DNA of 64,000 nucleotides, from assembly GCF_947498515.1 (NCBI RefSeq), contig NZ_CANMKO010000011.1, forward strand, positions 62,001 through 126,000, given 5' to 3'. Below the pieces are notes generated by a model. It was given only the letters and a program-made list of their open reading frames with translations, had not been told where the DNA came from and made no database searches. Positions 1 to 64,000 of the stretch are shown in pieces. Both the position numbers and the translations under genes were made by a program. Each line of letters starts with the position of its first letter. Position 1 is the stretch's first letter. The stretch comes from an uncultured Pelagimonas sp. (GTDB lineage Bacteria; Pseudomonadota; Alphaproteobacteria; Rhodobacterales; Rhodobacteraceae).

Positions 1-473
1 GCACAGGCCAGATGGCTCATCACCAAGGCGGGGCGTTGGGCCAGCGCAATATCGCGCAACGCGCGCCATTCGGCGTCTTCCATGCCAAGGCGGTTCATGC
101 CGGTATCGAGTTGCAAGCCAAAGCTATGACCGGGCAGGGCCTCGACGTGGCGCAGCATTTGATCAATGGAATTCAACAGTGGCGTCAGATTTGCCTGAGT
201 GATCAGATCGGTGTCGCCGTCCATATGGCCGGAAAACACGAAAATCTCGGGTCCGCTGCCAAGGATATGGCGCAATTGCACGCCTTCTTCGCAGGCGGCG
301 ACAAAGAATTGCCGTGCCCCGGCGGCGGCAAGGGCCGGAGCCACCTTGGCCAGACCAAGCCCATAGGCATCGGCCTTGACCACCGCGCCGGTGTCCGATT
401 GCGAGTGAGAAGACAGCGCCTGCCAGTTGTCGCACAGCGCCTTGAGATCGATTGTAAGTTCTGCAACAGCCAT
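1..473 (-). CDS. alr: alanine racemase, N-terminal part (cut by window edge)
   Basis: Only the first 157 codons lie in the window; the gene continues past the left edge. Read on the minus strand from the ATG at 473 the protein starts [17 protein letters not shown] and carries the PLP-lysine motif [10 protein letters not shown] (Lys33), the hallmark of alanine racemase, followed by a TIM-barrel-like stretch with FVACEEG and LDTGMNRLG. The enzyme interconverts L- and D-alanine in the cytoplasm for peptidoglycan synthesis. It is divergent from cobS. The later part of the protein, including the second catalytic tyrosine, cannot be seen. Confidence 0.9.
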
Positions 474-634
474 GCTCTTGTCTTTGGCAGGTCGCACGGG
501 ATGGTCAAGGGGAAATGAACGGATTTGAGCAATCCCGAGGGCGGTGCGCGGGGGCGGGGGCTGGTTGTTTGCGATCCGTTGGCAAATAATGGTTAACACC
601 TGCTGGGCTAGGGTAGTGGACCAAGGAGACAGAG

Positions 635-1402
635 ATGAAAGATGCGCTACGCCTTGAGTGGCAGTTGTTTCAACTGGCGATGCGGTTTCTGACCTGTTTG
701 CCGGTGGCGCGTGATGTGGATGGATCGGATGATTTGCGTGTCCGGGCCAACAAGTATTTCCCTTTGGTTGGGGCGTTGGTTGGGGCGGCGGGGGCCGGGG
801 TGTTTTGGGTGGCCTGTTTGTGGTTGCCACAATCGGCGGGTTTGATCCTATCGCTTGCTGCAACGCTCTTGATAACCGGGGCGTTTCACGAAGAGGGGCT
901 TGCCAATGCCGCCGAAGGGCTATGCCGCGGGGCGGGGCGCGTGCAGGTTCTTGAGATGATGGTGCATCCAGGGCTAGGGCTTTTTGGGGCTTTGGCGGTG
1001 GCATTGACGCTGGCGTTGAAGCTGGTTTTGCTGGCACATATGCCGGTGATTTTTGCCGGTGTGGCGCTTGTTCTTGGGCATATGATTGGCATGATGGCGG
1101 TGGTCCATGTCATCGCCACAACCCCCTATGCCCATAGCAATGGGTTGCAGGTCGCCGCGCCCTACATCACCGGTGATGGCTATCGGTTTGCGCTGGCCTG
1201 TGCTGTTTTGATCCTGTTGGCGGGAAGCATGCTGTTTGGGCCTTGGCCGACGCTTTTTGCCCTATTGGGCAGCATTGTTTTGGGTCAAGCTTTTCGCAGC
1301 GCGATGATGCGCAAAATGGGCGGCTACAACAGCGATTGCCTTGGCGCGGTGATGCAGTTGGGCGAATTGGGTGCCTATCTGGGCCTTGCGGTTTGGTTTT
1401 AA
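635..1402 (+). CDS. cobS: adenosylcobinamide-GDP ribazoletransferase-like membrane protein (diverged CobS)
   Basis: This 255-residue polytopic membrane protein has the length and overall pattern of CobS, which joins alpha-ribazole to adenosylcobinamide-GDP in the last steps of B12 synthesis. Recognisable landmarks are FLTCLPV near the start, [12 protein letters not shown] (84-95) and [16 protein letters not shown] near the C terminus. An AAGGAG ribosome site precedes the ATG. Several normally acidic positions are changed: the usual HxDGLADxxDG is [11 protein letters not shown], and the usual RDSRLGTxG is VHPGLGLFG (110-118). It may be inactive or altered. No other cob gene and no B12 riboswitch box is visible nearby. 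Family confidence is high, function is not. Confidence 0.8.
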
Positions 1403-1426
1403 CCACAAAGCCCAAGGCGCGCGCCA

Positions 1427-1468
1427 AAAACGCGTACACGCGTTTTGCAAATTCCATGTATGGAATTT
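1427..1468. repeat. tandem 9-2-9 palindromes between cobS and dnaB
   Basis: Two perfect 20-nt palindromes sit side by side: AAAACGCGT-AC-ACGCGTTTT (1427-1446) and AAATTCCAT-GT-ATGGAATTT (1449-1468), separated by GC. They lie between the convergent ends of cobS and dnaB and belong to the same family as the units at 3972 and 22125. They could act as bidirectional terminators or 3'-end stabilisers. Confidence 0.75.
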
Positions 1469-1486
1469 GAGCGCCCGGTATGACCG

Positions 1487-2971
1487 TTAGTAATCGTCGC
1501 CGCCGCCTTGCCAGGTTTTGGCCAAGTTGCCAAAGCGGGTGAATTGCGCCTCAAAGGACAGTTCAACCGTACCAATTGGGCCGTGACGCTGTTTGCCGAT
1601 AATCACTTCGGCCTTGGCATGCAGGCGCGACATGCGTTCCTGCCATTCGGCCATGCGATCCAGCTGATCTTCGGAAGGTTTTTCACGTTCCGCATAGTAT
1701 TCTTCGCGGAACACGAACATAACCACGTCCGCATCCTGTTCGATTGATCCCGATTCACGCAGGTCCGAAAGCTGGGGGCGTTTATCGTCGCGGCTTTCCA
1801 CCTGACGCGAGAGCTGGGACAGGGCGATGACCGGAATGTTGAGCTCTTTGGCGATTGCCTTGAGACCCATGGAGATTTCTCCGATCTCCTGAACCCGGTT
1901 ATCGGATGTGCCACGCAAGAGCTGGAGATAGTCAACGATAACAAGGTCTAACCCGTGGGTCCGTTTCAAACGGCGGGCCCGTGCGGCGACCTGTGAAATC
2001 GGCAGGGCGGCGGTGTCGTCGATATAAAGCGGGCAGGCCTCGAGCGTTTTGGCGGCTTCGACGAACTTGCGAAACTCGGCCTCGTCCATGTCACCTTGGC
2101 GGATCTTGTGGGACGAAATTTCCGACGCTTCGGCGAGGATACGGCTGGCGAGCTGTTCGGCGCTCATTTCCAAGCTATAAAACGCGACGATGCCGCCATC
2201 AACGGTGCCCTCGGTGCCATCGGGGCGGATGCCCTTTTTATAGGCTTTGGCGACGTTAAACGCGATGTTGGTGGCCAGCGAGGTTTTGCCCATAGACGGA
2301 CGTCCGGCAAGGATGAGCAAATCCGACGGGTGCAAACCGCCCAATTTGCCGTCCATATCGATCAACCCGGTAGAGACCCCGGCCAAACCGCCCTCACGCT
2401 GATAGGCGGCATTGGCGACGTTGACCGCATCGGTGACGGCCTTGAGGAAGGAGACAAAGCCGCTTTCGACCTGGCCCTGTTCGGCCATATTATAAAGCGC
2501 TTGCTCGGCTTCGATGATTTGCTCTTTGGGGTTGGAGTCGACGTCAACCTTGGCGGCTTTGGATGAGATGTCTTTGCCCAAGCGGATCAGATCGCGGCGC
2601 ACTGCGAGATCATAAATCATCTGGGCGTATTCACGCACCGCAAAGCTTGACACCGAAGAGGCGGCGAGACGGGCGAGATAGGCGGGGCCGCCGAGCTCTT
2701 TGAGGCCTTCGTCATCTTCCATAAACGCCTTGAGCGTCACCGGAGAGGCGAGGTTATTCTTGGAAATCCGCGCGGCGGCAACTTCGTAGATGCGGGCGTG
2801 GACCGGGTCATAGAAATGCGATGCGCCAATGATCGCGGTCACTTTGTCAAAGACCTCGTTGTCGGTCAGAATAGCACCCAAAAGCTGCTGTTCTGCCTCA
2901 ATCGAATGCGGCATGGTTTCCGCGGCTTCGACCTGAATCCCGGTTGGATTAATGGTTGTGACTTCGTTCAT
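1487..2971 (-). CDS. dnaB: replicative DNA helicase DnaB
   Basis: This 494-residue protein is the hexameric 5'-3' helicase that unwinds DNA at the replication fork. The N-terminal domain starts MPHSIEAEQQLLGAIL after a short leader; the RecA-like domain has Walker A AGRPSMGKTS, the LVIVDYLQLL Walker B segment and LSQLSRQVESR. The ATG at 2971 is chosen because a GGGGGA site lies just upstream and the family usually begins shortly before PHSIEAEQ; an upstream in-frame start would add 37 unconserved residues. It follows pyrE on the same strand after 225 bp that contain a consensus DnaA box. Confidence 0.96.
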   Translation of the reverse strand: MNEVTTINPTGIQVEAAETMPHSIEAEQQLLGAILTDNEVFDKVTAIIGASHFYDPVHARIYEVAAARISKNNLASPVTLKAFMEDDEGLKELGGPAYLARLAASSVSSFAVREYAQMIYDLAVRRDLIRLGKDISSKAAKVDVDSNPKEQIIEAEQALYNMAEQGQVESGFVSFLKAVTDAVNVANAAYQREGGLAGVSTGLIDMDGKLGGLHPSDLLILAGRPSMGKTSLATNIAFNVAKAYKKGIRPDGTEGTVDGGIVAFYSLEMSAEQLASRILAEASEISSHKIRQGDMDEAEFRKFVEAAKTLEACPLYIDDTAALPISQVAARARRLKRTHGLDLVIVDYLQLLRGTSDNRVQEIGEISMGLKAIAKELNIPVIALSQLSRQVESRDDKRPQLSDLRESGSIEQDADVVMFVFREEYYAEREKPSEDQLDRMAEWQERMSRLHAKAEVIIGKQRHGPIGTVELSFEAQFTRFGNLAKTWQGGGDDY

Positions 2972-3050
2972 GCGGTCCCCCAACTGCCCCGAAAATTGCC
3001 CTTGCGCGGTTGGTATCAACATGCGCGGGCGAGGGGAAATTGTATATTTA

Positions 3051-3059
3051 TGTGGATAA
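3051..3059 (-). promoter_or_regulatory. consensus DnaA box upstream of dnaB
   Basis: TGTGGATAA on the plus strand reads TTATCCACA on the minus strand, a perfect match to the DnaA consensus box. It lies 80 bp upstream of the dnaB start in an AT-rich stretch (TGTATATTTA next to it). Only one box is evident, so an origin is unlikely; DnaA control of dnaB is an inference. Confidence 0.55.
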
Positions 3060-3196
3060 GCTGTGGGCCGATCCTCGCGCATTATTTTGCGGTCAGGATC
3101 GGCTTTGTGTCAACATATAGTATGATGTCGTGGGCGTCGTGACATGCGTGCCACAGACCGCACGCCAATCAAAGCGCTATACGTTTGAGACCTGAA

Positions 3197-3874
3197 TTAG
3201 GTCTTGTTGGCCTCTTGCCACTCACGCGGGGCGTTCAAGAAGGCCTCGACCTGAGCGAGTTTTTCATCCGAGAAATTGCCCATTTCACGCGCCGCTTCAA
3301 GCACATCCCACCAAGTGCAGAGGTGATGGAGTTCAACCCCATGATCGCCGAGCGTTTTGATGGTTTCGGGGAAAATCCCGTAGTAGAAAATCACCGCCGT
3401 ATGGGCGCAGGTGGCACCGGTTTCGCGGATCGCATCCACAAAGGAAAGTTTGGAGCCGCCATCGGTGGTGAGGTCTTCGACCAACAACACGCGTTCACCT
3501 TCGGTCATGACGCCTTCGATGCGGGCATTGCGGCCATAGCCTTTGGGTTTTTTGCGCACATAGGTCATGGGGAGGGCCATGCGTTCCGCCACCAACGCCC
3601 CAAACGGGATGCCCGCAGTTTCGCCACCGGCAACATTGTCAAAGGCCTCAAACCCGGCGTTGCGCATCACGGTGACGGTGAGAAAATCCATCAAAGTGGT
3701 GCGGATACGGGGGAAAGAGATCAGCTTGCGACAGTCTATATAGACCGGCGATGGCAGGCCCGAGGCCAGTTTGAACGGCTCGTCGCCCATGAAGTGTACC
3801 GCTTCGATTTCCCACAACATGCGGGCGGTCAACTTGGCCATTTCTTCGGCGGATGGGTAAGATGTAGGGATCAT
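3197..3874 (-). CDS. pyrE: orotate phosphoribosyltransferase
   Basis: PyrE (225 residues) makes orotidine monophosphate from orotate and PRPP in pyrimidine synthesis. The PRPP-binding signature [14 protein letters not shown] and the substrate segment [22 protein letters not shown] are clear. The ATG at 3874 has an AGGAGAG site about ten bases upstream; the longer reading frame to 3913 adds an unconserved leader. It is the second gene after pyrC on the same strand (130 bp gap holding a palindrome), so the two probably share a transcript. Confidence 0.95.
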
Positions 3875-3971
3875 GGCAGCAACTCTCCTATTTGGCCTCG
3901 CTTTAGCGCACAACAGAACGGGGCAAAACCCCGGCCTGCCGTCTTCTTTCCAAAAATCGATTGGTGGGATT

Positions 3972-3991
3972 AAAATCCGTGCACGGATTTT
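3972..3991. repeat. single 9-2-9 palindrome between pyrC and pyrE
   Basis: AAAATCCGT-GC-ACGGATTTT is a perfect 20-nt palindrome located between the end of pyrC (4005) and the start of pyrE (3874). It has the same architecture and core as units at 1427-1468 and 22125-22166 and is followed by GC as in those copies. Within an operon it could act as a partial terminator or RNA-processing signal. Confidence 0.7.
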
Positions 3992-4004
3992 GCCCCCGCC
4001 AAGA

Positions 4005-5039
4005 TCAACCGACGCGCCAATGCAGCGGCATCATCGGGTCAAACACGGTCACATCGCCGTCGGGCGTGGCGATTTTGTCGGGATAGGTGACGGGCTCGCC
4101 CTTGGTCAAAACCATCTCCGCCTCGTTTGGTTCAAGCCCGTAAAAGGCGGGACCATGCAGAGAGGCAAACCCTTCGAGCTTGTCCAAAGCGCCTTCTTGT
4201 TCAAAGACTTCGGCGAGAATGCTCATGGTGTTGGTGGCGGTAAAGCAACCGGCACAGCCACAGGCGCTTTCCTTGAGGGGATCGATATGTGGGGCGCTGT
4301 CGGTACCTAGGAAAAAGCTCGGGTCACCGGAGGTGGCGGCCGCGCGCAGGGCTAGGCGGTGTTCTTCGCGTTTGGCGACGGGCAGGCAGTAATAATGTGG
4401 CTTGATCCCACCAACCAGAATGGCGTTGCGGTTGATGACCAAATGGTGCGTGGTGATCGTTGCGCCGAGGTTGTCACCACCGGAGCGGGCGTAATCGACC
4501 CCCTGTTTGGTGGTGATATGTTCCATGATCACCCGCAGCTCGGGAACCGATGTCCGCAGCGGATCAAGGATGCGGTCGATAAACACCGCCTCGCGGTCAA
4601 AAATATCAATATCGGCGTCAACCACTTCGCCATGGACACAGAGCGGCAGGCCGATCTCGGCCATGGTTTCCAGCACCGGGCGGACTTTGTCGAAGTTGGT
4701 GACACCGCTGGCGGAATTGGTTGTCGCGCCCGCCGGGTAAAGCTTGACCGCGCTAATCAAACCTTCTTCTTTGGCGCGCTTTACATCCGCCGGATCGGTG
4801 TCTTCGGTCAGATAGAGCGTCATCAGGGGCTGAAAATCGCTGCCCTCGGGCAGGGCGGCCATGATCCGGCCCTTGTAGGCGGCGGCGTCATCGCGGGTGA
4901 CAACCGGCGGAATCAAGTTTGGCATGATGATCGCGCGGCCAAAATGGCGGGCGGTTTCAGGGGCAACGGCGTTCAGCATTGCGCCATCGCGCAGATGCAG
5001 GTGCCAGTCATCGGGGCGGCGGAGTGTGATCTGTTGCAT
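4005..5039 (-). CDS. pyrC: dihydroorotase
   Basis: This 344-residue protein is a PyrC-type (class II) dihydroorotase, closing carbamoyl-aspartate to dihydroorotate. Metal-binding [10 protein letters not shown] is at the N terminus; [20 protein letters not shown] and LGTDSAPH follow in the order typical of the zinc amidohydrolase barrel. Length is normal for the short bacterial class. It precedes pyrE on the same strand. The ATG at 5039 begins [13 protein letters not shown]; its ribosome site is weak. Confidence 0.95.
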
Positions 5040-5120
5040 GAGGCAGCGCCTAACATGCGACGGGATCGGTTTCTAGTGATTCAGCGCGCCAAATTCTGCG
5101 GCAGAGCGGCGCGACGCCGC

Positions 5121-6065
5121 TTAGTCGTGATCCGCGACTTGATCGTCTTCGGCCTCAAGCGCGGCCAGACGGCGGCGGAAGCGCGGGGCATGCATGCGCG
5201 ACACGACGTTTTGACACAAAAGCCGCGACAGCTCATCGCGACCATCCGCATCGGTTCGGGCCAATAAACGGCGCAGATAGGGCGGGTGGTCACGGCGTGC
5301 GCGTAGCATTTGCGCAAAGGCCAAACGGTCAAGGCGATCTTCGGCCACCGCCGTCAAAAGCGACGGCAAAAGGTCAAGCGCGATCAGGTCGGTTTGCAGC
5401 GCGCTCCCCATATAGGGCATGCGGTGACGGGTGACATTGCGCCGTTCAAACAGCGCCGAATGCATCGCATCCATCTGTTCACGCGGGTCATAAAGGACAT
5501 GGGCGTGATGGGCGGCGTCGATCATATCGGGGGCAAAGCCATAACGCGAGGTGAAATCGCGGCGGCGTAACTCCGGAAAGCGGTCGTCCCATTCGGTGAC
5601 ACGCGGATCAAGCGTGGCTTGTGGTTGCAGCATGAGCACGCGGGCGCCGGGCGAGGCGACGGAATAGGCGGCGGCGGCATAACCACAGGGGCCCGCGCCG
5701 TAAAAGATGACATTTTCGAATTCATCGAAAAAACCGTCATCCAGCAATTGATCGAAAAAGCCGAAAACCCGGTGATCGCGGAACCAAGTGTCGCCGTGGC
5801 TTAGGACCGAGAGCGAAGACCAGCCGTTGCTGCGCACCATGTCAAAGCCGATGGGCGTGCGGGTTGTTGATAGCGCTTCGATCCCGGACATGGATTCAAA
5901 GCTTACCAGCAGGGTGTCGCCATCTTCGACAAAAATCCCGGCATGATGTTTTCCGAGCGGCTCAGAAAACCCCTTGTTGTCCCCAATGTTGCGCAGCTGC
6001 GCCAGCCAATCGGCGCGCGACAGACGGCTTAGATCCGGGGGAAAACTGGTTTTCTTGTGTGCCAT
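5121..6065 (-). CDS. alpha/beta-hydrolase-like protein without nucleophile (conserved in Rhodobacterales)
   Basis: The function of this 314-residue protein is not known. Homologues I remember are often named phosphoadenosine phosphosulfate reductase, but no PAPS-reductase P-loop (SGGxDS type) is visible. Instead FYGAGPCGYAAAAY (121-134) followed by LQPQATLDPRVTEWD matches the nucleophile-elbow region of alpha/beta hydrolases of the GxSxGGYAA...SPQ type, with the Ser position changed to Gly125. The ATG at 6065 is preferred because GAGGA lies about ten bases upstream. It follows the glycosyltransferase/sulfotransferase operon on the same strand after 127 bp. Confidence 0.7.
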   Translation of the reverse strand: MAHKKTSFPPDLSRLSRADWLAQLRNIGDNKGFSEPLGKHHAGIFVEDGDTLLVSFESMSGIEALSTTRTPIGFDMVRSNGWSSLSVLSHGDTWFRDHRVFGFFDQLLDDGFFDEFENVIFYGAGPCGYAAAAYSVASPGARVLMLQPQATLDPRVTEWDDRFPELRRRDFTSRYGFAPDMIDAAHHAHVLYDPREQMDAMHSALFERRNVTRHRMPYMGSALQTDLIALDLLPSLLTAVAEDRLDRLAFAQMLRARRDHPPYLRRLLARTDADGRDELSRLLCQNVVSRMHAPRFRRRLAALEAEDDQVADHD

Positions 6066-6192
6066 GCCCATAGTCCTCATTGGCGCGGCCCCCCAAATCA
6101 CGGGTCGGCAACGCTGTATTTGAGGTAAATTTGACCGGCCTTTTGGGCGGAAATGTGGTTAAGGCTGGGTCATTCTGGGCAAGTTTTATGGA

Positions 6193-7239
6193 TCACTCGG
6201 GGCGGTTTGCCTTGGCGCGCGTGGCGTGAGCGGCCAAAAACTGGGCCGCGTCGAGCGGGACGGGCCGCGCCGGTGGGGTCATCAAAAGCCGGGCAAATAG
6301 AGCGCGGTTTGGTTCATCCTGTAACAGGGTTTCAAAGCGTGACTTGCGCCATGCCACCGCCTTGTCATGCAGGTCAGATAGGGTTGGATCAGCGCCCAGA
6401 TCAGCGCGCTTTTGGGCGACATTGGGTAACGATTGGACGGTTTTGTCGGCTTCGCTGCACCAATTGCGTTCGACCCAGTAATCCATTCCAAGCACATGGT
6501 CGGAATGAACAGCGCGGCCCCGATCGGCCTTGAGCACATAGCTTTCCATTGCGCCAAGGGGGTAGTGATTGAGTTGGGCCAGACCATAATTGGGGCGGCC
6601 ATAGTTGGAAAAAATCCGGCGGTTGCGAAATTGCGCATCCAATTCGCGCCCCTCGCAATCAAACCAACGCGCGGTGTCGACACGATCCGGGTCGGGATTG
6701 CGCGGGCGATGCACACCAAGTTTGCGATAGATGCCGTTGTTTTTATACAGGGTTTTGAACATCGCCGCGCGCCATGGCCAATGCATGATCACCGGCGCGG
6801 CCTTGGTGAACTGCTCGGTCACCGGGCGATCGTCAAAGTGCACAATGCCGGCATTGCCAAAGAGCCGCCACGTCAAGGTAATGGCGTCGGCATCGGGGAG
6901 CGCGTCGATTAAGGCGGGTAGGGTGCGATCCCCGGTATGGATGTTGACGAATTCATCAACGTCCAGCGACAACAGCCAATCGGAGCGTTTGACCACGTCG
7001 AGCTTGTCGGCCTTTTTCAAGCCGGTGAATTGAATGCCGCCTTTGTCATAGGGGCCATCGTTGCGAATATGGGTGACATGGCCGAGCTGTTCTAGACGGT
7101 CCAACATGGCGTCGGTGCCATCGTCACACTCGTTGGAAAGCGCCACCACATGGGTGACGCCACAGGCCAGATGATGGGCGATCCAATCGAGCAAGAAGGC
7201 CGCTTCGTTGCGGACACATAGAACAGCGGTGATGTTCAT
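6193..7239 (-). CDS. PF13704-type glycosyltransferase (family 2-like)
   Basis: This 348-residue protein begins MNITAVLCVRNEAAFLLDWIAHHL, the start of the Glyco_tranf_2_4 fold, and carries the DxD-type motif SLDVDEFVNIH near residue 95. NHYPLGAMESYVLKADRGR in the C-terminal half is shared with the other two glycosyltransferases of this operon. It should transfer a sugar from an activated nucleotide sugar in the cytoplasm; donor and acceptor are unknown. The ATG at 7239 begins the conserved fold; the reading frame further upstream is unconserved. It is the last gene of the five-gene leftward run starting at 12033. Confidence 0.85.
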   Translation of the reverse strand: MNITAVLCVRNEAAFLLDWIAHHLACGVTHVVALSNECDDGTDAMLDRLEQLGHVTHIRNDGPYDKGGIQFTGLKKADKLDVVKRSDWLLSLDVDEFVNIHTGDRTLPALIDALPDADAITLTWRLFGNAGIVHFDDRPVTEQFTKAAPVIMHWPWRAAMFKTLYKNNGIYRKLGVHRPRNPDPDRVDTARWFDCEGRELDAQFRNRRIFSNYGRPNYGLAQLNHYPLGAMESYVLKADRGRAVHSDHVLGMDYWVERNWCSEADKTVQSLPNVAQKRADLGADPTLSDLHDKAVAWRKSRFETLLQDEPNRALFARLLMTPPARPVPLDAAQFLAAHATRAKANRPE

Positions 7240-7282
7240 GACGGCTCGCTTTGGGCCGCCGGGTGGAGCCGTAAAGCAGGCA

Positions 7283-7984
7283 TCACCAACCCTTGCGAAA
7301 GGTGACAACCTTGGCTTCTGAGGCCTTGGGGAAATAGGTCAACCCAGCCTTGTGCATGGCGTCAAAGACCTTTTGCACACCCTCTTGGCCAATCCATTGC
7401 GGATGCAATTCGATGATGGCGACGCGAATGCCCGTCCAATCGGCAGCCGGGAGCAACATGGCTTCGGCCCCTTCGATATCGCAGACCAAAACGTCGGGTT
7501 TCAGGTCGTCCAGAACCGGGGCAATGGCGTGTTTTTCGATTTCGACGATGTCTTTGACGGTGTCCGGTTCGGCGTTAAAGTCCATCGACGAGCCGAGAAA
7601 GTTTTCGCGGATGTAGAATTCGACCGGGTCCCCAGCCTCGGGCGAGAGGAGGGCATTACGCACCTCAACGTTTTTGACGTCATTGGCCTCGTGGACCGAA
7701 TGGATATAGGGGATCAGCGTCGGGTTGGCCTCATAGCTGATGACCCTTTCGACCTTTTTCTTGACCGACAACAGGGTCGACATATAGCCAAGCCCGCCGC
7801 CGAGTTCCAAAACCTTGTCGCCCTCGCGCACAACACGCATGACCGCGTCACATTCCTTGCGCTCATAGGTGCCTTCGCGCAAAGCCCCGCGCACACGACC
7901 AGTGGTCAGTTGCGGGTGTTTGGGGATTTTCATCCCGCGCGAGCGGATAAAAGGTTTGCGTTCCGTCACAGCACTTCCGTCCAT
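7283..7984 (-). CDS. FkbM family methyltransferase
   Basis: This 233-residue protein is an S-adenosylmethionine-dependent methyltransferase of FkbM type. The SAM-binding motif VLELGGGLGYMS is at 58-69, VISYEANP follows as motif II, and DVLVCDIEGAEAMLL is the usual FkbM acidic segment. Such enzymes often O-methylate sugars in surface glycans. The ATG at 7984 lies one base after the TGA of the upstream fusion gene, indicating translational coupling. The substrate is not known; the neighbours suggest a glycan. Confidence 0.87.
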   Translation of the reverse strand: MDGSAVTERKPFIRSRGMKIPKHPQLTTGRVRGALREGTYERKECDAVMRVVREGDKVLELGGGLGYMSTLLSVKKKVERVISYEANPTLIPYIHSVHEANDVKNVEVRNALLSPEAGDPVEFYIRENFLGSSMDFNAEPDTVKDIVEIEKHAIAPVLDDLKPDVLVCDIEGAEAMLLPAADWTGIRVAIIELHPQWIGQEGVQKVFDAMHKAGLTYFPKASEAKVVTFRKGW

Positions 7985-7985
7985 G

Positions 7986-10364
7986 TCAGGTCTCCAAATC
8001 GAGGGCGAGCGCATAGGCCACCCGCTCGGTTTCTGTCAGTTCTAGTTGCAACGCCTGTTGGTACAGGTCTTCAAATTCCGGCATGCCGTGCAATTCCGTG
8101 GCCTTAGCGAGATGCCAGTCCAGACCGCTTGCGTGCCATTTGGCCAGCTCACTATCCGCCATCAGCCGATCAAATTCCGCCTGCATCCGGGGCAAGTTGC
8201 GTTTGATCGTCAGATCGCGATGCACCGACCAATCCATGCGAATCCAATAGTTTAACCCGATAGAGCGGTCCACATGCAGGGCACGGCCACGTTGACGTTT
8301 GATCAGATAGCTTTCGGCGCTCCGCAGGGCGTAGTGGTTCAGCTGGATCAGATCATAGCCGATGTTCTTCTTGGAATTGCGCCAGCCGTTCATCAAGGCA
8401 TCTTTGGTCATATCCTGACCCGATCCGTTGACCCATTTGACCTTTTTCTCGGCCCCGTCCTCAAGCTTGTTGGGTCGGTGGCAGGAGATTTTCGCATAGG
8501 CCCCGGTGTTCTTGAACATGGTCTTGAACCCCCAGACCGTATGCGGCTTGGGGCAGAATTTCGGGGCGCAGGTGTCGAATTGTTCGAGCACAAACTTGTC
8601 TTTGAGATGGGTGACGCCGTTGTAACCAAACAACCGCCACGTCATCGCAACATTGGTGGCATCGGGCACGCGTTCAAAGAAATCGGCCAAAGTGCCATTG
8701 CCACAGCGCACATTGACGAACTCATCAACGTCGATATGCGCAATCCAGTCGGCGTTTTTGATCACCGGTTCCTTGAGTGAATTATCAAGCGCGTGTTGTT
8801 GCGGCGAGTTGCCCGACCAATTGTCGTTGTTGCGGTGCTGAACCACGCCCATCTCTTGCAAACGATCAAGGATCTCGGTGGTGCCGTCGCTGCAATCATT
8901 GGTGTAAACCAAGATGTTATCGAAACCCATGGCGCGGTGATAGGCGACCCATTCGACGATATAGGGGGCTTCGTTTTTCATGCAGCCAACGATGACATTG
9001 CCGCTGGAATTCTTGGGCAATTTGCGCGGTTCAATCGGAGTATATGGGCCGGCGAGCTCTTCTTCGTTGACCCGGCCCATTTTGTTATGGGGGGCAAAGG
9101 TTGAGTTTTGCAGTTTCTCAAAATTCTGGATCGCCTCGGGCGTCATGACGCGGCGCGCGGCTGGCGAAAGTTTCGCCTCGATCCCCTTTTCCTGAGGCGG
9201 GGTGGGGCTCGGCGTTGTGGTGCCGTTCAGTTCGGCCAGATCGGCGGCTTTGTTGGCCATTTCTTCTTTGGTGGCTTGATTGATGCGCCAGCGGAACGCC
9301 ATGAGGTATTGCGTGGCGCGAAACCCGCGGGTCGGATCGGCCTCTTGCCAATCGGCTTGTGGCGCATCGGGGGCAAGCAGGTCGGCATTAAGACCGGGAT
9401 GCAAGGCACAAAGATCGGCTATGTCATCGGCGAAATGATCAGAGAGGGCATGTAGCGAACCCGCAGCAATCGGATCACCGGGCACTTTGATTTCGCCAAG
9501 GAATTTTCGCCACAATTGCCGGGGCAAGATGACGTCCTTTTTGGCCAAAAGCCGCAGCGCCGCGTCGTTGAAAAGCCGCGAGCGGGTTTGCCACGCGGCC
9601 GAGGGCAGGCCGGGCATGTCTTCGGGGATCACCTTGCCGATGGTTGTCGAGATGTCAAAAGCGGCGCGCAGCTCTTCGGGGGCTGCGTTGGAGAAAAAAC
9701 GCGGCATGTCAACGGCGCGAAAGCGCACCGATCCGGCCCCAAAAACATCTTCCCAAAAATTCTGAAGCCGTTTGAAATCAAGCCAGTAACACGCGCCTTG
9801 GATTTCCCCAAACTGCCCGGCCTGAGGGTCGGGTACGGGGCGGGTGGCAAGGGCGGCGTCCCAAAAACTTGGGCTTTCAAGACAATCAAGTTCTTGTTGA
9901 AGGGACCCGGTGCGCCCCTCGATCAGCTGACCGGCATAACGGCGGATCAATAGGCGCGCCGGATCATCAAGATGGGCAACGATGCGAATGTCATCGGACA
10001 GCGGTGCTAGAATTGCGCGCAAGCGTTGCAGTTCGGAGGCGGTACACAGGGATGAGCCAAATTGATGCGCCGACAGGATCAGCGTATCGGGGTTGTGGCG
10101 TTCAACCTCGGCCTGCAATTGGCGCGTCACGTCATCGCGCAATGAGGCCTGTTTTTCACCAGTGATAAAGCCGCGATTGTAACGCAGGCTATCGACGTTT
10201 TCGGGATCGGTGACGGCCAGAAACAAGCGAGTGTGATTGCGTGCGCCGGGGCTTCGGGCATAGAGAACCCCCTTGCCAAGCATCTGTTCACGCTTGGAAT
10301 CCAAGACGCGTTGCAAGCGATCGCTGCTTGTTCCGTCGGGGCCGATATGAACGAAAATCTTCAT
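7986..10364 (-). CDS. fusion: sulfotransferase-like domain + PF13704-type glycosyltransferase
   Basis: This 792-residue protein has two parts. Residues 1 to about 370 resemble P-loop sulfotransferases (start MKIFVHIGPDGTSSDRLQ), but the PAPS-binding loop lacks the lysine of the usual HKTGTTS. A linker rich in T, P and S (about 380-450) follows. Residues 455-760 are a glycosyltransferase: NVIVGCMKNEAPYIVEW, then HIDVDEFVNV, then NHYALRSAESYLIKRQRGR. The ATG at 10364 overlaps the stop of the sulfotransferase gene upstream (TGATG). The C-terminal domain looks intact; the N-terminal one may be a non-catalytic partner or binding module. Confidence 0.82.
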   Translation of the reverse strand: MKIFVHIGPDGTSSDRLQRVLDSKREQMLGKGVLYARSPGARNHTRLFLAVTDPENVDSLRYNRGFITGEKQASLRDDVTRQLQAEVERHNPDTLILSAHQFGSSLCTASELQRLRAILAPLSDDIRIVAHLDDPARLLIRRYAGQLIEGRTGSLQQELDCLESPSFWDAALATRPVPDPQAGQFGEIQGACYWLDFKRLQNFWEDVFGAGSVRFRAVDMPRFFSNAAPEELRAAFDISTTIGKVIPEDMPGLPSAAWQTRSRLFNDAALRLLAKKDVILPRQLWRKFLGEIKVPGDPIAAGSLHALSDHFADDIADLCALHPGLNADLLAPDAPQADWQEADPTRGFRATQYLMAFRWRINQATKEEMANKAADLAELNGTTTPSPTPPQEKGIEAKLSPAARRVMTPEAIQNFEKLQNSTFAPHNKMGRVNEEELAGPYTPIEPRKLPKNSSGNVIVGCMKNEAPYIVEWVAYHRAMGFDNILVYTNDCSDGTTEILDRLQEMGVVQHRNNDNWSGNSPQQHALDNSLKEPVIKNADWIAHIDVDEFVNVRCGNGTLADFFERVPDATNVAMTWRLFGYNGVTHLKDKFVLEQFDTCAPKFCPKPHTVWGFKTMFKNTGAYAKISCHRPNKLEDGAEKKVKWVNGSGQDMTKDALMNGWRNSKKNIGYDLIQLNHYALRSAESYLIKRQRGRALHVDRSIGLNYWIRMDWSVHRDLTIKRNLPRMQAEFDRLMADSELAKWHASGLDWHLAKATELHGMPEFEDLYQQALQLELTETERVAYALALDLET

Positions 10365-11005
10365 CACGCCGCCCCTCGTGAGGCCCCTTTGGCCCCGCTA
10401 TTCACATTCATTTTTCCCCACCATGGCAGGTCCAACCCGAGATGAGATGACAGCCGTTGGCGCGCATCCTTGGCCGACATCGGCAGTTCCAGATAGCGCG
10501 GATCATCGCCAAAGATGTCGCGCAGCATGTCGTAATGCCCCTCAATCCAACGCACGCGATCCGCGTCGCTTTCGCCGTAGCCCATCGGCAGGCCGGGGAT
10601 GGCCCCGGTTGGTAAACGGTCGGTGCCAAGATTGTTCCAGCGCCGCATACTATCCGAGGTTTCAGACGCCGGGCGCAAAGTGGCAACAAAAAGCACATCG
10701 GGCCGGGCAAGGCGCATCGCCTTGATCAAGGCATAGTCGCATTGCGGCCAAAGCGAGGTGTCGCCTTTGAGCACACTGATTTCCGACAAAGCGTCGTAAA
10801 TATCGAGGTATTTGAAGGGGTCCCCTTCGAAATAGCCGTTGTACAATTGCCGCCCAACAAAGGTGCCGCCAAGCCCCGGTTCGCGGGTGTGAATGCGGCG
10901 CACCTTGTGATCGGCCACCCGCCAGCCCGCCTTTTCAAGCGCGAAGGCAAAGGAGGTGGTGCCGGTTTTGGGCAGGCCGAGATTGACACATTTCACCCGC
11001 TTCAT
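10364..11005 (-). CDS. small sulfotransferase
   Basis: This 213-residue protein has an intact 5'-phosphosulfate loop, NLGLPKTGTTSFAFAL (8-23), including Lys13, and a later segment VLFVATLRPASETSDSMRRW that fits the 3'-phosphate-binding strand and helix. Sulfotransferases move sulfate from PAPS to a hydroxyl or amino group. Its ATG overlaps the stop of the upstream glycosyltransferase (ATGA) and its own TGA overlaps the next start, so it is tightly coupled in the operon. A sugar acceptor is likely from context but unproven. Confidence 0.83.
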   Translation of the reverse strand: MKRVKCVNLGLPKTGTTSFAFALEKAGWRVADHKVRRIHTREPGLGGTFVGRQLYNGYFEGDPFKYLDIYDALSEISVLKGDTSLWPQCDYALIKAMRLARPDVLFVATLRPASETSDSMRRWNNLGTDRLPTGAIPGLPMGYGESDADRVRWIEGHYDMLRDIFGDDPRYLELPMSAKDARQRLSSHLGLDLPWWGKMNVNSGAKGASRGAA

Positions 11006-12033
11006 GAGGCCAATCCCAGTTCTAGCATCAGCTCATATTCGCCGGGCGGGTAGGGGGGCAGTTCGCGCAAATGGCCATAAAGCCCCGCATAGGTTGGATC
11101 GGCCATCAACGCGTCGCGTTTTTCGCAATGCAGGCGCACGCACGTGTCATGCAGCGGCCCAATCACCGGATCGGCGCGAAAGGCCTCCATCGCGGCGGTC
11201 AGATCGGGCGCATACCGCAAGATCGAGCGATCTTCGAAAGACGGATCATTGCGCTCTTTCCAATAGGTGTCGTCAAAATTGCGGTTCTCGCGGTTGACGT
11301 CGCCGCGGTCATTTTTGACCAGATAGCTGTCGAGTGAGCGCAGGGCATAGTGATTGAGCGTCGCAAATTCGCGCGCGCCATGGGCGGGGAATTTGCGGAT
11401 ACGGCGCGGGTTGGCCGCCACGAGGAATTTATGCGGCACCGGACGGCCAGCGCCATCGGTCCAGCTTGGCCTTTTGTTTTTCGGAAGTTTCTCGCGGAAA
11501 AACGGACGATGCGCGCCGAAATATTGCAGCGGAAAATCGCTTCGGACCAAGGATTTCACCTCAATCGCGGTCTCGCCACACCACAGATCAGGGTTGTGGC
11601 TCTGTAGGAACTGTTCGATCACCGGGCGGTCTTCGAAATCTTCCACATCGCAATTGGCAAAGAACTGAAACGTCACCGAAATACAGTGCGGGTTGCCACA
11701 GGCGTCGATCAGCGCCGGGATCGTGTGGTTGCCGACATGAATGTTGAGGAATTCGTCAACATCCGCCACCCAGACCCAATCGGCGTTTTTAACCACATCC
11801 TGCTTGGCGGCGTCTTTGAGCGCCTCCATCTGATAATTGCGCCCCTGCGCCGGGTTCGGCAGATGGGTGACCCCTCCCTGTTCCGCCAAAGCATCCAGCA
11901 ACACATCGGTGCCATCGGTGCAATCGTTTGAATAGAATAGAAAATCCGTCACACCCAAGAGACGGTTAAAAGCGATCCATTCCAAAAGGAACGGCCCCTC
12001 ATTCTTGACACAAGTGACGGCCGTTATGCGCAT
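11002..12033 (-). CDS. PF13704-type glycosyltransferase (first gene of operon)
   Basis: This 343-residue protein begins MRITAVTCVKNEGPFLLEW, with VADVDEFLNIHVGNHT as the DxD region and NHYALRSLDSYLVKNDRGD in the C-terminal half. It is closely related in plan to the genes at 6193 and to the C-terminal part of the fusion at 7986. The ATG at 12033 is chosen for the AAAGGGGG site seven bases upstream; a frame extending to 12075 would add an unconserved leader. It heads the leftward run of five genes. Confidence 0.86.
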   Translation of the reverse strand: MRITAVTCVKNEGPFLLEWIAFNRLLGVTDFLFYSNDCTDGTDVLLDALAEQGGVTHLPNPAQGRNYQMEALKDAAKQDVVKNADWVWVADVDEFLNIHVGNHTIPALIDACGNPHCISVTFQFFANCDVEDFEDRPVIEQFLQSHNPDLWCGETAIEVKSLVRSDFPLQYFGAHRPFFREKLPKNKRPSWTDGAGRPVPHKFLVAANPRRIRKFPAHGAREFATLNHYALRSLDSYLVKNDRGDVNRENRNFDDTYWKERNDPSFEDRSILRYAPDLTAAMEAFRADPVIGPLHDTCVRLHCEKRDALMADPTYAGLYGHLRELPPYPPGEYELMLELGLAS

Positions 12034-12336
12034 GATCCGCCCCCTTTTTGCAGATGCACGCGCGTTATAGCGCATCCTCGCAAATCAGAGGTTACGATCA
12101 TAGGGCTTGCGCCTAAGTTATATGTCGCGGTCAGGCCATGGGCCTGCGCGTTGATGTTTGGCATGTCTGCTCACCCGCCGTCGTTCCGGGTTTTCCCGGT
12201 TTTTATAATGCGAATCATCGCATTCCCCATGCAAGCCGTCAATGCAAAGCCTTCGTTTTCGATGGCTTGTGCGACTTTGGCGCTATTGACCGCGCCCGCC
12301 CATGCGGGCATCCGAAGGGGGCGAGGGAGGATTTTC
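12034..12336. other. intergenic region between divergent operons
   Basis: About 300 bp between the glycosyltransferase operon (left) and moxR (right). It should hold both promoters, but I cannot fix either. An open frame reads through from 12151 into moxR and includes a signal-peptide-like stretch, which I regard as fortuitous. Nothing else is recognised. Confidence 0.4.
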
Positions 12337-13257
12337 ATGGGCATTTCAACATCAATTCCGGCATCCATTGACGAGGTGCAAAACCAGCTGGCCAGCACCG
12401 GATATGTCTGTGGCCGCGCTTTGGCGACGGTTGTGTTCTTGTCATTGCGCCTTGGACGCCCCTTGTTTCTTGAGGGCGAGGCCGGGGTTGGCAAAACCGA
12501 GATTGCCAAGGCATTGGCCTTGATGTTGAACCGCAAGCTGATCCGGTTGCAATGTTACGAGGGGCTTGATGCCTCTTCGGCGGTTTATGAATGGAACTTT
12601 CCGGCGCAAATGATCGCCATCCGCACCGCCGAAGCACAGGGTGGGGCCGATCGCGGGTCTTTGCAGACCGAATTGTTTTCCAAAGACTTTCTGATCGAAC
12701 GCCCGCTGCTTGAGGCCATGCGCCCGGATGAAAACGGCGCGCCGATCCTATTGATCGACGAATTGGACCGCACAGATGAGCCGTTTGAGGCCTTCCTGCT
12801 CGAAGCTTTGTCGGATTTTCAGGTTACAATTCCTGAGATCGGCACGATCAAAGCCCCCGAGCCGCCCATCGTGATTTTGACATCCAACCGGACCCGCGAA
12901 GTGCATGATGCACTGAAACGGCGCTGTTTGTATCACTGGGTGGATTACCCGGACTTTGAGCGCGAAGTCGAAATTCTAACCGCGCGCGCCCCCGAAGTGG
13001 CCGAAAACCTGTCGCGTGAAATCGTCAGCTTTGTGCAAAAGTTGCGCACCGAAGACCTGTTCAAGAAACCGGGCGTCGCCGAAACGATTGACTGGGCGAA
13101 ATGCCTCTTGGCCTTGGATGTGGTCAACCTGTCACCAGAAATGATCAGCGACACCTTGGGCGCGATCCTGAAGTATCAGGACGACATCTCGAAAATCCAA
13201 GGCTCAGAGGCCAAGCGGATTTTGGACGAAGCAAGTGCGGCGCTAGAACCGGCGTGA
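12337..13257 (+). CDS. MoxR-family AAA ATPase (CoxD-like)
   Basis: This 306-residue MoxR-type AAA+ ATPase has Walker A LEGEAGVGKTE (45-55), Walker B ILLIDELDR, sensor-1 region VILTSNRTRE and the typical MoxR phrase CYEGLDASSAVYEWNF. MoxR proteins are chaperone-like and usually work with a vWA partner to mature an enzyme or insert a metal. The partner is the next gene. The ATG at 12337 has a GGGAGG site upstream. No carbon monoxide dehydrogenase or other obvious client gene is adjacent. Confidence 0.9.
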   Translation: MGISTSIPASIDEVQNQLASTGYVCGRALATVVFLSLRLGRPLFLEGEAGVGKTEIAKALALMLNRKLIRLQCYEGLDASSAVYEWNFPAQMIAIRTAEAQGGADRGSLQTELFSKDFLIERPLLEAMRPDENGAPILLIDELDRTDEPFEAFLLEALSDFQVTIPEIGTIKAPEPPIVILTSNRTREVHDALKRRCLYHWVDYPDFEREVEILTARAPEVAENLSREIVSFVQKLRTEDLFKKPGVAETIDWAKCLLALDVVNLSPEMISDTLGAILKYQDDISKIQGSEAKRILDEASAALEPA

Positions 13258-13315
13258 TGTTGGCCGTGATGCGACATAGGATCGGGGATGGGGGCAGCGC
13301 CCCCTATGGTGGGTG

Positions 13316-14566
13316 ATGGCTGAATACATCCCATTGGAATTGCCAGAAAATCCGAGACTTGCGCAGAATATCATCCATTTCGCGCGGGCGTTGCGCCGTG
13401 CTGGCTTGCCGATTGGACCGGGGCGGGTGATTGATGCGATCCGCGCCGTGGAAGCCGCCGGGTTTTCGGATCGGATGGATTTTTACTGGACGTTGCATGC
13501 CTGTTTTGTAAATCGCCCCGAACATCGGGTCATTTATGCGCAGGTTTTCCGGCTCTATTGGCGCGATCCTCGATACCTCGAACATATGATGTCGATGATG
13601 CTCCCTGCGGTGCGCGGTGTGCAGGAAGAAAAGCTTGCGCAATCGGGTGAAAAACGCGCGGCGCAGGCTTTGCTGGGCGATGAGATGCCCGATATTCCCG
13701 AGGGTGAGCAGGAAGAGGACGGCACCGAGATCGAGGTCGACGCCTCGATGACGATTAGCACCGAGGAAAAGCTCAAATCGCTCGACTTTGAACAGATGTC
13801 GACCGAGGAGGTCGCGCAAGCCAAACGGATGTTGGCGCGGCTGACCTTGCCGGTGAAACCCTTTGCCTCGCGGCGTTCTATCGCGGCCAAGCGCGGTTTG
13901 CGCACCGATTACCGCAAGACCATGCGCAACGCCTTGCGTCAGGGCGGCGAGATTCACAGCATTTCTCATGCCAAGCCGCGTTTGCGTTGGCCCAATTTGG
14001 TGGTGCTTTGCGATATTTCCGGCTCGATGAGCCAATATAGCCGCATGGTTCTGCATTTCCTGCATGCTGTCGCCAATGAAAAAGGCGCAGGTTGGGCCAA
14101 AGTCCACGCCTTTACCTTTGGCACGCGGTTGACGAATATCACCCGCCATCTGGCGACGCGCGATGTCGATGCGGCGCTGAAATCCGCCGGGGCCGAGGCG
14201 CAGGATTGGGAAGGTGGCACGCGGATTGGCGACTGCATTCATGAGTTCAACAGAGATTGGTCGCGTCGGGTGATGGGGCAGGGGGCCGTTGTTTTGTTGA
14301 TCACGGATGGTTTGGACCGTGGTGAGCCAGCGGATTTGGCGCATGAAATGCAACGCCTGCAATTGTCGTCGCGGCGCTTGATCTGGCTTAACCCGTTATT
14401 GCGGTGGGATGAATTTGCGCCCAAAGCCTCGGGCATTCGCACCATGTTGCCGCTTGTTGATAGTTTCCGCGCCGGGCATTCGATCCAATCGCTTGAAGAC
14501 CTGGCAGCGGTGATTTCGAGCCATGATGATGCCGGTGAAAAGGCGCGTTTGATGTCGCTGCTTTAG
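13316..14566 (+). CDS. vWA domain protein, CoxE type
   Basis: This 416-residue protein has an N-terminal helical part, an acidic linker (about 121-145) and a C-terminal von Willebrand A domain with a complete MIDAS motif DISGSMS (233-239), GTRIG as the second loop and LLITDGLDRG as the third. CoxE-type vWA proteins pair with MoxR ATPases, and moxR lies 58 bp upstream. The ATG at 13316 is used; a GTG sits directly before it. It likely acts in the cytoplasm on the same unknown client as the ATPase. Confidence 0.88.
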   Translation: MAEYIPLELPENPRLAQNIIHFARALRRAGLPIGPGRVIDAIRAVEAAGFSDRMDFYWTLHACFVNRPEHRVIYAQVFRLYWRDPRYLEHMMSMMLPAVRGVQEEKLAQSGEKRAAQALLGDEMPDIPEGEQEEDGTEIEVDASMTISTEEKLKSLDFEQMSTEEVAQAKRMLARLTLPVKPFASRRSIAAKRGLRTDYRKTMRNALRQGGEIHSISHAKPRLRWPNLVVLCDISGSMSQYSRMVLHFLHAVANEKGAGWAKVHAFTFGTRLTNITRHLATRDVDAALKSAGAEAQDWEGGTRIGDCIHEFNRDWSRRVMGQGAVVLLITDGLDRGEPADLAHEMQRLQLSSRRLIWLNPLLRWDEFAPKASGIRTMLPLVDSFRAGHSIQSLEDLAAVISSHDDAGEKARLMSLL

Positions 14567-14591
14567 GGTGGTTGTGCTGCCGAGATGTAAT

Positions 14592-14607
14592 ATTCCACGT
14601 TTGGAAT
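14592..14607. promoter_or_regulatory. ATTC-N8-GAAT operator of the sulfur-transporter operon
   Basis: ATTCCACGTTTGGAAT is a perfect ATTC-N8-GAAT inverted repeat. As I recall, this spacing is the operator of the sulfide/persulfide-sensing ArsR-type repressor SqrR (related to BigR). A candidate promoter TGGACA (14616-14621), 18 bp, TATAGT (14640-14645) follows, with a compact ATTCGAAT (14631-14638) between the boxes. No arsR-type gene is present in the window, so the regulator would act from elsewhere. Confidence 0.55.
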
Positions 14608-14656
14608 GTTAATTGTGGACAAATGCGATAATTCGAATGTATAGTGCCGTAGCAGA

Positions 14657-14678
14657 AGGGGCGTCATGGCACGCCCCT
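14657..14678 (+). other. 5'-leader hairpin of pmpA-like gene
   Basis: AGGGGCGT, six bases, ACGCCCCT form an eight-pair stem about 25 bp upstream of the ATG at 14702 and just downstream of the candidate -10 box. It could stabilise the 5' end of the mRNA. There is no T-run, so it is not a terminator. Confidence 0.4.
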
Positions 14679-14701
14679 GCGGATCATTCGGAGACATCAC
14701 T

Positions 14702-15250
14702 ATGACACTAGATTGGAAGATTGGCGGTGTGCTGTTGGGGGCCGTCTTTTTTGTGGCGGTTTTATTGGTCAAACCCATCGGTGTATCGACGCAATTTGTT
14801 ATCTTTGACGGGATGATCGCCAATGCGATGAGCCCTGATTTCATTTCCCAAACCGACGACGGCTATACCTCGTCCAACGCCTATATGGCGAAATCCGGTG
14901 GGAAATATGCCAAGGCCGCGGCCAACCCGCTTAACTACGGCTTTGTGTTTGTCATCGCCATGGCGATTGGCGGCGCGGTCTCGTCTTACCTGCGCGGTGG
15001 TGTTGGCGCGGCTGAACGGCGATTGCCCGAAGTCTGGCGCGCCAATTATGGGGACACGCCGATGAAACGCTATCTGGTGGCGTTTTTGGGTGGGTTCATC
15101 GCGCTATATGGCGCGCGTTTGGCGGGGGGCTGTACCTCGGGGCATATGATGTCGGGCACCATGCAGACGTCGCTTTCGGCCTATATCTTTATGGCTGGGA
15201 CTTTTGCCGCCGCCATTCCCACCGCAACTTTGCTCTATAAGAAAGGCTAA
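14702..15250 (+). CDS. YeeE/YedE family sulfur-compound transporter, first half
   Basis: This 182-residue membrane protein has about four hydrophobic segments and the family motif YGARLAGGCTSGH with Cys144, the cysteine thought to relay thiosulfate or persulfide-like sulfur through YeeE/YedE (TsuA-type) channels. The matching second half is the next gene, so the transporter is split into two proteins as in PmpA/PmpB-type pairs. The ATG at 14702 has a GGAGA site eight bases upstream. The upstream operator suggests induction by sulfide or persulfide. Confidence 0.85.
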   Translation: MTLDWKIGGVLLGAVFFVAVLLVKPIGVSTQFVIFDGMIANAMSPDFISQTDDGYTSSNAYMAKSGGKYAKAAANPLNYGFVFVIAMAIGGAVSSYLRGGVGAAERRLPEVWRANYGDTPMKRYLVAFLGGFIALYGARLAGGCTSGHMMSGTMQTSLSAYIFMAGTFAAAIPTATLLYKKG

Positions 15251-15253
15251 GCC

Positions 15254-15844
15254 ATGCAGATACTTCTTGCTCTTGTGATTGGTGGAGCCTTTGGTTTCAT
15301 GCTCGACCGGATCGGCGCGGCCAATCCAAATGTGATCACCGGCATGCTGACGTTGCGCCGGATGAATCTCGCTAAAACCATCATGTTGGCTATCGGTACC
15401 GGCTCGATCTTGATGTTTGGCGGGCAAATGCTTGGGCTGGTGGATGTCGGCCATATGAGCGTCAAATCCGCCTACATTGGTGTGTTAATCGGTGGTGTGA
15501 TGTTGGGCATCGGCTGGGCCGCGTCGGGGTTTTGTCCGGGCACTGCGGTGACGGCAATTGGCTCTGGCCGCAAGGACGTGTTGTTCTTCATCGCAGGCGG
15601 ATTGCTCGGGGCGGCGGCCTATATGGTCACCTATCCGGTGTGGAAAGCCAGCGGTCTGCTTGACCCGATCGCCGGTGGCAAAGTGACCTTGGGCGCGATC
15701 CCCGGATCCGGTTACGAGGCGATTTTTGCAGTACGCGGCGACATCTTGGGCATCGTCATTGGGGCGATTTTTGTTCTTGTCGCCTTTGTGATGCCTGACG
15801 GTTTGGTGAAATCATCTGACGGGGCCAAAGTCCCGGCGGAGTAA
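15254..15844 (+). CDS. YeeE/YedE family sulfur-compound transporter, second half
   Basis: This 196-residue membrane protein begins three bases after the preceding stop. It carries the conserved GFCPGTAVTAIGSG motif with Cys94, which complements the GGCTSGH motif of its partner, and about five transmembrane segments. Together they should form one channel moving reduced sulfur across the inner membrane. A strong terminator follows at 15862, so this is a two-gene operon. Confidence 0.86.
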   Translation: MQILLALVIGGAFGFMLDRIGAANPNVITGMLTLRRMNLAKTIMLAIGTGSILMFGGQMLGLVDVGHMSVKSAYIGVLIGGVMLGIGWAASGFCPGTAVTAIGSGRKDVLFFIAGGLLGAAAYMVTYPVWKASGLLDPIAGGKVTLGAIPGSGYEAIFAVRGDILGIVIGAIFVLVAFVMPDGLVKSSDGAKVPAE

Positions 15845-15861
15845 CGCCTAAAAGAGACTAT

Positions 15862-15897
15862 AAAAAAGGGGCGGCTTAATCAGCCGCCCCTTTTTTG
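15862..15897 (+). terminator. rho-independent terminator of the sulfur-transporter operon
   Basis: AAGGGGCGGCT, five-base loop, AGCCGCCCCTT followed by a T-run; the A-run on the left makes it potentially bidirectional. Confidence 0.88.
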
Positions 15898-16052
15898 TAT
15901 TGATACGTTTGTCTTCTGGCCCCTGCTGAGCGGCTACACGCTCTGCTTTGAAGAGCATGCCTTCCCTAAAAGGGGGACGCTCCTTGAGTTCGTGGCAAGG
16001 GCCGGACTAAGTGGCTGCAGCTCTTTTGCAAGCACAAGACCACCTTGACACC
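15898..16052. other. intergenic stretch with no recognised feature
   Basis: This is about 155 bp between the plus-strand terminator and the hairpin at the end of prfC. I checked it for tRNA arms and short frames and saw nothing convincing. Confidence 0.4.
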
Positions 16053-16084
16053 TGACGTAATTTTGTTGGAGCAAAATTACGTCA
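16053..16084 (-). terminator. hairpin spanning the prfC stop codon
   Basis: A perfect 13-bp inverted repeat, TGACGTAATTTTG and CAAAATTACGTCA with a six-base loop, overlaps the last codons and the stop of prfC. There is no long T-run beyond it. It may terminate or protect the transcript. Confidence 0.55.
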
Positions 16085-17696
16085 TCATTTCCTTGGTCGC
16101 GCTGAGTGTGACATCGGGGTAGTCGCGTTCAATCCGGTCAATGTCCCATTGCAAACGCGTCAGGTAAACGACGTCGCCGTCATTGTCATAGCTGATGTGC
16201 TGTTTGTTGGCGTTGACGAATTTATCAACGGCGTCCTGTTCGCCATGTACCCAACGGGCGCTGGTGAATTGTGAGGCGTCAAAACGCACCGGAAGGCCGT
16301 ATTCCATCTCAATCCGACTGCCGAGCACTTCGAATTGCAGCGCCCCAACAACCCCGACGATAAAGCCCGAGCCAATCATCGGTTTAAAGACCTTGGCGGC
16401 CCCTTCTTCGGCGAATTGCATGAGCGCTTTTTCGAGGTGTTTGGATTTCAGCGGATCACCGGCGCGCACCCCTTGCAACAATTCCGGCGCAAAACTTGGG
16501 ATGCCCGTGACCTTGATGGCTTCGCCTTCGGTCAAGGTATCGCCGATGCGCAACTGGCCATGGTTAGGGATGCCGATGATGTCACCGGCCCATGCCTCTT
16601 CGGCCAATTCACGGTCGGCGGCCAAAAATAGCACCGGATTGGAAATCGCCATCGGTTTCTTGGTGCGCACATGGGTGAGTTTCATGCCGCGTTTGAAATG
16701 GCCCGACGCCAGACGCACAAAGGCAACGCGATCGCGGTGCTTTGGGTCCATATTGGCCTGAACCTTGAACACGAAGCCGGCGACTTTCTTTTCCTCGGGG
16801 GCAACGCTACGCGGGCTAGCCGATTGAATTTGCGGTTCGGGGCCGTAGGTGCCGATGCCATCCATCAGCTCTTTGACGCCAAAGCTGTTGATGGCAGAGC
16901 CGAACCAAATCGGGGTCATATGCCCTTCAAGAACCGATTGCGGATCGAGCTTTGGCAAAAGCTCTTTGGCCATTTCCACCTCTTCGCGCAGCTGTTCGAG
17001 CAAGGCTTCGGGAATGTGTTTTTCCAGCTCTGGGTCATCTAAGCCGTTGATCTGAATGGTTTCGGCAACCACGTTTCGATCGGCGCGATCCATGAGCTCA
17101 AGCCGGTCATTGAGCATGTCATAGCAGCCCAAGAAATCGCGACCCATACCGATGGGCCAGCTTGCCGGGGTCACATCAATCGCCAGGTTTTCCTGAATTT
17201 CATCAATAATATCAAACGTGTCCCGCGCCTCGCGGTCCATTTTATTACAGAAGGTCAGGATCGGAAGGTCGCGCAAACGGCAAACCTCAAACAACTTTCG
17301 CGTCTGGCTTTCAACGCCTTTGGCACCATCGATTACCATCACCGCCGCATCCACCGCCGTCAGGGTGCGATAGGTGTCTTCGGAAAAGTCCGAGTGGCCG
17401 GGCGTATCAACAAGATTGAAGCGGAAGTGCGACTCGCCGCTGGTGTAATCGAAGGACATCGCCGATGCCGAGACCGAGATGCCGCGGTCTTTTTCCATCT
17501 GCATAAAGTCAGACCGGGTGCGTCGCGCTTCGCCTTTGGCGCGCACCTGACCCGCCATCTGAATAGCACCACCATAAAGGAGGAACTTTTCTGTCAGCGT
17601 GGTTTTCCCGGCATCCGGGTGCGAGATGATCGCAAATGTGCGACGGCGCGCAATCTCGGGCGGGAGTTCGGGGCGGTTTGAGGCGGTATCTAACAT
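16077..17696 (-). CDS. prfC: peptide chain release factor 3
   Basis: RF3 (539 residues) is a translational GTPase that recycles RF1 and RF2 from the ribosome. The G domain begins RRRTFAIISHPDAGKTTLTEKFLLYGG, with the RF3-type switch region EKDRGISVSASAMSF, G3 LVDTPGHSDFSED, and G4 FCNKMDREARD. Length and C-terminal domain are normal for the family. It is transcribed alone, divergent from the haem-motif protein gene at 17840. Confidence 0.97.
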   Translation of the reverse strand: MLDTASNRPELPPEIARRRTFAIISHPDAGKTTLTEKFLLYGGAIQMAGQVRAKGEARRTRSDFMQMEKDRGISVSASAMSFDYTSGESHFRFNLVDTPGHSDFSEDTYRTLTAVDAAVMVIDGAKGVESQTRKLFEVCRLRDLPILTFCNKMDREARDTFDIIDEIQENLAIDVTPASWPIGMGRDFLGCYDMLNDRLELMDRADRNVVAETIQINGLDDPELEKHIPEALLEQLREEVEMAKELLPKLDPQSVLEGHMTPIWFGSAINSFGVKELMDGIGTYGPEPQIQSASPRSVAPEEKKVAGFVFKVQANMDPKHRDRVAFVRLASGHFKRGMKLTHVRTKKPMAISNPVLFLAADRELAEEAWAGDIIGIPNHGQLRIGDTLTEGEAIKVTGIPSFAPELLQGVRAGDPLKSKHLEKALMQFAEEGAAKVFKPMIGSGFIVGVVGALQFEVLGSRIEMEYGLPVRFDASQFTSARWVHGEQDAVDKFVNANKQHISYDNDGDVVYLTRLQWDIDRIERDYPDVTLSATKEMMT

Positions 17697-17839
17697 GGGC
17701 GTGCGATAGCGCGATTTGAGCGCGGGGGCAATGCATGCGTGGTGCTCGGGCGCGTGATGTAAAAGATGTATGCGAATTGCGTGAATCGCCCTAAGGTGGA
17801 TTGTGCAACTTTCTTTTCAGCCTTTGATTGGAGATTTCC

Positions 17840-19258
17840 ATGCCAAGACGTGTCTATGCCGGGTATCTAACCAGTTTTTCGATTTTACTCGCTTCATCAG
17901 CCGTGGCCCAAGAGGGGCGGCCGGATTTTCAGCCGATCCCAGAGAGATTTGGCTATTTTCAAGAAAATGAACGCCTGTGGGACAGTATCGTCGCGGGTGA
18001 GATGGGGGTGTCACGCGCCCATGCGTGGCGCTTGTTTGCCGGGATGAACCAGCCGCTTGAGCCGGGAACCCCGAATTCTTGGCCGATCTGGTTTAGCTGG
18101 CCCACGTCTGCGCAGGCGTTTGCCGTCGGAGGCGCGCACAGCGAGGCGGTTTCCTCGATCCGGGTGTCCCCGCAAATCAAAGAGATTCACAAAGCCAGAG
18201 CAGCCGGTGCAGAGATTCCCGTCAACACCAAGGGCCCGAGCTATCCTGTGCCGGATGCGGTCAAATCTATGTACCCGACGGCGATCAAAACCGATGGCTC
18301 GGTCAAGGATGGCGCGTTTTTTGTCAACAACGGCGACATCATGATCGCGGTTGAATCGCTATCACCCGAAGGGTTCGGGCAAATTCGCGATCAGGGGTTG
18401 TATCAGGCTTCGGTTTTGGAAGACCTTTGGAAGGATGGTGAAAGCATTGATTTGACCGATCGCTATGTGTCGACCAAACACATGTATTGGCCGGTCAAAA
18501 AGGACGGGCTGACCGCCTTGCCATGGTGGGACAACAATTATTCACCGATGTACAATGACTATGTCGGCTATGAAAACTGGGGCACGGTTGTTGCCATTGA
18601 CCCCGGTGGTGATGCGGTTGGGGATTGGGTCACGGTTGACTATCTGCACAGCGTTCAAAACCATGATGGCAGCGCGATGGAAACGCGCCGCGCAACGGCG
18701 CAAGCGGTTGGGTTGGATCGGTTTTATCATCATCAGGTGACGGATGCGGATTGGGGTATCTTTACCGATGCGGACAAGGCGATCCTGTCGCAAGCGAGTT
18801 ATTGGCTTTATAATGAGCCGTTTGAACCAGGAGATTACCTTGTCGAGGTTGCCATGCATATTGTCACCAAAGAGGTGCCGACATGGACCTTGCAAAGCTT
18901 TTGGTGGTCGGGGCGTGCAGATGAGGGCCCCTATTCTTGGGATCGCCCGGAAATGGAGGCCGAGGGGCCGTGGGATCAATATCTTTTGACCGAGGCAAAT
19001 GCCTTTGATCCGGGGCCGGAAGGCGAACTGCCGATCGCGGTTAATCCCTATATCGAAGGGGTCATTCACCCCATTCGCACCAATTGCCGCAACTGCCATG
19101 TGCGGGCCGGATATACGCCCAAAGATGCGCCAAACAAGACCGGGTATTCATCCCCCAACTGCCCCGATCTATTGGCGCCATTGATGCCGGATGATGCCTG
19201 TTTCAAGGGCGTGACCCTTTCTGATTTTGCGTGGATTATTCCAGATCGCGCACAATAA
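17840..19258 (+). CDS. exported protein of unknown function with one CxxCH haem-binding motif
   Basis: The protein has 472 residues. A signal peptide (MPRRVYAGYLTSFSILLASSAVAQ) points to the periplasm. The long middle part is rich in W, Y and D and matches no family I recognise. Near the C terminus TNCRNCH (Cys416 to His420) is a classical c-type haem attachment site, followed by PLMPDDACF, whose Met could be the sixth ligand, and two further cysteines that could form a disulfide. The ATG at 17840 has GGAG upstream; an in-frame TTG at 17828 would only add four residues. It may be an oxidoreductase with a built-in cytochrome domain. It stands alone between prfC and a terminator. Confidence 0.75.
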   Translation: MPRRVYAGYLTSFSILLASSAVAQEGRPDFQPIPERFGYFQENERLWDSIVAGEMGVSRAHAWRLFAGMNQPLEPGTPNSWPIWFSWPTSAQAFAVGGAHSEAVSSIRVSPQIKEIHKARAAGAEIPVNTKGPSYPVPDAVKSMYPTAIKTDGSVKDGAFFVNNGDIMIAVESLSPEGFGQIRDQGLYQASVLEDLWKDGESIDLTDRYVSTKHMYWPVKKDGLTALPWWDNNYSPMYNDYVGYENWGTVVAIDPGGDAVGDWVTVDYLHSVQNHDGSAMETRRATAQAVGLDRFYHHQVTDADWGIFTDADKAILSQASYWLYNEPFEPGDYLVEVAMHIVTKEVPTWTLQSFWWSGRADEGPYSWDRPEMEAEGPWDQYLLTEANAFDPGPEGELPIAVNPYIEGVIHPIRTNCRNCHVRAGYTPKDAPNKTGYSSPNCPDLLAPLMPDDACFKGVTLSDFAWIIPDRAQ

Positions 19259-19292
19259 GGGCACCGGTTTGTTCAAGTCTATCAGGAGTATA

Positions 19293-19325
19293 GCAGTCGG
19301 ACTTCTTGCTCCGACTGCCGTTTTT
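19293..19325 (+). terminator. rho-independent terminator
   Basis: GCAGTCGGA, loop of eight, TCCGACTGC, then CG and a T-run. It ends the haem-motif protein gene before the convergent solute-binding protein gene. Confidence 0.87.
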
Positions 19326-19331
19326 CTGGCT

Positions 19332-20042
19332 TTAGTTGTTGTAAAGCCCGTTGATTTCCTTGGCGCGACCGTCGGCGATCAAACGATCTAAGCTGGATTG
19401 AATGCTGGCGATGGTTGCATCATCCACATCAAGATTGCAGGCCAATCCGGTCATTGTCGATTGCACCACATAGACCTCTTCAAGATCGGGGTCGTTTTCC
19501 TGCTGAAGGCGGTTGCGGAACGTCACCCAAAGATCAACCCGACCGGCCTTGAGTTTCTTGGGGTTCAGCTCTTCTTTGGGGGCGGACACGATATTCATAC
19601 CCTCAGCCTTGAGAATGTCCTCGGTCACGTCGCCATTATAGGTGCCGATGGACAAGGCACGCGCATCGTCAAGCGAGGTGATCACATGGCTATCGGATTT
19701 GCGGCCCACAAGGATAATATGGTTTTCATCAAGGGGCGTGACCCATTTGAATTTGGGTTTGCGTTCGTCGGTGACAGAGGTCGAAAACACACAGGTATTG
19801 GCGGTGTTCTGCGCGGTTGAAAAGGCGCGGGCCCAGGGTTGAACCTCCATCGCATAGGCGACATTAGCGGCCTCCAAGGCTTCGCGCACAAGATCGGTTG
19901 CCGACCCAACAATCTCCCCGTTTTCGGTATAGTTGTAGGGCGGATATTCTTCGGTCAACAGGGTCAAAGGCGCATTGGCTAGCGCGGTTGTGGCAACGCC
20001 GAAAAACCCAGCGGCGCAGAGTAGGGATTTGAAAGAGATCAT
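19332..20042 (-). CDS. family 3 extracellular solute-binding protein (orphan)
   Basis: This 236-residue periplasmic binding protein has a signal peptide (MISFKSLLCAAGFFGVATTALA) and the SBP_bac_3 opening LTLLTEEYPPYNYTENGEIVGSATDLV. Such proteins bind amino acids or similar small solutes for ABC importers. The fold looks complete (WVTFRN and the C-terminal helix are present), but no permease or ATPase gene lies nearby. It may serve a transporter encoded elsewhere. Transcription appears monocistronic. Confidence 0.85.
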   Translation of the reverse strand: MISFKSLLCAAGFFGVATTALANAPLTLLTEEYPPYNYTENGEIVGSATDLVREALEAANVAYAMEVQPWARAFSTAQNTANTCVFSTSVTDERKPKFKWVTPLDENHIILVGRKSDSHVITSLDDARALSIGTYNGDVTEDILKAEGMNIVSAPKEELNPKKLKAGRVDLWVTFRNRLQQENDPDLEEVYVVQSTMTGLACNLDVDDATIASIQSSLDRLIADGRAKEINGLYNN

Positions 20043-20144
20043 GTGTCAGGTCCGATTATCAAACTTTGGATAACCGAGGCTAACAAATAGGTCCTAATCG
20101 GACTTTAACCGGCGAGTTTTCATAAAAATAGCGTGGGTCGGGAG

Positions 20145-21161
20145 TTACCCCGTCGAAGATTTCCGCAGTAGATCGGCGACATCGGGGCGGGTCAGGAGGG
20201 TTTCTTGGACCTCCAATTCGCCAAAGCCAGAGCGGCGGTGACCGGGGATCAGCTCACCCAATTTGTCGCTCATATCATCGGGTAGGGCGGCACCGGTTCG
20301 GGTGTCGACCAACATGCTTTCGGCGGCGATGCCTTCGGCATAGATGATTTGATGGCTGTCAAACAGCATCTGGTAATAGTCGATAAAACCGCCAGTGACC
20401 GGCATGACCGTGATGTCATTCACCAAGTGACGGGCACGCACCAGAATTTCGGAGCGACCGGCCCCAATTTCATCGCTGCGTTGATAGATAAAAAGCCGGT
20501 GATCCGGACAGACCAAGAGATCACGGGTGTTGTTGAGCGTGCCTTCGCGGATCAGAATCGGGGTAAAGGCCCCAACGGCGCGGGCGGTGTGATGACCCAG
20601 CCAACGGATTTCTTGCGGACCATCATCGCGGGTTAAAACCCGGTCGCCAACGGCAAGGTCCTCGACCGGGCGTTGCGCGCCATTGGCCATGGTGATCATC
20701 GTACCGGCGGTAAAGGACACACAGGCAACCTGTGCAAAGCGTTGAAGGGCGTTGTCGGAATTGACGCCGACCAGAACATATTCGGCATTTGGGGTCATTT
20801 CCCCCAAGGGTAGCGTATAGATTTGGGCGACATTGCCGTCCTCATCGACTTCCACCAGAACAAGGCATTCAACGGTCTCGCCGCTTGGCGACATGAAGGT
20901 GACACAGCAATCGAGATGTAGATCAGCACCGGGTAGGCCCATGTCGGTGTCAGACGCGATTTGAAACGGTGGGTTGCCGCCGGTCTGCACCCGCATCCGC
21001 ACGGTCGCGGCCAAGGGCGACAGGCGATAGACATCATCCGGCACCAGCTCATCCGCAAAGGAGAGGGAATCCCCCAGATTGGCCCCGTTGATCACGCGGA
21101 TCATCTCGGCACGGTACACATGCAGGGTTTGAGCGGAGCGGTTGGTCTGGTTCGTACTCAT
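20145..21161 (-). CDS. Hint (hedgehog/intein) domain protein
   Basis: The 338-residue protein has an N-terminal beta-rich region (1-140) and a Hint_2-type domain from about 147: ACVSFTAGTMITMANGAQRP, then VEDLAVGDRVLTRDDG and the block LLVCPDHRLFIYQR. In most Hint domains the first residue before FTAGT is the cysteine nucleophile; here it is Ser149, with a cysteine two residues earlier. Hint_2 proteins are common in Rhodobacterales and of uncertain role; some are secreted autoprocessing proteins. No signal peptide or secretion gene is seen nearby. Confidence 0.82.
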   Translation of the reverse strand: MSTNQTNRSAQTLHVYRAEMIRVINGANLGDSLSFADELVPDDVYRLSPLAATVRMRVQTGGNPPFQIASDTDMGLPGADLHLDCCVTFMSPSGETVECLVLVEVDEDGNVAQIYTLPLGEMTPNAEYVLVGVNSDNALQRFAQVACVSFTAGTMITMANGAQRPVEDLAVGDRVLTRDDGPQEIRWLGHHTARAVGAFTPILIREGTLNNTRDLLVCPDHRLFIYQRSDEIGAGRSEILVRARHLVNDITVMPVTGGFIDYYQMLFDSHQIIYAEGIAAESMLVDTRTGAALPDDMSDKLGELIPGHRRSGFGELEVQETLLTRPDVADLLRKSSTG

Positions 21162-21333
21162 GACACCTCGTGACAGGAAGCCCGGCTAGATAAACAAGAA
21201 ACGAATCCCGGGCGGCTGTTGCATCTTGCATTGTATGATACCTGATTGTGGCATCAAATAGCCGTTGATCCGACCTTTTGTCGGCTGACACGAAACAACG
21301 GCCCGGAGGTGGGCCATACGAACAGGAGAGATC

Positions 21334-22113
21334 ATGGATCTGGGGATTGCAGGAAAACGCGCATTGGTTTGCGCATCAAGCAAAGGTTTGGGCCGAGGAT
21401 GCGCCGAAGCTTTGGCGCAGGCCGGTGTGGAGCTGGTGATGAATGCCCGCGGGGCCGAAGCGCTTGAGGCGACGGCGCAAGAGATCCGCGACACCTATGG
21501 CGTCAAGGTGACCACGGTTGCGGCCGATATCGTATCGGAAGAAGGGCGTGCCAAGGTTTTGGAAGTCGCGGGTGACGTGGATATTCTTGTCACCAACGCC
21601 GGTGGTCCGCCTCCGGGTTTGTGGTCCGATTGGGGGCGCGATGAGTTCCTTGCCGCCTTGGATGCCAATATGTTGACGCCGATTGCTTTGATGACGGAAC
21701 TGATGCCAAAAATGGCCGCCAAGGGCTGGGGCCGGGTGGTCAATATCACCTCGCAATCGGTCAAAGCGCCGATCCCGCAATTGGGCTTGTCGAATGCCGC
21801 GCGCACCGGGTTGACCGGTTACGTGGCTGGCACCGCGCGTCAGGTTGCGCCAGAGGGTGTTATTGTCAACAACCTGCTGCCGGGTATTCACGCCACTGAT
21901 CGCGCGATTTCGCTTGATACCGGCGTTGCCGATGCACAGGGCATTTCGATCGAAGAAGCCGCCGATCAACGCGCGGCCACCATTCCGGCGCGCCGCTATG
22001 GCACGCGTCAGGAATTTGGCGCGATGTGCGCGTTCCTGTGTTCGCAACACGCGGGCTTTATCGTGGGGCAGAACATCCTGCTCGACGGTGGCGCGACCAA
22101 CGCAACACTCTAA
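21334..22113 (+). CDS. SDR family oxidoreductase with altered catalytic Tyr/Lys
   Basis: This 259-residue short-chain dehydrogenase/reductase has the cofactor motif CASSKGLGRGCAEAL near residue 15, TNAGG at 88-92 and NITS with Ser140. The usual YxxxK is replaced by SNAAR (153-157), so Tyr becomes Ser and Lys becomes Arg. This is shared, as I recall, with an SDR subgroup having LSNxxR, so it is not simply decay. The C terminus GFIVGQNILLDGGATN is typical. A GGAGAG ribosome site precedes the ATG. Substrate unknown. Confidence 0.87.
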   Translation: MDLGIAGKRALVCASSKGLGRGCAEALAQAGVELVMNARGAEALEATAQEIRDTYGVKVTTVAADIVSEEGRAKVLEVAGDVDILVTNAGGPPPGLWSDWGRDEFLAALDANMLTPIALMTELMPKMAAKGWGRVVNITSQSVKAPIPQLGLSNAARTGLTGYVAGTARQVAPEGVIVNNLLPGIHATDRAISLDTGVADAQGISIEEAADQRAATIPARRYGTRQEFGAMCAFLCSQHAGFIVGQNILLDGGATNATL

Positions 22114-22124
22114 CCGAGAGCCCC

Positions 22125-22166
22125 AAAATCCATGCATGGATTTTGCAAATTCCGTGCACGGAATTT
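22125..22166. repeat. tandem 9-2-9 palindromes after the SDR gene
   Basis: AAAATCCAT-GC-ATGGATTTT (22125-22144) and AAATTCCGT-GC-ACGGAATTT (22147-22166) are separated by GC, exactly as at 1427-1468. Flanking CCCC and GGGG would let the whole block fold into one longer stem as well. Confidence 0.78.
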
Positions 22167-22198
22167 TGGGGCACCCAGATGACATTTAAGAGGTAGAC

Positions 22199-23344
22199 AT
22201 GGCACGAGGACCAGACGGGCAGGGCGGCGGCGCGGGGTTCTCGCTTGCCGATCAATTGTTTAATGAACAAAGCATCGGTGATTTGGCTGCGGAGTATCGC
22301 CAGTTACCGGGCTTTGATGACGATGATTTTGCCAACGAAGTCTTGGCGGGGTTTGGCGATCTTGGCCTTTTGGAACGGCTGGATTGGATTGCGACCTGTG
22401 TCGAAGATCGCCTGCCCACGGATTTCCCGGCCATGGTCGAGGCATTGCGCGCCGCAATGCCGCCAGAGCTTGACCCCAGCAAATCTGACGATGATTTTGG
22501 CCGTTTTATACACGCGGTGCCGGGCATTTTGGCGGTGCGGCACGGGGTGGAGGATCATCGCGACCTTGCGCTTGATCTCATCTATGACGCGACCAAGCGG
22601 TTTTCGATGGAGTTTTACATTCGCCCTTTCCTGAACCGTTGGCCCGACGAGACTTTGGCGCGGTTGGATGCATGGTGTGGCGATGACAACTACCATGTTC
22701 GCCGCCTTGTGTCCGAAGGAACACGGCCTCGTCTGCCGTGGGCGCGCAATATCGACATCGCCCCGGATGTGCCGTTGCGGTTTCTGGAGCGTTTGCACAG
22801 CGATCCAACCCGCTATGTCACCCGCTCTGTCGCCAACCATATGAACGACCTGTCAAAAGTGATGCCAGAGGAGGTTGTGACGCGTCTGTCGTCTTGGCAG
22901 AACACACAAGAGCAAACGCCCAAGGAGCTATCTTGGATGACCAAACACGCGCTGCGCACGGCGGTCAAACGCGGCGAGCGTGGGGCGCTGGATTTGCTGG
23001 GCTACCGGGCCGGGGATGTGTCGGCGACCCTCGCGATCAAAACCCCAAAGGTTACAATCGGACAGCCGTTGGAATTTGATGTGACGCTGACAAGCCCAGA
23101 GGCCTTGCCGGTGATGGTGGACTATCGTTTGCGCTTTGCCCGCCCTTCGGGAGAGGCGGAGAAAGTCTTTAAGCTCAAGACGGCAAAGCTGGTCAAAGGC
23201 ACGCCGCTCACGCTGACAAAAACCCATAAACTCAAGGGCAATGCCAGCACCTTTACCCTGCATCCCGGCGCACATGGGATCACGGTTCAGGTCAACGGCC
23301 AAGACGTTGCCAGCGGTGATTTTGAGCTATTGGCGCAAGATTAG
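22199..23344 (+). CDS. AlkC-like DNA glycosylase with C-terminal Ig-like domain
   Basis: The 381-residue protein has an N-terminal helical-repeat region (about 10-260) of the AlkC/AlkD type, with the diagnostic segment DNYHVRRLVSEGTRPRLPWA. Residues about 265-381 form a beta-rich Ig-like domain (VTIGQPLEFDVTLTSPEALPVMVDYRLRFARP), the arrangement known for AlkC. These enzymes excise alkylated bases such as 3-methyladenine and 3-methylcytosine. Residues FLNRWPDETLARLDAW fit the repeat pattern. It sits downstream of the SDR gene after 85 bp holding palindromes. Confidence 0.85.
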   Translation: MARGPDGQGGGAGFSLADQLFNEQSIGDLAAEYRQLPGFDDDDFANEVLAGFGDLGLLERLDWIATCVEDRLPTDFPAMVEALRAAMPPELDPSKSDDDFGRFIHAVPGILAVRHGVEDHRDLALDLIYDATKRFSMEFYIRPFLNRWPDETLARLDAWCGDDNYHVRRLVSEGTRPRLPWARNIDIAPDVPLRFLERLHSDPTRYVTRSVANHMNDLSKVMPEEVVTRLSSWQNTQEQTPKELSWMTKHALRTAVKRGERGALDLLGYRAGDVSATLAIKTPKVTIGQPLEFDVTLTSPEALPVMVDYRLRFARPSGEAEKVFKLKTAKLVKGTPLTLTKTHKLKGNASTFTLHPGAHGITVQVNGQDVASGDFELLAQD

Positions 23345-23395
23345 CGCCGCTTATGTGCGCCTGTCGACCTTAGAGCGCCCAACCTTGAACTTGAA

Positions 23396-23441
23396 ACACG
23401 AATACCCTGCCATGCCTTCGGCACTCTCGGGACATTCGTGT
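23396..23441. terminator. long imperfect hairpin between convergent genes
   Basis: ACACGAAT (23396-23403) pairs with ATTCGTGT (23434-23441); inside, CCC, TGCC and their partners around a TTC loop extend the stem. It lies between the convergent alkC-like and M48 protease genes and probably terminates one or both. Confidence 0.5.
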
Positions 23442-23457
23442 CTCATGATGATTCAGG

Positions 23458-24153
23458 TTAACGGTCGGACGCTTTAGCCCAACGCTTTTCCAATTTTTGA
23501 ATGGCTTTGATCCGATCACCGGGTTTGGGGTGGGACATGAACCACGCCGGAACCGGTTGCGACGTCTCGGCGCTCCAATGCTCGAGCTTTTCAAAAAGCG
23601 AGGTCAGAGGCGCGGTGCCAATCCCAGCTTTGGTGAGCAAGGCCGCCGCGTATTCATCGGCTTCAAACTCATCGGCACGGGACAATCCGGCGCGGTGCAA
23701 GCTCATAATCCGATCCGCGACCCAGCCACCAAAACCAAAGGTATAGCGGTTCAAGACCATCGCCAAAACGCTGCGCATGGCGTTTTGACCAAAAAAGTCA
23801 TTCATCCGGGTTTTCGCATGACCAAGGGCCACATGGCCAAGTTCATGGGCGATCACCGATGTCAGTTCCTCGGCGCTGACCTCGCCTTTGACATGGCGAT
23901 CAAGAAACCCACGGGTGATGAAAATGCGCCCGTCATGAGTGGCCAAGCCGTTGATTTGCGGCACTTCGTAAACGTGCACCTTGATCCGCGCCACCTCGAG
24001 CGCGGCCGCCAGTTGGTCAAGCAGCGGGACGAGAGAGGGCGCGGCCAAAGCCGTTGATTTGGCATCTAGCTCGCGCGCACTGCGCCAAGCGGAAAACCGG
24101 AACATGACGTATCCGTAGACCATCGCCAAAAGGAGGGGGGTAAGCTTTAGCAT
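23458..24153 (-). CDS. M48 family zinc metalloprotease
   Basis: This 231-residue protein has an N-terminal membrane anchor (MLKLTPLLLAMVYGYVMF) and the M48 zinc motif HELGH (103-107) with the third ligand in ADEFEADEYAA. VPQINGLATHDGRIFITRGFL and SHPKPGDRI are also typical of the Ste24/HtpX-like group. It should cleave membrane or periplasm-facing substrates. It is shorter than HtpX and has only one clear membrane segment. The start is the first ATG of the frame; the ribosome site is weak. Confidence 0.88.
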   Translation of the reverse strand: MLKLTPLLLAMVYGYVMFRFSAWRSARELDAKSTALAAPSLVPLLDQLAAALEVARIKVHVYEVPQINGLATHDGRIFITRGFLDRHVKGEVSAEELTSVIAHELGHVALGHAKTRMNDFFGQNAMRSVLAMVLNRYTFGFGGWVADRIMSLHRAGLSRADEFEADEYAAALLTKAGIGTAPLTSLFEKLEHWSAETSQPVPAWFMSHPKPGDRIKAIQKLEKRWAKASDR

Positions 24154-24220
24154 AGGGGGAATATGGGGCTATGGTCCGGTTAGGGCAATGCGTTGCGGCG
24201 CATCAACCGGGACAAACGTG

Positions 24221-25315
24221 TCAAAACTTCCAACGCATCCCAAAATTGGTCGAGCTGGCATCGTGATACTCAGTCGTTTTCTCGTCAAAACTGTAAGAGG
24301 TGTAGCCGAGATAGGCTTCAAGATTGGCTTTGTCGATCTTTTGGACCGCCTGAACACCCCAGGACGTTGTGCGTGAGCCATCGCTGACAAAGCCCTTGCC
24401 GGAGTAGTAATCGGCGGACAAGGCGGTTTGACCGGCACCCCATAGATCACCCTTCCAGCCGGCTTTGACATAGCTATAGGTTCCGCCATCTGGGGCACCC
24501 CCGGCGGCAATCCGTCCGGTCAACCCGGTGTCGATGTGATGGAGCGCAAAGGACAGGGCGTATTGTTCGCTTGTGTCACCGTCATCGGTTTTCCAAAGGT
24601 AGCCTGCGCCCGCCGCCATTTTGACGCCGCCGCTTTCTCCGTTCCACGACAGGCCAATGTCATAGTAATCGGCATCGTCCGTATCACTCAGAAGGTTGCG
24701 CCCCCAGGCGACGCCAAAAGTCAGCCCGTTGAAATCCGGCGTGTCATAGCGAATGCGGGTGCGGCGCGGGCCGTCATAGTCGTTGAAGATGCTGGAAATT
24801 TTGACGTCGCTAAGCTCGTCACTCTCTGCATCCCTAAGAAAGTAACCACCGGTGTAATCCGGGCGAAAGGTGCCTTGTGCCAGACCGGTGCCACTAAAAT
24901 CCGCGCCTGAATTCCCGTCCGAGGCCATGCCGCCCTGACCAAGGGACAGCTTGCCGAAGCTGCCCGAATAAGAGACATCGACATGGCGGATTTTTGTTTC
25001 ATCCCACTCCCAGACCGGATTGCTATTTTGGCTATGGGCCGAGGAGGCGGGCAACCCTAGGGCCGCCTCAAACCGGAAGGTCAAAAGGCCCGAAGAGGTT
25101 GGGTTTTCAAGGAAAACCCCGATGCGGGAATTTGACGCCGAACTGTCACTCAGAGAAGCGTGAGTCTTTTTGCCGTCATCAAAAGTGATGTAGGCGGGGT
25201 TGAGTTGCCCGTAAAAGGTCGCGGTGCCACCAGACCCATTGGCATAGGTGAGTGGGTCCGCCAAACCGGGTGTTGCTAGGATCATGCTGGTGCCGCAGAG
25301 CAGGTGCCGGATCAT
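24221..25315 (-). CDS. outer-membrane porin (general diffusion type)
   Basis: The 364-residue precursor has a signal peptide ending near ATPGLA and then TATFYGQLNPAYITFDDG, the first beta strand of gram-negative porins. Alternating strands run to a terminal phenylalanine (FGMRWKF), the outer-membrane assembly signal. YSGSFGKLSLGQGGMASDG fits the constriction-loop region. A strong AGGAGG site precedes the ATG, as expected for an abundant protein. It lets small hydrophilic solutes through the outer membrane. Confidence 0.87.
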   Translation of the reverse strand: MIRHLLCGTSMILATPGLADPLTYANGSGGTATFYGQLNPAYITFDDGKKTHASLSDSSASNSRIGVFLENPTSSGLLTFRFEAALGLPASSAHSQNSNPVWEWDETKIRHVDVSYSGSFGKLSLGQGGMASDGNSGADFSGTGLAQGTFRPDYTGGYFLRDAESDELSDVKISSIFNDYDGPRRTRIRYDTPDFNGLTFGVAWGRNLLSDTDDADYYDIGLSWNGESGGVKMAAGAGYLWKTDDGDTSEQYALSFALHHIDTGLTGRIAAGGAPDGGTYSYVKAGWKGDLWGAGQTALSADYYSGKGFVSDGSRTTSWGVQAVQKIDKANLEAYLGYTSYSFDEKTTEYHDASSTNFGMRWKF

Positions 25316-25477
25316 GAAAACCTCCTGAGGTTGGGTCTTGCTGTATCACAGATCTGTCTTCACTACCAAAGCTTGTTAGAACATGTGTCTGGTCGTTTTG
25401 GGGGCGGTCTGACTCATTGTGTTTGTTGGAAAAAGGGGACTCGCAAAACCGCTTCAGGATGCCACGTATCCGGAATG

Positions 25478-25510
25478 AAAAAGGCCCCAACCGCAAGGTT
25501 GAGGCCCGTT
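25478..25510 (-). terminator. rho-independent terminator downstream of purL
   Basis: On the minus strand GGCCTCAACC, a four-base loop, GGTTGGGGCC, then a T-run. It lies about 40 bp beyond the purL stop. Confidence 0.85.
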
Positions 25511-25549
25511 TTAGCGTTTCAAAGGGGCCTGCACGCGGGCAATTGACCC

Positions 25550-27709
25550 TTATGCGAAATACCCAGCAAAGGCGTCACGGCTGATCTGAGACAGCTCGGA
25601 CAACGGGGCTTCGGAGCCGCCGAATTTGACCGTGTCGCCGGTGAATTTACCAACAGAGGAGATGGGAACCCCGGCCTGACCAGCGGCCATCATCAGGGCT
25701 TCGGCCTGATCAAAGTTGCAGGCGACCAAATAGCGGCCCTGATCTTCGCCAAACAGTTGCGCTGTGTCGTCGGTGTCGAGCTGAACGCCAACGCCCGAGG
25801 CTTCGGCCATTTCAAAGGCCGCCAGTGCCAGACCGCCATCCGAGAGGTCAGAGCAGCATTTGATCAGCGCGCGTTGGTCGCGGATGAAATCGCCGTTGCG
25901 CCGTTCCGCCGCCAGATCAACGGCGGGTGCGTCGCCGTCTTCGCGGTTGAACACCTCGGCGAGAAGGGCGGATTGGCCCAGATGCCCTTCGGTTTCGCCA
26001 ATCAACAGGGCGACATGACCGTCGCGGGCATAGTCAAGGATCGGCTCTTCGTCGGCGGCAATCAGGCCAACGGCGCCGATGGTTGGTGTCGGCAAAATGC
26101 CCTGACCGTCGGTTTCGTTATAAAGCGAGACGTTGCCCGAAACGATCGGCATATCAAGCGCGATGCAGGCCTGACCGATGCCGTCCAACGCGCCAACAAA
26201 CTGGCCCATGATCTCGGGCTTTTCGGGATTGCCGAAATTCAGGTTGTCGGTGGTGGCCAAGGGTTTTGCCCCGGTAGCGCAGAGGTTGCGGAAGGCTTCT
26301 GCAACGGCTTGCTTGCCGCCCTCAACCGGATTTGCCTTGACATAACGGGGGGTTACGTCACTGGTAAAGGCCAGTTGTTTGTCGGTACCATGCACGCGGA
26401 TCACGCCCGCGCCATAACCCGGAACGCGGACCGTGTCGGCCATCACTTGGCTGTCGTATTGCTGGTAAACCCATTCGCGGCTAGAATAGTTGGTCGATCC
26501 GATCAGCGCCTTGAGCGCGTCGATGCCATCAACCTGTGGCACGTCTTCGAGCGGGTCCGCCGCAGGCGTGGCGACCCACGGGCGGTCATATTCGGGCGCG
26601 GTCGAGCTGAGTTTCGACAGCTCCATATCGGCTTTGACTTCGCCGTTGTGCACGATGAGGAAGCGGTCTTCGGCCAGTGTTTCACCGACGACGGCAAAAT
26701 CGAGATCCCATTTGACGAAAACGGCGCGGGCTTCGGCCTCTTTCGCCGGGTCGAGAACCATCAGCATCCGTTCTTGGGATTCCGATAGCATCATTTCATA
26801 GGCAGTCATGTTCTCTTCGCGCTGGGGCACGTTTTCGAGATCAAGACGCACGCCAAGTTTGCCCTTGTCGCCCATTTCAACGGCGGAACACGTGAGGCCA
26901 GCGGCCCCCATATCCTGGATCGAAATAACCGCGCCGGTCTGCATCAGCTCAAGCGTGGCTTCCATCAGACGTTTTTCGGTGAACGGGTCTCCGACCTGAA
27001 CGGTGGGGCGTTTTTCTTCAATAGAATCATCGAATTCCGCCGATGCCATGGTGGCACCGCCAACACCGTCACGGCCGGTTTTCGCCCCGAGGTAAACAAC
27101 CGGGCGACCCACACCAGAGGCGGCGGAGTAGAAGATTTTGTCGGCATCCGCGAGGCCCGCCGCAAAGGCATTCACAAGGCAGTTGCCATTATAGGCGGGG
27201 TGAAAGCGCACTTCGCCGCCAACGGTCGGGACACCAAAGGCGTTGCCGTAGCCGCCAACACCTTCGACCACACCATGCACAAGCTGGCGGGTTTTGGGGT
27301 GATCTTTTTCACCAAAAGAGAGCGCGTTCATCGCCGCGATCGGGCGGGCACCCATTGTAAAGACGTCACGCAGAATGCCGCCAACACCAGTGGCCGCACC
27401 TTGGTAGGGTTCGATGTAAGATGGGTGGTTGTGGCTTTCCATTTTGAAAACAACAGCTTGACCGTCGCCAATGTCAACCACACCGGCGTTTTCACCGGGG
27501 CCACAGATAACCTGAGGGCCATCAACGGGCAGCTTTTTCAGGTGCAGTTTTGAGGATTTGTAAGAGCAATGTTCGTTCCACATCGCGCTGAAAATACCAA
27601 GTTCGGTGAAGGTGGGTTCGCGGCCCATGATCTCTAGAATGCGGTCATATTCTTCGGCGTTGATCCCGTGGGATTCAATCAGCTCTGTGGTGATGGCCGG
27701 TTCGGTCAT
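25550..27709 (-). CDS. purL: phosphoribosylformylglycinamidine synthase, PurL subunit
   Basis: PurL (719 residues) is the ATP-dependent synthetase subunit that, with PurQ and PurS, converts FGAR to FGAM in purine synthesis. Landmarks are [23 protein letters not shown], the [14 protein letters not shown] loop, [21 protein letters not shown] and the duplicated C-terminal AIR-synthetase-like half with [16 protein letters not shown]. It is the small PurL form, so separate purS and purQ genes are expected elsewhere. The ATG is preceded by AGGGGA. Confidence 0.97.
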
Positions 27710-27801
27710 GGGGGTCCCCTAATATCGTAGTGGCAGGTGTTGCGCGCTCTTTACGACAAGCATCACGAAAGGGGAAGGGGGAAGCGCAGAGGGGGCGGCA
27801 G

Positions 27802-27863
27802 GAGGGGCAAGCCCCTCTTGGCCTTTGGCCAATTCACCCCGGGATATTTTGGGAAAGAAGAAG
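27802..27863 (+). repeat. hairpin plus CCCCGGGATATTT repeat, copy 1
   Basis: GAGGGGC-AA-GCCCCTC (27802-27817) is followed by CCCCGGGATATTT and then TGGGAAAGAAGAAG (27837-27863). The second copy at 40698-40742 has the same order of parts and differs at two of 27 bases in the box. Confidence 0.7.
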
Positions 27864-28085
27864 ACAGGCGGACGGGGGTTAAAGGGGCGCGCGGTGACGG
27901 TAATGCGGCGGTCGGGGTTTGGGCAACGGGGCTATTTGGACAAAACTGCGCGAGCTTGGGGGAGATTGGGTAGGGGTGTTTGGGGCGAGGGCGGACGTTG
28001 CGCGTGGCAATCAGTACGATACTGGCCGAGTTTGGGGGAGATTGATCAAGGGGCGAGGGCGTGGCACCCGAGCCGGGTGGTTTTT

Positions 28086-28120
28086 GGTTAAAAGCGGTTA
28101 GGATAGGTTAAAAGCGGTAT
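28086..28120. repeat. two direct repeats GGTTAAAAGCGGT
   Basis: The 13-mer occurs at 28086-28098 and 28106-28118, start to start 20 bp. Role unknown; a regulator binding on two successive helical turns is possible. Confidence 0.5.
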
Positions 28121-28246
28121 GCTGGGGAGTGCGGGCACGTGTTTTGGCCCGCGTGCCTTGGAAAGGCCTTCGCGCTGCTGATGCCTTGTCTTGGTCGGAA
28201 ACACAGGGGAGTTGCGGACGGCCGCGCGCCCGACTGCGCCATGACC

Positions 28247-28825
28247 CTAGCGCAGAATGGTATCGGGGCGGGCGGTGTTGCGTTGGTCCAGTGTGAGAAC
28301 GGTGGGCGTGACAATCGGGGTTTTGTCATCGTTGAAAAAGGGGGTGACCTTGGCATTCCCAGCCAGCGCGGTTTTCGCGGCACGCCAGAACATTGAATAG
28401 ACCGCACCGGGGACGCCGCGCTGGCGCACCTTGCTCGAGGCGGCGGCGGTGTTGGCGTGACAGCTTACGCGGCCATAGTGATCATGGCCTATGGGCAGCA
28501 CAGCACCGACAAAGGGCATCGTTGGCGTGGGAAGCGTGTTGGCGATCGGGGTGTTGCAGCAGGTGGTGTACCAGCGCAGCAATCCCTTGGGACTTAGGCG
28601 CATTACGCCGAGGTGTTCTTGGCCCTTGTCAAAAACAAACTGGTCAGGTGTGGTTTGAAAGATCTGGGTGCCACCGTTTTTGAGAAACCCGTCTTCGACG
28701 CCAAGGTGGCGCGGTTCGCACTGACAATCGACGCAGTAGCACATGACATGACGCCCGGCGGCCCCTTGTTTAATATGCCATGCAACTTTGCCGCAACGAC
28801 AGTTTAGCGAACATTTATCGGCCAT
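28247..28825 (-). CDS. DUF6151 / CENP-V (GFA)-like zinc protein
   Basis: The 192-residue protein starts MADKCSLNCRCGKVAWHI, with CxCG and a later CYCVDCQ set and a TTCCNTPIANT segment, the cysteine arrangement of GFA/CENP-V-like zinc-binding proteins. I recall the DUF6151 family having this plan. Its reaction is not known. An AAAGGG site precedes the ATG. It is followed, in transcription order, by the G-rich gap and preceded by the DUF454 gene 25 bp upstream, so the two may be co-transcribed. Confidence 0.72.
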   Translation of the reverse strand: MADKCSLNCRCGKVAWHIKQGAAGRHVMCYCVDCQCEPRHLGVEDGFLKNGGTQIFQTTPDQFVFDKGQEHLGVMRLSPKGLLRWYTTCCNTPIANTLPTPTMPFVGAVLPIGHDHYGRVSCHANTAAASSKVRQRGVPGAVYSMFWRAAKTALAGNAKVTPFFNDDKTPIVTPTVLTLDQRNTARPDTILR

Positions 28826-28850
28826 GTCGTACCCTTTACTTTGGTTTCAC

Positions 28851-29282
28851 TCAGTCCTTAGGCCCATCGGGACGCGACAAGACATACCACGCCGCCCCCG
28901 ACAAACAGATGGCTTGGATGATCAACACATGTACCGGCAAACGCAAGGCGAGGCTGAGCAAAAATGCCGCGAGCATCATGCCTCCTGCCAGTTTCTTGTG
29001 TTTGCGGGCGATGGCACCGTGATCTTCCCATGCCAGAATGGGTTCGCCAAAGGTTGGGTGGGTTTCGAGCCAGAGGCGTAGGCGCGGCGAACCTTTGCCA
29101 AAGCAAAAGGCCGCAAGCAGGACAAAAGGTGTGGTTGGCAAGATTGGCAGGACAATACCAATCACCCCAAGCGCGAGGCTTAGACCGCCAAATAAAACCC
29201 AAAACGGGCGGGCCAATTTATGATGTGGTTTGTCGGACAAGAGATGCGCCTGTGGTTGTTGAATGGCAACATGGCGCATCAT
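28851..29282 (-). CDS. DUF454 (YbaN-type) inner-membrane protein
   Basis: The 143-residue protein has an N-terminal cytoplasmic tail and the DUF454 signature [19 protein letters not shown], then [21 protein letters not shown]. Three or four transmembrane segments are predicted by eye. YbaN-family proteins are of unknown function. Two adjacent ATGs (29282, 29279) can start it. It lies 25 bp upstream of the DUF6151 gene on the same strand. Confidence 0.85.
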
Positions 29283-29332
29283 GAGGCGAATGCAAGGGGG
29301 GCGGGATGCAAGGGCGCGACAGTTGGGTCTTT

Positions 29333-29363
29333 AAAGAAAAAAGGCCGAGCTCAAAGCTCGGCC
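29333..29363 (-). terminator. strong rho-independent terminator upstream of the DUF454 gene
   Basis: On the minus strand GGCCGAGCT, three-base loop, AGCTCGGCC, then a T-run interrupted once by C. It lies 172 bp beyond the lysR stop, leaving a long transcribed tail or a separate small RNA. Confidence 0.85.
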
Positions 29364-29534
29364 GAAGTCCAACAGGGAGGTGATGGTGCTGCTATTGCTA
29401 GCGCGTCACCATCATGTGCTGAATATGGCATCGCTTTAGGAACGATCAAGAATAAAGATGTCGCACCTGCAGCATTGCCGCTATGCGTTGTGCGCATACC
29501 ACACTGTGCTTTTCTCGCATCGGTTGTATTTGAA
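29364..29534 (-). ncRNA. possible small RNA or structured 3' UTR of lysR
   Basis: This 171-bp stretch between the lysR stop and a strong terminator holds no supported gene on the minus strand. It contains an 8-bp stem (TGATGGTG at 29381-29388 with CACCATCA at 29407-29414). The minus strand carries CACCTCCCTG (29382-29373), an anti-Shine-Dalgarno-like run as found in some alphaproteobacterial small RNAs. I see no clear promoter. Confidence 0.25.
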
Positions 29535-30440
29535 CTAAGTCTGATCGCTTAGTGCGCGTAGGGATCGGCGGTGTTCGGTGATTTCCTCTTGGACAAAATC
29601 GCGGAATGCAGAAACGCGCTTAGATTGACGCAATTCCTCGGGATATGCCAGAAAAACAGGCACTTCTACGGATTCGACTTCGGGGAGAACCCGCACGACC
29701 TGGGGGTTTCCGTCGATAATATAGTTGGGCAAGACACCAATGCCGAGATTGGATTGCACCGCCTGCAAGACGCCAAAGTAGTTGTTGACGGTCAGGGTGG
29801 TCTTAACGATCGACAAGAGTTGTTGATTGAGCTGCAAACCGGCGCTGACCTGCGCCGATTGGGTGTTTTGGCAGATCAAACGGTGATCTTGCATGTCCTC
29901 GACGCTTTCGGGGGTGCCGTTTTTTTCGAGGTATTCGGGGGAGGCATAGAGGCGCATCCGAATGGCCATCAGCCGTTTGCGGATCAGATCGGCCTGACTT
30001 GGTTCTTTCATACGGATGGCGACATCGGCCTCGCGCATGGGGAGGTCGAGCACGTTTTCGGCCAGCATCAGGTCAATTTTGAGATCGGGGTATTTTTCGT
30101 AGAACTTGGCAAGGCGCGGGGCGAGCCACATGGCGCCAAAGCCATGGGTGGTGGTGACGCGCAATTCGCCAAACACTTCTTCTTCGCTGTCGTGTATGCG
30201 GGCGGTGGCGGCCTCGATGCGTTTGACCATCGCCGAGGTGGCGTCAAACAACAGCTCACCTTGTTCGGTGAGGATCAACCCGCGCGCATGGCGGTGAAAC
30301 AGTGTGGTTTTGAGCGAATCCTCGAGCGCCCGGATTTGCCGGGACACAGCCGATTGCGACAAATGCAAGGAATCACCCGCATGGGTGAGACTGCCTGCAT
30401 CAGCGACCGCATGAAATATTCGTAGCTTGTCCCAGTCCAT
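29535..30440 (-). CDS. LysR family transcriptional regulator
   Basis: The 301-residue regulator has an N-terminal winged helix (MDWDKLRIFHAVADAGSLTH and LSQSAVSRQIRALEDSL) and a LysR substrate-binding domain with GELRVTTTHGFGAMWLAPRL. It is divergent from the indolepyruvate oxidoreductase gene with 167 bp between the starts, an arrangement in which LysR proteins often regulate the neighbour. The effector is not known. Confidence 0.9.
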   Translation of the reverse strand: MDWDKLRIFHAVADAGSLTHAGDSLHLSQSAVSRQIRALEDSLKTTLFHRHARGLILTEQGELLFDATSAMVKRIEAATARIHDSEEEVFGELRVTTTHGFGAMWLAPRLAKFYEKYPDLKIDLMLAENVLDLPMREADVAIRMKEPSQADLIRKRLMAIRMRLYASPEYLEKNGTPESVEDMQDHRLICQNTQSAQVSAGLQLNQQLLSIVKTTLTVNNYFGVLQAVQSNLGIGVLPNYIIDGNPQVVRVLPEVESVEVPVFLAYPEELRQSKRVSAFRDFVQEEITEHRRSLRALSDQT

Positions 30441-30542
30441 AATCGCAACTTTCGCCTCTGTTAGCGCCGTCTTTACGACATAACCTCATAGATTAAAGGG
30501 AACATAACGTAACGGGTGAAAATAACAAAAAATTCCCTATAC

Positions 30543-30561
30543 AGGTCAGCAATTGTGACCT
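30543..30561. promoter_or_regulatory. candidate LysR operator before the oxidoreductase gene
   Basis: AGGTCA-N7-TGACCT, which contains the LysR T-N11-A pattern (TCAGCAATTGTGA), lies 47 bp upstream of the start at 30608 and next to a possible -10 CTATAC (30537-30542). Confidence 0.4.
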
Positions 30562-30607
30562 AATATTGCCCGAAGATAAAGTACACTTCGGCGAGGGGAG
30601 GCGCGCG

Positions 30608-33600
30608 ATGAGCACTCAAAAAGTTTCACTGAACGACCGTTTTGATCTAAGCAAAGATCAAGTTTTGCTTAATGGCACACAGGCTCTGGTGCGTTTGATG
30701 CTCACCCAAGCCGCCCGTGACAAGGCCGCGGGTCTTGATACCGCTGGCTATGTCACCGGGTATCGCGGATCGCCGCTTGGTGCGGTTGATCTTCAGATGA
30801 CCAAGGCGGAAAAATTCCTAAGCGCCGCGCAGGTTAAGTTTCAAGAAGGTCTTAACGAAGACCTGGCCGCCACCGCATTATGGGGCGCGCAGCAGGCGGA
30901 ATTGCGCGGCGAGGGCAAACATGACGGTGTGTTTGGCCTTTGGTACGGCAAGGGGCCGGGGGTTGATCGCTCGGGCGATGTGATGCGTCATGCCAATATG
31001 GCGGGCACCTCGCAATATGGCGGTGTGTTGATGGCCATGGGTGACGACCACACTGGCGAAAGTTCGACCGTGCTGCACCAATCGGAATGGGCGCTTGTTG
31101 ATGCCTATATGCCGGTGGTGTCGCCGGCAGGTGTGCAGGAAATCATCGATTATGGCATTTATGGTCTGGCACTATCGCGCTATGCGGGAGTCTGGGTTGG
31201 GTTGAAAACCATGAAGGACACGGTTGAAGCCACAGCCGTTGTTGATGGGCGTCCAGAGCGGATGCAGGTTGTTTTGCCGAGTGATTTCGAAATGCCCGAG
31301 GGCGGGTTGAACATCCGACTTGGTGACACGCCCCATGCGCAAGAAACGCGCATGATTGATTACAAACGGTTCGCCGCCGAGGCGTTTAGCCATGCCAACA
31401 AAATGGACAAACGCATGTGGGGCAAGCCGGGTGCCAAGATCGGTTTTGTTTCGGCGGGCAAGAACTGGCTCGATCTGCAACACGCGATGTCGTTGCTTGG
31501 TGTTGATGAGGGTGAGGCCGAACGGCTTGGCATCACCACCTATAAGGTCGGGCAAACATTCCCCTTGGATATGAAGGGCTTTAATGAGTGGGCCGATGGC
31601 CTTGATCTCATTGTTGTTATTGAAGAAAAACGTAAACTGATCGAGGTGCAGATCAAAGAGGCGATCTTTGACAACCGCAAGGGGCGGCGGGTTTACGGAT
31701 GGTACAAGGGGGGCACCGGCAACCTTGGCCGCGAAGAATTGTTCCCAACCCGCGGGGCGCTTGACCCGATTTGGATCGCACAAAAGCTTGGTCAGATTCT
31801 GATCGAAGAGGGGCGCGGCACCGACGCGATCCAAGGTGGGTTGACGCAGTTGGCGGAAATCACCCGCGCCGATAATGCCGAAGAAATCGCTACACGGACG
31901 CCGTGGTTCTGTTCGGGTTGCCCTCACAACAGCTCGACCAAAGTGCCCGAAGGGTCGCGCGCCTATGCCGGGATCGGCTGTCATTATATGGTGCAATGGA
32001 TGGACCGCGAGACCTCGGGCTTTACCCATATGGGGGCCGAGGGCGCAAATTGGGTCGGCGAAGCACCGTTTTCCAATACCGAACATGTGTTCCAAAACCT
32101 TGGCGATGGCACCTATAACCATTCTGGCGTTTTGGCTATCCGCTCTGCTTTGGCAGCGGGCACCACAATGACGTATAAAATCCTTTATAATGACGCGGTG
32201 GCCATGACCGGCGGCCAGCCTAACGAAGGTGGGCTAAGTGCGCCGCGCATTGCCGCCGAAGTGATGGCTATGGGGGTGCGCACTCTCGCTGTGGTTTACG
32301 ACGAAAAAGAGGACGTTGATCAAAGCCTTTTCCCAAAGGGGTTGGAGTTCTTTGAACGGGCAGAATTGCCGAATGTTCAGGCGCGCATGGCCAAGACCAC
32401 AGGCGTGTCGGTGATCCTATATATCCAGACCTGCGCGGCCGAAAAACGCCGCCGTCGCAAGCGCGGGTTGTTCCCCGATCCGGACAAGCGGGTGTTTATC
32501 AACACCGATGTCTGCGAGGGCTGTGGCGATTGCGGGGTGCAATCCAACTGTGTGTCCATCGTGCCAGCCGAGACCGAATTGGGTCGCAAGCGAGCGATTG
32601 ATCAATCGTCCTGCAACAAGGATTTCTCATGCGTGAACGGCTTCTGCCCGTCCTTTGTGACGGTTGAGGGCGGCACGGTGAAAAAGGCCGCGACCCGTGA
32701 ATTGGAACTTCCTGATCTAAGCGAGCCGCAATTGCCCACGATCAACGGCACCCATAACGTGGTGATCACCGGGGTTGGCGGCACCGGAGTTGTGACCATC
32801 GGCGCGGTTCTGGCACAGGCGGCGCAGGTCGATGGCAAAGGCGCGGCGATGATGGAAATGGCCGGGTTGGCGCAAAAGGGCGGGGCGGTGCATATCCATC
32901 TGCGTCTGGCCAATAAACCGTCTGATATCAGTGCGGTACGTGTTGCCACCGGCGAATGTGATGCGCTGATTGGCGGCGATTTGGTGGTCTCGGCGGGGGC
33001 GAAAACCCTTGGTCTGACAAGCACGGGCCGGACCGGCGCGGTGGTCAACAGCCACGAGATTGTCACCGGGGCCTTTACGCAGGAACCGAATTTCGCATTG
33101 CCATCCGACCGCCTGCAATTGGCGTTACAAGCGCGGATGCAGGACAAGGTGGCCTTGTTTGATGCCTCGGACCTGGCCAAGGCGACGTTGGGCGACAGCA
33201 TCTTTTCCAACATGATGATCCTTGGTGCGGCGTGGCAAAACGGGTTGGTCCCGCTAAGCCATGAGGCGATCACCACGGCGATTGATCTGAATGGCGCAGC
33301 GGTTGAGAAAAACCTACGCGCCTTTGAGATTGGGCGTTGGGCGGCGGAATTCCCAAGCGAAGCAGCGGATTTTGTCACGCCAAACGTGGTTGATATGCCC
33401 AAGAGCCTTGAGGACAAGATCGCCTATCGGCGTGATCATCTTGTGGCTTATCAGGGCAAGGGACTGGCCAAGCGTTACGACAAGTTGCTGGCGCAGATTG
33501 GTGATGATGCTTTGAAAGAAGCGGTGGCCAAGGGCTATCACAAGCTCTTGACCTATAAGGATGAATACGAGGTGGCACGTCTTCATTTGGACAGCCATGC

Positions 33601-34027
33601 CAAAGCATCCGAGGCCTTTGATGGTGATCTGAAAATGACCTTCCATCTTGCACCGCCCTTGTTGTCAAAGATGGGTCCAAACGGTCGCCCGGCCAAAAAG
33701 GAATACGGCGAGGGGATGCTGCGTTGGTTCAAGTTGCTGGCCAAGATGAAAGGGCTACGCGGTACGCCGTTGGATGTGTTTGGTCGCACAGAAGAGCGCA
33801 AAATGGAGCGCGCTTTGATCAAGCAATATGAGCGGGACATGGCCGAATGGTTGCCCAAGGCGGCGCAGGTTGATGGCGATGCGTTGATGGCGCTGGCCGA
33901 GTTGCCCCTGCAAATCCGCGGCTTTGGGCCGGTGAAACAGGCCAATGAAGCCAAGGCCGCCAAGCGCCGCGAAGAGATTTTGGCGGCGTTGAAGCAAGGG
34001 CCGGAGGTGCGGGCGGCGGCGCAGTAG
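30608..34027 (+). CDS. indolepyruvate:ferredoxin oxidoreductase (fused alpha/beta form)
   Basis: This 1139-residue single-chain enzyme decarboxylates aryl pyruvates such as indolepyruvate to acyl-CoA with ferredoxin as acceptor, linked to amino-acid breakdown. The N-terminal half is thiamine-diphosphate-binding (GYVTGYRGSPLGAVD), a central iron-sulfur part has CEGCGDCGVQSNC near residues 634-646, and the C-terminal gamma-like domain has VVITGVGGTGVVTIGAVLAQ. The ATG at 30608 has GGGGAGG upstream; an in-frame TTG at 30566 would add 14 residues. It is divergent from lysR. Confidence 0.93.
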   Translation: MSTQKVSLNDRFDLSKDQVLLNGTQALVRLMLTQAARDKAAGLDTAGYVTGYRGSPLGAVDLQMTKAEKFLSAAQVKFQEGLNEDLAATALWGAQQAELRGEGKHDGVFGLWYGKGPGVDRSGDVMRHANMAGTSQYGGVLMAMGDDHTGESSTVLHQSEWALVDAYMPVVSPAGVQEIIDYGIYGLALSRYAGVWVGLKTMKDTVEATAVVDGRPERMQVVLPSDFEMPEGGLNIRLGDTPHAQETRMIDYKRFAAEAFSHANKMDKRMWGKPGAKIGFVSAGKNWLDLQHAMSLLGVDEGEAERLGITTYKVGQTFPLDMKGFNEWADGLDLIVVIEEKRKLIEVQIKEAIFDNRKGRRVYGWYKGGTGNLGREELFPTRGALDPIWIAQKLGQILIEEGRGTDAIQGGLTQLAEITRADNAEEIATRTPWFCSGCPHNSSTKVPEGSRAYAGIGCHYMVQWMDRETSGFTHMGAEGANWVGEAPFSNTEHVFQNLGDGTYNHSGVLAIRSALAAGTTMTYKILYNDAVAMTGGQPNEGGLSAPRIAAEVMAMGVRTLAVVYDEKEDVDQSLFPKGLEFFERAELPNVQARMAKTTGVSVILYIQTCAAEKRRRRKRGLFPDPDKRVFINTDVCEGCGDCGVQSNCVSIVPAETELGRKRAIDQSSCNKDFSCVNGFCPSFVTVEGGTVKKAATRELELPDLSEPQLPTINGTHNVVITGVGGTGVVTIGAVLAQAAQVDGKGAAMMEMAGLAQKGGAVHIHLRLANKPSDISAVRVATGECDALIGGDLVVSAGAKTLGLTSTGRTGAVVNSHEIVTGAFTQEPNFALPSDRLQLALQARMQDKVALFDASDLAKATLGDSIFSNMMILGAAWQNGLVPLSHEAITTAIDLNGAAVEKNLRAFEIGRWAAEFPSEAADFVTPNVVDMPKSLEDKIAYRRDHLVAYQGKGLAKRYDKLLAQIGDDALKEAVAKGYHKLLTYKDEYEVARLHLDSHAKASEAFDGDLKMTFHLAPPLLSKMGPNGRPAKKEYGEGMLRWFKLLAKMKGLRGTPLDVFGRTEERKMERALIKQYERDMAEWLPKAAQVDGDALMALAELPLQIRGFGPVKQANEAKAAKRREEILAALKQGPEVRAAAQ

Positions 34028-34040
34028 AACCCCGCCGATC

Positions 34041-34070
34041 TGCCCGATCAGATCAGAATTTGGTCGGGCA
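34041..34070. terminator. weak hairpin between convergent genes
   Basis: TGCCCGA (34041-34047) and TCGGGCA (34064-34070) pair across a 16-base loop just after the oxidoreductase stop. There is no T-run, so termination is uncertain. Confidence 0.35.
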
Positions 34071-34094
34071 ACCATAACCTTGGGTGCGCATGGT

Positions 34095-34334
34095 CTAGTT
34101 GTGGCGATGCCAGTCGCGATGCGCCTCTTCGCCATCCTTTTTCATCTCGTCCAGCGGGTTTGTGTGGGTGACATGGCGCCTGCCTTTGCGGTCCGTCCAC
34201 TCCCAATTTCCGCTTTCGAGCTGTTTCAGGGTGGATTGAATTTGCTGTTTCTTACGCAGGCGATAGATGATGGCAATGACGATAAACGCCAGCGGCGAAA
34301 AGGCCAAAACTTGCAACCAAAGTGGTTCTTCCAT
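34095..34334 (-). CDS. small single-pass membrane protein of unknown function
   Basis: The 79-residue protein has one N-terminal transmembrane segment (WLQVLAFSPLAFIVIAIIYRL) and a basic, then mixed-charge cytoplasmic tail with ESGNWEWTDRKGRRH and a histidine-rich end. I do not recognise a family. A GAGGG site eight bases upstream of the ATG and the membrane-plus-charged-tail composition support it as a real gene. It is convergent with the oxidoreductase gene. Confidence 0.65.
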   Translation of the reverse strand: MEEPLWLQVLAFSPLAFIVIAIIYRLRKKQQIQSTLKQLESGNWEWTDRKGRRHVTHTNPLDEMKKDGEEAHRDWHRHN

Positions 34335-34549
34335 GGTCTAACCCTCAATCTCTTAAAACAATATGCGCTTGAGGATGGCAGCCTGCGGTCGCTGGCACCA
34401 GTTTTTTCTGAGGCGGCCGCGTTTGCCGGGGCGGTTTGGCGTCACAAATCTTTTACGCAAATCTCGGATGTTTTAGGGCCAAAGCCCTTGCGGATACTGG
34501 TCGTCTTACCCGTGATGCCGTAAGGAGCCGCCAGATTTAGAGGCCCAGA

Positions 34550-35458
34550 ATGAAACACAATCGTCATATCGCGCGCGACATTTCCTATGCCTATTCGGCG
34601 CAGAGCAAACCGGGCCGCGCGGTGATCCGGATGTTGGAAAATGCCACCGGGCGATTGAGTTTGATCAAGCGCGCCCAAGGCTATGAAGAAGAGGTCAGCG
34701 CCGGTCGCGATTTTTGGCAGGTCATGGTCGAACGCTATGGTCTTGAGCTTGAGGTTGTCGGCGGACGCCTTGATAACATTCCAAAATCCGGGCCGGTCAT
34801 TGCCATCGCCAATCACCCCTATGGCATTTTGGATGGTCTTATGATGGGGCATATCCTCTCGCAGGCGCGCGGTGATTTTCGGATTTTGGCGCATCGGATT
34901 TTCCGCAGGGCGGATGAGCTCGACAAGATCATCCTACCGGTCAATTTCGACGAGAGCCGCGAGGCGGTCCAGCAAAACCTAAAGACGCGCAAAGAGTGCC
35001 TTGCTTATTTGGGGCAGGGCGGATGTGTGGGCATTTTCCCCGGCGGCACGGTTGCGACGGCGGAAAAACCCTTTGGCACACCGATGGATCCGGGGTGGCG
35101 GACGTTTACAGCGCGAATGATATCCAAATCCGATGCGGCGGTGGTGCCGATCTTCTTTGATGGCCATACCTCGCGGTTGTTTCAGGTCGCCAGCCACATG
35201 CACACCAACCTTCGGATGGGGCTTTTGATCAAGGAATTTCGCAAACGGGTCGATACACCGGTGCGTGTGTCGATTGGCAAACCGATCCCTCGCGCAAAAA
35301 TTGACGCATATAGCCGCGATGCGCGGGGATTGATGGATTTCCTGCGCAAATCAACTTATGATCTCTCCCCGAAACCTGTCGTTTCCTACGACTACGGTTT
35401 CGAGTTCGAAGAAAAACACAAGTCCCGCGCACAAAGTCGGGACAAAGGCAGAGGGTAG
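34550..35458 (+). CDS. lysophospholipid acyltransferase-like protein (PlsC superfamily, variant motifs)
   Basis: This 302-residue protein has the PlsC-like order of motifs: [11 protein letters not shown] (N88, H89, D95) and IFPGGTVAT (162-170). The usual NHx4D is spaced HX5D and the usual FPEGT is FPGGT, as in the group I remember as COG3176-like (hemolysin/OlsB-related) acyltransferases rather than classical PlsC. It should acylate a lipid at the membrane; the substrate is unknown. GAGG lies six bases before the ATG. It is followed four bases later by murI. Confidence 0.8.
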
Positions 35459-35462
35459 TAAC

Positions 35463-36275
35463 ATGGCAGTGGGTATTTTTGATTCCGGGCTGGGAGGATT
35501 GACGGTTCTGGATGCGGTGTCCAAGGCGATGCCGGAGGTGCCATTTGTTTACTACGGCGACAATTCCCACGCGCCTTACGGGGTGCGTGATGCGGATGAC
35601 GTGTACAACTTGACCACGGCGGCGGTGGAACGTTTGTGGGATGAGGGATGTGATCTTGTTATCTTGGCCTGCAATACTGCCTCGGCCGCTGCGTTGCGCC
35701 GAATGCAAGAGGCGTGGATTCCGTCGGATAAACGCGTTCTTGGGGTCTTTGTGCCCTTGATCGAGGCGCTGACAGAACGGCAATGGGGCGACAATTCCCC
35801 ACCGCGCGAAGTGGCGGTGGAACATGTGGCGCTTTTCGCGACCCCGGCCACGGTGCGGTCGCGCGCCTTTCAACGCGAATTGGCGTTTCGCGCCATTGGG
35901 GTCGACGTCGAGGCGCAGGCCTGTGGCGGCCTTGTGGACGCGATCGAAGAGGGCGACATGATCTTGGCCGAGGCCCTTGTGCGCAGCCATGTCGATGCGT
36001 TGAAACGCAAAATGCCCGACCCGCAGGCGGCGATTTTGGGCTGTACCCATTACCCACTGATGCAGGGGGTATTCCAAGATGCGCTTGGCGCGGATGTCAA
36101 AGTCTATTCCCAGGCTGATCTGGTGGCCGCCTCGCTTGAGGATTACCTCAAACGGCACCCGACGATGATCGGATCGGGGCAGACCAGCACGTTTCTAACC
36201 ACCGGCGACCCCAAAAAAGTATCGGATCACGCAACGCAGTTTTTGCGCCGTGAAATCGTGTTCAACGCGGCCTAA
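35463..36275 (+). CDS. murI: glutamate racemase
   Basis: MurI (270 residues) supplies D-glutamate for peptidoglycan. It begins [19 protein letters not shown], with catalytic cysteines in ACNTAS (Cys70) and GCTHYPL (Cys194) and the [11 protein letters not shown] segment. The ATG at 35463 starts the conserved fold; a longer reading frame to 35358 overlaps the previous gene and is not needed. It lies four bases after the acyltransferase stop, so the two genes are co-transcribed. Confidence 0.95.
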
Positions 36276-36287
36276 TTTTTTGGCGTT

Positions 36288-36707
36288 TCACGTCACCCGA
36301 GCTTGGGCATAGCCGCTCATCAGTTTTAACAGATCGTCCGCTGCGTTTTTCGGAATGCGGTAGGCGATGGCCTTGCGCGACAGGTCAAAGAAGCAATGGT
36401 GATTTGCGTTGCTTTTGTGAACGCGCTGATACCCCATCGACCAATCCTTGAAACGACGTTTGCGGGCCGGACCGTGGGATAGGACCTTCATACGGTAGTG
36501 ACGTGTGTCGTGATAAACATGTTCCAGAACGCTTTGGACTTGCTCGCGGGGGCCTTCGAGGACCTGAAAAAATGTGCTCCCGCAATAGAGAAGCATTCCG
36601 GTAACCCCGCGCGCTTTGTTGCGAATACGGGATGTGGCCAGCAGCTCGTCTAGCTCCTGATCCGACATGTGTGACTTTGAATGACTGATATAGATGGCAC
36701 GAAACAT
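36288..36707 (-). CDS. BLUF-domain blue-light photoreceptor
   Basis: The 139-residue protein is a short BLUF (flavin-binding) sensor. The photocycle residues are present: Tyr6 in AIYISHS, Asn30 in RIRNKARGVTG, Gln48 in FFQVLEG, and Trp89/Met91 in DWSMGY. A C-terminal tail of about 45 residues follows, with no output domain. The ATG at 36707 has a GGGAGGAG site just upstream; the frame continues to 36749 without conserved sequence. Such short BLUFs signal by protein contacts. It is convergent with murI. Confidence 0.9.
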   Translation of the reverse strand: MFRAIYISHSKSHMSDQELDELLATSRIRNKARGVTGMLLYCGSTFFQVLEGPREQVQSVLEHVYHDTRHYRMKVLSHGPARKRRFKDWSMGYQRVHKSNANHHCFFDLSRKAIAYRIPKNAADDLLKLMSGYAQARVT

Positions 36708-36786
36708 GCGCTCCTCCCTTTTTGCGCCCCCTGATAGATAGCATTTCATTAAAATCTTAATGGTACCTAAGGCCGGGGCAGGGAGG

Positions 36787-37515
36787 TTAGAATTCCTGGC
36801 CGATATCCTTGATCCACCAGCTGTCTTTGCCTTGCCTCGCGATTTCGATGCGTCGGCCTTTGGGGAAACTCTCTAACTCTTTGGCAGGATGCCGAAAACT
36901 GGTACCTTCATTGCCCTCAAAATCCTGCCAGATCAGACGCGCCATGGGGCCGTCTTCTTTGGGGGGCCAAGAGCTTTTGGTGCCAACAACCTTGGCGGTC
37001 CGCCAGTCACCGTCTTTGCGAACGCGCAGCGCGCCACGGGTTTTCAGGATCGGCCGGGCAAGAAGAACGAGGGTGCAAAACAGCACCGTTAGATTGGACC
37101 AAAACAGAAACTTCATGCCACGGCTGGTCTTTTGGTAAAACAGATTAGCGATGCTGGGGTCTTGGTCGTGGTACCAGATTTGCAAGACACTGCCGGGGGT
37201 TGCGACCTTGAAAACATTCTGATCCACCGGGTGTCTGAGGCGCATGTTGCGTCCCTCTTGGGTGGTGAAACGCAAATCCAAACTATAGGTAAAGCTTGGC
37301 GTGCCGGAGTTACGGTTTTCGGTGACGACATTGTCGATGACGGTCGCGGTGGTGGGCGTCATATGCGTCGCCAAACGGCGTTCCTGAAAGAACAAAACCA
37401 CCGTGAGAACCAGCGTAACAGACCAAATACAGGCGATGAAGGCCGGAATGATGCCGCCTTGTTTCAAAAACAAAACCCAAGGGGAGGCTGGCGCATAGAA
37501 ATCTGAATCAGTCAT
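36787..37515 (-). CDS. DUF3592-type membrane protein
   Basis: The 242-residue protein has two transmembrane segments (about 18-40 and 140-160) framing an extracytoplasmic beta-rich part with TPTTATVIDNVVTENRNSGTPSF and QIWYHDQDPSIA, the DUF3592 pattern. The C-terminal third is cytoplasmic and contains a second similar small motif. Function unknown. The ATG at 37515 starts MTDSDFYAP. Confidence 0.7.
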   Translation of the reverse strand: MTDSDFYAPASPWVLFLKQGGIIPAFIACIWSVTLVLTVVLFFQERRLATHMTPTTATVIDNVVTENRNSGTPSFTYSLDLRFTTQEGRNMRLRHPVDQNVFKVATPGSVLQIWYHDQDPSIANLFYQKTSRGMKFLFWSNLTVLFCTLVLLARPILKTRGALRVRKDGDWRTAKVVGTKSSWPPKEDGPMARLIWQDFEGNEGTSFRHPAKELESFPKGRRIEIARQGKDSWWIKDIGQEF

Positions 37516-37607
37516 TTGCGTACTTTGGCGCAAGGTTGTGGTCGGCTCAACCTACGGTTTTGCCACAGGCACCATTCGCCGCGCAATTTAGCGGTATTTC
37601 ACAAAAC

Positions 37608-37636
37608 AAAACGCCCACCGCATAGGGTGGGCGTTT
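37608..37636 (-). terminator. terminator of the TetR-PspA-YiaAB unit
   Basis: ACGCCCACC, loop, GGTGGGCGT with flanking AAA/TTT; on the minus strand it runs into TTTTGTTTTGT. It closes the unit that ends with the YiaAB gene at 37660. Confidence 0.85.
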
Positions 37637-37659
37637 GACGGATCGTTGGGCGAGCGTGT

Positions 37660-37938
37660 TTACACGTCGTCGCGCAGCGCCTCTTCGAGGATTTTTTCGT
37701 TGCGGGCTTCTTCGATGCGGCTGATGCGGTCGCTGTTCATGCGCTGGTCAAACTTGTATTTCACCACATTGATCAAGCTGATGGTCAGCAGAACGATGCC
37801 CATGCCCCAGTAGCCTTTGGTCGAGAGCGGCACGTCGACCGACAGCCAGAGCGAAATACCCAGCAGCAGGTAGGCCAGAACAACACCGGCCATGTTGATG
37901 AAAAGAATTGAGCTGTTTTCTTTGGTGTCATTGTACAT
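37660..37938 (-). CDS. YiaA/YiaB-type small inner-membrane protein
   Basis: The 92-residue protein has two transmembrane helices (FINMAGVVLAYLLLGISLWL and GMGIVLLTISLINVV) separated by VPLSTKGYWG, the signature of the YiaAB two-helix domain, and a charged C-terminal tail. It lies 60 bp downstream of the PspA-like gene with a CGGAG ribosome site and shares its terminator. The function is not known; context suggests envelope stress. Confidence 0.78.
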   Translation of the reverse strand: MYNDTKENSSILFINMAGVVLAYLLLGISLWLSVDVPLSTKGYWGMGIVLLTISLINVVKYKFDQRMNSDRISRIEEARNEKILEEALRDDV

Positions 37939-37998
37939 TTTAAATCTCCGATAAACTCGTGGTTGTTTTATTCACAGGTGTTTGTGGCTGAATGATGG

Positions 37999-38676
37999 TT
38001 AACTCATGGATTTGAGGCGGCTCAGCACGTCATTGGCGGTGCTTTTGGAGGCCGGGCCAAAGCCCTGTTCGGCCAAACGGTCGGCGACGTCGCTTTGGTT
38101 CAGGCCGCTGTCGATCTCTTTGAGGATTTGACCTTGCTCAAAGGGATCGTCCTTTTGCAGCACCCGTGCGATGAGATCTTCGGCCTCTTCAAAGCTGGTG
38201 TCTTTGGCAACATGAGCGTTCAGACGTTTTTGGATTTGCTGTTCTTTTTTGGCGGCGCGGGCGGCGATGGCCCCTTGTTTCAGGTCGATGATCCGGCGAT
38301 TGGCGGTTTCAACCGATTGGCGCAGCTGTAAAATCCGGGTTTCGAGGCGTTGAACCGTGGTGCGGCGCAGGGTGAGTTCGTTTTCCATGCTGGCGATGGC
38401 CTGAGCGGCCTGAGCGGCCAAATCTTCGCGTTCACCTTCGAGGGCCTCTTTGGCGCGGCTCATCAGGTCGGTGATTTTACCTTCTAGGGTGGCCACCTGA
38501 CGGCTTTCGCCGCGTTCGCGCTGCATCAAGCTGGCGAGAGAATATTTGGCGGCCTTGAGGCTGGCTTCGGCTTCGCGGATTTTTTGATCAATTAATTCAA
38601 TGCTATAATGGTCGCGGACGTTTTCTTCGGCCCGGGCATTTGCACCAGCAATCAAGGTTTTCAAAGTTCCAAACAT
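37999..38676 (-). CDS. PspA/IM30 family membrane-remodelling protein
   Basis: The 225-residue protein is almost wholly helical with long coiled coils (about 25-185), matching the PspA/IM30 (ESCRT-III-like) family: MFGTLKTLIAGANARAEENV, then LIDQKIREAEASLKAAKYSLA. Such proteins coat and stabilise the inner membrane under stress. The last 40 residues form a separate small domain. A CGGAGAG site precedes the ATG. Three TGAAC-N3-GTTCA operators lie 26-95 bp upstream, so the TetR gene next door probably represses it. Confidence 0.82.
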   Translation of the reverse strand: MFGTLKTLIAGANARAEENVRDHYSIELIDQKIREAEASLKAAKYSLASLMQRERGESRQVATLEGKITDLMSRAKEALEGEREDLAAQAAQAIASMENELTLRRTTVQRLETRILQLRQSVETANRRIIDLKQGAIAARAAKKEQQIQKRLNAHVAKDTSFEEAEDLIARVLQKDDPFEQGQILKEIDSGLNQSDVADRLAEQGFGPASKSTANDVLSRLKSMS

Positions 38677-38701
38677 GTCGCTCTCCGTTTAAATCGCTTT
38701 G

Positions 38702-38714
38702 TGAACATCGTTCA
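38702..38714. promoter_or_regulatory. TetR operator 1 (TGAAC-ATC-GTTCA)
   Basis: A 13-bp inverted repeat 26 bp upstream of the pspA-like start. It shares arms with the other three sites of the unit. Confidence 0.65.
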
Positions 38715-38736
38715 TGAATTTGATATAGCGAGATCG

Positions 38737-38749
38737 TGAACGGCGTTCA
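38737..38749. promoter_or_regulatory. TetR operator 2 (TGAAC-GGC-GTTCA)
   Basis: A 13-bp inverted repeat, 35 bp from operator 1 and 22 bp from operator 3 (start to start). Confidence 0.72.
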
Positions 38750-38758
38750 ACAAAAAAA

Positions 38759-38771
38759 TGAACAGCGTTCA
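38759..38771. promoter_or_regulatory. TetR operator 3 (TGAAC-AGC-GTTCA)
   Basis: A 13-bp inverted repeat two helical turns from operator 2 and directly after the tetR stop codon. Confidence 0.72.
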
Positions 38772-38784
38772 ATCTGACGTGGCG

Positions 38785-39375
38785 TCACTGAATCCGAGAG
38801 AGAACCTGAGCGATCATGACTTCAATCTGATCAAGGGGCACAGCCGAGATGCGTTGTTCGAGCCCCAAGAGCACAATGCCATGCACAGAAGAGAACAAAG
38901 CGCGGGTCATCAGGTCGAGCTCGGACTCTGGCATGTCAGGGAACAAGTCGGCCAAGGGTTCGGCGATGTAGGAGAACAAGCCGCCCAAGGCATCAAGGTA
39001 CCATTGCGGGACGGGGCCGTCGGTGGACATTTCAATGTCAAAGAGGGCGCGCCAAAGAGTGGGTTGATCGGATGCGAAATGCAAATAGGCATGTGACATG
39101 GCAATGAGACGGTCGCGGGGGGCGGCCCCGGCGGCCTGGGTCACCGATTGTGCCACGGTTGCGCCAAGGCGGCGAAAGGTGCGGCCGTTGACCTCAAGCA
39201 CGAGGGCGTTGAGGTCATCAAAATGCGTATAGATCGCCCCGACGGCACAGCCGGCCTCTTTGGCAAGGCTGCGGGCGCGGAGCGAGGACAGGCCTGCCTC
39301 TGCGATCTGCGCCTCGGCCAGTTCGATGAGTTTTTCACGCAGGGCGGCTTTGCGGGCTTGGGTTTTTTCCGACAT
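38785..39375 (-). CDS. TetR/AcrR family transcriptional regulator
   Basis: The 196-residue repressor has an N-terminal helix-turn-helix ([34 protein letters not shown]) and a C-terminal ligand domain (TetR_C, with [17 protein letters not shown]). The ATG at 39375 starts MSEKTQARK; the upstream frame is unconserved. One operator lies 17 bp before the start and three lie between its stop and the pspA-like gene, so it probably controls itself and the stress unit. The inducer is unknown. Confidence 0.88.
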
Positions 39376-39391
39376 GTCAGGCTTTTCTTGT

Positions 39392-39404
39392 TGAACGCCG
39401 TTCA
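39392..39404. promoter_or_regulatory. TetR operator 4 (TGAAC-GCC-GTTCA), autoregulatory
   Basis: The same 13-bp inverted repeat placed 17 bp upstream of the tetR ATG, consistent with autorepression. Confidence 0.7.
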
Positions 39405-39627
39405 ATGGTATCAGCGCCCGCACCGCGACAAAAGACCAAAGCCGCGCCAAGCCCATTGAATTGCGCCGCCCACGGGGCTATAGCTTCGGTCAAAGGAGAT
39501 CCTTCATGCCTATGAATACCGTCCCATTCCTGCGACGATGAGCTGAAGAAACCCGGGCGTTTGTTCCCGGACGATGATCTTTGTTTCGGCCAAACGATGG
39601 CCACCCCCAACCAGCACGAGCCTTTCT

Positions 39628-40656
39628 ATGTCGCATTCCATCGCCATTATCGGTGCGTCCGGGTATACCGGCGCCGAACTTATCCGGCTGATCGCCACCC
39701 ATCCCGAGTTTGAGATCAAAGCCCTCGCGGCCAACTCCAAGGCGGGCAAGCCGCTCGCTCAGGTGTTCCCACATCTGCGCCATCTGGAGTTGCCGGATTT
39801 GGTCACATGGGAACAGATCGATTATGATCAGATCGACCTGTGTTTTTGCGCGCTACCGCATAAGACCAGCCAAGAGGTGATTTCCAAGCTGCCCAAATCG
39901 GTCAAGATTGTCGATCTGTCCGCCGATTTCCGGCTTCGTGATCCGGCGGAGTATGAAAAGTGGTACGGCAACCCGCATTCCGCCGTCGAGATGCAGGGCG
40001 AAGCGGTCTATGGCCTAACCGAGTTCTATCGGGATGAGATTGCATCGGCGCGCCTTGTTGCCGGAACCGGCTGTAACGCCGCCACCGGTCAATTTGTTCT
40101 GCGGCCTTTGATTGCGGCGGGTGTGATTGATCTTGATGAGATCATTCTTGATCTGCAATGCGGAGTAAGCGGGGCAGGGCGGTCGCTCAAGGAAAACCTG
40201 CTTCATGCGGAACTCAGCGAGGGCACCAACGCCTATGCGGTTGGCAGCACGCACCGGCATTTGGGTGAGTTCGATCAAGAGTTCAGCGCCATTGCTGGGC
40301 GGGATGTGAAAATTCAGTTCACGCCGCACCTTGGCCCGTTTAATCGCGGTATTTTGGCGACGGCCTATGTGCGTGGCGATGTAGATGCCGTGGAAACGGC
40401 CTTGCGCGACGCCTATGCAAATGAACCCTTTGTCGAGGTGTTGCCGCAGGGGGAAACCCCCTCGACGCACCATGTGCGTGGCTCAAATTTTTGCCATATC
40501 GGCGTGGTGGCCGACCGCTTGTTCGGTCGGGTGATTGTGGTTGCCGCCTTGGATAACTTGACCAAAGGCAGCTCGGGTCAGGCCTTGCAAAACGCCAACC
40601 TGATGCTTGGGGTTGAGGAAACCGCCGGTCTGATGCTGGCGCCTTGTTTTCCTTAA
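39628..40656 (+). CDS. argC: N-acetyl-gamma-glutamyl-phosphate reductase
   Basis: ArgC (342 residues) makes N-acetylglutamate semialdehyde in arginine synthesis using NADPH. It begins [21 protein letters not shown] (cofactor loop), has the catalytic cysteine in GTGCNAATG (Cys149), LSADFRLRD, and [13 protein letters not shown] with the catalytic histidine. The ATG at 39628 starts the conserved fold; 18 in-frame upstream residues are unconserved. It is a single gene here, followed by the CCCCGGGATATTT repeat. Confidence 0.94.
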
Positions 40657-40697
40657 TCGCGGACGCCTACGGCGAGTGGGGAGGGGCGCTGCCTCAT

Positions 40698-40742
40698 CCC
40701 GAGCAAGCTCGGGCCCCCCGGGATATTTGGGGAAAGAAGAAA
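40698..40742 (+). repeat. hairpin plus CCCCGGGATATTT repeat, copy 2
   Basis: CCCGAGC-AA-GCTCGGG (40698-40713) runs directly into CCCCGGGATATTT and GGGGAAAGAAGAAA (40716-40742), about 40 bp after the argC stop. It matches copy 1 at 27802-27863 in both parts. Confidence 0.72.
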
Positions 40743-40893
40743 CCATAGCCGGTTTGCGCAAAGTCAAGGAATCGATGGTTGGGCGCTGGCATAGGATGTG
40801 GCAATCTTGGGTGTGACAATTGGGTGCTGCAAATATGTATCTAAGGCACCTATATAGGGACTGTCTGATAAAGCTGGTGGATCGGAAAACGAA

Positions 40894-41352
40894 ATGGCTC
40901 TGAAATCACTCAAGAAAAAACGGCGCGTGCAGGTTATCGCCTTGGCCGCGGTGGCCTTGGTCGTGTCAACGGCTTTGATTGGCTATGCAATGCGCGACGG
41001 GATCAACTTGTTTCGTTCACCGACGCAAGTGTCAGAAGAGCCACCGGCGGCCAACGAAGTGTTCCGGATCGGCGGTTTGGTCGAAGATGGATCATTGGTG
41101 CGCGGCCAGGGCCAGCAGATCAAGTTTAGCGTCACCGATGGCGGGGCGACAATTCCGGTGGTCTTTGACGGCGTCTTGCCCGATCTCTTTGCAGAAAACC
41201 AAGGGATGGTTGGCACCGGGCGCTATGTGAACGGCGTGTTTGAGGCGAGTGAAATCCTCGCCAAACACGACGAAAACTATATGCCAAAAGAGGTTGTTGA
41301 CGCGTTGAAAGAGCAGGGCGTTTACCAAGAACACGGTGAAGGCGACAGCTAA
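40894..41352 (+). CDS. ccmE: cytochrome c maturation haem chaperone CcmE
   Basis: CcmE (152 residues) carries haem in the periplasm from CcmC/D to the CcmFH ligase. It has one N-terminal membrane anchor (IALAAVALVVSTALIGYAM) and a beta-barrel domain with FRIGGLVEDGSLVRG and the covalent haem site ILAKHDENY (His125, Tyr129). The gene is separate from the other ccm genes. It agrees with the organism making c-type cytochromes such as the haem-motif protein at 17840. Confidence 0.94.
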   Translation: MALKSLKKKRRVQVIALAAVALVVSTALIGYAMRDGINLFRSPTQVSEEPPAANEVFRIGGLVEDGSLVRGQGQQIKFSVTDGGATIPVVFDGVLPDLFAENQGMVGTGRYVNGVFEASEILAKHDENYMPKEVVDALKEQGVYQEHGEGDS

Positions 41353-41377
41353 GGCTTGGCGTATCGCGCGGTTCCGG

Positions 41378-42694
41378 TCATGCCAAATCGCGGGTTTGCG
41401 GCAGCAAGATCATCACATGCAATCCGGACGGAAGCGCATTATCTAAAACCAGTGCGCCGCCGGATTGTTTGGCAAAACCAGACACTGCGGATAGCCCGAG
41501 GCCAGTTCCGGCCCCGACACCTTTGGTAGTGTAAAAGGGTTCTGAGAGCTTGCTTAGGGTTTCGTCAGAGACACCTGGCCCGGCGTCTTGCACATAGATG
41601 CCAATATAGGGCGGGTCAGATTCAGGTTGGCCCGGAGCAGCGGCGGCCCGGCTAAGAACGCGCCGCGCCCCTATTTCGATACGGCCTTCGCCTTGCATCG
41701 CATCCTGCGCGTTCAAGCTAAGTTGGATTAGGCAGGTTTCCAGCATGTCGCGATCAACACTGACCTGAAAATCATAGTCCGCGGATTTGATGTCTAGTTC
41801 AACTTTGGGGTCCAAAAGGTCGGTGAGGACCGGGTCGAGATCTTTGAGGAAGGTGTCGATTTCCAAGCGAACCGGTTGCAGACGGGTGCGCCCGCTGGAG
41901 GCCACCAGCTGTTGTACCGTCAGGGCCGCACGGTCCGCAGCTATCCGGCATTGCTGCATGGCCGATCGGCGTTCATCGGGGTCATCCAGCAGCTCAAAGA
42001 GCTCAAGATTGCCCATGATGGCGGTGATTTGGTTGTTGAAGTCATGCGCCACGCCCCCGACAAATTGGTTCAAAGCGCGGGCTTTTTGGGCCTGCGCATA
42101 GCGCCGTTCGGCCACGCGCCGGGCGGCCTGTCGGCGAAGTTCCACGTCTTGGGCTCTGAAAAACAGATAAGTGACCAGCACGCAGAACCCCAGCAAGACC
42201 GCGTGGTCTAGAAAGAAATCTAGCTTGGGAAGTGAGATGTAGAATATCCACGCGCACCCGGCCGCGAAGAATCCCGTGTCTATCATGAGGACATCGGATG
42301 TCGGGTTTTCGCGTTGTATGGCGTAAAGAACAGTTCCCAATAGCGCAAAAACCGCTGGCATGTACATTGATGGGCTAGGCCAAGTGAGAAGGTATAATGG
42401 CACGGAGAGAAAAATAGCTGTGCCAATAGAATAGAGCACCAATGCCAATTGAAATCGACGCATGGAGTATTTGCGACGACGCGGGTCAATAACACGGAAA
42501 TAGATCGCCTGTTGTATCAGGTAAAGACCGAGCCAGGCAATAAACAGGGCGCTTCCCGTCACAAGCGACAAGGCAATAGCGGCAAACACAACGCCCCCCA
42601 TCCGAACGATAACCTCGGATTTGGTTCCATAATCCGCACGGTATAGTCTTATCAGTCGTGCAGAGGTTTCATTTGGCATGGGCGATACGTTCAT
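41378..42694 (-). CDS. membrane sensor histidine kinase
   Basis: The 438-residue kinase has six or so N-terminal transmembrane segments (about 30-180), a short coiled coil, an H-box FVGGVAHDFNNQITAIMGNLELF with phospho-accepting His217, and an HATPase domain ending in GAGTGLGLSAVSGFAKQSGG. The H-box type HDFNN is that of NtrB/hybrid-like kinases. No response regulator gene is adjacent. Starts at 42694 and 42679 are both possible; neither has a clear ribosome site. Confidence 0.85.
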   Translation of the reverse strand: MNVSPMPNETSARLIRLYRADYGTKSEVIVRMGGVVFAAIALSLVTGSALFIAWLGLYLIQQAIYFRVIDPRRRKYSMRRFQLALVLYSIGTAIFLSVPLYLLTWPSPSMYMPAVFALLGTVLYAIQRENPTSDVLMIDTGFFAAGCAWIFYISLPKLDFFLDHAVLLGFCVLVTYLFFRAQDVELRRQAARRVAERRYAQAQKARALNQFVGGVAHDFNNQITAIMGNLELFELLDDPDERRSAMQQCRIAADRAALTVQQLVASSGRTRLQPVRLEIDTFLKDLDPVLTDLLDPKVELDIKSADYDFQVSVDRDMLETCLIQLSLNAQDAMQGEGRIEIGARRVLSRAAAAPGQPESDPPYIGIYVQDAGPGVSDETLSKLSEPFYTTKGVGAGTGLGLSAVSGFAKQSGGALVLDNALPSGLHVMILLPQTRDLA

Positions 42695-43087
42695 ATTGGG
42701 TGCTCGTTCAAAACCTGTACCATTGGACCGGTTTGAGCAAGGCTTGGGTTTTAATCAAAGGTATAGTTTAGGTCAGTTGTACAGAACAATGGACGAGGTA
42801 ACGTTAGGTTTGTTCGCGAATTGCGTCCGAGCAGTAAAGGTACATTTCAAAAGTTCATTTTCGTAGCTCTGAGTATCGTCGATTGACGTTCTTCGATAAG
42901 GCGAGCTGAAGTTTTCGGGCTTCCTGATTGATTGTCGAAGGTGACAGTTTTGAACCGATCAGTTTAGTTTTTCGAATCGCGTTTATTCACAATCGATGGT
43001 CATTTTGTCCAAAGAGGTGGAATTACGGCCAGAGTCATTTCACACTCTTGCGACGGATCAATTTAAATTGGGGGCGCGTGAGGGTAA
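42695..43087. other. intergenic region, no gene seen
   Basis: About 390 bp of lower GC content between the kinase start and the eno terminator. Short frames on the plus strand do not look protein-like. The kinase promoter should lie at its left end. I see no tRNA or repeat. Confidence 0.4.
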
Positions 43088-43090
43088 AAT

Positions 43091-43120
43091 GAAAAAAGGC
43101 GACCAATTGGCCGCCTTTTC
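43091..43120 (-). terminator. rho-independent terminator of eno
   Basis: AAAAGGCG, inner CCAATTGG, CGCCTTTT; on the minus strand the stem is followed by a T-run. It lies 22 bp beyond the eno stop. Confidence 0.85.
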
Positions 43121-43141
43121 GAGATGCTTTTCAAGACCTGA

Positions 43142-44419
<1,278 letters not shown>

Positions 44420-44483
44420 TTATCCCTCAGGCATTGAAATTTGCTTGTCTCATAACAGGCTGACCGGGAAAGGCAACGGAATC

Positions 44484-44538
44484 GTTACCGCTAACAGTAG
44501 GGCGATGCCCAAGGTTGCGCTAACGTGTTGCGCTAACG
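44484..44538. promoter_or_regulatory. cluster of GTTR/GCGCTAAC elements upstream of eno
   Basis: GTTACCGCTAAC (44484-44495) is followed by two copies of TTGCGCTAACG (44515-44525, 44528-44538). The first matches 12 of 14 positions of the palindrome TGTTAGCGCTAACA that I associate with gluconate-type LacI regulators (GntR, CceR/PckR). They lie 68-122 bp upstream of the eno start. Confidence 0.45.
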
Positions 44539-44709
44539 GACGGGATTTTTGTTGGTGGGGCTTACGTTACGGCGGCAATGAGGCGCTGGCTGAGAGATGG
44601 GGAGAGTATCGTAGATCAATACGGATGTTTATGAGCCACGTGTTTGGTGCCTGATCTGCCGCTCTGATAGATTGTCGGTTTTGTGTGGATGTGGCGCGCG
44701 CGACCCGGA

Positions 44710-45578
44710 TCAGGCCCGAACGGCACGGGCCATTTGCGCCTCTCGCAAGAAGCTATAGATGCCAGCCGCCAAAACCAGCGCCGCGCCAAACAGGGTGTAA
44801 TTGTCAGGTCGCTCGGCAAAGAACATGACACCCAAACTCGTGGTGAATAGCAGCCGAGTGTATCGGAACGGGGCAACGATGGAGACGGGGGCCATGCGCA
44901 TTGCCGCCGTCACAGCCAAATAGCCAAAGGCGGTGAAGAGAACCGCGCCAAGAATGTGGAGCAAGGCGATGGGTTCGGCGGTTAATGGCATCGTTTCAAA
45001 CATATAGACACCAAGGCCTACCGGGATTGTCGAAGCAAACCCCCAGGCGGACATGGTCAGCGCCGGTATGTGCGCCGGGGCCAGCCGCGTGACAAGATCG
45101 CGTCCGGCAAGACCAGATACCCCCATAACCGCGAAGAGCTCCCAGCCCGAAAAGGATGCCCCCAAGGGGCGGATCACAATCAGCATGCCGGTTAGTCCGA
45201 CCAATACAGCGGCCCAGCGACGCCAGCCAACCTTTTCGCCCAAAAACAGTGCTGCACCAAGAATGGTGATCAGCGGAGCGACCTGCATAATGGCGGCAAA
45301 GATCGACAGGGGGACGTGCGTAATCCCGACGATCAAGCCAATTGCGCCAATGATTTCAAAGCCGTTGCGCACCACGACCATCGGGTGCCAGAACTCTTTG
45401 GACCATACGGTAAGGCCGCGCATCCGGGCCATGGCCAAGAAGAGGAGGGTGCCCCCAGTGCTAAGCAGGAACATGATTTGGCCCATCGGCGCGCGTTGGC
45501 CCGACAGTTTGATAAACGCATCGCTGAGCGCCAAGAGCGCCATGGCCACCACCATGATGGCAATTGCACGAAGCGCCA

Positions 45579-45579
<1 letters not shown>
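44710..45579 (-). CDS. EamA/DMT family transporter
   Basis: The 289-residue protein has about ten transmembrane helices arranged as two EamA halves, starting MALRAIAIMVVAMALLALSD and ending in FRYTRLLFTTSLGVMFFAERPD. EamA proteins export or import small metabolites; the substrate here is unknown. Its ATG overlaps the pgm stop (TGATG), so it is the last gene of the lacI-bglA-glk-pgm run. A sugar-related substrate is possible but unsupported. Confidence 0.88.
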
Positions 45580-47228
<1,649 letters not shown>

Positions 47229-47298
47229 TCATTTGCGTCGAGGTATCGCCGGGTTTCGGGGGCTTTGCAAGGGAGGCGTCGTCTATGGGCCTTGGGGC

Positions 47299-48270
47299 TT
47301 AAGTGGACAGCCCCATCTTTTCCGCCAAATGCCCCGCGCAACCGGCCAGCGGCGCATAATCATCGGTCATCAAATGCACCGGAAATTGCGCCATGTAGTC
47401 ACTAAACCGACCCTTGTCGGCAAAGGCTTCGGCAAAGCCAAGGTCAAGCAGATGCGGCCCGACATGGCGCATAACCCCGCCAACCAGATAAATACCCCCA
47501 AAGGGTAGGGTGATCAGGGCGGTGTCACTGGCGTAGCGGCCAACAAAGCGGGTGAACATACGCAGGGTTCGAACGGCGCGATCCTCACCTTCGCCAAAGG
47601 CCGCCATGATTTGGGCGGCTTCAAGCGGGTCACCTTCGCCATCTTCGCGGCAATGAAAAGCGTAAAGCCGTTCCAACCCGCGACCAGAGAGGGTTTCCTC
47701 AAAACCCGGAGTGCCGTGGCTTTCGGCGATCCAATCGCGCAAACGCAATTCCTGGGCCGTTTGCACAGGGAGCGAAATATGCCCGGCCTCGGCCGGTGGC
47801 ACGGTGGTTTGGCCGTGGCTATGATAGACGGGGGCGATGTTGAGTCCGGTGCCGACATTCACAACCAAACGCACGGCCAAAGACGACCCGCTGGCATTTT
47901 GACCCGGCAAAACGGTTTGCAAACTATCGGGACCGACATGGGCCAGGGCATGACCCATGGCTTGTAAGTCATTGAGAACGGAAACAGTTTTCGCGCCGGT
48001 GGTGTCCGCCAAAGCGGTGGATTCGACCCGCCAATCGAGATTGGTGAGCTCCCCCACACCCTCATGCACAGGGCCAGCCATATCAATACAAACCGCATCG
48101 GGCGTTTCGCCCAACTCAGTCAAGTAACGCTCCAAGATCGGCTCAATCCCGGTGTTTTCGGCATTGCGAAACCGGCGAATGGTGTCATGGCGCACCTGAG
48201 TGCCGCTTGTCAAAGCGACACGGGTGTTTGTCCCACCAATATCGGCAACGACGGCTGTGAATTTGGTCAT
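47299..48270 (-). CDS. glk: glucokinase
   Basis: Glk (323 residues) phosphorylates glucose with ATP. It begins VVADIGGTNTRVAL (ATP loop) and has VNVGTGLNIAPVY, PPAEAGHISLP with the substrate-binding glutamate and a C-terminal LVGGVMRHV. It is the polymerase-type (group A) glucokinase, without the ROK cysteine cluster. Its ATG overlaps the bglA stop (ATGA), indicating coupled translation: glucose released by BglA goes straight to Glk. Confidence 0.94.
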   Translation of the reverse strand: MTKFTAVVADIGGTNTRVALTSGTQVRHDTIRRFRNAENTGIEPILERYLTELGETPDAVCIDMAGPVHEGVGELTNLDWRVESTALADTTGAKTVSVLNDLQAMGHALAHVGPDSLQTVLPGQNASGSSLAVRLVVNVGTGLNIAPVYHSHGQTTVPPAEAGHISLPVQTAQELRLRDWIAESHGTPGFEETLSGRGLERLYAFHCREDGEGDPLEAAQIMAAFGEGEDRAVRTLRMFTRFVGRYASDTALITLPFGGIYLVGGVMRHVGPHLLDLGFAEAFADKGRFSDYMAQFPVHLMTDDYAPLAGCAGHLAEKMGLST

Positions 48271-49595
48271 GTTAGCGCTCTCAAGGCTTGCTTTAGCGCG
48301 TGGTACGATGATTTTGGCGTTCGCTCAAGGGTTTCAAAGTCAACATGCACCAAACCAAAGCGCTTTTCATAGCCCAAAGCCCATTCATAGTTGTCCAAAA
48401 GCGACCACAAAAAATATCCCTGAACGGGAACGCCATCGGCGATGGCACGTTGGACCTGCACGATATGGTCATCGATAAAATCAATCCGATCCGGGTCATC
48501 ACAGCGACCATTGGCAAGGGTGTCGGGCGCGGCCATGCCGTTTTCGGTGACAAAGAGCGGCAGATCGCCAGTGTAGTCGTCGCGGGTGCGTTTGAGGAAT
48601 TTATAAAGACCCTCGGGATAGATTTCCCAATCCATAAAGGTCTTGGGCAAGGGGCCTTCAACCTCGGTCAACGAAGGCCAAGGGTCTGAGGGCGCGGGGG
48701 CGATCAATTTGCGGGTGTAATAGTTCAAGCCACACCAATCCACCGGTGTGGTGATGGTGGCGAAATCATCCTGCCACCCTTTGGGTAGATGCGGCTCGAG
48801 CCCGGCGAGAACATTGTCGGGGTAGGCCCCGTTGAAGACGCCGCCAAGGAACCAACGATTGTAGATGCCATCATACAGCGCGGCTTTTTCGGCGGCGTCG
48901 GGGCTTTGGTCGGCAGGGTCGGCCCATTCGAAGTTGAAGACAGCCCCAAGGTTGGTCATGCCCAAACCGCGCATTGCTTGAATGGCGGTGCCATGGGCAA
49001 GCAAGACGTGATGCATGGCGCGGGCTGTGGCGCGGATGTCGCGCAGGCCGGGCGCGTGATGGCCCAAGAAATGGCTAAGCCAAGCCACGCACCACGGTTC
49101 GTTGATCGGGGCAACGGAATACATCCGGTCGCCGATCCGCCCCATGATTGTTTCGGTGTAATCGCCAAACCATTTGGCTATGTCGCCATTGCGCCAGCCA
49201 CCCTGATCTGCAAGCGTTGAAGGCAATTCCCAATGGTACAGAGTCGCACAGGGTTTTAGCCCGCGTTCCAACATCGCATCGGTCAATCGGTCGTAAAAAT
49301 CCAGTCCCTCGGGATTGGCGGTTTTGCCATCGGGCATCACCCGCGCCCAAGATGTCGAAAAGCGGTAGCAATCAAACCCAGCGGCCTTGATCAAATCAAG
49401 GTCTGCCTCATAGCGGTGGTAGTGATCACAGGCCACCGCACCATGTTCAGCGCGCACAACATTACCGGGGGTGGCGGCGAAATCATCCCAATGGGTGCGC
49501 CCGGCACCGCCAAATCCATGCCCTTCGATTTGGTAGCTTGAGGTTGCGACCCCAAAGAGAAAGTCCTCTGGGAAATCAGAGCGTTGAAACTTCAT
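48267..49595 (-). CDS. bglA: beta-glucosidase, glycoside hydrolase family 1
   Basis: The 442-residue GH1 enzyme has the acid/base glutamate in VAPINEPW (Glu166) and the nucleophile in FVTENGMA (Glu351). The N-terminal signature FLFGVATSSYQIEG is intact. There is no signal peptide, so it acts on imported beta-glucosides in the cytoplasm. It lies 35 bp after lacI and overlaps glk. Confidence 0.94.
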   Translation of the reverse strand: MKFQRSDFPEDFLFGVATSSYQIEGHGFGGAGRTHWDDFAATPGNVVRAEHGAVACDHYHRYEADLDLIKAAGFDCYRFSTSWARVMPDGKTANPEGLDFYDRLTDAMLERGLKPCATLYHWELPSTLADQGGWRNGDIAKWFGDYTETIMGRIGDRMYSVAPINEPWCVAWLSHFLGHHAPGLRDIRATARAMHHVLLAHGTAIQAMRGLGMTNLGAVFNFEWADPADQSPDAAEKAALYDGIYNRWFLGGVFNGAYPDNVLAGLEPHLPKGWQDDFATITTPVDWCGLNYYTRKLIAPAPSDPWPSLTEVEGPLPKTFMDWEIYPEGLYKFLKRTRDDYTGDLPLFVTENGMAAPDTLANGRCDDPDRIDFIDDHIVQVQRAIADGVPVQGYFLWSLLDNYEWALGYEKRFGLVHVDFETLERTPKSSYHALKQALRALT

Positions 49596-49630
49596 GTTAA
49601 TTCTCTACTTTAGGGGGTTTTGCCGCTATG

Positions 49631-50662
49631 TCAGTGGTCTTTTGGGGCGGGGCCGGTTGAGGTGCCAATGATCAACTCGGCTTCTATAATTTCATGCATG
49701 GGGCCCGCAGATGGATCGCGGATAAGATCAAGCAATAACTCTCCGGCGCGAATGCCTGCTTCGCGAACAGAGGAGCGGGTGGCGGTGAAAATCGGCACGT
49801 CGTGACCGTTCTTCAAATAGCCTAAATCGTCGTCATGGGTGATGATCGACACATCGCGCCCCATCACCAAACCGGCGCTTTCAATGGCGCGTCGTACACC
49901 GATGGCGGTGATCATCGATGAGGTCAAAAAGGCGGTGGGTGGATTGTCGAGCCGCAGCATGTCGGTGGCGCTTAGGAACCCGTTGCTTTCGGTCATTTCC
50001 TTGGAACACATCAGCTCTGGATCAAGCGACAGATCGCGCGTCTCGAGGGCTCCGCGATAGGCCTCACGACGTCGAAAGGCGTAGTCCATAAATTCGAGAC
50101 CGTTCATCAGGGCGATGCGTTTGTGCCCGAGATCTAGCAGGAATTCGGTGGCGCGGCGAAAGGCGCGCGAGTTGTTGGTGTCGAGCCAGCTATAGGGAAT
50201 ATCTATGTTTGAGGCGCGGCCATGCACCACAAACGGCATGTTGAGTTCCGTCAAAAGCGCGATGCGCGGGTCGTCCATGGTCGGGCCATGTACGATAATC
50301 CCATCGACATTTCGCCGCGCACAGATGTCGCGATAAAGCTGTTCCTGGCTTTGGTCATCGACCAAGCTCAGCATCATTTCATAACCCGCAGCCGAATAGG
50401 CGGCCCCGGCTCCGGCGATGAAATCCCCGAAAACCGGGTTCACCATCTCGTGCTGGGTCGACACGGGGATCACGTGGCCGATGGCGTGGGCGCGCCCCAA
50501 AGCAAGGCCCTTGGCGCGGGCATTGGGGCTGTAATTCAACTCACGCGCAGCCTTTTGAACCCGTTCGCGGGTCTTCTCACTCACCTCGGGATAGCCGTTT
50601 AGAGCCCGGCTAACCGTGGTCTGGGAGAGGTTGAGATGTTCTGACAGTTTCTTCAGGTTCAT
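49631..50662 (-). CDS. aglR: LacI family regulator of the glucoside operons
   Basis: The 343-residue protein has an N-terminal helix-turn-helix (MNLKKLSEHLNLSQTTVSRALNGYPEVSEKTRERV) with the hinge SPNARAKGLALG, and a sugar-binding periplasmic-like domain. It is divergent from aglE. Two palindromic sites built on CAAAGCGCTT lie between them, one inside its own promoter region. The name follows the known position of aglR beside aglEFGAK; the inducer is likely an alpha-glucoside or its product. Confidence 0.88.
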   Translation of the reverse strand: MNLKKLSEHLNLSQTTVSRALNGYPEVSEKTRERVQKAARELNYSPNARAKGLALGRAHAIGHVIPVSTQHEMVNPVFGDFIAGAGAAYSAAGYEMMLSLVDDQSQEQLYRDICARRNVDGIIVHGPTMDDPRIALLTELNMPFVVHGRASNIDIPYSWLDTNNSRAFRRATEFLLDLGHKRIALMNGLEFMDYAFRRREAYRGALETRDLSLDPELMCSKEMTESNGFLSATDMLRLDNPPTAFLTSSMITAIGVRRAIESAGLVMGRDVSIITHDDDLGYLKNGHDVPIFTATRSSVREAGIRAGELLLDLIRDPSAGPMHEIIEAELIIGTSTGPAPKDH

Positions 50663-50675
50663 CCCTCATTAAGGG

Positions 50676-50690
50676 TCAAAGCGCTTCGGA
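50676..50690. promoter_or_regulatory. LacI-type operator O2 (lacI side)
   Basis: TCAAAGCGCTTCGGA, an imperfect copy of O1. On the minus strand it lies just downstream of TTGACA (50698-50693), so it would block the lacI promoter. Confidence 0.62.
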
Positions 50691-50784
50691 TTTGTCAAGT
50701 GCACTTTGCGTTTTTTGCATATCGAGGGAATGGGGCAGAAGCGCTGACCAACTGGTAAAATCCAATAATACTTGGCTTTGGTGC

Positions 50785-50813
50785 TTGACAGGATAGGGCG
50801 ACTCGGATCAGTT
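50785..50813 (+). promoter_or_regulatory. candidate aglE promoter
   Basis: TTGACA (50785-50790), 17 bp, TCAGTT (50808-50813). The -35 box is consensus, the -10 box poor. O1 starts seven bp after it. Confidence 0.45.
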
Positions 50814-50820
50814 TGAGGCA

Positions 50821-50836
50821 TTCAAAGCGCTTTGAA
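50821..50836. promoter_or_regulatory. LacI-type operator O1 (aglE side)
   Basis: TTCAAAGCGCTTTGAA is a perfect 16-bp palindrome of the LacI/CcpA class, centred 145 bp from O2, a distance compatible with looping. Confidence 0.75.
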
Positions 50837-50923
50837 GACGGCTGCCCAATACAACTTTGGCGGCCAAAGCGCATGAGTAAGGACACGCGCCCAACGCGGC
50901 GTGATCAACCGGGAGGATCGTCC

Positions 50924-52192
50924 ATGAGGAAATCATTTTATCTAGGTGCGGCTGCGGCTGCGCTGATCGCAGGCTCGGCCGGGGCCGAACAATTGACCAT
51001 CGCAGGCCCATGGATTGGCGCGGATGAAGAGCAGGTTCAAAAAGTGCTCGACGTGTTCCGTGAGCAGTCTGGCATCGATGTCAGCTATGTCGGTTCCGAC
51101 AGCTTTGAGCAGCAGATCATCATCGACGCAGAAGCCGGCTCTGCCCCCAATATCGCCGTGTTCCCACAGCCCGGTCTGGCGGCGGATATGGCATCGCGCG
51201 GGTTCCTGTCACCACTGGCGGATGGTACCGGCGATTGGATCAAGGAAAACTATGCGGCGGGTCAGTCTTGGGTTGATCTTGGCACCTATGCCGACAAAGC
51301 GGGTAACGACAACCTCTATGGGTTCTTCTACAAGGTTGATCTGAAATCTCTGGTTTGGTTCGTGCCAGAGAATTTTGAGGATGCGGGCTATGACGTGCCG
51401 ACATCCATGGAAGACCTGAAAGCGTTGAGCGATCAGATCGTTGCCGATGGTGGCACGCCATGGTGCATTGGTCTGGGATCAGGCGGCGCAACCGGCTGGC
51501 CAGCAACCGATTGGGTCGAAGACTTGTTGCTTCGCACCCAGACGCCAGATGTCTATGATGGCTGGGTCAAGAATGAGATCCCATTCACCGATGAGCGCAT
51601 CGTAGCGGCGATTGACGAATTTGGGGCCTTTGCCCGCAAAGACGAATATGTCGCCGGTGGTGCCGGGGCCGTGGCCTCGACCGATTTCCGCGATAGCCCC
51701 AAAGGCATGTTCGCCTCACCACCACAGTGCTACATGCACCGTCAGGCGTCGTTCATTCCGGCCTTCTTCCCCGAAGGAACCGTTGTTGGCGAAGACGCTG
51801 ATTTCTTCTACTTCCCATCCTATGCAAGCAAAGAGTTGGGCAACCCGGTTCTTGGTGCGGGCACCCTTTGGGCGATCACCAACGACAGCCCAGAAGCGCA
51901 TAAGTTTGTGGAATTCCTCCAGTCCACCGAAGCGCATGAAACATGGATGGCCCAAAAAGGCTTCCTCACTCCGCACAAGGGTGTGAACCCGGATGCATTT
52001 AGCGATCCGACGCTGAAAAAGATGAACGAAATCCTGTTGGGGGCCACCACCTTCCGCTTTGACGGCTCTGACCTGATGCCCGGCGGTGTTGGCGCAGGAT
52101 CGTTCTGGACCGGAATGGTTGACTATGCCGGTGGTAAACCCGCCGCAGACGTCGCCGGTGAAATCCAGTCCAGCTGGGACGCTTTGAAGTAA
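50924..52192 (+). CDS. aglE: alpha-glucoside ABC transporter, solute-binding protein
   Basis: AglE (422 residues) is the periplasmic binding protein of the alpha-glucoside importer (sucrose, maltose, trehalose class). The signal peptide is MRKSFYLGAAAAALIAGSAGA; the mature protein starts EQLTIAGPWIG and has the extended SBP_bac_1 fold with TPWCIGLGSGGATGWPATDW and QCYMHRQASFIP. The ATG at 50924 has GGGAGGA upstream. A strong terminator after it will make it more abundant than the downstream permeases. Confidence 0.92.
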   Translation: MRKSFYLGAAAAALIAGSAGAEQLTIAGPWIGADEEQVQKVLDVFREQSGIDVSYVGSDSFEQQIIIDAEAGSAPNIAVFPQPGLAADMASRGFLSPLADGTGDWIKENYAAGQSWVDLGTYADKAGNDNLYGFFYKVDLKSLVWFVPENFEDAGYDVPTSMEDLKALSDQIVADGGTPWCIGLGSGGATGWPATDWVEDLLLRTQTPDVYDGWVKNEIPFTDERIVAAIDEFGAFARKDEYVAGGAGAVASTDFRDSPKGMFASPPQCYMHRQASFIPAFFPEGTVVGEDADFFYFPSYASKELGNPVLGAGTLWAITNDSPEAHKFVEFLQSTEAHETWMAQKGFLTPHKGVNPDAFSDPTLKKMNEILLGATTFRFDGSDLMPGGVGAGSFWTGMVDYAGGKPAADVAGEIQSSWDALK

Positions 52193-52208
52193 GCGCACCA
52201 CTCACGGG

Positions 52209-52243
52209 GGCCCCGGCGCAAGTTGTGTTGCCGGGGCCTTTTT
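52209..52243 (+). terminator. terminator inside the agl operon, after aglE
   Basis: GGCCCCGGC, 12-base loop, GCCGGGGCC, five T. It lies 17 bp after the aglE stop and 110 bp before aglF, so it probably attenuates read-through into the permease genes. Confidence 0.86.
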
Positions 52244-52353
52244 CGTACACTCAGTGTACTTCGCCCGTCTTGATCCCGGTCTTTGCTGACAAGGGGCAAG
52301 GCCTCTGCCCGTGACTTCGGCGCACGGGAATCCTGTCAAAAAGGGAGGGCATC

Positions 52354-53355
52354 ATGCATCCAGCACTGTTGGGCATTTTCACAATTGCCATCGGGGTAGG
52401 GGGCTGCGTCACCTATTACTTCAGCTCAAATTGGATTTTGGACAACCTTTTGTATCCGGCCAAAGGGCCGAATGCCGGGCGCAATATCAACCGCGCCAAT
52501 ATGATCCGGCCTTGGTTGTTCCTGTTTCCGGCCCTTGTGGCACTGGGCCTTTATCTGGCCTATCCGGTGTTTGAAACTTTGCGCCTGTCGCTGACCGATC
52601 GCGATCAGGATGGGGCCTTTGTTGGTCTGGCGAACTACAAACAGATGTTCAGCGAGCCAAAGTTCTGGGAAGCGATGCGCAACAATATGCTGTGGCTGAT
52701 TGTTGTTCCCGCGATGTCGACCATGTTCGGCCTTTTGGTGGCCCAGCTGACCGACCGGATCAAATGGGGCAATCTGGCCAAATCCTTGATCTTTATGCCA
52801 ATGGCGATTTCCTTTGTCGGTGCGGCGGTGATTTGGAAGCTTGTCTATGATGCGCGTCCTGAAGGCACCGAACAGATCGGGGTTCTGAACGCCATCTATG
52901 TCTGGTTTAGCGGTGGAGCCCCGCAACAATGGCTTACCCTACCGATTTGGAACAACTTTTTCCTGATGGTGGTTTTGATTTGGATTCAGACCGGTTTTGC
53001 TATGGTGATACTGTCCGCCGCGCTTCGTGGCATTCCCGAAGAAACCATCGAAGCGGCGATTGTCGATGGGGCCAACCCGATCCAGATTTTCTTTAAGATC
53101 AAAGTGCCGCAAATCAAGGCGACGATCATGGTGGTTTGGACAACGATCACTTTGGTTGTGCTCAAGGTCTTTGACATCGTGTTTGCGATGACCAATGGCC
53201 AATGGGAAACTCAGGTTTTGGCCAACTACATGTATGACAAACTGTTCCGGTCGTTTGACTGGGGTGTTGGCTCAGCTTCGGCGATGATCATCATGTTGCT
53301 GGTCACGCCGATCCTTGTCTGGAACGTGCACAACGCCCGCAAGGAGATGCGCTGA
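52354..53355 (+). CDS. aglF: alpha-glucoside ABC transporter permease
   Basis: AglF (333 residues) is an inner-membrane subunit with one extra N-terminal helix and the MalF-like core. The cytoplasmic EAA loop is EAAIVDGANPIQIFFKIKVPQI, the contact site for the ATPase. A GGGAGG site precedes the ATG. Its TGA overlaps the aglG ATG (TGATG). Confidence 0.92.
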   Translation: MHPALLGIFTIAIGVGGCVTYYFSSNWILDNLLYPAKGPNAGRNINRANMIRPWLFLFPALVALGLYLAYPVFETLRLSLTDRDQDGAFVGLANYKQMFSEPKFWEAMRNNMLWLIVVPAMSTMFGLLVAQLTDRIKWGNLAKSLIFMPMAISFVGAAVIWKLVYDARPEGTEQIGVLNAIYVWFSGGAPQQWLTLPIWNNFFLMVVLIWIQTGFAMVILSAALRGIPEETIEAAIVDGANPIQIFFKIKVPQIKATIMVVWTTITLVVLKVFDIVFAMTNGQWETQVLANYMYDKLFRSFDWGVGSASAMIIMLLVTPILVWNVHNARKEMR

Positions 53356-54500
53356 TGGATAACATTGCTGGCACAAAAAGTTCGCTCACCTGGGCGGTCC
53401 ACATCTCGGTTGCGGTTCTGGTTGCGCTTTGGCTTTTCCCGACGGTTGGGCTCTTTGTGTCCTCGTTTCGAACGGCGGATCAAATCTCGACCTCGGGTTG
53501 GTGGAAATCTTTGTTCCCGTCCGAACAAAACCTCACCATTCGGACCGCCGGACCCGATGCTCAGGGTCCTGATGGGCCGCTTTTCGTCATCGAGGGCAAC
53601 CTGTTTGACGGCAAAGATGCCGAGATCAGCGTTTGGGGAATTTCGTCGCGCGCCATTGCCGATTTTGTGCCCGGCGACACCGCCGAGTTGAAAAAGGGCG
53701 GGCGCGTCACCGTGCAGGCCAATGGCGATTATCGCATGGAAAACGAAGAGGAATTTACCGGGTCGCGGGGCATTCGTATCTTTGTCACCGCCGAACAACC
53801 GCCCGAGTTTACCACTGAAAACTACCACAACATGTTGCTTGATCCCAAGAATGTGGACGGTATGGCCAAGGCGTTTTTCAACACGCTGACCGTGACCATT
53901 CCGGCAACGATCATCCCCATCGTGGTGGCGGCCTTTGCGGCCTATGCCTTGGCTTGGATGGATTTTCCGGGACGGGCGCTTTTGATTGCTTGTATCGTGG
54001 CGCTCTTGGTTGTGCCGTTGCAATTGGCGCTTATCCCCCTGCTGAAATTCCACCTTGGGATTGGGATTGGCAAAGGGTATTTGGGAACGTGGTTTGCCCA
54101 TACCGGCTTTGGATTGCCCTTGGCGATCTACCTATTGCGCAACTACATGGTCGGCCTGCCGCGGGACATCATTGAAAACGCGCGAGTAGATGGGGCGACG
54201 GAGTTCCAGATCTTTACCAAGATCATTCTGCCGCTCAGCTTTCCGGCGCTCGCGTCTTTTGCGATCTTCCAATTCCTGTGGACATGGAACGATCTTTTGG
54301 TGGCCAAAGTCTTCCTGATCGATAGTTCAGGCCAGACCACGGTGATGACCGCGCAGATTGTCGAGCTTTTGGGCACGCGCGGCGGCAATTGGGAAATCCT
54401 TGCCACGGCGGCCTTTGTTTCAATCGCAGTGCCCTTGGGCGTCTTCTTTGCAATGCAGAAATACCTCGTGCGCGGCCTCTTGGCCGGGTCGGTGAAATAG
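53355..54500 (+). CDS. aglG: alpha-glucoside ABC transporter permease
   Basis: AglG (381 residues) is the MalG-like partner. A large periplasmic insert (about residues 40-160, with ISTSGWWKSLFPSEQNLTIR) lies between helices 1 and 2, which explains why it is longer than most MalG-type permeases. The EAA loop is ENARVDGATEFQIFTKIILPL. Its start overlaps the aglF stop. Confidence 0.92.
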   Translation: MDNIAGTKSSLTWAVHISVAVLVALWLFPTVGLFVSSFRTADQISTSGWWKSLFPSEQNLTIRTAGPDAQGPDGPLFVIEGNLFDGKDAEISVWGISSRAIADFVPGDTAELKKGGRVTVQANGDYRMENEEEFTGSRGIRIFVTAEQPPEFTTENYHNMLLDPKNVDGMAKAFFNTLTVTIPATIIPIVVAAFAAYALAWMDFPGRALLIACIVALLVVPLQLALIPLLKFHLGIGIGKGYLGTWFAHTGFGLPLAIYLLRNYMVGLPRDIIENARVDGATEFQIFTKIILPLSFPALASFAIFQFLWTWNDLLVAKVFLIDSSGQTTVMTAQIVELLGTRGGNWEILATAAFVSIAVPLGVFFAMQKYLVRGLLAGSVK

Positions 54501-54507
54501 GATGGTT

Positions 54508-56163
54508 ATGAATACGCAAACTCACATCACAGCGTCCCCTTTGGTTGCGGACAAGGATTGGTGGCGCGGCGCAGTGATCTATCAGATCTATCCGCGCAGC
54601 TATCAGGACAGCACCGGTGATGGCATCGGCGACCTAAAGGGCATCACCCGGCGCTTGCCGCACATTGCCTCGCTCGGCGTTGATGCGATCTGGATATCGC
54701 CATTTTTCAAATCGCCGATGAAGGATTTCGGCTATGACGTGTCGGATTATTGCGACGTTGATCCGATGTTTGGCACCTTGGCGGATTTTGACGCGCTGAT
54801 TGCGCGGGCGCATGATTTGGGCCTCAGGGTGATGATTGATCAGGTGCTTTCACATAGCTCTGATCAGCACCCTTGGTTCAAGGAAAGCCGGGCCAGCCGC
54901 GACAACGCCAAGGCCGATTGGTATGTTTGGGCCGATCCCGAACCCGATGGCACGCCGCCCAACAATTGGTTGTCGATCTTTGGCGGATCGGCGTGGCAAT
55001 GGGATGCGCGGCGCGAGCAATACTACCTGCATAACTTCCTAACGTCTCAGCCGGATTTGAACTTTCACTGTGCCGAGGTTCAAGACGCGCTGTTGCAAAC
55101 CGTGCGCTTTTGGTTGGATCGCGGGGTGGACGGGTTCCGCCTTGATACAATCAATTTCTATATCCATGACAAGCTGTTACGCTCGAACCCGCCTTTGCCG
55201 CCCGAAGAACGCGATGACAGCATTGCGCCGCGCGTGAACCCCTATAACCACCAGATGCATCTCTATTCTAAGAACCAGCCGGAAAACATCGCGTTTCTGG
55301 AACGGTTCCGCGCGTTGTTGGATGAATACCCGGCGGCGGCGGCCGTGGGGGAGGTTGGCGATGCGCAGCGTGGTCTTGAGATCATGGGCGAATACACGGC
55401 GGGCGATAACCGCGTGCATATGTGTTACTCGTTTGAGTTCCTCTCGGGGGATACGCCGACGGCGGCGCGGGTTGTTGATGTATTGACCAAGGTCGATGAG
55501 GCCGCGCCGGACGGTTGGGCCTGTTGGGCGTTTTCCAACCATGATGTGGTGCGCCATGCCTCGCGGTGGGCCTTGGGTCACGATGCGCAAAAGGCCTTTG
55601 CGACGCTGTTGATGTGTCTGCGCGGCTCGACCTGTTTGTATCAGGGGGAAGAGTTGGGATTGGAAGAGGCCGAGGTGGCTTTTGACGATCTGCAAGACCC
55701 GTATGGTATTGAGTTCTGGCCAGAATTTAAGGGGCGCGATGGTTGTCGCACTCCGATGGTTTGGGAAAAGTCCAATTCTTTTGGCGGCTTTTCGGAGGGC
55801 AAACCTTGGTTGCCGGTCGCGCCAGAGCATCTGACGCAATCGGTGGCCGAGCAGGAAGAAAACCCTGACGCCTTGTTGCATCATTACCGCCGCGCCGTGG
55901 CCCTGCGCCATGCGCATCGCGCCTTGTCCAAGGGTGATTTGAGCGATCTGACGGCCAATGGCACCGTGGTGTCATTTACCCGGCATGATGAAGGCGAAGA
56001 GATTTTCTGTGCCTTTAACCTGAGCGATGATGCCGCGCAGATCGATCGACCAGCGGGCCAGTGGCAACAGCTTGGTGGAGAGCTTAGCGCCGACGTGCCA
56101 GAGCAGGGCAAGATCACATTGAAACCATGGCAAGTGGCGTTGGCACGCCGCGTGCAGACGTAA
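54508..56163 (+). CDS. aglA: alpha-glucosidase, glycoside hydrolase family 13
   Basis: AglA (551 residues) hydrolyses imported alpha-glucosides in the cytoplasm; no signal peptide is present. GH13 motifs are in order: region I DQVLSHSSDQH, region II GVDGFRLDTINFY with the nucleophile aspartate, region III AAVGEVGD with the acid/base glutamate, and region IV FSNHDVVRH. The fold opens WWRGAVIYQIYPRSYQDS. I use the ATG at 54508, which has AGGA upstream; an in-frame ATG at 54502 would add two residues. Confidence 0.92.
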   Translation: MNTQTHITASPLVADKDWWRGAVIYQIYPRSYQDSTGDGIGDLKGITRRLPHIASLGVDAIWISPFFKSPMKDFGYDVSDYCDVDPMFGTLADFDALIARAHDLGLRVMIDQVLSHSSDQHPWFKESRASRDNAKADWYVWADPEPDGTPPNNWLSIFGGSAWQWDARREQYYLHNFLTSQPDLNFHCAEVQDALLQTVRFWLDRGVDGFRLDTINFYIHDKLLRSNPPLPPEERDDSIAPRVNPYNHQMHLYSKNQPENIAFLERFRALLDEYPAAAAVGEVGDAQRGLEIMGEYTAGDNRVHMCYSFEFLSGDTPTAARVVDVLTKVDEAAPDGWACWAFSNHDVVRHASRWALGHDAQKAFATLLMCLRGSTCLYQGEELGLEEAEVAFDDLQDPYGIEFWPEFKGRDGCRTPMVWEKSNSFGGFSEGKPWLPVAPEHLTQSVAEQEENPDALLHHYRRAVALRHAHRALSKGDLSDLTANGTVVSFTRHDEGEEIFCAFNLSDDAAQIDRPAGQWQQLGGELSADVPEQGKITLKPWQVALARRVQT

Positions 56164-56175
56164 AGGGAGAGGGCG

Positions 56176-57264
56176 ATGACCGATTTGAAACTGACAGGCG
56201 TGGGCAAGACCTATGCCGGCGCGGTTGAAGTGCTCAAGGATATCAACCTCGATATCAAACAGGGCGAATTGATCGTCTTTGTTGGCCCGTCGGGCTGTGG
56301 GAAATCGACGCTTTTGCGGATGATTGCCGGGCTTGAAAAGATCACCGCGGGGGAGCTGGTGATTGATGGGCAACTGGTCAACGACGTCCCACCTGCGCAA
56401 CGTGGCATTGCCATGGTGTTTCAGTCATACGCGCTTTATCCGCATATGACCGTGCGCGAAAACATGAGCTTTGCGCTGAAACTGGCCGGGAAATCCAAGA
56501 GCGAGATCGACGAGGCCGTAAACAGCGCTGCGCATATGTTGCAGCTTGATGAGTACCTAGATCGCCTGCCCAAGGCACTATCGGGCGGGCAGCGCCAGCG
56601 GGTGGCGATTGGCCGCTCGATTGTGCGCGATCCAAAAGTGTATCTGTTCGATGAACCGCTCTCAAATCTGGATGCGGCGCTGCGGGTGGCGACGCGGATC
56701 GAGATTGCCCAGCTCAAAGAGCAAATGCCGGATCGCACCATGATTTATGTGACCCATGATCAGGTCGAAGCCATGACCCTTGCCAGCCGCATCGTGGTTT
56801 TGGCGAACAAGGGGATTGCGCAGGTTGGCACGCCGCTTGAGCTATACGAACGACCCAATTCCGAGTTTGTGGCCCAGTTCATCGGCTCGCCTGCTATGAA
56901 CCTGATGCCCGGCGAGGTGATCGGCACCGGCGCGCAAACACGTGTGCGGTTGGACGGGGGCGGCGAAACCCTTTCGGATTATCCGACAACGGATGGCGAT
57001 ATGGGGCTCAAGGTGAATGTTGGTGTACGCCCGGAGGATTTTGTCATCGCGGCGGGCGATATGGTCTTTACCGGCACGGTCAAGATCACCGAAGCCTTGG
57101 GTGAGGTGACCTTGCTTTACTTTGAACCGGTGAATGGCGCGGAACCCGTTATTGCCAAATTACCGGGTATCCACAAAGAGATGCGCGGCAAAGAAGTGGC
57201 TCTTACCACCACGGCGGATAAAGTGCATTTGTTCGCGAATGGCACGTCACTGCTCTATCGCTAG
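56176..57264 (+). CDS. aglK: alpha-glucoside ABC transporter, ATP-binding subunit
   Basis: AglK (362 residues) powers the importer. Walker A is VGPSGCGKST, the signature LSGGQRQRVAIGRS, Walker B YLFDEPLSNLDA and the switch histidine lies in VTHDQVEAM. The C-terminal MalK-like regulatory domain (about 235-362) is present. It lies 12 bp after aglA with a GGGAGAG site and ends the five-gene run. Confidence 0.93.
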   Translation: MTDLKLTGVGKTYAGAVEVLKDINLDIKQGELIVFVGPSGCGKSTLLRMIAGLEKITAGELVIDGQLVNDVPPAQRGIAMVFQSYALYPHMTVRENMSFALKLAGKSKSEIDEAVNSAAHMLQLDEYLDRLPKALSGGQRQRVAIGRSIVRDPKVYLFDEPLSNLDAALRVATRIEIAQLKEQMPDRTMIYVTHDQVEAMTLASRIVVLANKGIAQVGTPLELYERPNSEFVAQFIGSPAMNLMPGEVIGTGAQTRVRLDGGGETLSDYPTTDGDMGLKVNVGVRPEDFVIAAGDMVFTGTVKITEALGEVTLLYFEPVNGAEPVIAKLPGIHKEMRGKEVALTTTADKVHLFANGTSLLYR

Positions 57265-57285
57265 GTCATGACACGGTATGTGAAA

Positions 57286-57320
57286 ACCAAAAGGGCGGGC
57301 CGCCAAGCCCGCCCTTTGCT
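57286..57320. terminator. bidirectional terminator between aglK and the vWA gene
   Basis: AAAGGGCGGGC, six-base loop, GCCCGCCCTTT. It serves the convergent aglK and vWA repeat-protein genes. Confidence 0.82.
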
Positions 57321-59792
57321 CTACGGCAAAACCGTAATGGGCACCCGGTGGATCACCGCGCGTTCCTGAGCCAATTGATAGCGCAACTCGTATTCCCCCG
57401 GCTGGTCCGGCATGCGGAGTTTGACCGGGCTTCCGGGTTCAACCCCGTTGCTGTGAAGGCCCCAGACATCGCCACCGATCTCTTTGATCGAAATGAAATC
57501 GCCGTCGTTGGCGGGACCCTCCCAGGTGATCATCACCTCTTGCCCGGCTTTGGCGTCAGTTGGTGCTGTGATGCTCACCTCTGTGTCGGTGATGGTGATC
57601 GGCACCCGGTGGATCACCGCGCGTTCCTGTGCCAATTGATAGCGAAGTTCATAAGCGCCGGGTTTGTGCGGCATGCGCAGTTTCATGGATGACCCGACAT
57701 GGGTGCCTTCGGAATTGATCCCCCAGCCATCGCCACCGGCTTCTTTGACCGAGAGAAAATCCCCCTCGTTGTCCGGCCCGGTCCATTTGAATTCAATCAC
57801 CTCACCAATTTCGGCGCTCGCGGGGGCGTCGATTGTCACCGCGACATCGACGATGGTGATCGGCTGGCGCAGGATGACCTCCCGCTCTTCGGCCAGTTGA
57901 TAGCGAATTTCATAGTCACCGGGTTCATGCGGCATCCGCAGCTTGAGGGGCGACCCAATATGGGTGCCTTCGGAGTTGATCCCCCAGCCGTCACCTCCGG
58001 TCTCTTTGACCGAGATGAAATCGCCATCGTTGTTGGGACCGGTCCAGATGATCTCAATCACCTCACCAATCTCGGCCTGCTGAGGGAACTCCAACGCCAC
58101 TTTCGCGGCAACCACGTCTATCGGCTGGCGGTGAATGATTTTGCGTTCTTCGGCAAGCTGATAGCGGATTTCATATTGGCCGGGTTCGCCGGGCATCCGC
58201 AATTTCAGAGGGTTGCCGTCATCAACATTGGCAGAGTTGATCCCCCAAACGTTGCCGCCGGTTTCATGAACGGAAATGAAATCGCCCTTGTTGCCCGGCC
58301 CTTGCCACGTCACCTCGATAACCGAGCCGATTTCGGCCTGTTCGGGATGGACGAGCGCGATTTGTGCCTCTGTAACCTCGATGGGCTGGCGATAGATCAC
58401 CGCGCGATCTTCGGCCAATTGGTAGCGCAGTTCGTATTGCCCCGGCTCCCCCGGCATCCGCAATTGCAGCGGGCTTCCCTCTTTGACATTGGCATCGTTG
58501 ATTGGCCATTGATTGCCGCCCAATTCGTGGACCGAAAGAAAGTCACCTTTGTTGGCGGGACCGGTCCAAGTGACCGGGATCGACGCACCAATTTCGGCTT
58601 TGGCGGCGGCGTCAATTGTTACTTCCGAAGGCAGAATCTCAATCGGGGTGCGGGCGATCACCTCGCGGTTCCGCTTGACCTGATACCGCAATTCATACAG
58701 GCCGGGTTCGGCAGGCATCCGAAGTTTGAGCGGGTTTCCGTGTTTAACATTGCTGTCATTGATTGGCCATTGATTACCGCCAACCTCATGAATAGAAACG
58801 AAATCACCTTTTTCACCGGGGCCACCCCAGCTTACCTCGATGGTCTGTCCCTGAAACGCGGTTTCCGGGCCGGTGACGGTTGCCTCTGGCACGATGACGG
58901 GCAGGATCAGAGTAACAGTTTGGGCCTTTTCGAGGACCTCAAAGTCACCACTGACCTCTTGTTCATCGGCGTCGCGTATGGCGGTCGCGGTGTAGTTTCC
59001 AGCCGCAAGCTCAAGCGCAAAAATGCCGGTTCCATCGGCGCTAAACCCATCGGGGCCGGAGATGGACCAGCTCACACCGTTAGACATATCGCCACCATCC
59101 TCGCCATCCTGCGCGACAAAGCGCGTCTCAACAGGAGCGGGTTCAGGGTCTGGCTCTGGGGCAGGGGCCTCGGCGATGGTGGTCAGGGCATCCGAAAGCT
59201 GATCCGCATCATCCGCCGTCACAAACTGCCCGCCTGTTTCATCGGCCAAACACTGCAATTGCCCAAGCGCAGTTGCGTCGTCGGAGACGTCAAACCCCAC
59301 CACATGCACGGTCAAATCGACGCCGGTTTCTTCGAGCGTTCGGGCCACTTCACACGGATCGGCAACACAGGTTTCGCGCCCATCGGACACCAAAATCACC
59401 GTGGCGCGTTCCTCGGTATAGCGCAGTTCCTCGGCGGCGGCGCGCACGGCGTCACTTAGCGGCGTTTTGCCCTTGGGTTTGATGCCGTTGACCGCCTGCG
59501 CAATGGCTCCGCGCGTGTCCGGTCCGGGGCGGACCACCGTTTCGATATCGGCGCAATTGCCTTTTTCACGGTGGCCATACACGGTTAGGCCAAGGTCGGA
59601 ATCTTTGGGCAACGCCCCAAGCAAATCACCGACAACCTCTTGGGCGATGGTGATTTTTGCCTTGCCGTCGATCTGGCCCCACATCGACCCGGACCCATCC
59701 AATACCAGAATGCTAGATGGGCGATCTTGGGCGGCAAGGGGGAGCGCGGCCAGTGACAGCCCAGACACCAAAAGTGAGCGCAAAAGCGACAT
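57321..59792 (-). CDS. secreted vWA protein with six 87-residue tandem repeats
   Basis: The 823-residue protein has a signal peptide (MSLLRSLLVSGLSLAALPLAAQ), a von Willebrand A domain (about 25-205) with MIDAS LDGSGSMWG and SDGRETC, an acidic/proline linker (209-221), a carboxypeptidase-regulatory-like beta domain (about 224-297) and six tandem repeats. The repeats align on a tryptophan at 322, 409, 496, 583, 670 and 757, an exact period of 87. Each has the plan WxGPxNxGDFISVxExGG, then GSPLKLRMPxEPGxYELRYQLA. It is probably periplasmic or surface-bound and binds a partner. The function is unknown. Confidence 0.87.
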   Translation of the reverse strand: MSLLRSLLVSGLSLAALPLAAQDRPSSILVLDGSGSMWGQIDGKAKITIAQEVVGDLLGALPKDSDLGLTVYGHREKGNCADIETVVRPGPDTRGAIAQAVNGIKPKGKTPLSDAVRAAAEELRYTEERATVILVSDGRETCVADPCEVARTLEETGVDLTVHVVGFDVSDDATALGQLQCLADETGGQFVTADDADQLSDALTTIAEAPAPEPDPEPAPVETRFVAQDGEDGGDMSNGVSWSISGPDGFSADGTGIFALELAAGNYTATAIRDADEQEVSGDFEVLEKAQTVTLILPVIVPEATVTGPETAFQGQTIEVSWGGPGEKGDFVSIHEVGGNQWPINDSNVKHGNPLKLRMPAEPGLYELRYQVKRNREVIARTPIEILPSEVTIDAAAKAEIGASIPVTWTGPANKGDFLSVHELGGNQWPINDANVKEGSPLQLRMPGEPGQYELRYQLAEDRAVIYRQPIEVTEAQIALVHPEQAEIGSVIEVTWQGPGNKGDFISVHETGGNVWGINSANVDDGNPLKLRMPGEPGQYEIRYQLAEERKIIHRQPIDVVAAKVALEFPQQAEIGEVIEIIWTGPNNDGDFISVKETGGDGWGINSEGTHIGSPLKLRMPHEPGDYEIRYQLAEEREVILRQPITIVDVAVTIDAPASAEIGEVIEFKWTGPDNEGDFLSVKEAGGDGWGINSEGTHVGSSMKLRMPHKPGAYELRYQLAQERAVIHRVPITITDTEVSITAPTDAKAGQEVMITWEGPANDGDFISIKEIGGDVWGLHSNGVEPGSPVKLRMPDQPGEYELRYQLAQERAVIHRVPITVLP

Positions 59793-59912
59793 GAAAAATC
59801 TCCGATTAAATCAATTTCCGGGATAAAAGCGGGTGACGAAACGGAACTCAAGGCAGGTTTTCCGCACCTCTCAGGCCAGTTCCTGCCGGAAATTGTCAGG
59901 GGATGCACCGTG

Positions 59913-59927
59913 TTCCCCTTTCGTACT
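59913..59927. promoter_or_regulatory. imperfect SOS (LexA) box upstream of uvrA
   Basis: GTTC-N7-GTAC matches seven of the eight fixed bases of the alphaproteobacterial LexA site GTTC-N7-GTTC. It lies 91 bp before the uvrA start, where damage-inducible control is expected. Confidence 0.45.
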
Positions 59928-60018
59928 AAAATTTCGATTGGCGAAGCTTGGGCTTTCGCCTATCTGTTAGCGAGGCTTGGCGCGAGGCGCGTGTCAGGGC
60001 GCGTAATTGGGGGACGAC

Positions 60019-62889
60019 ATGCCAGAGTTGAAACAGATCGAGGTGCGCGGTGCGCGCGAGCATAACCTTAAGTCAATCGATGTGGATATTCCGCGTGATC
60101 AGCTGGTTGTGATTACCGGTCTGTCCGGGTCGGGAAAATCCTCTTTGGCCTTTGATACGATTTATGCCGAAGGACAGCGTCGCTATGTCGAAAGCCTAAG
60201 CGCATATGCGCGGCAATTCCTTGATATGATGGAGAAACCCGACGTTGATCATATCGCTGGCCTGTCCCCGGCCATCTCGATCGAACAAAAAACAACGTCG
60301 AAAAACCCGCGCTCCACCGTTGGCACGGTGACCGAAATTTATGACTATATGCGCTTGCTCTTTGCCCGCGTCGGCACGCCCTATAGCCCCGCCACCGGCC
60401 TGCCGATTGAGGCGCAACAAGTACAGGATATGGTCGACCGGGTTATGGGGATGGAAGAGGGCACGCGCGCCTATCTTCTTGCGCCGATTGTGCGCGACCG
60501 TAAGGGCGAGTATCGCAAAGAGTTCCTTGAGCTGCGCAAATCCGGTTTTCAGCGGGTGAAAGTCGATGGCGAGTTTCATGAACTTGATGCGCCACCGACG
60601 TTGGACAAAAAGTTCCGCCACAATATCGATGTTGTGGTCGACCGGGTTGTGGTGCGCGAGGGCATGGAAACCCGTCTGGCCGATAGCTTCCGCACCGCTT
60701 TGGACCTGGCCGAGGGCATTGCGATTCTGGAAACCGCCCCCAAGGAAGGTGAGCCGGACCGCCTTGTTTTCTCAGAAAACTTTGCTTGTCCGCAGAGCGG
60801 TTTCACCATTCCAGAGATTGAGCCACGGCTGTTTTCCTTTAACGCGCCGTTTGGTGCCTGCCCGGATTGCGATGGCCTTGGCAAAGAGCTGTTCTTTGAC
60901 GAGCGGCTGGTGGTGCCGGATGTGACCTTGCAAATCGCGGATGGGGCATTGGCCCCGTGGCGCAAAGGCAAATCACCGTATTTCTTGCAAACCATTGATG
61001 CCATTGCCAAGCACTATGAGTTTGACAAAAAGTCACGGTGGAAAGACCTTCCTGCACATGTGCAACAGGTGTTTTTGTTCGGGTCAGGGGACGAGGAAAT
61101 CCAGTTCCGCTATGACGAAGGCGGCCGAGTTTACGAGGTTAAACGGGTGTTCGAAGGGGTGATCCCCAATATGGAACGCCGCTATCGCGAGACCGATAGC
61201 AATTGGATTCGCGAAGAGTTTGAACGCTACCAAAACAACCGGCCTTGCGCGGCCTGTGGTGGCTATCGTCTGCGTCCCGAGGCGTTGGCGGTCAAGATTG
61301 GGGCCGGGGACGATCTTCGTCATGTTGGCCAAGTTGTTCAAATGTCGATCAAAGAGGCGTTCAACTGGTGTACTACGGTTCCCGAGGTTTTGACGGTTCA
61401 GAAAAACGAAATTGCCCGCGCTATCCTAAAGGAAATTCGCGAGCGGCTTGGGTTTCTCAATAACGTTGGTCTTGAATACCTGACGCTGTCGCGCAATTCT
61501 GGGACGCTTTCGGGGGGCGAAAGTCAAAGGATCAGACTGGCGAGCCAGATCGGCTCGGGCCTAACCGGGGTTTTATATGTCTTGGACGAGCCAAGCATCG
61601 GGTTGCACCAACGTGACAATACCCGCTTGCTCGACACGCTGAAAAACCTTCGGGATCAAGGCAATACGGTGATCGTTGTCGAACACGACGAAGAGGCGAT
61701 CCGCGAGGCGGACTATGTTTTTGACATTGGTCCGGGGGCCGGGGTGCATGGAGGGCAAGTGGTGTCCAAGGGCACACCGGATGAAGTCACTAACGATCCG
61801 GCGAGCCTAACCGGCCAATATCTCTCGGGGACGCGTGAGATCAGCATTCCGGCCAAGCGGCGCAAAGGAAACGGCAAAAAGGTTATGGTTGTCAAAGCGA
61901 CGGGCAACAACCTGCGCAATGTGACCGCCGATTTCCCCTTGGGAAAATTTGTCTGTGTTACCGGTGTGTCGGGCGGGGGGAAATCCACGCTCACCATCGA
62001 AACCCTGTTTAAAACCGCGTCGATGGCATTGAACGGCGCGCGTCAGACGCCTGCGCCTTGTGAAACCATCAAGGGGCTTGAACATCTGGACAAGGTGATC
62101 GACATCGACCAACGCCCAATCGGGCGGACACCGCGATCAAACCCGGCGACCTATACGGGCGCTTTCACGCCAATCCGGGATTGGTTCGCCGGTCTGCCGG
62201 AGGCGAAGGCACGCGGTTATAAACCAGGGCGCTTCAGCTTCAACGTCAAGGGGGGCCGGTGCGAGGCCTGCCAAGGGGACGGTGTTATCAAGATTGAGAT
62301 GCATTTCCTGCCCGATGTGTATGTGACTTGTGAGACGTGTCATGGGGCACGATACAATCGCGAAACTCTTGAGATTCGGTTTAAGGGCAAAAGCATAGCC
62401 GACGTTCTTGATATGACGGTCGAAGATGCGCAGGAGTTTTTCAAGGCGGTGCCAACGATCCGTGACAAGATGGATGCGCTGGCGCGTGTCGGCCTTGGCT
62501 ATATCAAGGTCGGTCAACAGGCCACAACCCTGTCCGGTGGCGAGGCGCAGCGGGTGAAACTCTCGAAAGAACTCGCCAAGCGGTCGACGGGCCGCACGCT
62601 CTACATCTTGGATGAGCCGACAACTGGATTGCATTTCGAAGACGTGCGCAAGTTGTTGGAAGTGCTGCATGAACTGGTCGATCAGGGCAATACGGTGGTG
62701 GTGATTGAACACAATCTTGATGTTGTGAAAACCGCCGACCATATCATTGATATCGGCCCAGAAGGCGGCGATGGCGGTGGCGAAGTTGTTGCCGTTGGTA
62801 CGCCTGAAAAGGTCGCCAAGGAACCGCGGTCGCACACTGGCCACTACCTTGCTCCGATGCTTGGACTGGTTCGAGAAGCGGCGGAATGA
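60019..62889 (+). CDS. uvrA: excinuclease ABC subunit A
   Basis: UvrA (956 residues) recognises bulky DNA lesions and loads UvrB. The two ABC modules have Walker [15 protein letters not shown] and [15 protein letters not shown], signatures [14 protein letters not shown] and [14 protein letters not shown], and zinc-finger cysteines in [17 protein letters not shown] and [14 protein letters not shown]...[10 protein letters not shown]. The ATG at 60019 starts [17 protein letters not shown]; an in-frame TTG at 60007 adds only four residues. Its stop overlaps the patatin start. Confidence 0.97.
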
Positions 62890-63773
62890 GCCAGCTTGGT
62901 TTGGCGCTGGGGTCTGGCGGTGCGCGCGGATGGTGCCATATCGGGGTGATCCGATCGCTGCAACGTCAGGGTGTCGAACCAATGGCCGTTGCCGGATGTT
63001 CTATGGGGGCCATGGTTGGGGCTGCTTGGGCGGCTGGTAAGCTGGATGCGCTGGAGAAACTGGCGCTCGAATTCACCCAATCCCAGCTGTTTTCACTCAT
63101 GGACCCACATTTGGATCGCGGCGGCGTGTTGAGCGGCAAGGGTGTCGAAACCCTGTTGAGCGAGCTAGACTTGCCAGAGCGGATTGAGGATTTGCCAAAG
63201 CCATTTATGGCGGTGGCGACCGATATGGCGACCGGGCGGGAAATCTGGTTGATGGATGGGCCTTTGATCCCGGCGGTGCAGGCTTCGGTTGCCATTCCCG
63301 GCATTTTTAGCCCGGTGCAACTACAGGGACGTTGGTTGATTGATGGCGGGTTGATTAACCCGGTGCCCGTATCGGCGGCGCGCGCTTTGGGGGCGCGGTC
63401 GGTCCTTGGGGTGAACCCTAGTGGGCGGGGCGGGAAGCCGATTTGGCAAGCCAATGAACCGGATTCCCTTTTGAGCCGCATAGGGTTGGAAGGCGTGCGC
63501 GATCAGTTGCCCGAGGCCTTGGAAAAGCTTTTGCCAGAACCATATACCGAGATGCGGGGGCCAAGCTATGCCGAAGTCATCAATGCGGCGATGGATGTGT
63601 TGACGGATTTTGTGCGCTCGACCCGGATTGCGGCCGACCCGCCGGACGTCATGCTAAACGCTGATCTGAAAGAGATCAAAGCGGGGGAACTATACCGTGC
63701 CCAAGCTGCAATCACCGAAGGTACGCGCATTTGTGATGCCGCAGAAGAGCAAATCGCGCGGTCTTTGTTCTAG
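62886..63773 (+). CDS. patatin-like phospholipase (RssA type)
   Basis: The 295-residue protein is a patatin-fold lipid hydrolase. The oxyanion loop is [15 protein letters not shown] (8-22), the nucleophile is Ser39 in GCSMGA, and the partner aspartate lies in [14 protein letters not shown]. Residues between match the NTE/RssA group. It overlaps the uvrA stop (ATGA), so the two are co-translated, although a shared role is not obvious. Confidence 0.92.
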
Positions 63774-63820
63774 CGCGGCCGTGGTCGGATTGCCCTGACA
63801 CGACCGCGCGAAAATGCGGT

Positions 63821-64000
63821 TTACTTTTTCATCGGGCAGGTGTTCATGCCAAACAGTTTGTAGGCCCCACAACGTCCGGCAAGACCGGTCAAAAGCGGAA
63901 CAACACCAATCCACATCCAGACGCCATAGCCCATCAGAGCGCCAATAATCAGCAAAGCGCCAATCACGATCCGGGCAACGCGGTCAATACCGCCAACATT
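63821..64000 (-). CDS. DUF2892 (YgaP-type) membrane protein, C-terminal part
   Basis: The last 59 codons of a gene that enters from the right edge. The visible sequence NVGGIDRVARIVIGALLII, then MWIGVVPLLTGLAGRCGAY and LFGMNTCPMKK, is the DUF2892 pattern: two short membrane helices and a conserved cysteine near the end. These proteins are usually about 60-70 residues, so only the first few are missing. Function unknown. Confidence 0.8.
   Translation of the reverse strand, partial: NVGGIDRVARIVIGALLIIGALMGYGVWMWIGVVPLLTGLAGRCGAYKLFGMNTCPMKK

Follow-up and report, generated by a model that had tools for sequence, protein, structure and literature searches.

A conserved roseobacter locus of GT92-like glycosyltransferases, a sulfotransferase-like protein and two predicted pseudoenzymes

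In the 64,000-nucleotide stretch of Pelagimonas DNA analysed here (the window), open reading frames read from the sequence place five genes on the minus strand between positions 6193 and 12033, in the 5' to 3' order gtA, stB, gtC, mtD and gtE (Table 1). The junctions are compact: gtA and stB overlap as ATGA, stB and gtC overlap as TGATG, mtD begins one base past the gtC stop codon, and 43 bases separate mtD from gtE. An alternative GTG start at 10367 would extend gtC to 793 aa. This same-strand layout, with its overlaps and one-base gap, agrees with the description in the first-pass annotation. All five genes listed there are present, but the list was incomplete, as the conserved set continues to position 5121 with a sixth gene, n4. 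The gap between gtE and n4 is 127 bases in the window and exceeds 100 bases in 47 of 74 loci, and n4 may therefore have its own promoter; a promoter and terminator pattern scan, with counts of 3 against 3.0 expected and 10 against 9.4 expected, gave no excess over shuffled sequences and cannot discriminate. The names CoxD, CoxE, pyrC, pyrE and dnaB of the flanking landmarks are presumed, the last three from a reading of the translations.

Table 1. Coordinates of the genes, domains and flanking landmarks in the window
Feature	Position	Strand	Description
gtA	11002..12033	-	GT92-like GT-A glycosyltransferase, 343 aa, DVDEF motif; first gene
stB	10364..11005	-	Small sulfotransferase-like protein, 213 aa, intact P-loop NLGLPKTGTT
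gtC	7986..10364	-	Fusion protein, 792 aa from ATG
gtC N-terminal domain	9360..10364	-	Residues 1 to about 335; predicted sulfotransferase fold without PAPS-binding P-loop
gtC C-terminal domain	8094..9017	-	Residues about 450-757; GT92-like GT-A glycosyltransferase, DVDEF
mtD	7283..7984	-	FkbM-family methyltransferase, 233 aa; optional member
gtE	6193..7239	-	GT92-like GT-A glycosyltransferase, 348 aa, DVDEF
n4	5121..6065	-	Predicted pseudo-alpha/beta-hydrolase, 314 aa; 3' of gtE
n4 codon 125 (Gly)	5691..5693	-	Nucleophile-elbow position; Ser in triad-intact relatives
MoxR/CoxD-like AAA ATPase	12331-13257	+	Divergent upstream landmark, outside the system; AAA_5 match
CoxE-like gene	13313-14566	+	Divergent upstream landmark, outside the system
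pyrC	4005-5039	-	Downstream landmark, outside the system
pyrE	3197-3913	-	Downstream landmark, outside the system
dnaB	1487-3082	-	Downstream landmark, outside the system

The order coxE-coxD / gtA-stB-gtC-(mtD)-gtE-n4 / pyrC-pyrE-dnaB recurs across roseobacter genera, Pelagimonas being that of the window. The named loci are the best 80 of 371 confirmed loci, so close relatives are over-represented in the counts drawn from them. gtA was present in 79/80, stB in 77/80, mtD in 56/80, gtE in 78/80 and n4, following gtE, in 74/80, and the neighbours were a CoxD-like gene (76/80), a CoxE-like gene (69/80), pyrC (70/80), pyrE (67/80) and dnaB (66/80). gtA and stB overlapped by 4 bases in 65 of 76 named loci, and stB and gtC overlapped by 1 base in 58 and by 4 bases in 15 of 77. 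This conservation of gene order and overlaps in the 80 named loci indicated that the arrangement is not due to chance. Conserved synteny in relatives was the check that the first-pass annotation had itself proposed, and the order is kept in the named loci with the genes not scattered. Moreover, among the matches listed (down to about E 1e-102), a full-length gtC in one match, spanning residue 7 or less to residue 787 or more, was found in at least 96 of the 395 genomes sampled from the family, each with a completeness of 95% or more. The overlapping junctions preserved in most loci, together with n4 relatives that adjoin GT92-type genes away from the operon locus in several genomes (L058, L059, L062, L063 and L068), argue against a functionally loose neighbourhood, in which a stable region alone explains the co-occurrence and the products serve separate pathways. 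Such a neighbourhood would fit the coming and going of stB and mtD, which were not found in 5 and 7, respectively, of 23 more varied loci, and the adjoining pyrC, pyrE and dnaB, which are unrelated and nearly as conserved, but we consider it extremely improbable.

The reading of three genes as sharing one glycosyltransferase plan was borne out by family profiles. PF01697 (GT92) scored 44.7 bits for gtA, 41.1 for gtC and 32.1 for gtE, all above the cut-off of 23, and PF13704 was above its cut-off in gtA (70.9 bits), gtE (77.8 bits) and gtC. The GT-A DxD motif reads D[VI]DEF in 22/22 gtC rows of alignment A1, and the strict pattern was found in 77/79 gtA, 68/78 gtE and 79/80 gtC sequences of the named loci, some of the picked sequences being incomplete. 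In the AlphaFold2 model of gtC (mean pLDDT 84.2, pTM 0.54), the glycosyltransferase domain superposes on plant GalS1, a GALS galactan synthase of GT92, with a VIA-align Z of 17.5 over 230 residues. GT92 also includes animal GALT-1; the roseobacter glycosyltransferases differ from both plant and animal members in being bacterial, and gtC differs further in its added sulfotransferase-fold domain. A dead glycosyltransferase was considered as the identity of the N-terminal domain of deeper relatives (L058-L070 type), for which hhalign gave E 0.009 and 0.013, with probabilities of just 4.4 and 3.3%.

The product of stB, expected to be a sulfotransferase, proved sulfotransferase-like: the P-loop K[TS]GT[TS] is kept in 77/77 named loci and NLGLPK.GTT is invariant in 18 stB rows. 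It thus shares an intact P-loop with PAPS-dependent sulfotransferases, but falls short of the Pfam cut-off (PF17784, Sulfotransfer_4, 19.6 bits against 22.8). An APS kinase, a source of PAPS, is encoded in the window genome. The FkbM methyltransferase assignment of mtD was upheld by TIGR01444 (40.1 bits, cut-off 37.7) and PF05050 (26.8 bits, cut-off 22.7). The sulfated, methylated glycan proposed in the first-pass annotation is therefore retained in part: the three DxD glycosyltransferases, the stB P-loop and the APS kinase suggest sulfation, whereas methylation does not hold as a fixed trait because mtD is optional.

The extra half of gtC probably adopts a sulfotransferase fold that lacks the PAPS P-loop, so that it would not be a working sulfotransferase. 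VIA-align matched residues 1-335 to 3rnl (Z 14.6, over residues 1-332), NDST 1nst (14.0) and 3bd9 (13.9), and the fold is shared with PAPS-dependent sulfotransferases (3rnl of Alicyclobacillus, human NDST1 and 3-OST) at Z 14.6 to 13.2. In addition, hhalign of this domain against an intact-P-loop protein gave E 3.1e-6 and a probability of 88%. However, the P-loop lysine of these enzymes was found in 0/80 named loci and 0/22 alignment rows; in one of the 22 rows (L057), a lysine lies one place away. The residues at the P-loop position vary freely among gtC orthologues, as expected if cofactor binding has been lost. A bifunctional glycosyltransferase-sulfotransferase was rejected because the lysine is missing in 80/80. 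PDB sequence searches with P0003, A2 and A1 returned nothing useful, one match at E 0.029 being disregarded. In genome G011 (L052), gtC is split by a frame shift, either genuine or an assembly error, and this case was set aside rather than taken to show that the two domains function separately.

The sixth gene product, n4, is predicted to have an alpha/beta-hydrolase fold. Its AlphaFold2 model (pLDDT 94.7) matched alpha/beta hydrolases in Foldseek at E 1.6e-6, with a TM of just about 0.4, and the best VIA-align matches were 6oyc_B (Z 14.9, rmsd 3.5, 205 aligned), MPT51 (13.7) and the serogroup A capsule O-acetyltransferase (13.4). The position of the catalytic Ser is Gly in 72/72 aligned orthologues. 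In alignment A2, which comprises 20 operon rows and 12 other chosen n4-type copies, Ser and His occur in 0/20 operon rows, with Asp kept; over the whole alignment, all 7 rows with Ser also have His, all 25 rows without Ser also lack His, and Asp is present in 32/32. Five copies outside A2 (L052, L060, L066, L068 and L069) followed the same Ser/His rule by eye. The n4 relatives in other clusters keep both Ser and His. The N. meningitidis serogroup A capsule O-acetyltransferase (6yuo/6yuq) is an instructive likeness, since such proteins act on glycans beside glycosyltransferases; n4 differs from it, and from Gap123 chain B, in lacking the catalytic Ser and His and in sharing only about 10% identity. 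In other genera, triad-bearing n4 relatives still stand in the corresponding position.

Two n4 relatives on plasmids are named PAPS reductase in public records. No PAPS-reductase profile was among the Pfam or NCBIfam matches listed for n4, and its model is that of an alpha/beta hydrolase; PAPS reductase was therefore rejected as an identity of n4, and it is a wrong name for this family in some public records. A weak match of one triad-bearing n4 relative to the XcbB/CpsF capsule family (NCBIfam) was set aside, being far below the cut-off (E 0.074, 12.3 of 125 bits).

Both the gtC N-terminal domain and n4 are under purifying selection. In comparison with P. phthalicica, dN/dS was 0.129 for the former and 0.073 for the latter, against 0.086-0.142 for the other genes; values for P. 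varians were near saturation (pS up to 0.72), and the P. phthalicica figures alone are therefore quoted. Strong conservation after the loss of catalytic residues suggested that the two parts serve in binding or as scaffolds. Another chemistry is possible despite the loss of the known catalytic residues, and if both parts acted by another mechanism or on another substrate, the pathway would gain catalytic steps. The purifying selection is compatible with such activity, as are the Asp of n4, its D.MH-type motif kept in nearly all operon rows, and the other residues that are invariant in both n4 and the gtC domain. Nevertheless, the paired loss of Ser and His in n4 and the free variation at the P-loop position of gtC make this unlikely.

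The leading fold match of n4 raised the question of a module for protein glycosylation and delivery like accessory Sec GtfAB/Asp1-3, in which n4 would be non-catalytic like Asp2. Chain B of the Gap123 complex (6oyc), which we take from the structure title to be Gap2 of the Asp2 type, scored 1.2 above the next VIA-align row, but the next matches are still close. The Pfam (to E 5) and NCBIfam (to E 10) matches listed for n4, from which filters drop weak ones, did not include the Asp2 family, and the window genome has one SecY and one SecA (SecA_DEAD) match, hence no SecA2/SecY2 pair. According to an excerpt of PMC5578698, the catalytic activity of Streptococcus Asp2 is dispensable for export, in line with a non-catalytic n4; the same excerpt describes the Asp2 triad as uniformly conserved, in contrast to n4. 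With a single SecY and SecA and the triad absent, accessory Sec membership of n4 in the window genome was rejected, and a module of this type appears very unlikely.

On balance, we favour a conserved set of cytoplasmic enzymes for an envelope glycan that is sulfated before export, with the two pseudoenzymes as binding or scaffold parts and perhaps with Kps export. Judging from family and motif, the three GT-A glycosyltransferases would add sugars; stB, with its P-loop, would sulfate the chain with PAPS, and mtD would methylate it in about two thirds of loci. The gtC N-terminal domain and n4, having lost key residues, would no longer catalyse their former reactions; the likeliest role of both is binding of the acceptor, such as a sulfated or acylated glycan, or keeping the enzymes in contact. 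After completion, the chain would be exported, possibly via a Kps capsule transporter whose genes lie elsewhere in the genome. What the analysis shows is the anatomy, the predicted folds, the missing catalytic residues, the conservation and the purifying selection, whereas the substrate, the reaction order, the part played by the two pseudoenzymes and the route of export are inferred.

Neither an export gene nor a polymerase gene was recognised in the operon, and the first-pass annotation took the missing flippase, polymerase and chain-length genes to mean that the operon may modify a glycan built elsewhere. This argument is weak, because ABC-transporter-dependent (Kps) capsule synthesis requires none of them beside its glycosyltransferases and Capsule_synth (KpsC/S-type) genes are present elsewhere in the genome. 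Kps-type genes of the window genome include PF05159 (contig C8), PF02563 and ABC2_membrane (contig C23), as well as presumed kpsT- and kpsE-type genes identified by eye. The operon lies on contig C11 and is thus unlinked to the Capsule_synth genes on C8. L172 extends about 1.1 kb beyond these genes, and reading it by eye gave no recognisable glycosyltransferase near them. Capsule_synth genes were found in 355/395 sampled genomes overall: in 96/96 with full-length gtC and 298/300 with any gtC relative, versus 57/95 without. Kinship confounds this co-occurrence, so the link is weak and Kps export of the product is no more than plausible.

That same confounding leaves room for a reading in which Kps is unrelated and the operon's enzymes add sugars, sulfate and in some cases a methyl group to the LPS core or to another lipid. 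Known Kps capsules have a variable synthesis region, unlike this highly conserved operon, whose fixed chromosomal place and strong glycosyltransferase conservation are more typical of a core. However, no LPS gene was identified among the part of the neighbours tested. Furthermore, three genera were seen with one sampled member lacking Capsule_synth genes, and in two of them that member also lacked the gtC family (E 1e-40), versus 5 discordant among 55 within-genus pairs in which both members have Capsule_synth genes (p 0.036); this contrast comprises three visible cases, with 20 of the 40 genomes lacking Capsule_synth identified by name, and G069, one such member, has two gtC-like matches, both of them weak (best E 8e-5). 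Lipid decoration is accordingly a credible but clearly less probable account than the sulfated envelope glycan. Sulfated capsular polysaccharides occur in marine Vibrio sp. KMM 8419 and Cobetia marina, as described in excerpts of PMC11641403 and PMC11766843, respectively; the likeness is one of marine bacteria and sulfated polysaccharide.

A bolder version of the favoured reading, which we regard as rather doubtful, is a stable cytoplasmic glycan-assembly complex. Here the dead sulfotransferase, which is fused to a glycosyltransferase, and the dead acyltransferase/esterase would have turned into subunits that read the glycan, monitoring its sulfation or acylation ahead of the next sugar addition or of export. 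Such a complex would be a Gram-negative counterpart of the Asp2-type glycosylation partners, assembled from other parts. The two conserved pseudoenzymes, together with the triad-bearing n4 relatives, offer a clean test of how dead enzymes are retained for binding or as scaffolds. Roseobacters are common in the sea, and contact with algae, phages and particles should be affected by the glycans on their surface; a fixed operon found in many genera provides one genetic entry point to a glycan that they share and that is probably sulfated. A literature search in open-licence PMC gave no title on the roseobacter operon among the matches listed, which include a genome paper that mentions GT92 (PMC5259889). 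In favour of the envelope-glycan reading, UDP-glucose dehydrogenase and epimerase genes border a related cluster in genome G005.

All five genes named in the first-pass annotation were confirmed as described when read from the sequence of the minus strand. However, that gene set was short by one, a sixth gene (n4, encoding protein P0006), and the proposed pathway to a sulfated, methylated glycan or glycolipid was only partly supported. We regard the system, which lies on contig C11 of a 4.6-Mb genome, as a glycan operon in which two pseudoenzymes, n4 and the N-terminal domain of the gtC fusion, are conserved, and its function is one that we infer throughout.

Genes of the operon, with window positions and presence among the best 80 of 371 confirmed relatives in GTDB contigs (absences are partly contig ends)
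Gene	Position	Strand	Family matches and remarks	Loci with gene (of 80)
gtA	12033-11002	-	PF13704 and PF01697 (GT92) above cut-off	79
stB	11005-10364	-	Sulfotransfer_4, 19.6 bits, under the 22.8 cut-off; P-loop clean	77
gtC	10364-7986	-	PF13704 and PF01697 (GT92) above cut-off	80
mtD	7984-7283	-	FkbM: PF05050 and TIGR01444 above cut-off	56
gtE	7239-6193	-	PF13704 and PF01697 (GT92) above cut-off	78
n4 (P0006)	5121-6065	- (same as gtE)	127 bases past gtE	74

The gtC protein is 81% identical to that of Pelagimonas phthalicica and 76% to that of P. varians, the two same-genus genomes found. Matches were detected in 63 of the 121 genomes searched, own genome included: 61 of the 73 family members and 2 of the 48 other genomes, the latter with a best E-value of only 1.5e-14. 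Among 395 family genomes drawn, 300 matched gtC with an E-value of at most 1e-40, in many cases through the glycosyltransferase half alone; a manual tally gave a single full-length match in 96 of the 395, and at least six further genomes hold the halves as separate pieces. Across the best 80 of 371 loci the gene order was coxE< coxD< gtA stB gtC (mtD) gtE n4 pyrC pyrE dnaB, with pyrC present in 70, and the start/stop codon overlaps between operon genes were also conserved. Among 23 loci of greater diversity (L035-L057), stB was not found in five, mtD in seven, gtE in two and n4 in two, one of the latter lying at a contig end. By the presence counts of both sets, the glycosyltransferases and n4 form the core, and the putative sulfation and methylation steps the variable part.

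Structure superposition of the gtC model placed residues 449-736 on plant GalS1 (Z 17.5, 230 aligned, rmsd 3.2) and residues 1-332 on 3rnl, a sulfotransferase from a bacterium (Z 14.6, 237 aligned of 247); N- and 3-O-sulfotransferases of heparan sulfate followed at Z about 14. Because the full model has a pTM of 0.54, its arrangement of the two domains relative to each other is not reliable. Profile alignment by hhalign matched gtC to a protein with a KTGTS motif from a related cluster (E 3.1e-6, 270 columns, probability 88%). At the position matching K-T-G-T-S, none of the 80 orthologues has the P-loop lysine, and the residues there are diverse; a lysine shifted by one place occurs in one of the 22 rows of the gtC alignment (locus L057). 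The region after this position, which makes 3'-phosphate contacts in known enzymes, is also altered, and deeper relatives carry the same glycosyltransferase domain with a different N-terminal domain. At locus L052 (G011:C3), a frame shift near position 10262 breaks gtC between its domains, being a real split or an error of a three-contig assembly. A lone gtC-type glycosyltransferase gene, with the other operon genes absent, occurs on the Phaeobacter inhibens plasmid pPGA1_262 (L157; NC_018291.1, 173390-175663), separated from dmdD by two genes.

Profile searches of Pfam and NCBIfam returned nothing credible for n4. Its AlphaFold2 model, built from a 32-sequence alignment, reached a pLDDT of 94.7 and a pTM of 0.91. 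Foldseek put esterases first, together with the capsule O-acetyltransferase of serogroup A, at TM-scores of only about 0.4. In VIA-align the best match was 6oyc_B from the Gap123 glycosylation complex, presumably the Asp2-type Gap2, at Z 14.9 (rmsd 3.5, 205 aligned), followed by MPT51 (Z 13.7) and the capsule O-acetyltransferase (Z 13.4). The predicted alpha/beta hydrolase fold is secure, but the nearest function is not. The nucleophile elbow of the operon proteins reads FYGAGPCGYAA, and Gly replaces Ser in all 72 aligned sequences (of 74; two rows are gapped). In the alignment of 20 operon and 12 chosen other copies, the seven Ser rows all have His, the 25 non-Ser rows all lack it, and Asp is present in all 32; the 20 operon rows have Gly in 19 and Glu in one (L051). 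Five copies outside the alignment followed the same rule by eye: both Ser and His were present in four, and both were missing from the L052 orthologue.

Four loci (L060, L064, L066 and L067) share pyrC or coxD/E landmarks with the operon locus, and all four carry a dead n4, lacking Ser and His, after gtE together with a nearby second copy with the full triad. In the window's genome, the sole n4 copy is the dead form. Taken together, these observations make the dead form look old, apparently retained once the other copy was lost. Ser and His are intact in the relatives at L058, L059, L060, L062, L063, L064, L066, L067, L068, L069 and L070; such triad-bearing relatives lie in other clusters or adjoin a dead copy, those tested are covered by no Pfam or NCBIfam family, and at L058 and L063 the copy shares one ORF with another glycosyltransferase-like part (by eye). 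Two family members, on plasmids NZ_CP149927.1 and NZ_CP135444.1, are annotated as phosphoadenosine phosphosulfate reductase, a name that looks wrong because it is contradicted by the predicted alpha/beta hydrolase fold of P0006. An n4-like stretch (31.5% identity) is also found at 13425-14168 of NZ_CP061939.1, a 16-kb plasmid record assigned to Bacillus velezensis from sea water and possibly contaminating or mislabelled.

Against P. phthalicica (dS 0.73-1.21), the gtC N-domain had a dN/dS of 0.129 and n4 one of 0.073, compared with 0.087 for the gtC glycosyltransferase domain, 0.086 for gtA, 0.140 for stB, 0.093 for mtD and 0.142 for gtE. The dead parts are constrained about as strictly as the live parts.

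In streptococci, Asp2 is reported to acetylate GlcNAc and to contribute to export as well, a function that does not depend on its catalytic activity (PMC5578698), and acetylation is reported to control subsequent glycosylation (PMC7948813). Asp2 thus shows that an alpha/beta hydrolase can act non-catalytically beside glycosyltransferases. For n4 this is a parallel and not membership of the accessory Sec system, because the window's genome has one SecY match and one SecA match.

No export gene was recognised among the operon genes, and, judged by their families, the operon enzymes work on the cytoplasmic face of the membrane. An APS kinase, which would supply PAPS, is encoded in the genome. Contig C8 carries Capsule_synth (KpsC/S-type) genes together with a poly-export gene, and contig C23 an ABC-2 permease beside kpsT-, kpsE- and cytidylyltransferase-like genes (these three by eye). 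The Capsule_synth genes (G000:C8:26605-30797), beside which no glycosyltransferase was recognised, and the candidate kpsM-type permease (G000:C23:4500-5123) thus lie on separate contigs. With kinship ignored, Capsule_synth genes occurred in 298 of 300 genomes with the gtC family versus 57 of 95 without (Fisher 2e-24), and in all 96 full-gtC genomes versus 259 of 299 others (p 9e-6). In three visible genera one member lacks Capsule_synth; it also lacks the gtC family in two (G053 and G069, the latter nonetheless with two weak gtC-like matches) but not in the third (G193). Among comparison pairs with Capsule_synth in both members, 5 of 55 were discordant for the gtC family (p 0.036 versus the three contrast genera). 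These within-genus contrasts favour, but do not prove, a link between operon and capsule. This operon is fixed in place and unlinked to kps, whereas genes for capsule synthesis are usually variable and kps-linked, which argues against a capsule repeat as its product. The pattern would be better explained by a primer, linker or core glycan that is conserved; capsules with a separate linker built by dedicated transferases have been described (PMC11666461). In genome G005, UDP-glucose dehydrogenase and epimerase genes border a related cluster.

Elsewhere in the window, positions 30566-34027 (+) encode a 1153-residue protein containing POR and DUF6537 domains, which we take to be of the indolepyruvate oxidoreductase type. 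An 823-residue von Willebrand A protein (57321-59792, -), whose long C-terminal part gave weak, unrelated profile matches only, is adjoined by a uvrA-type gene (60007-62889, +).
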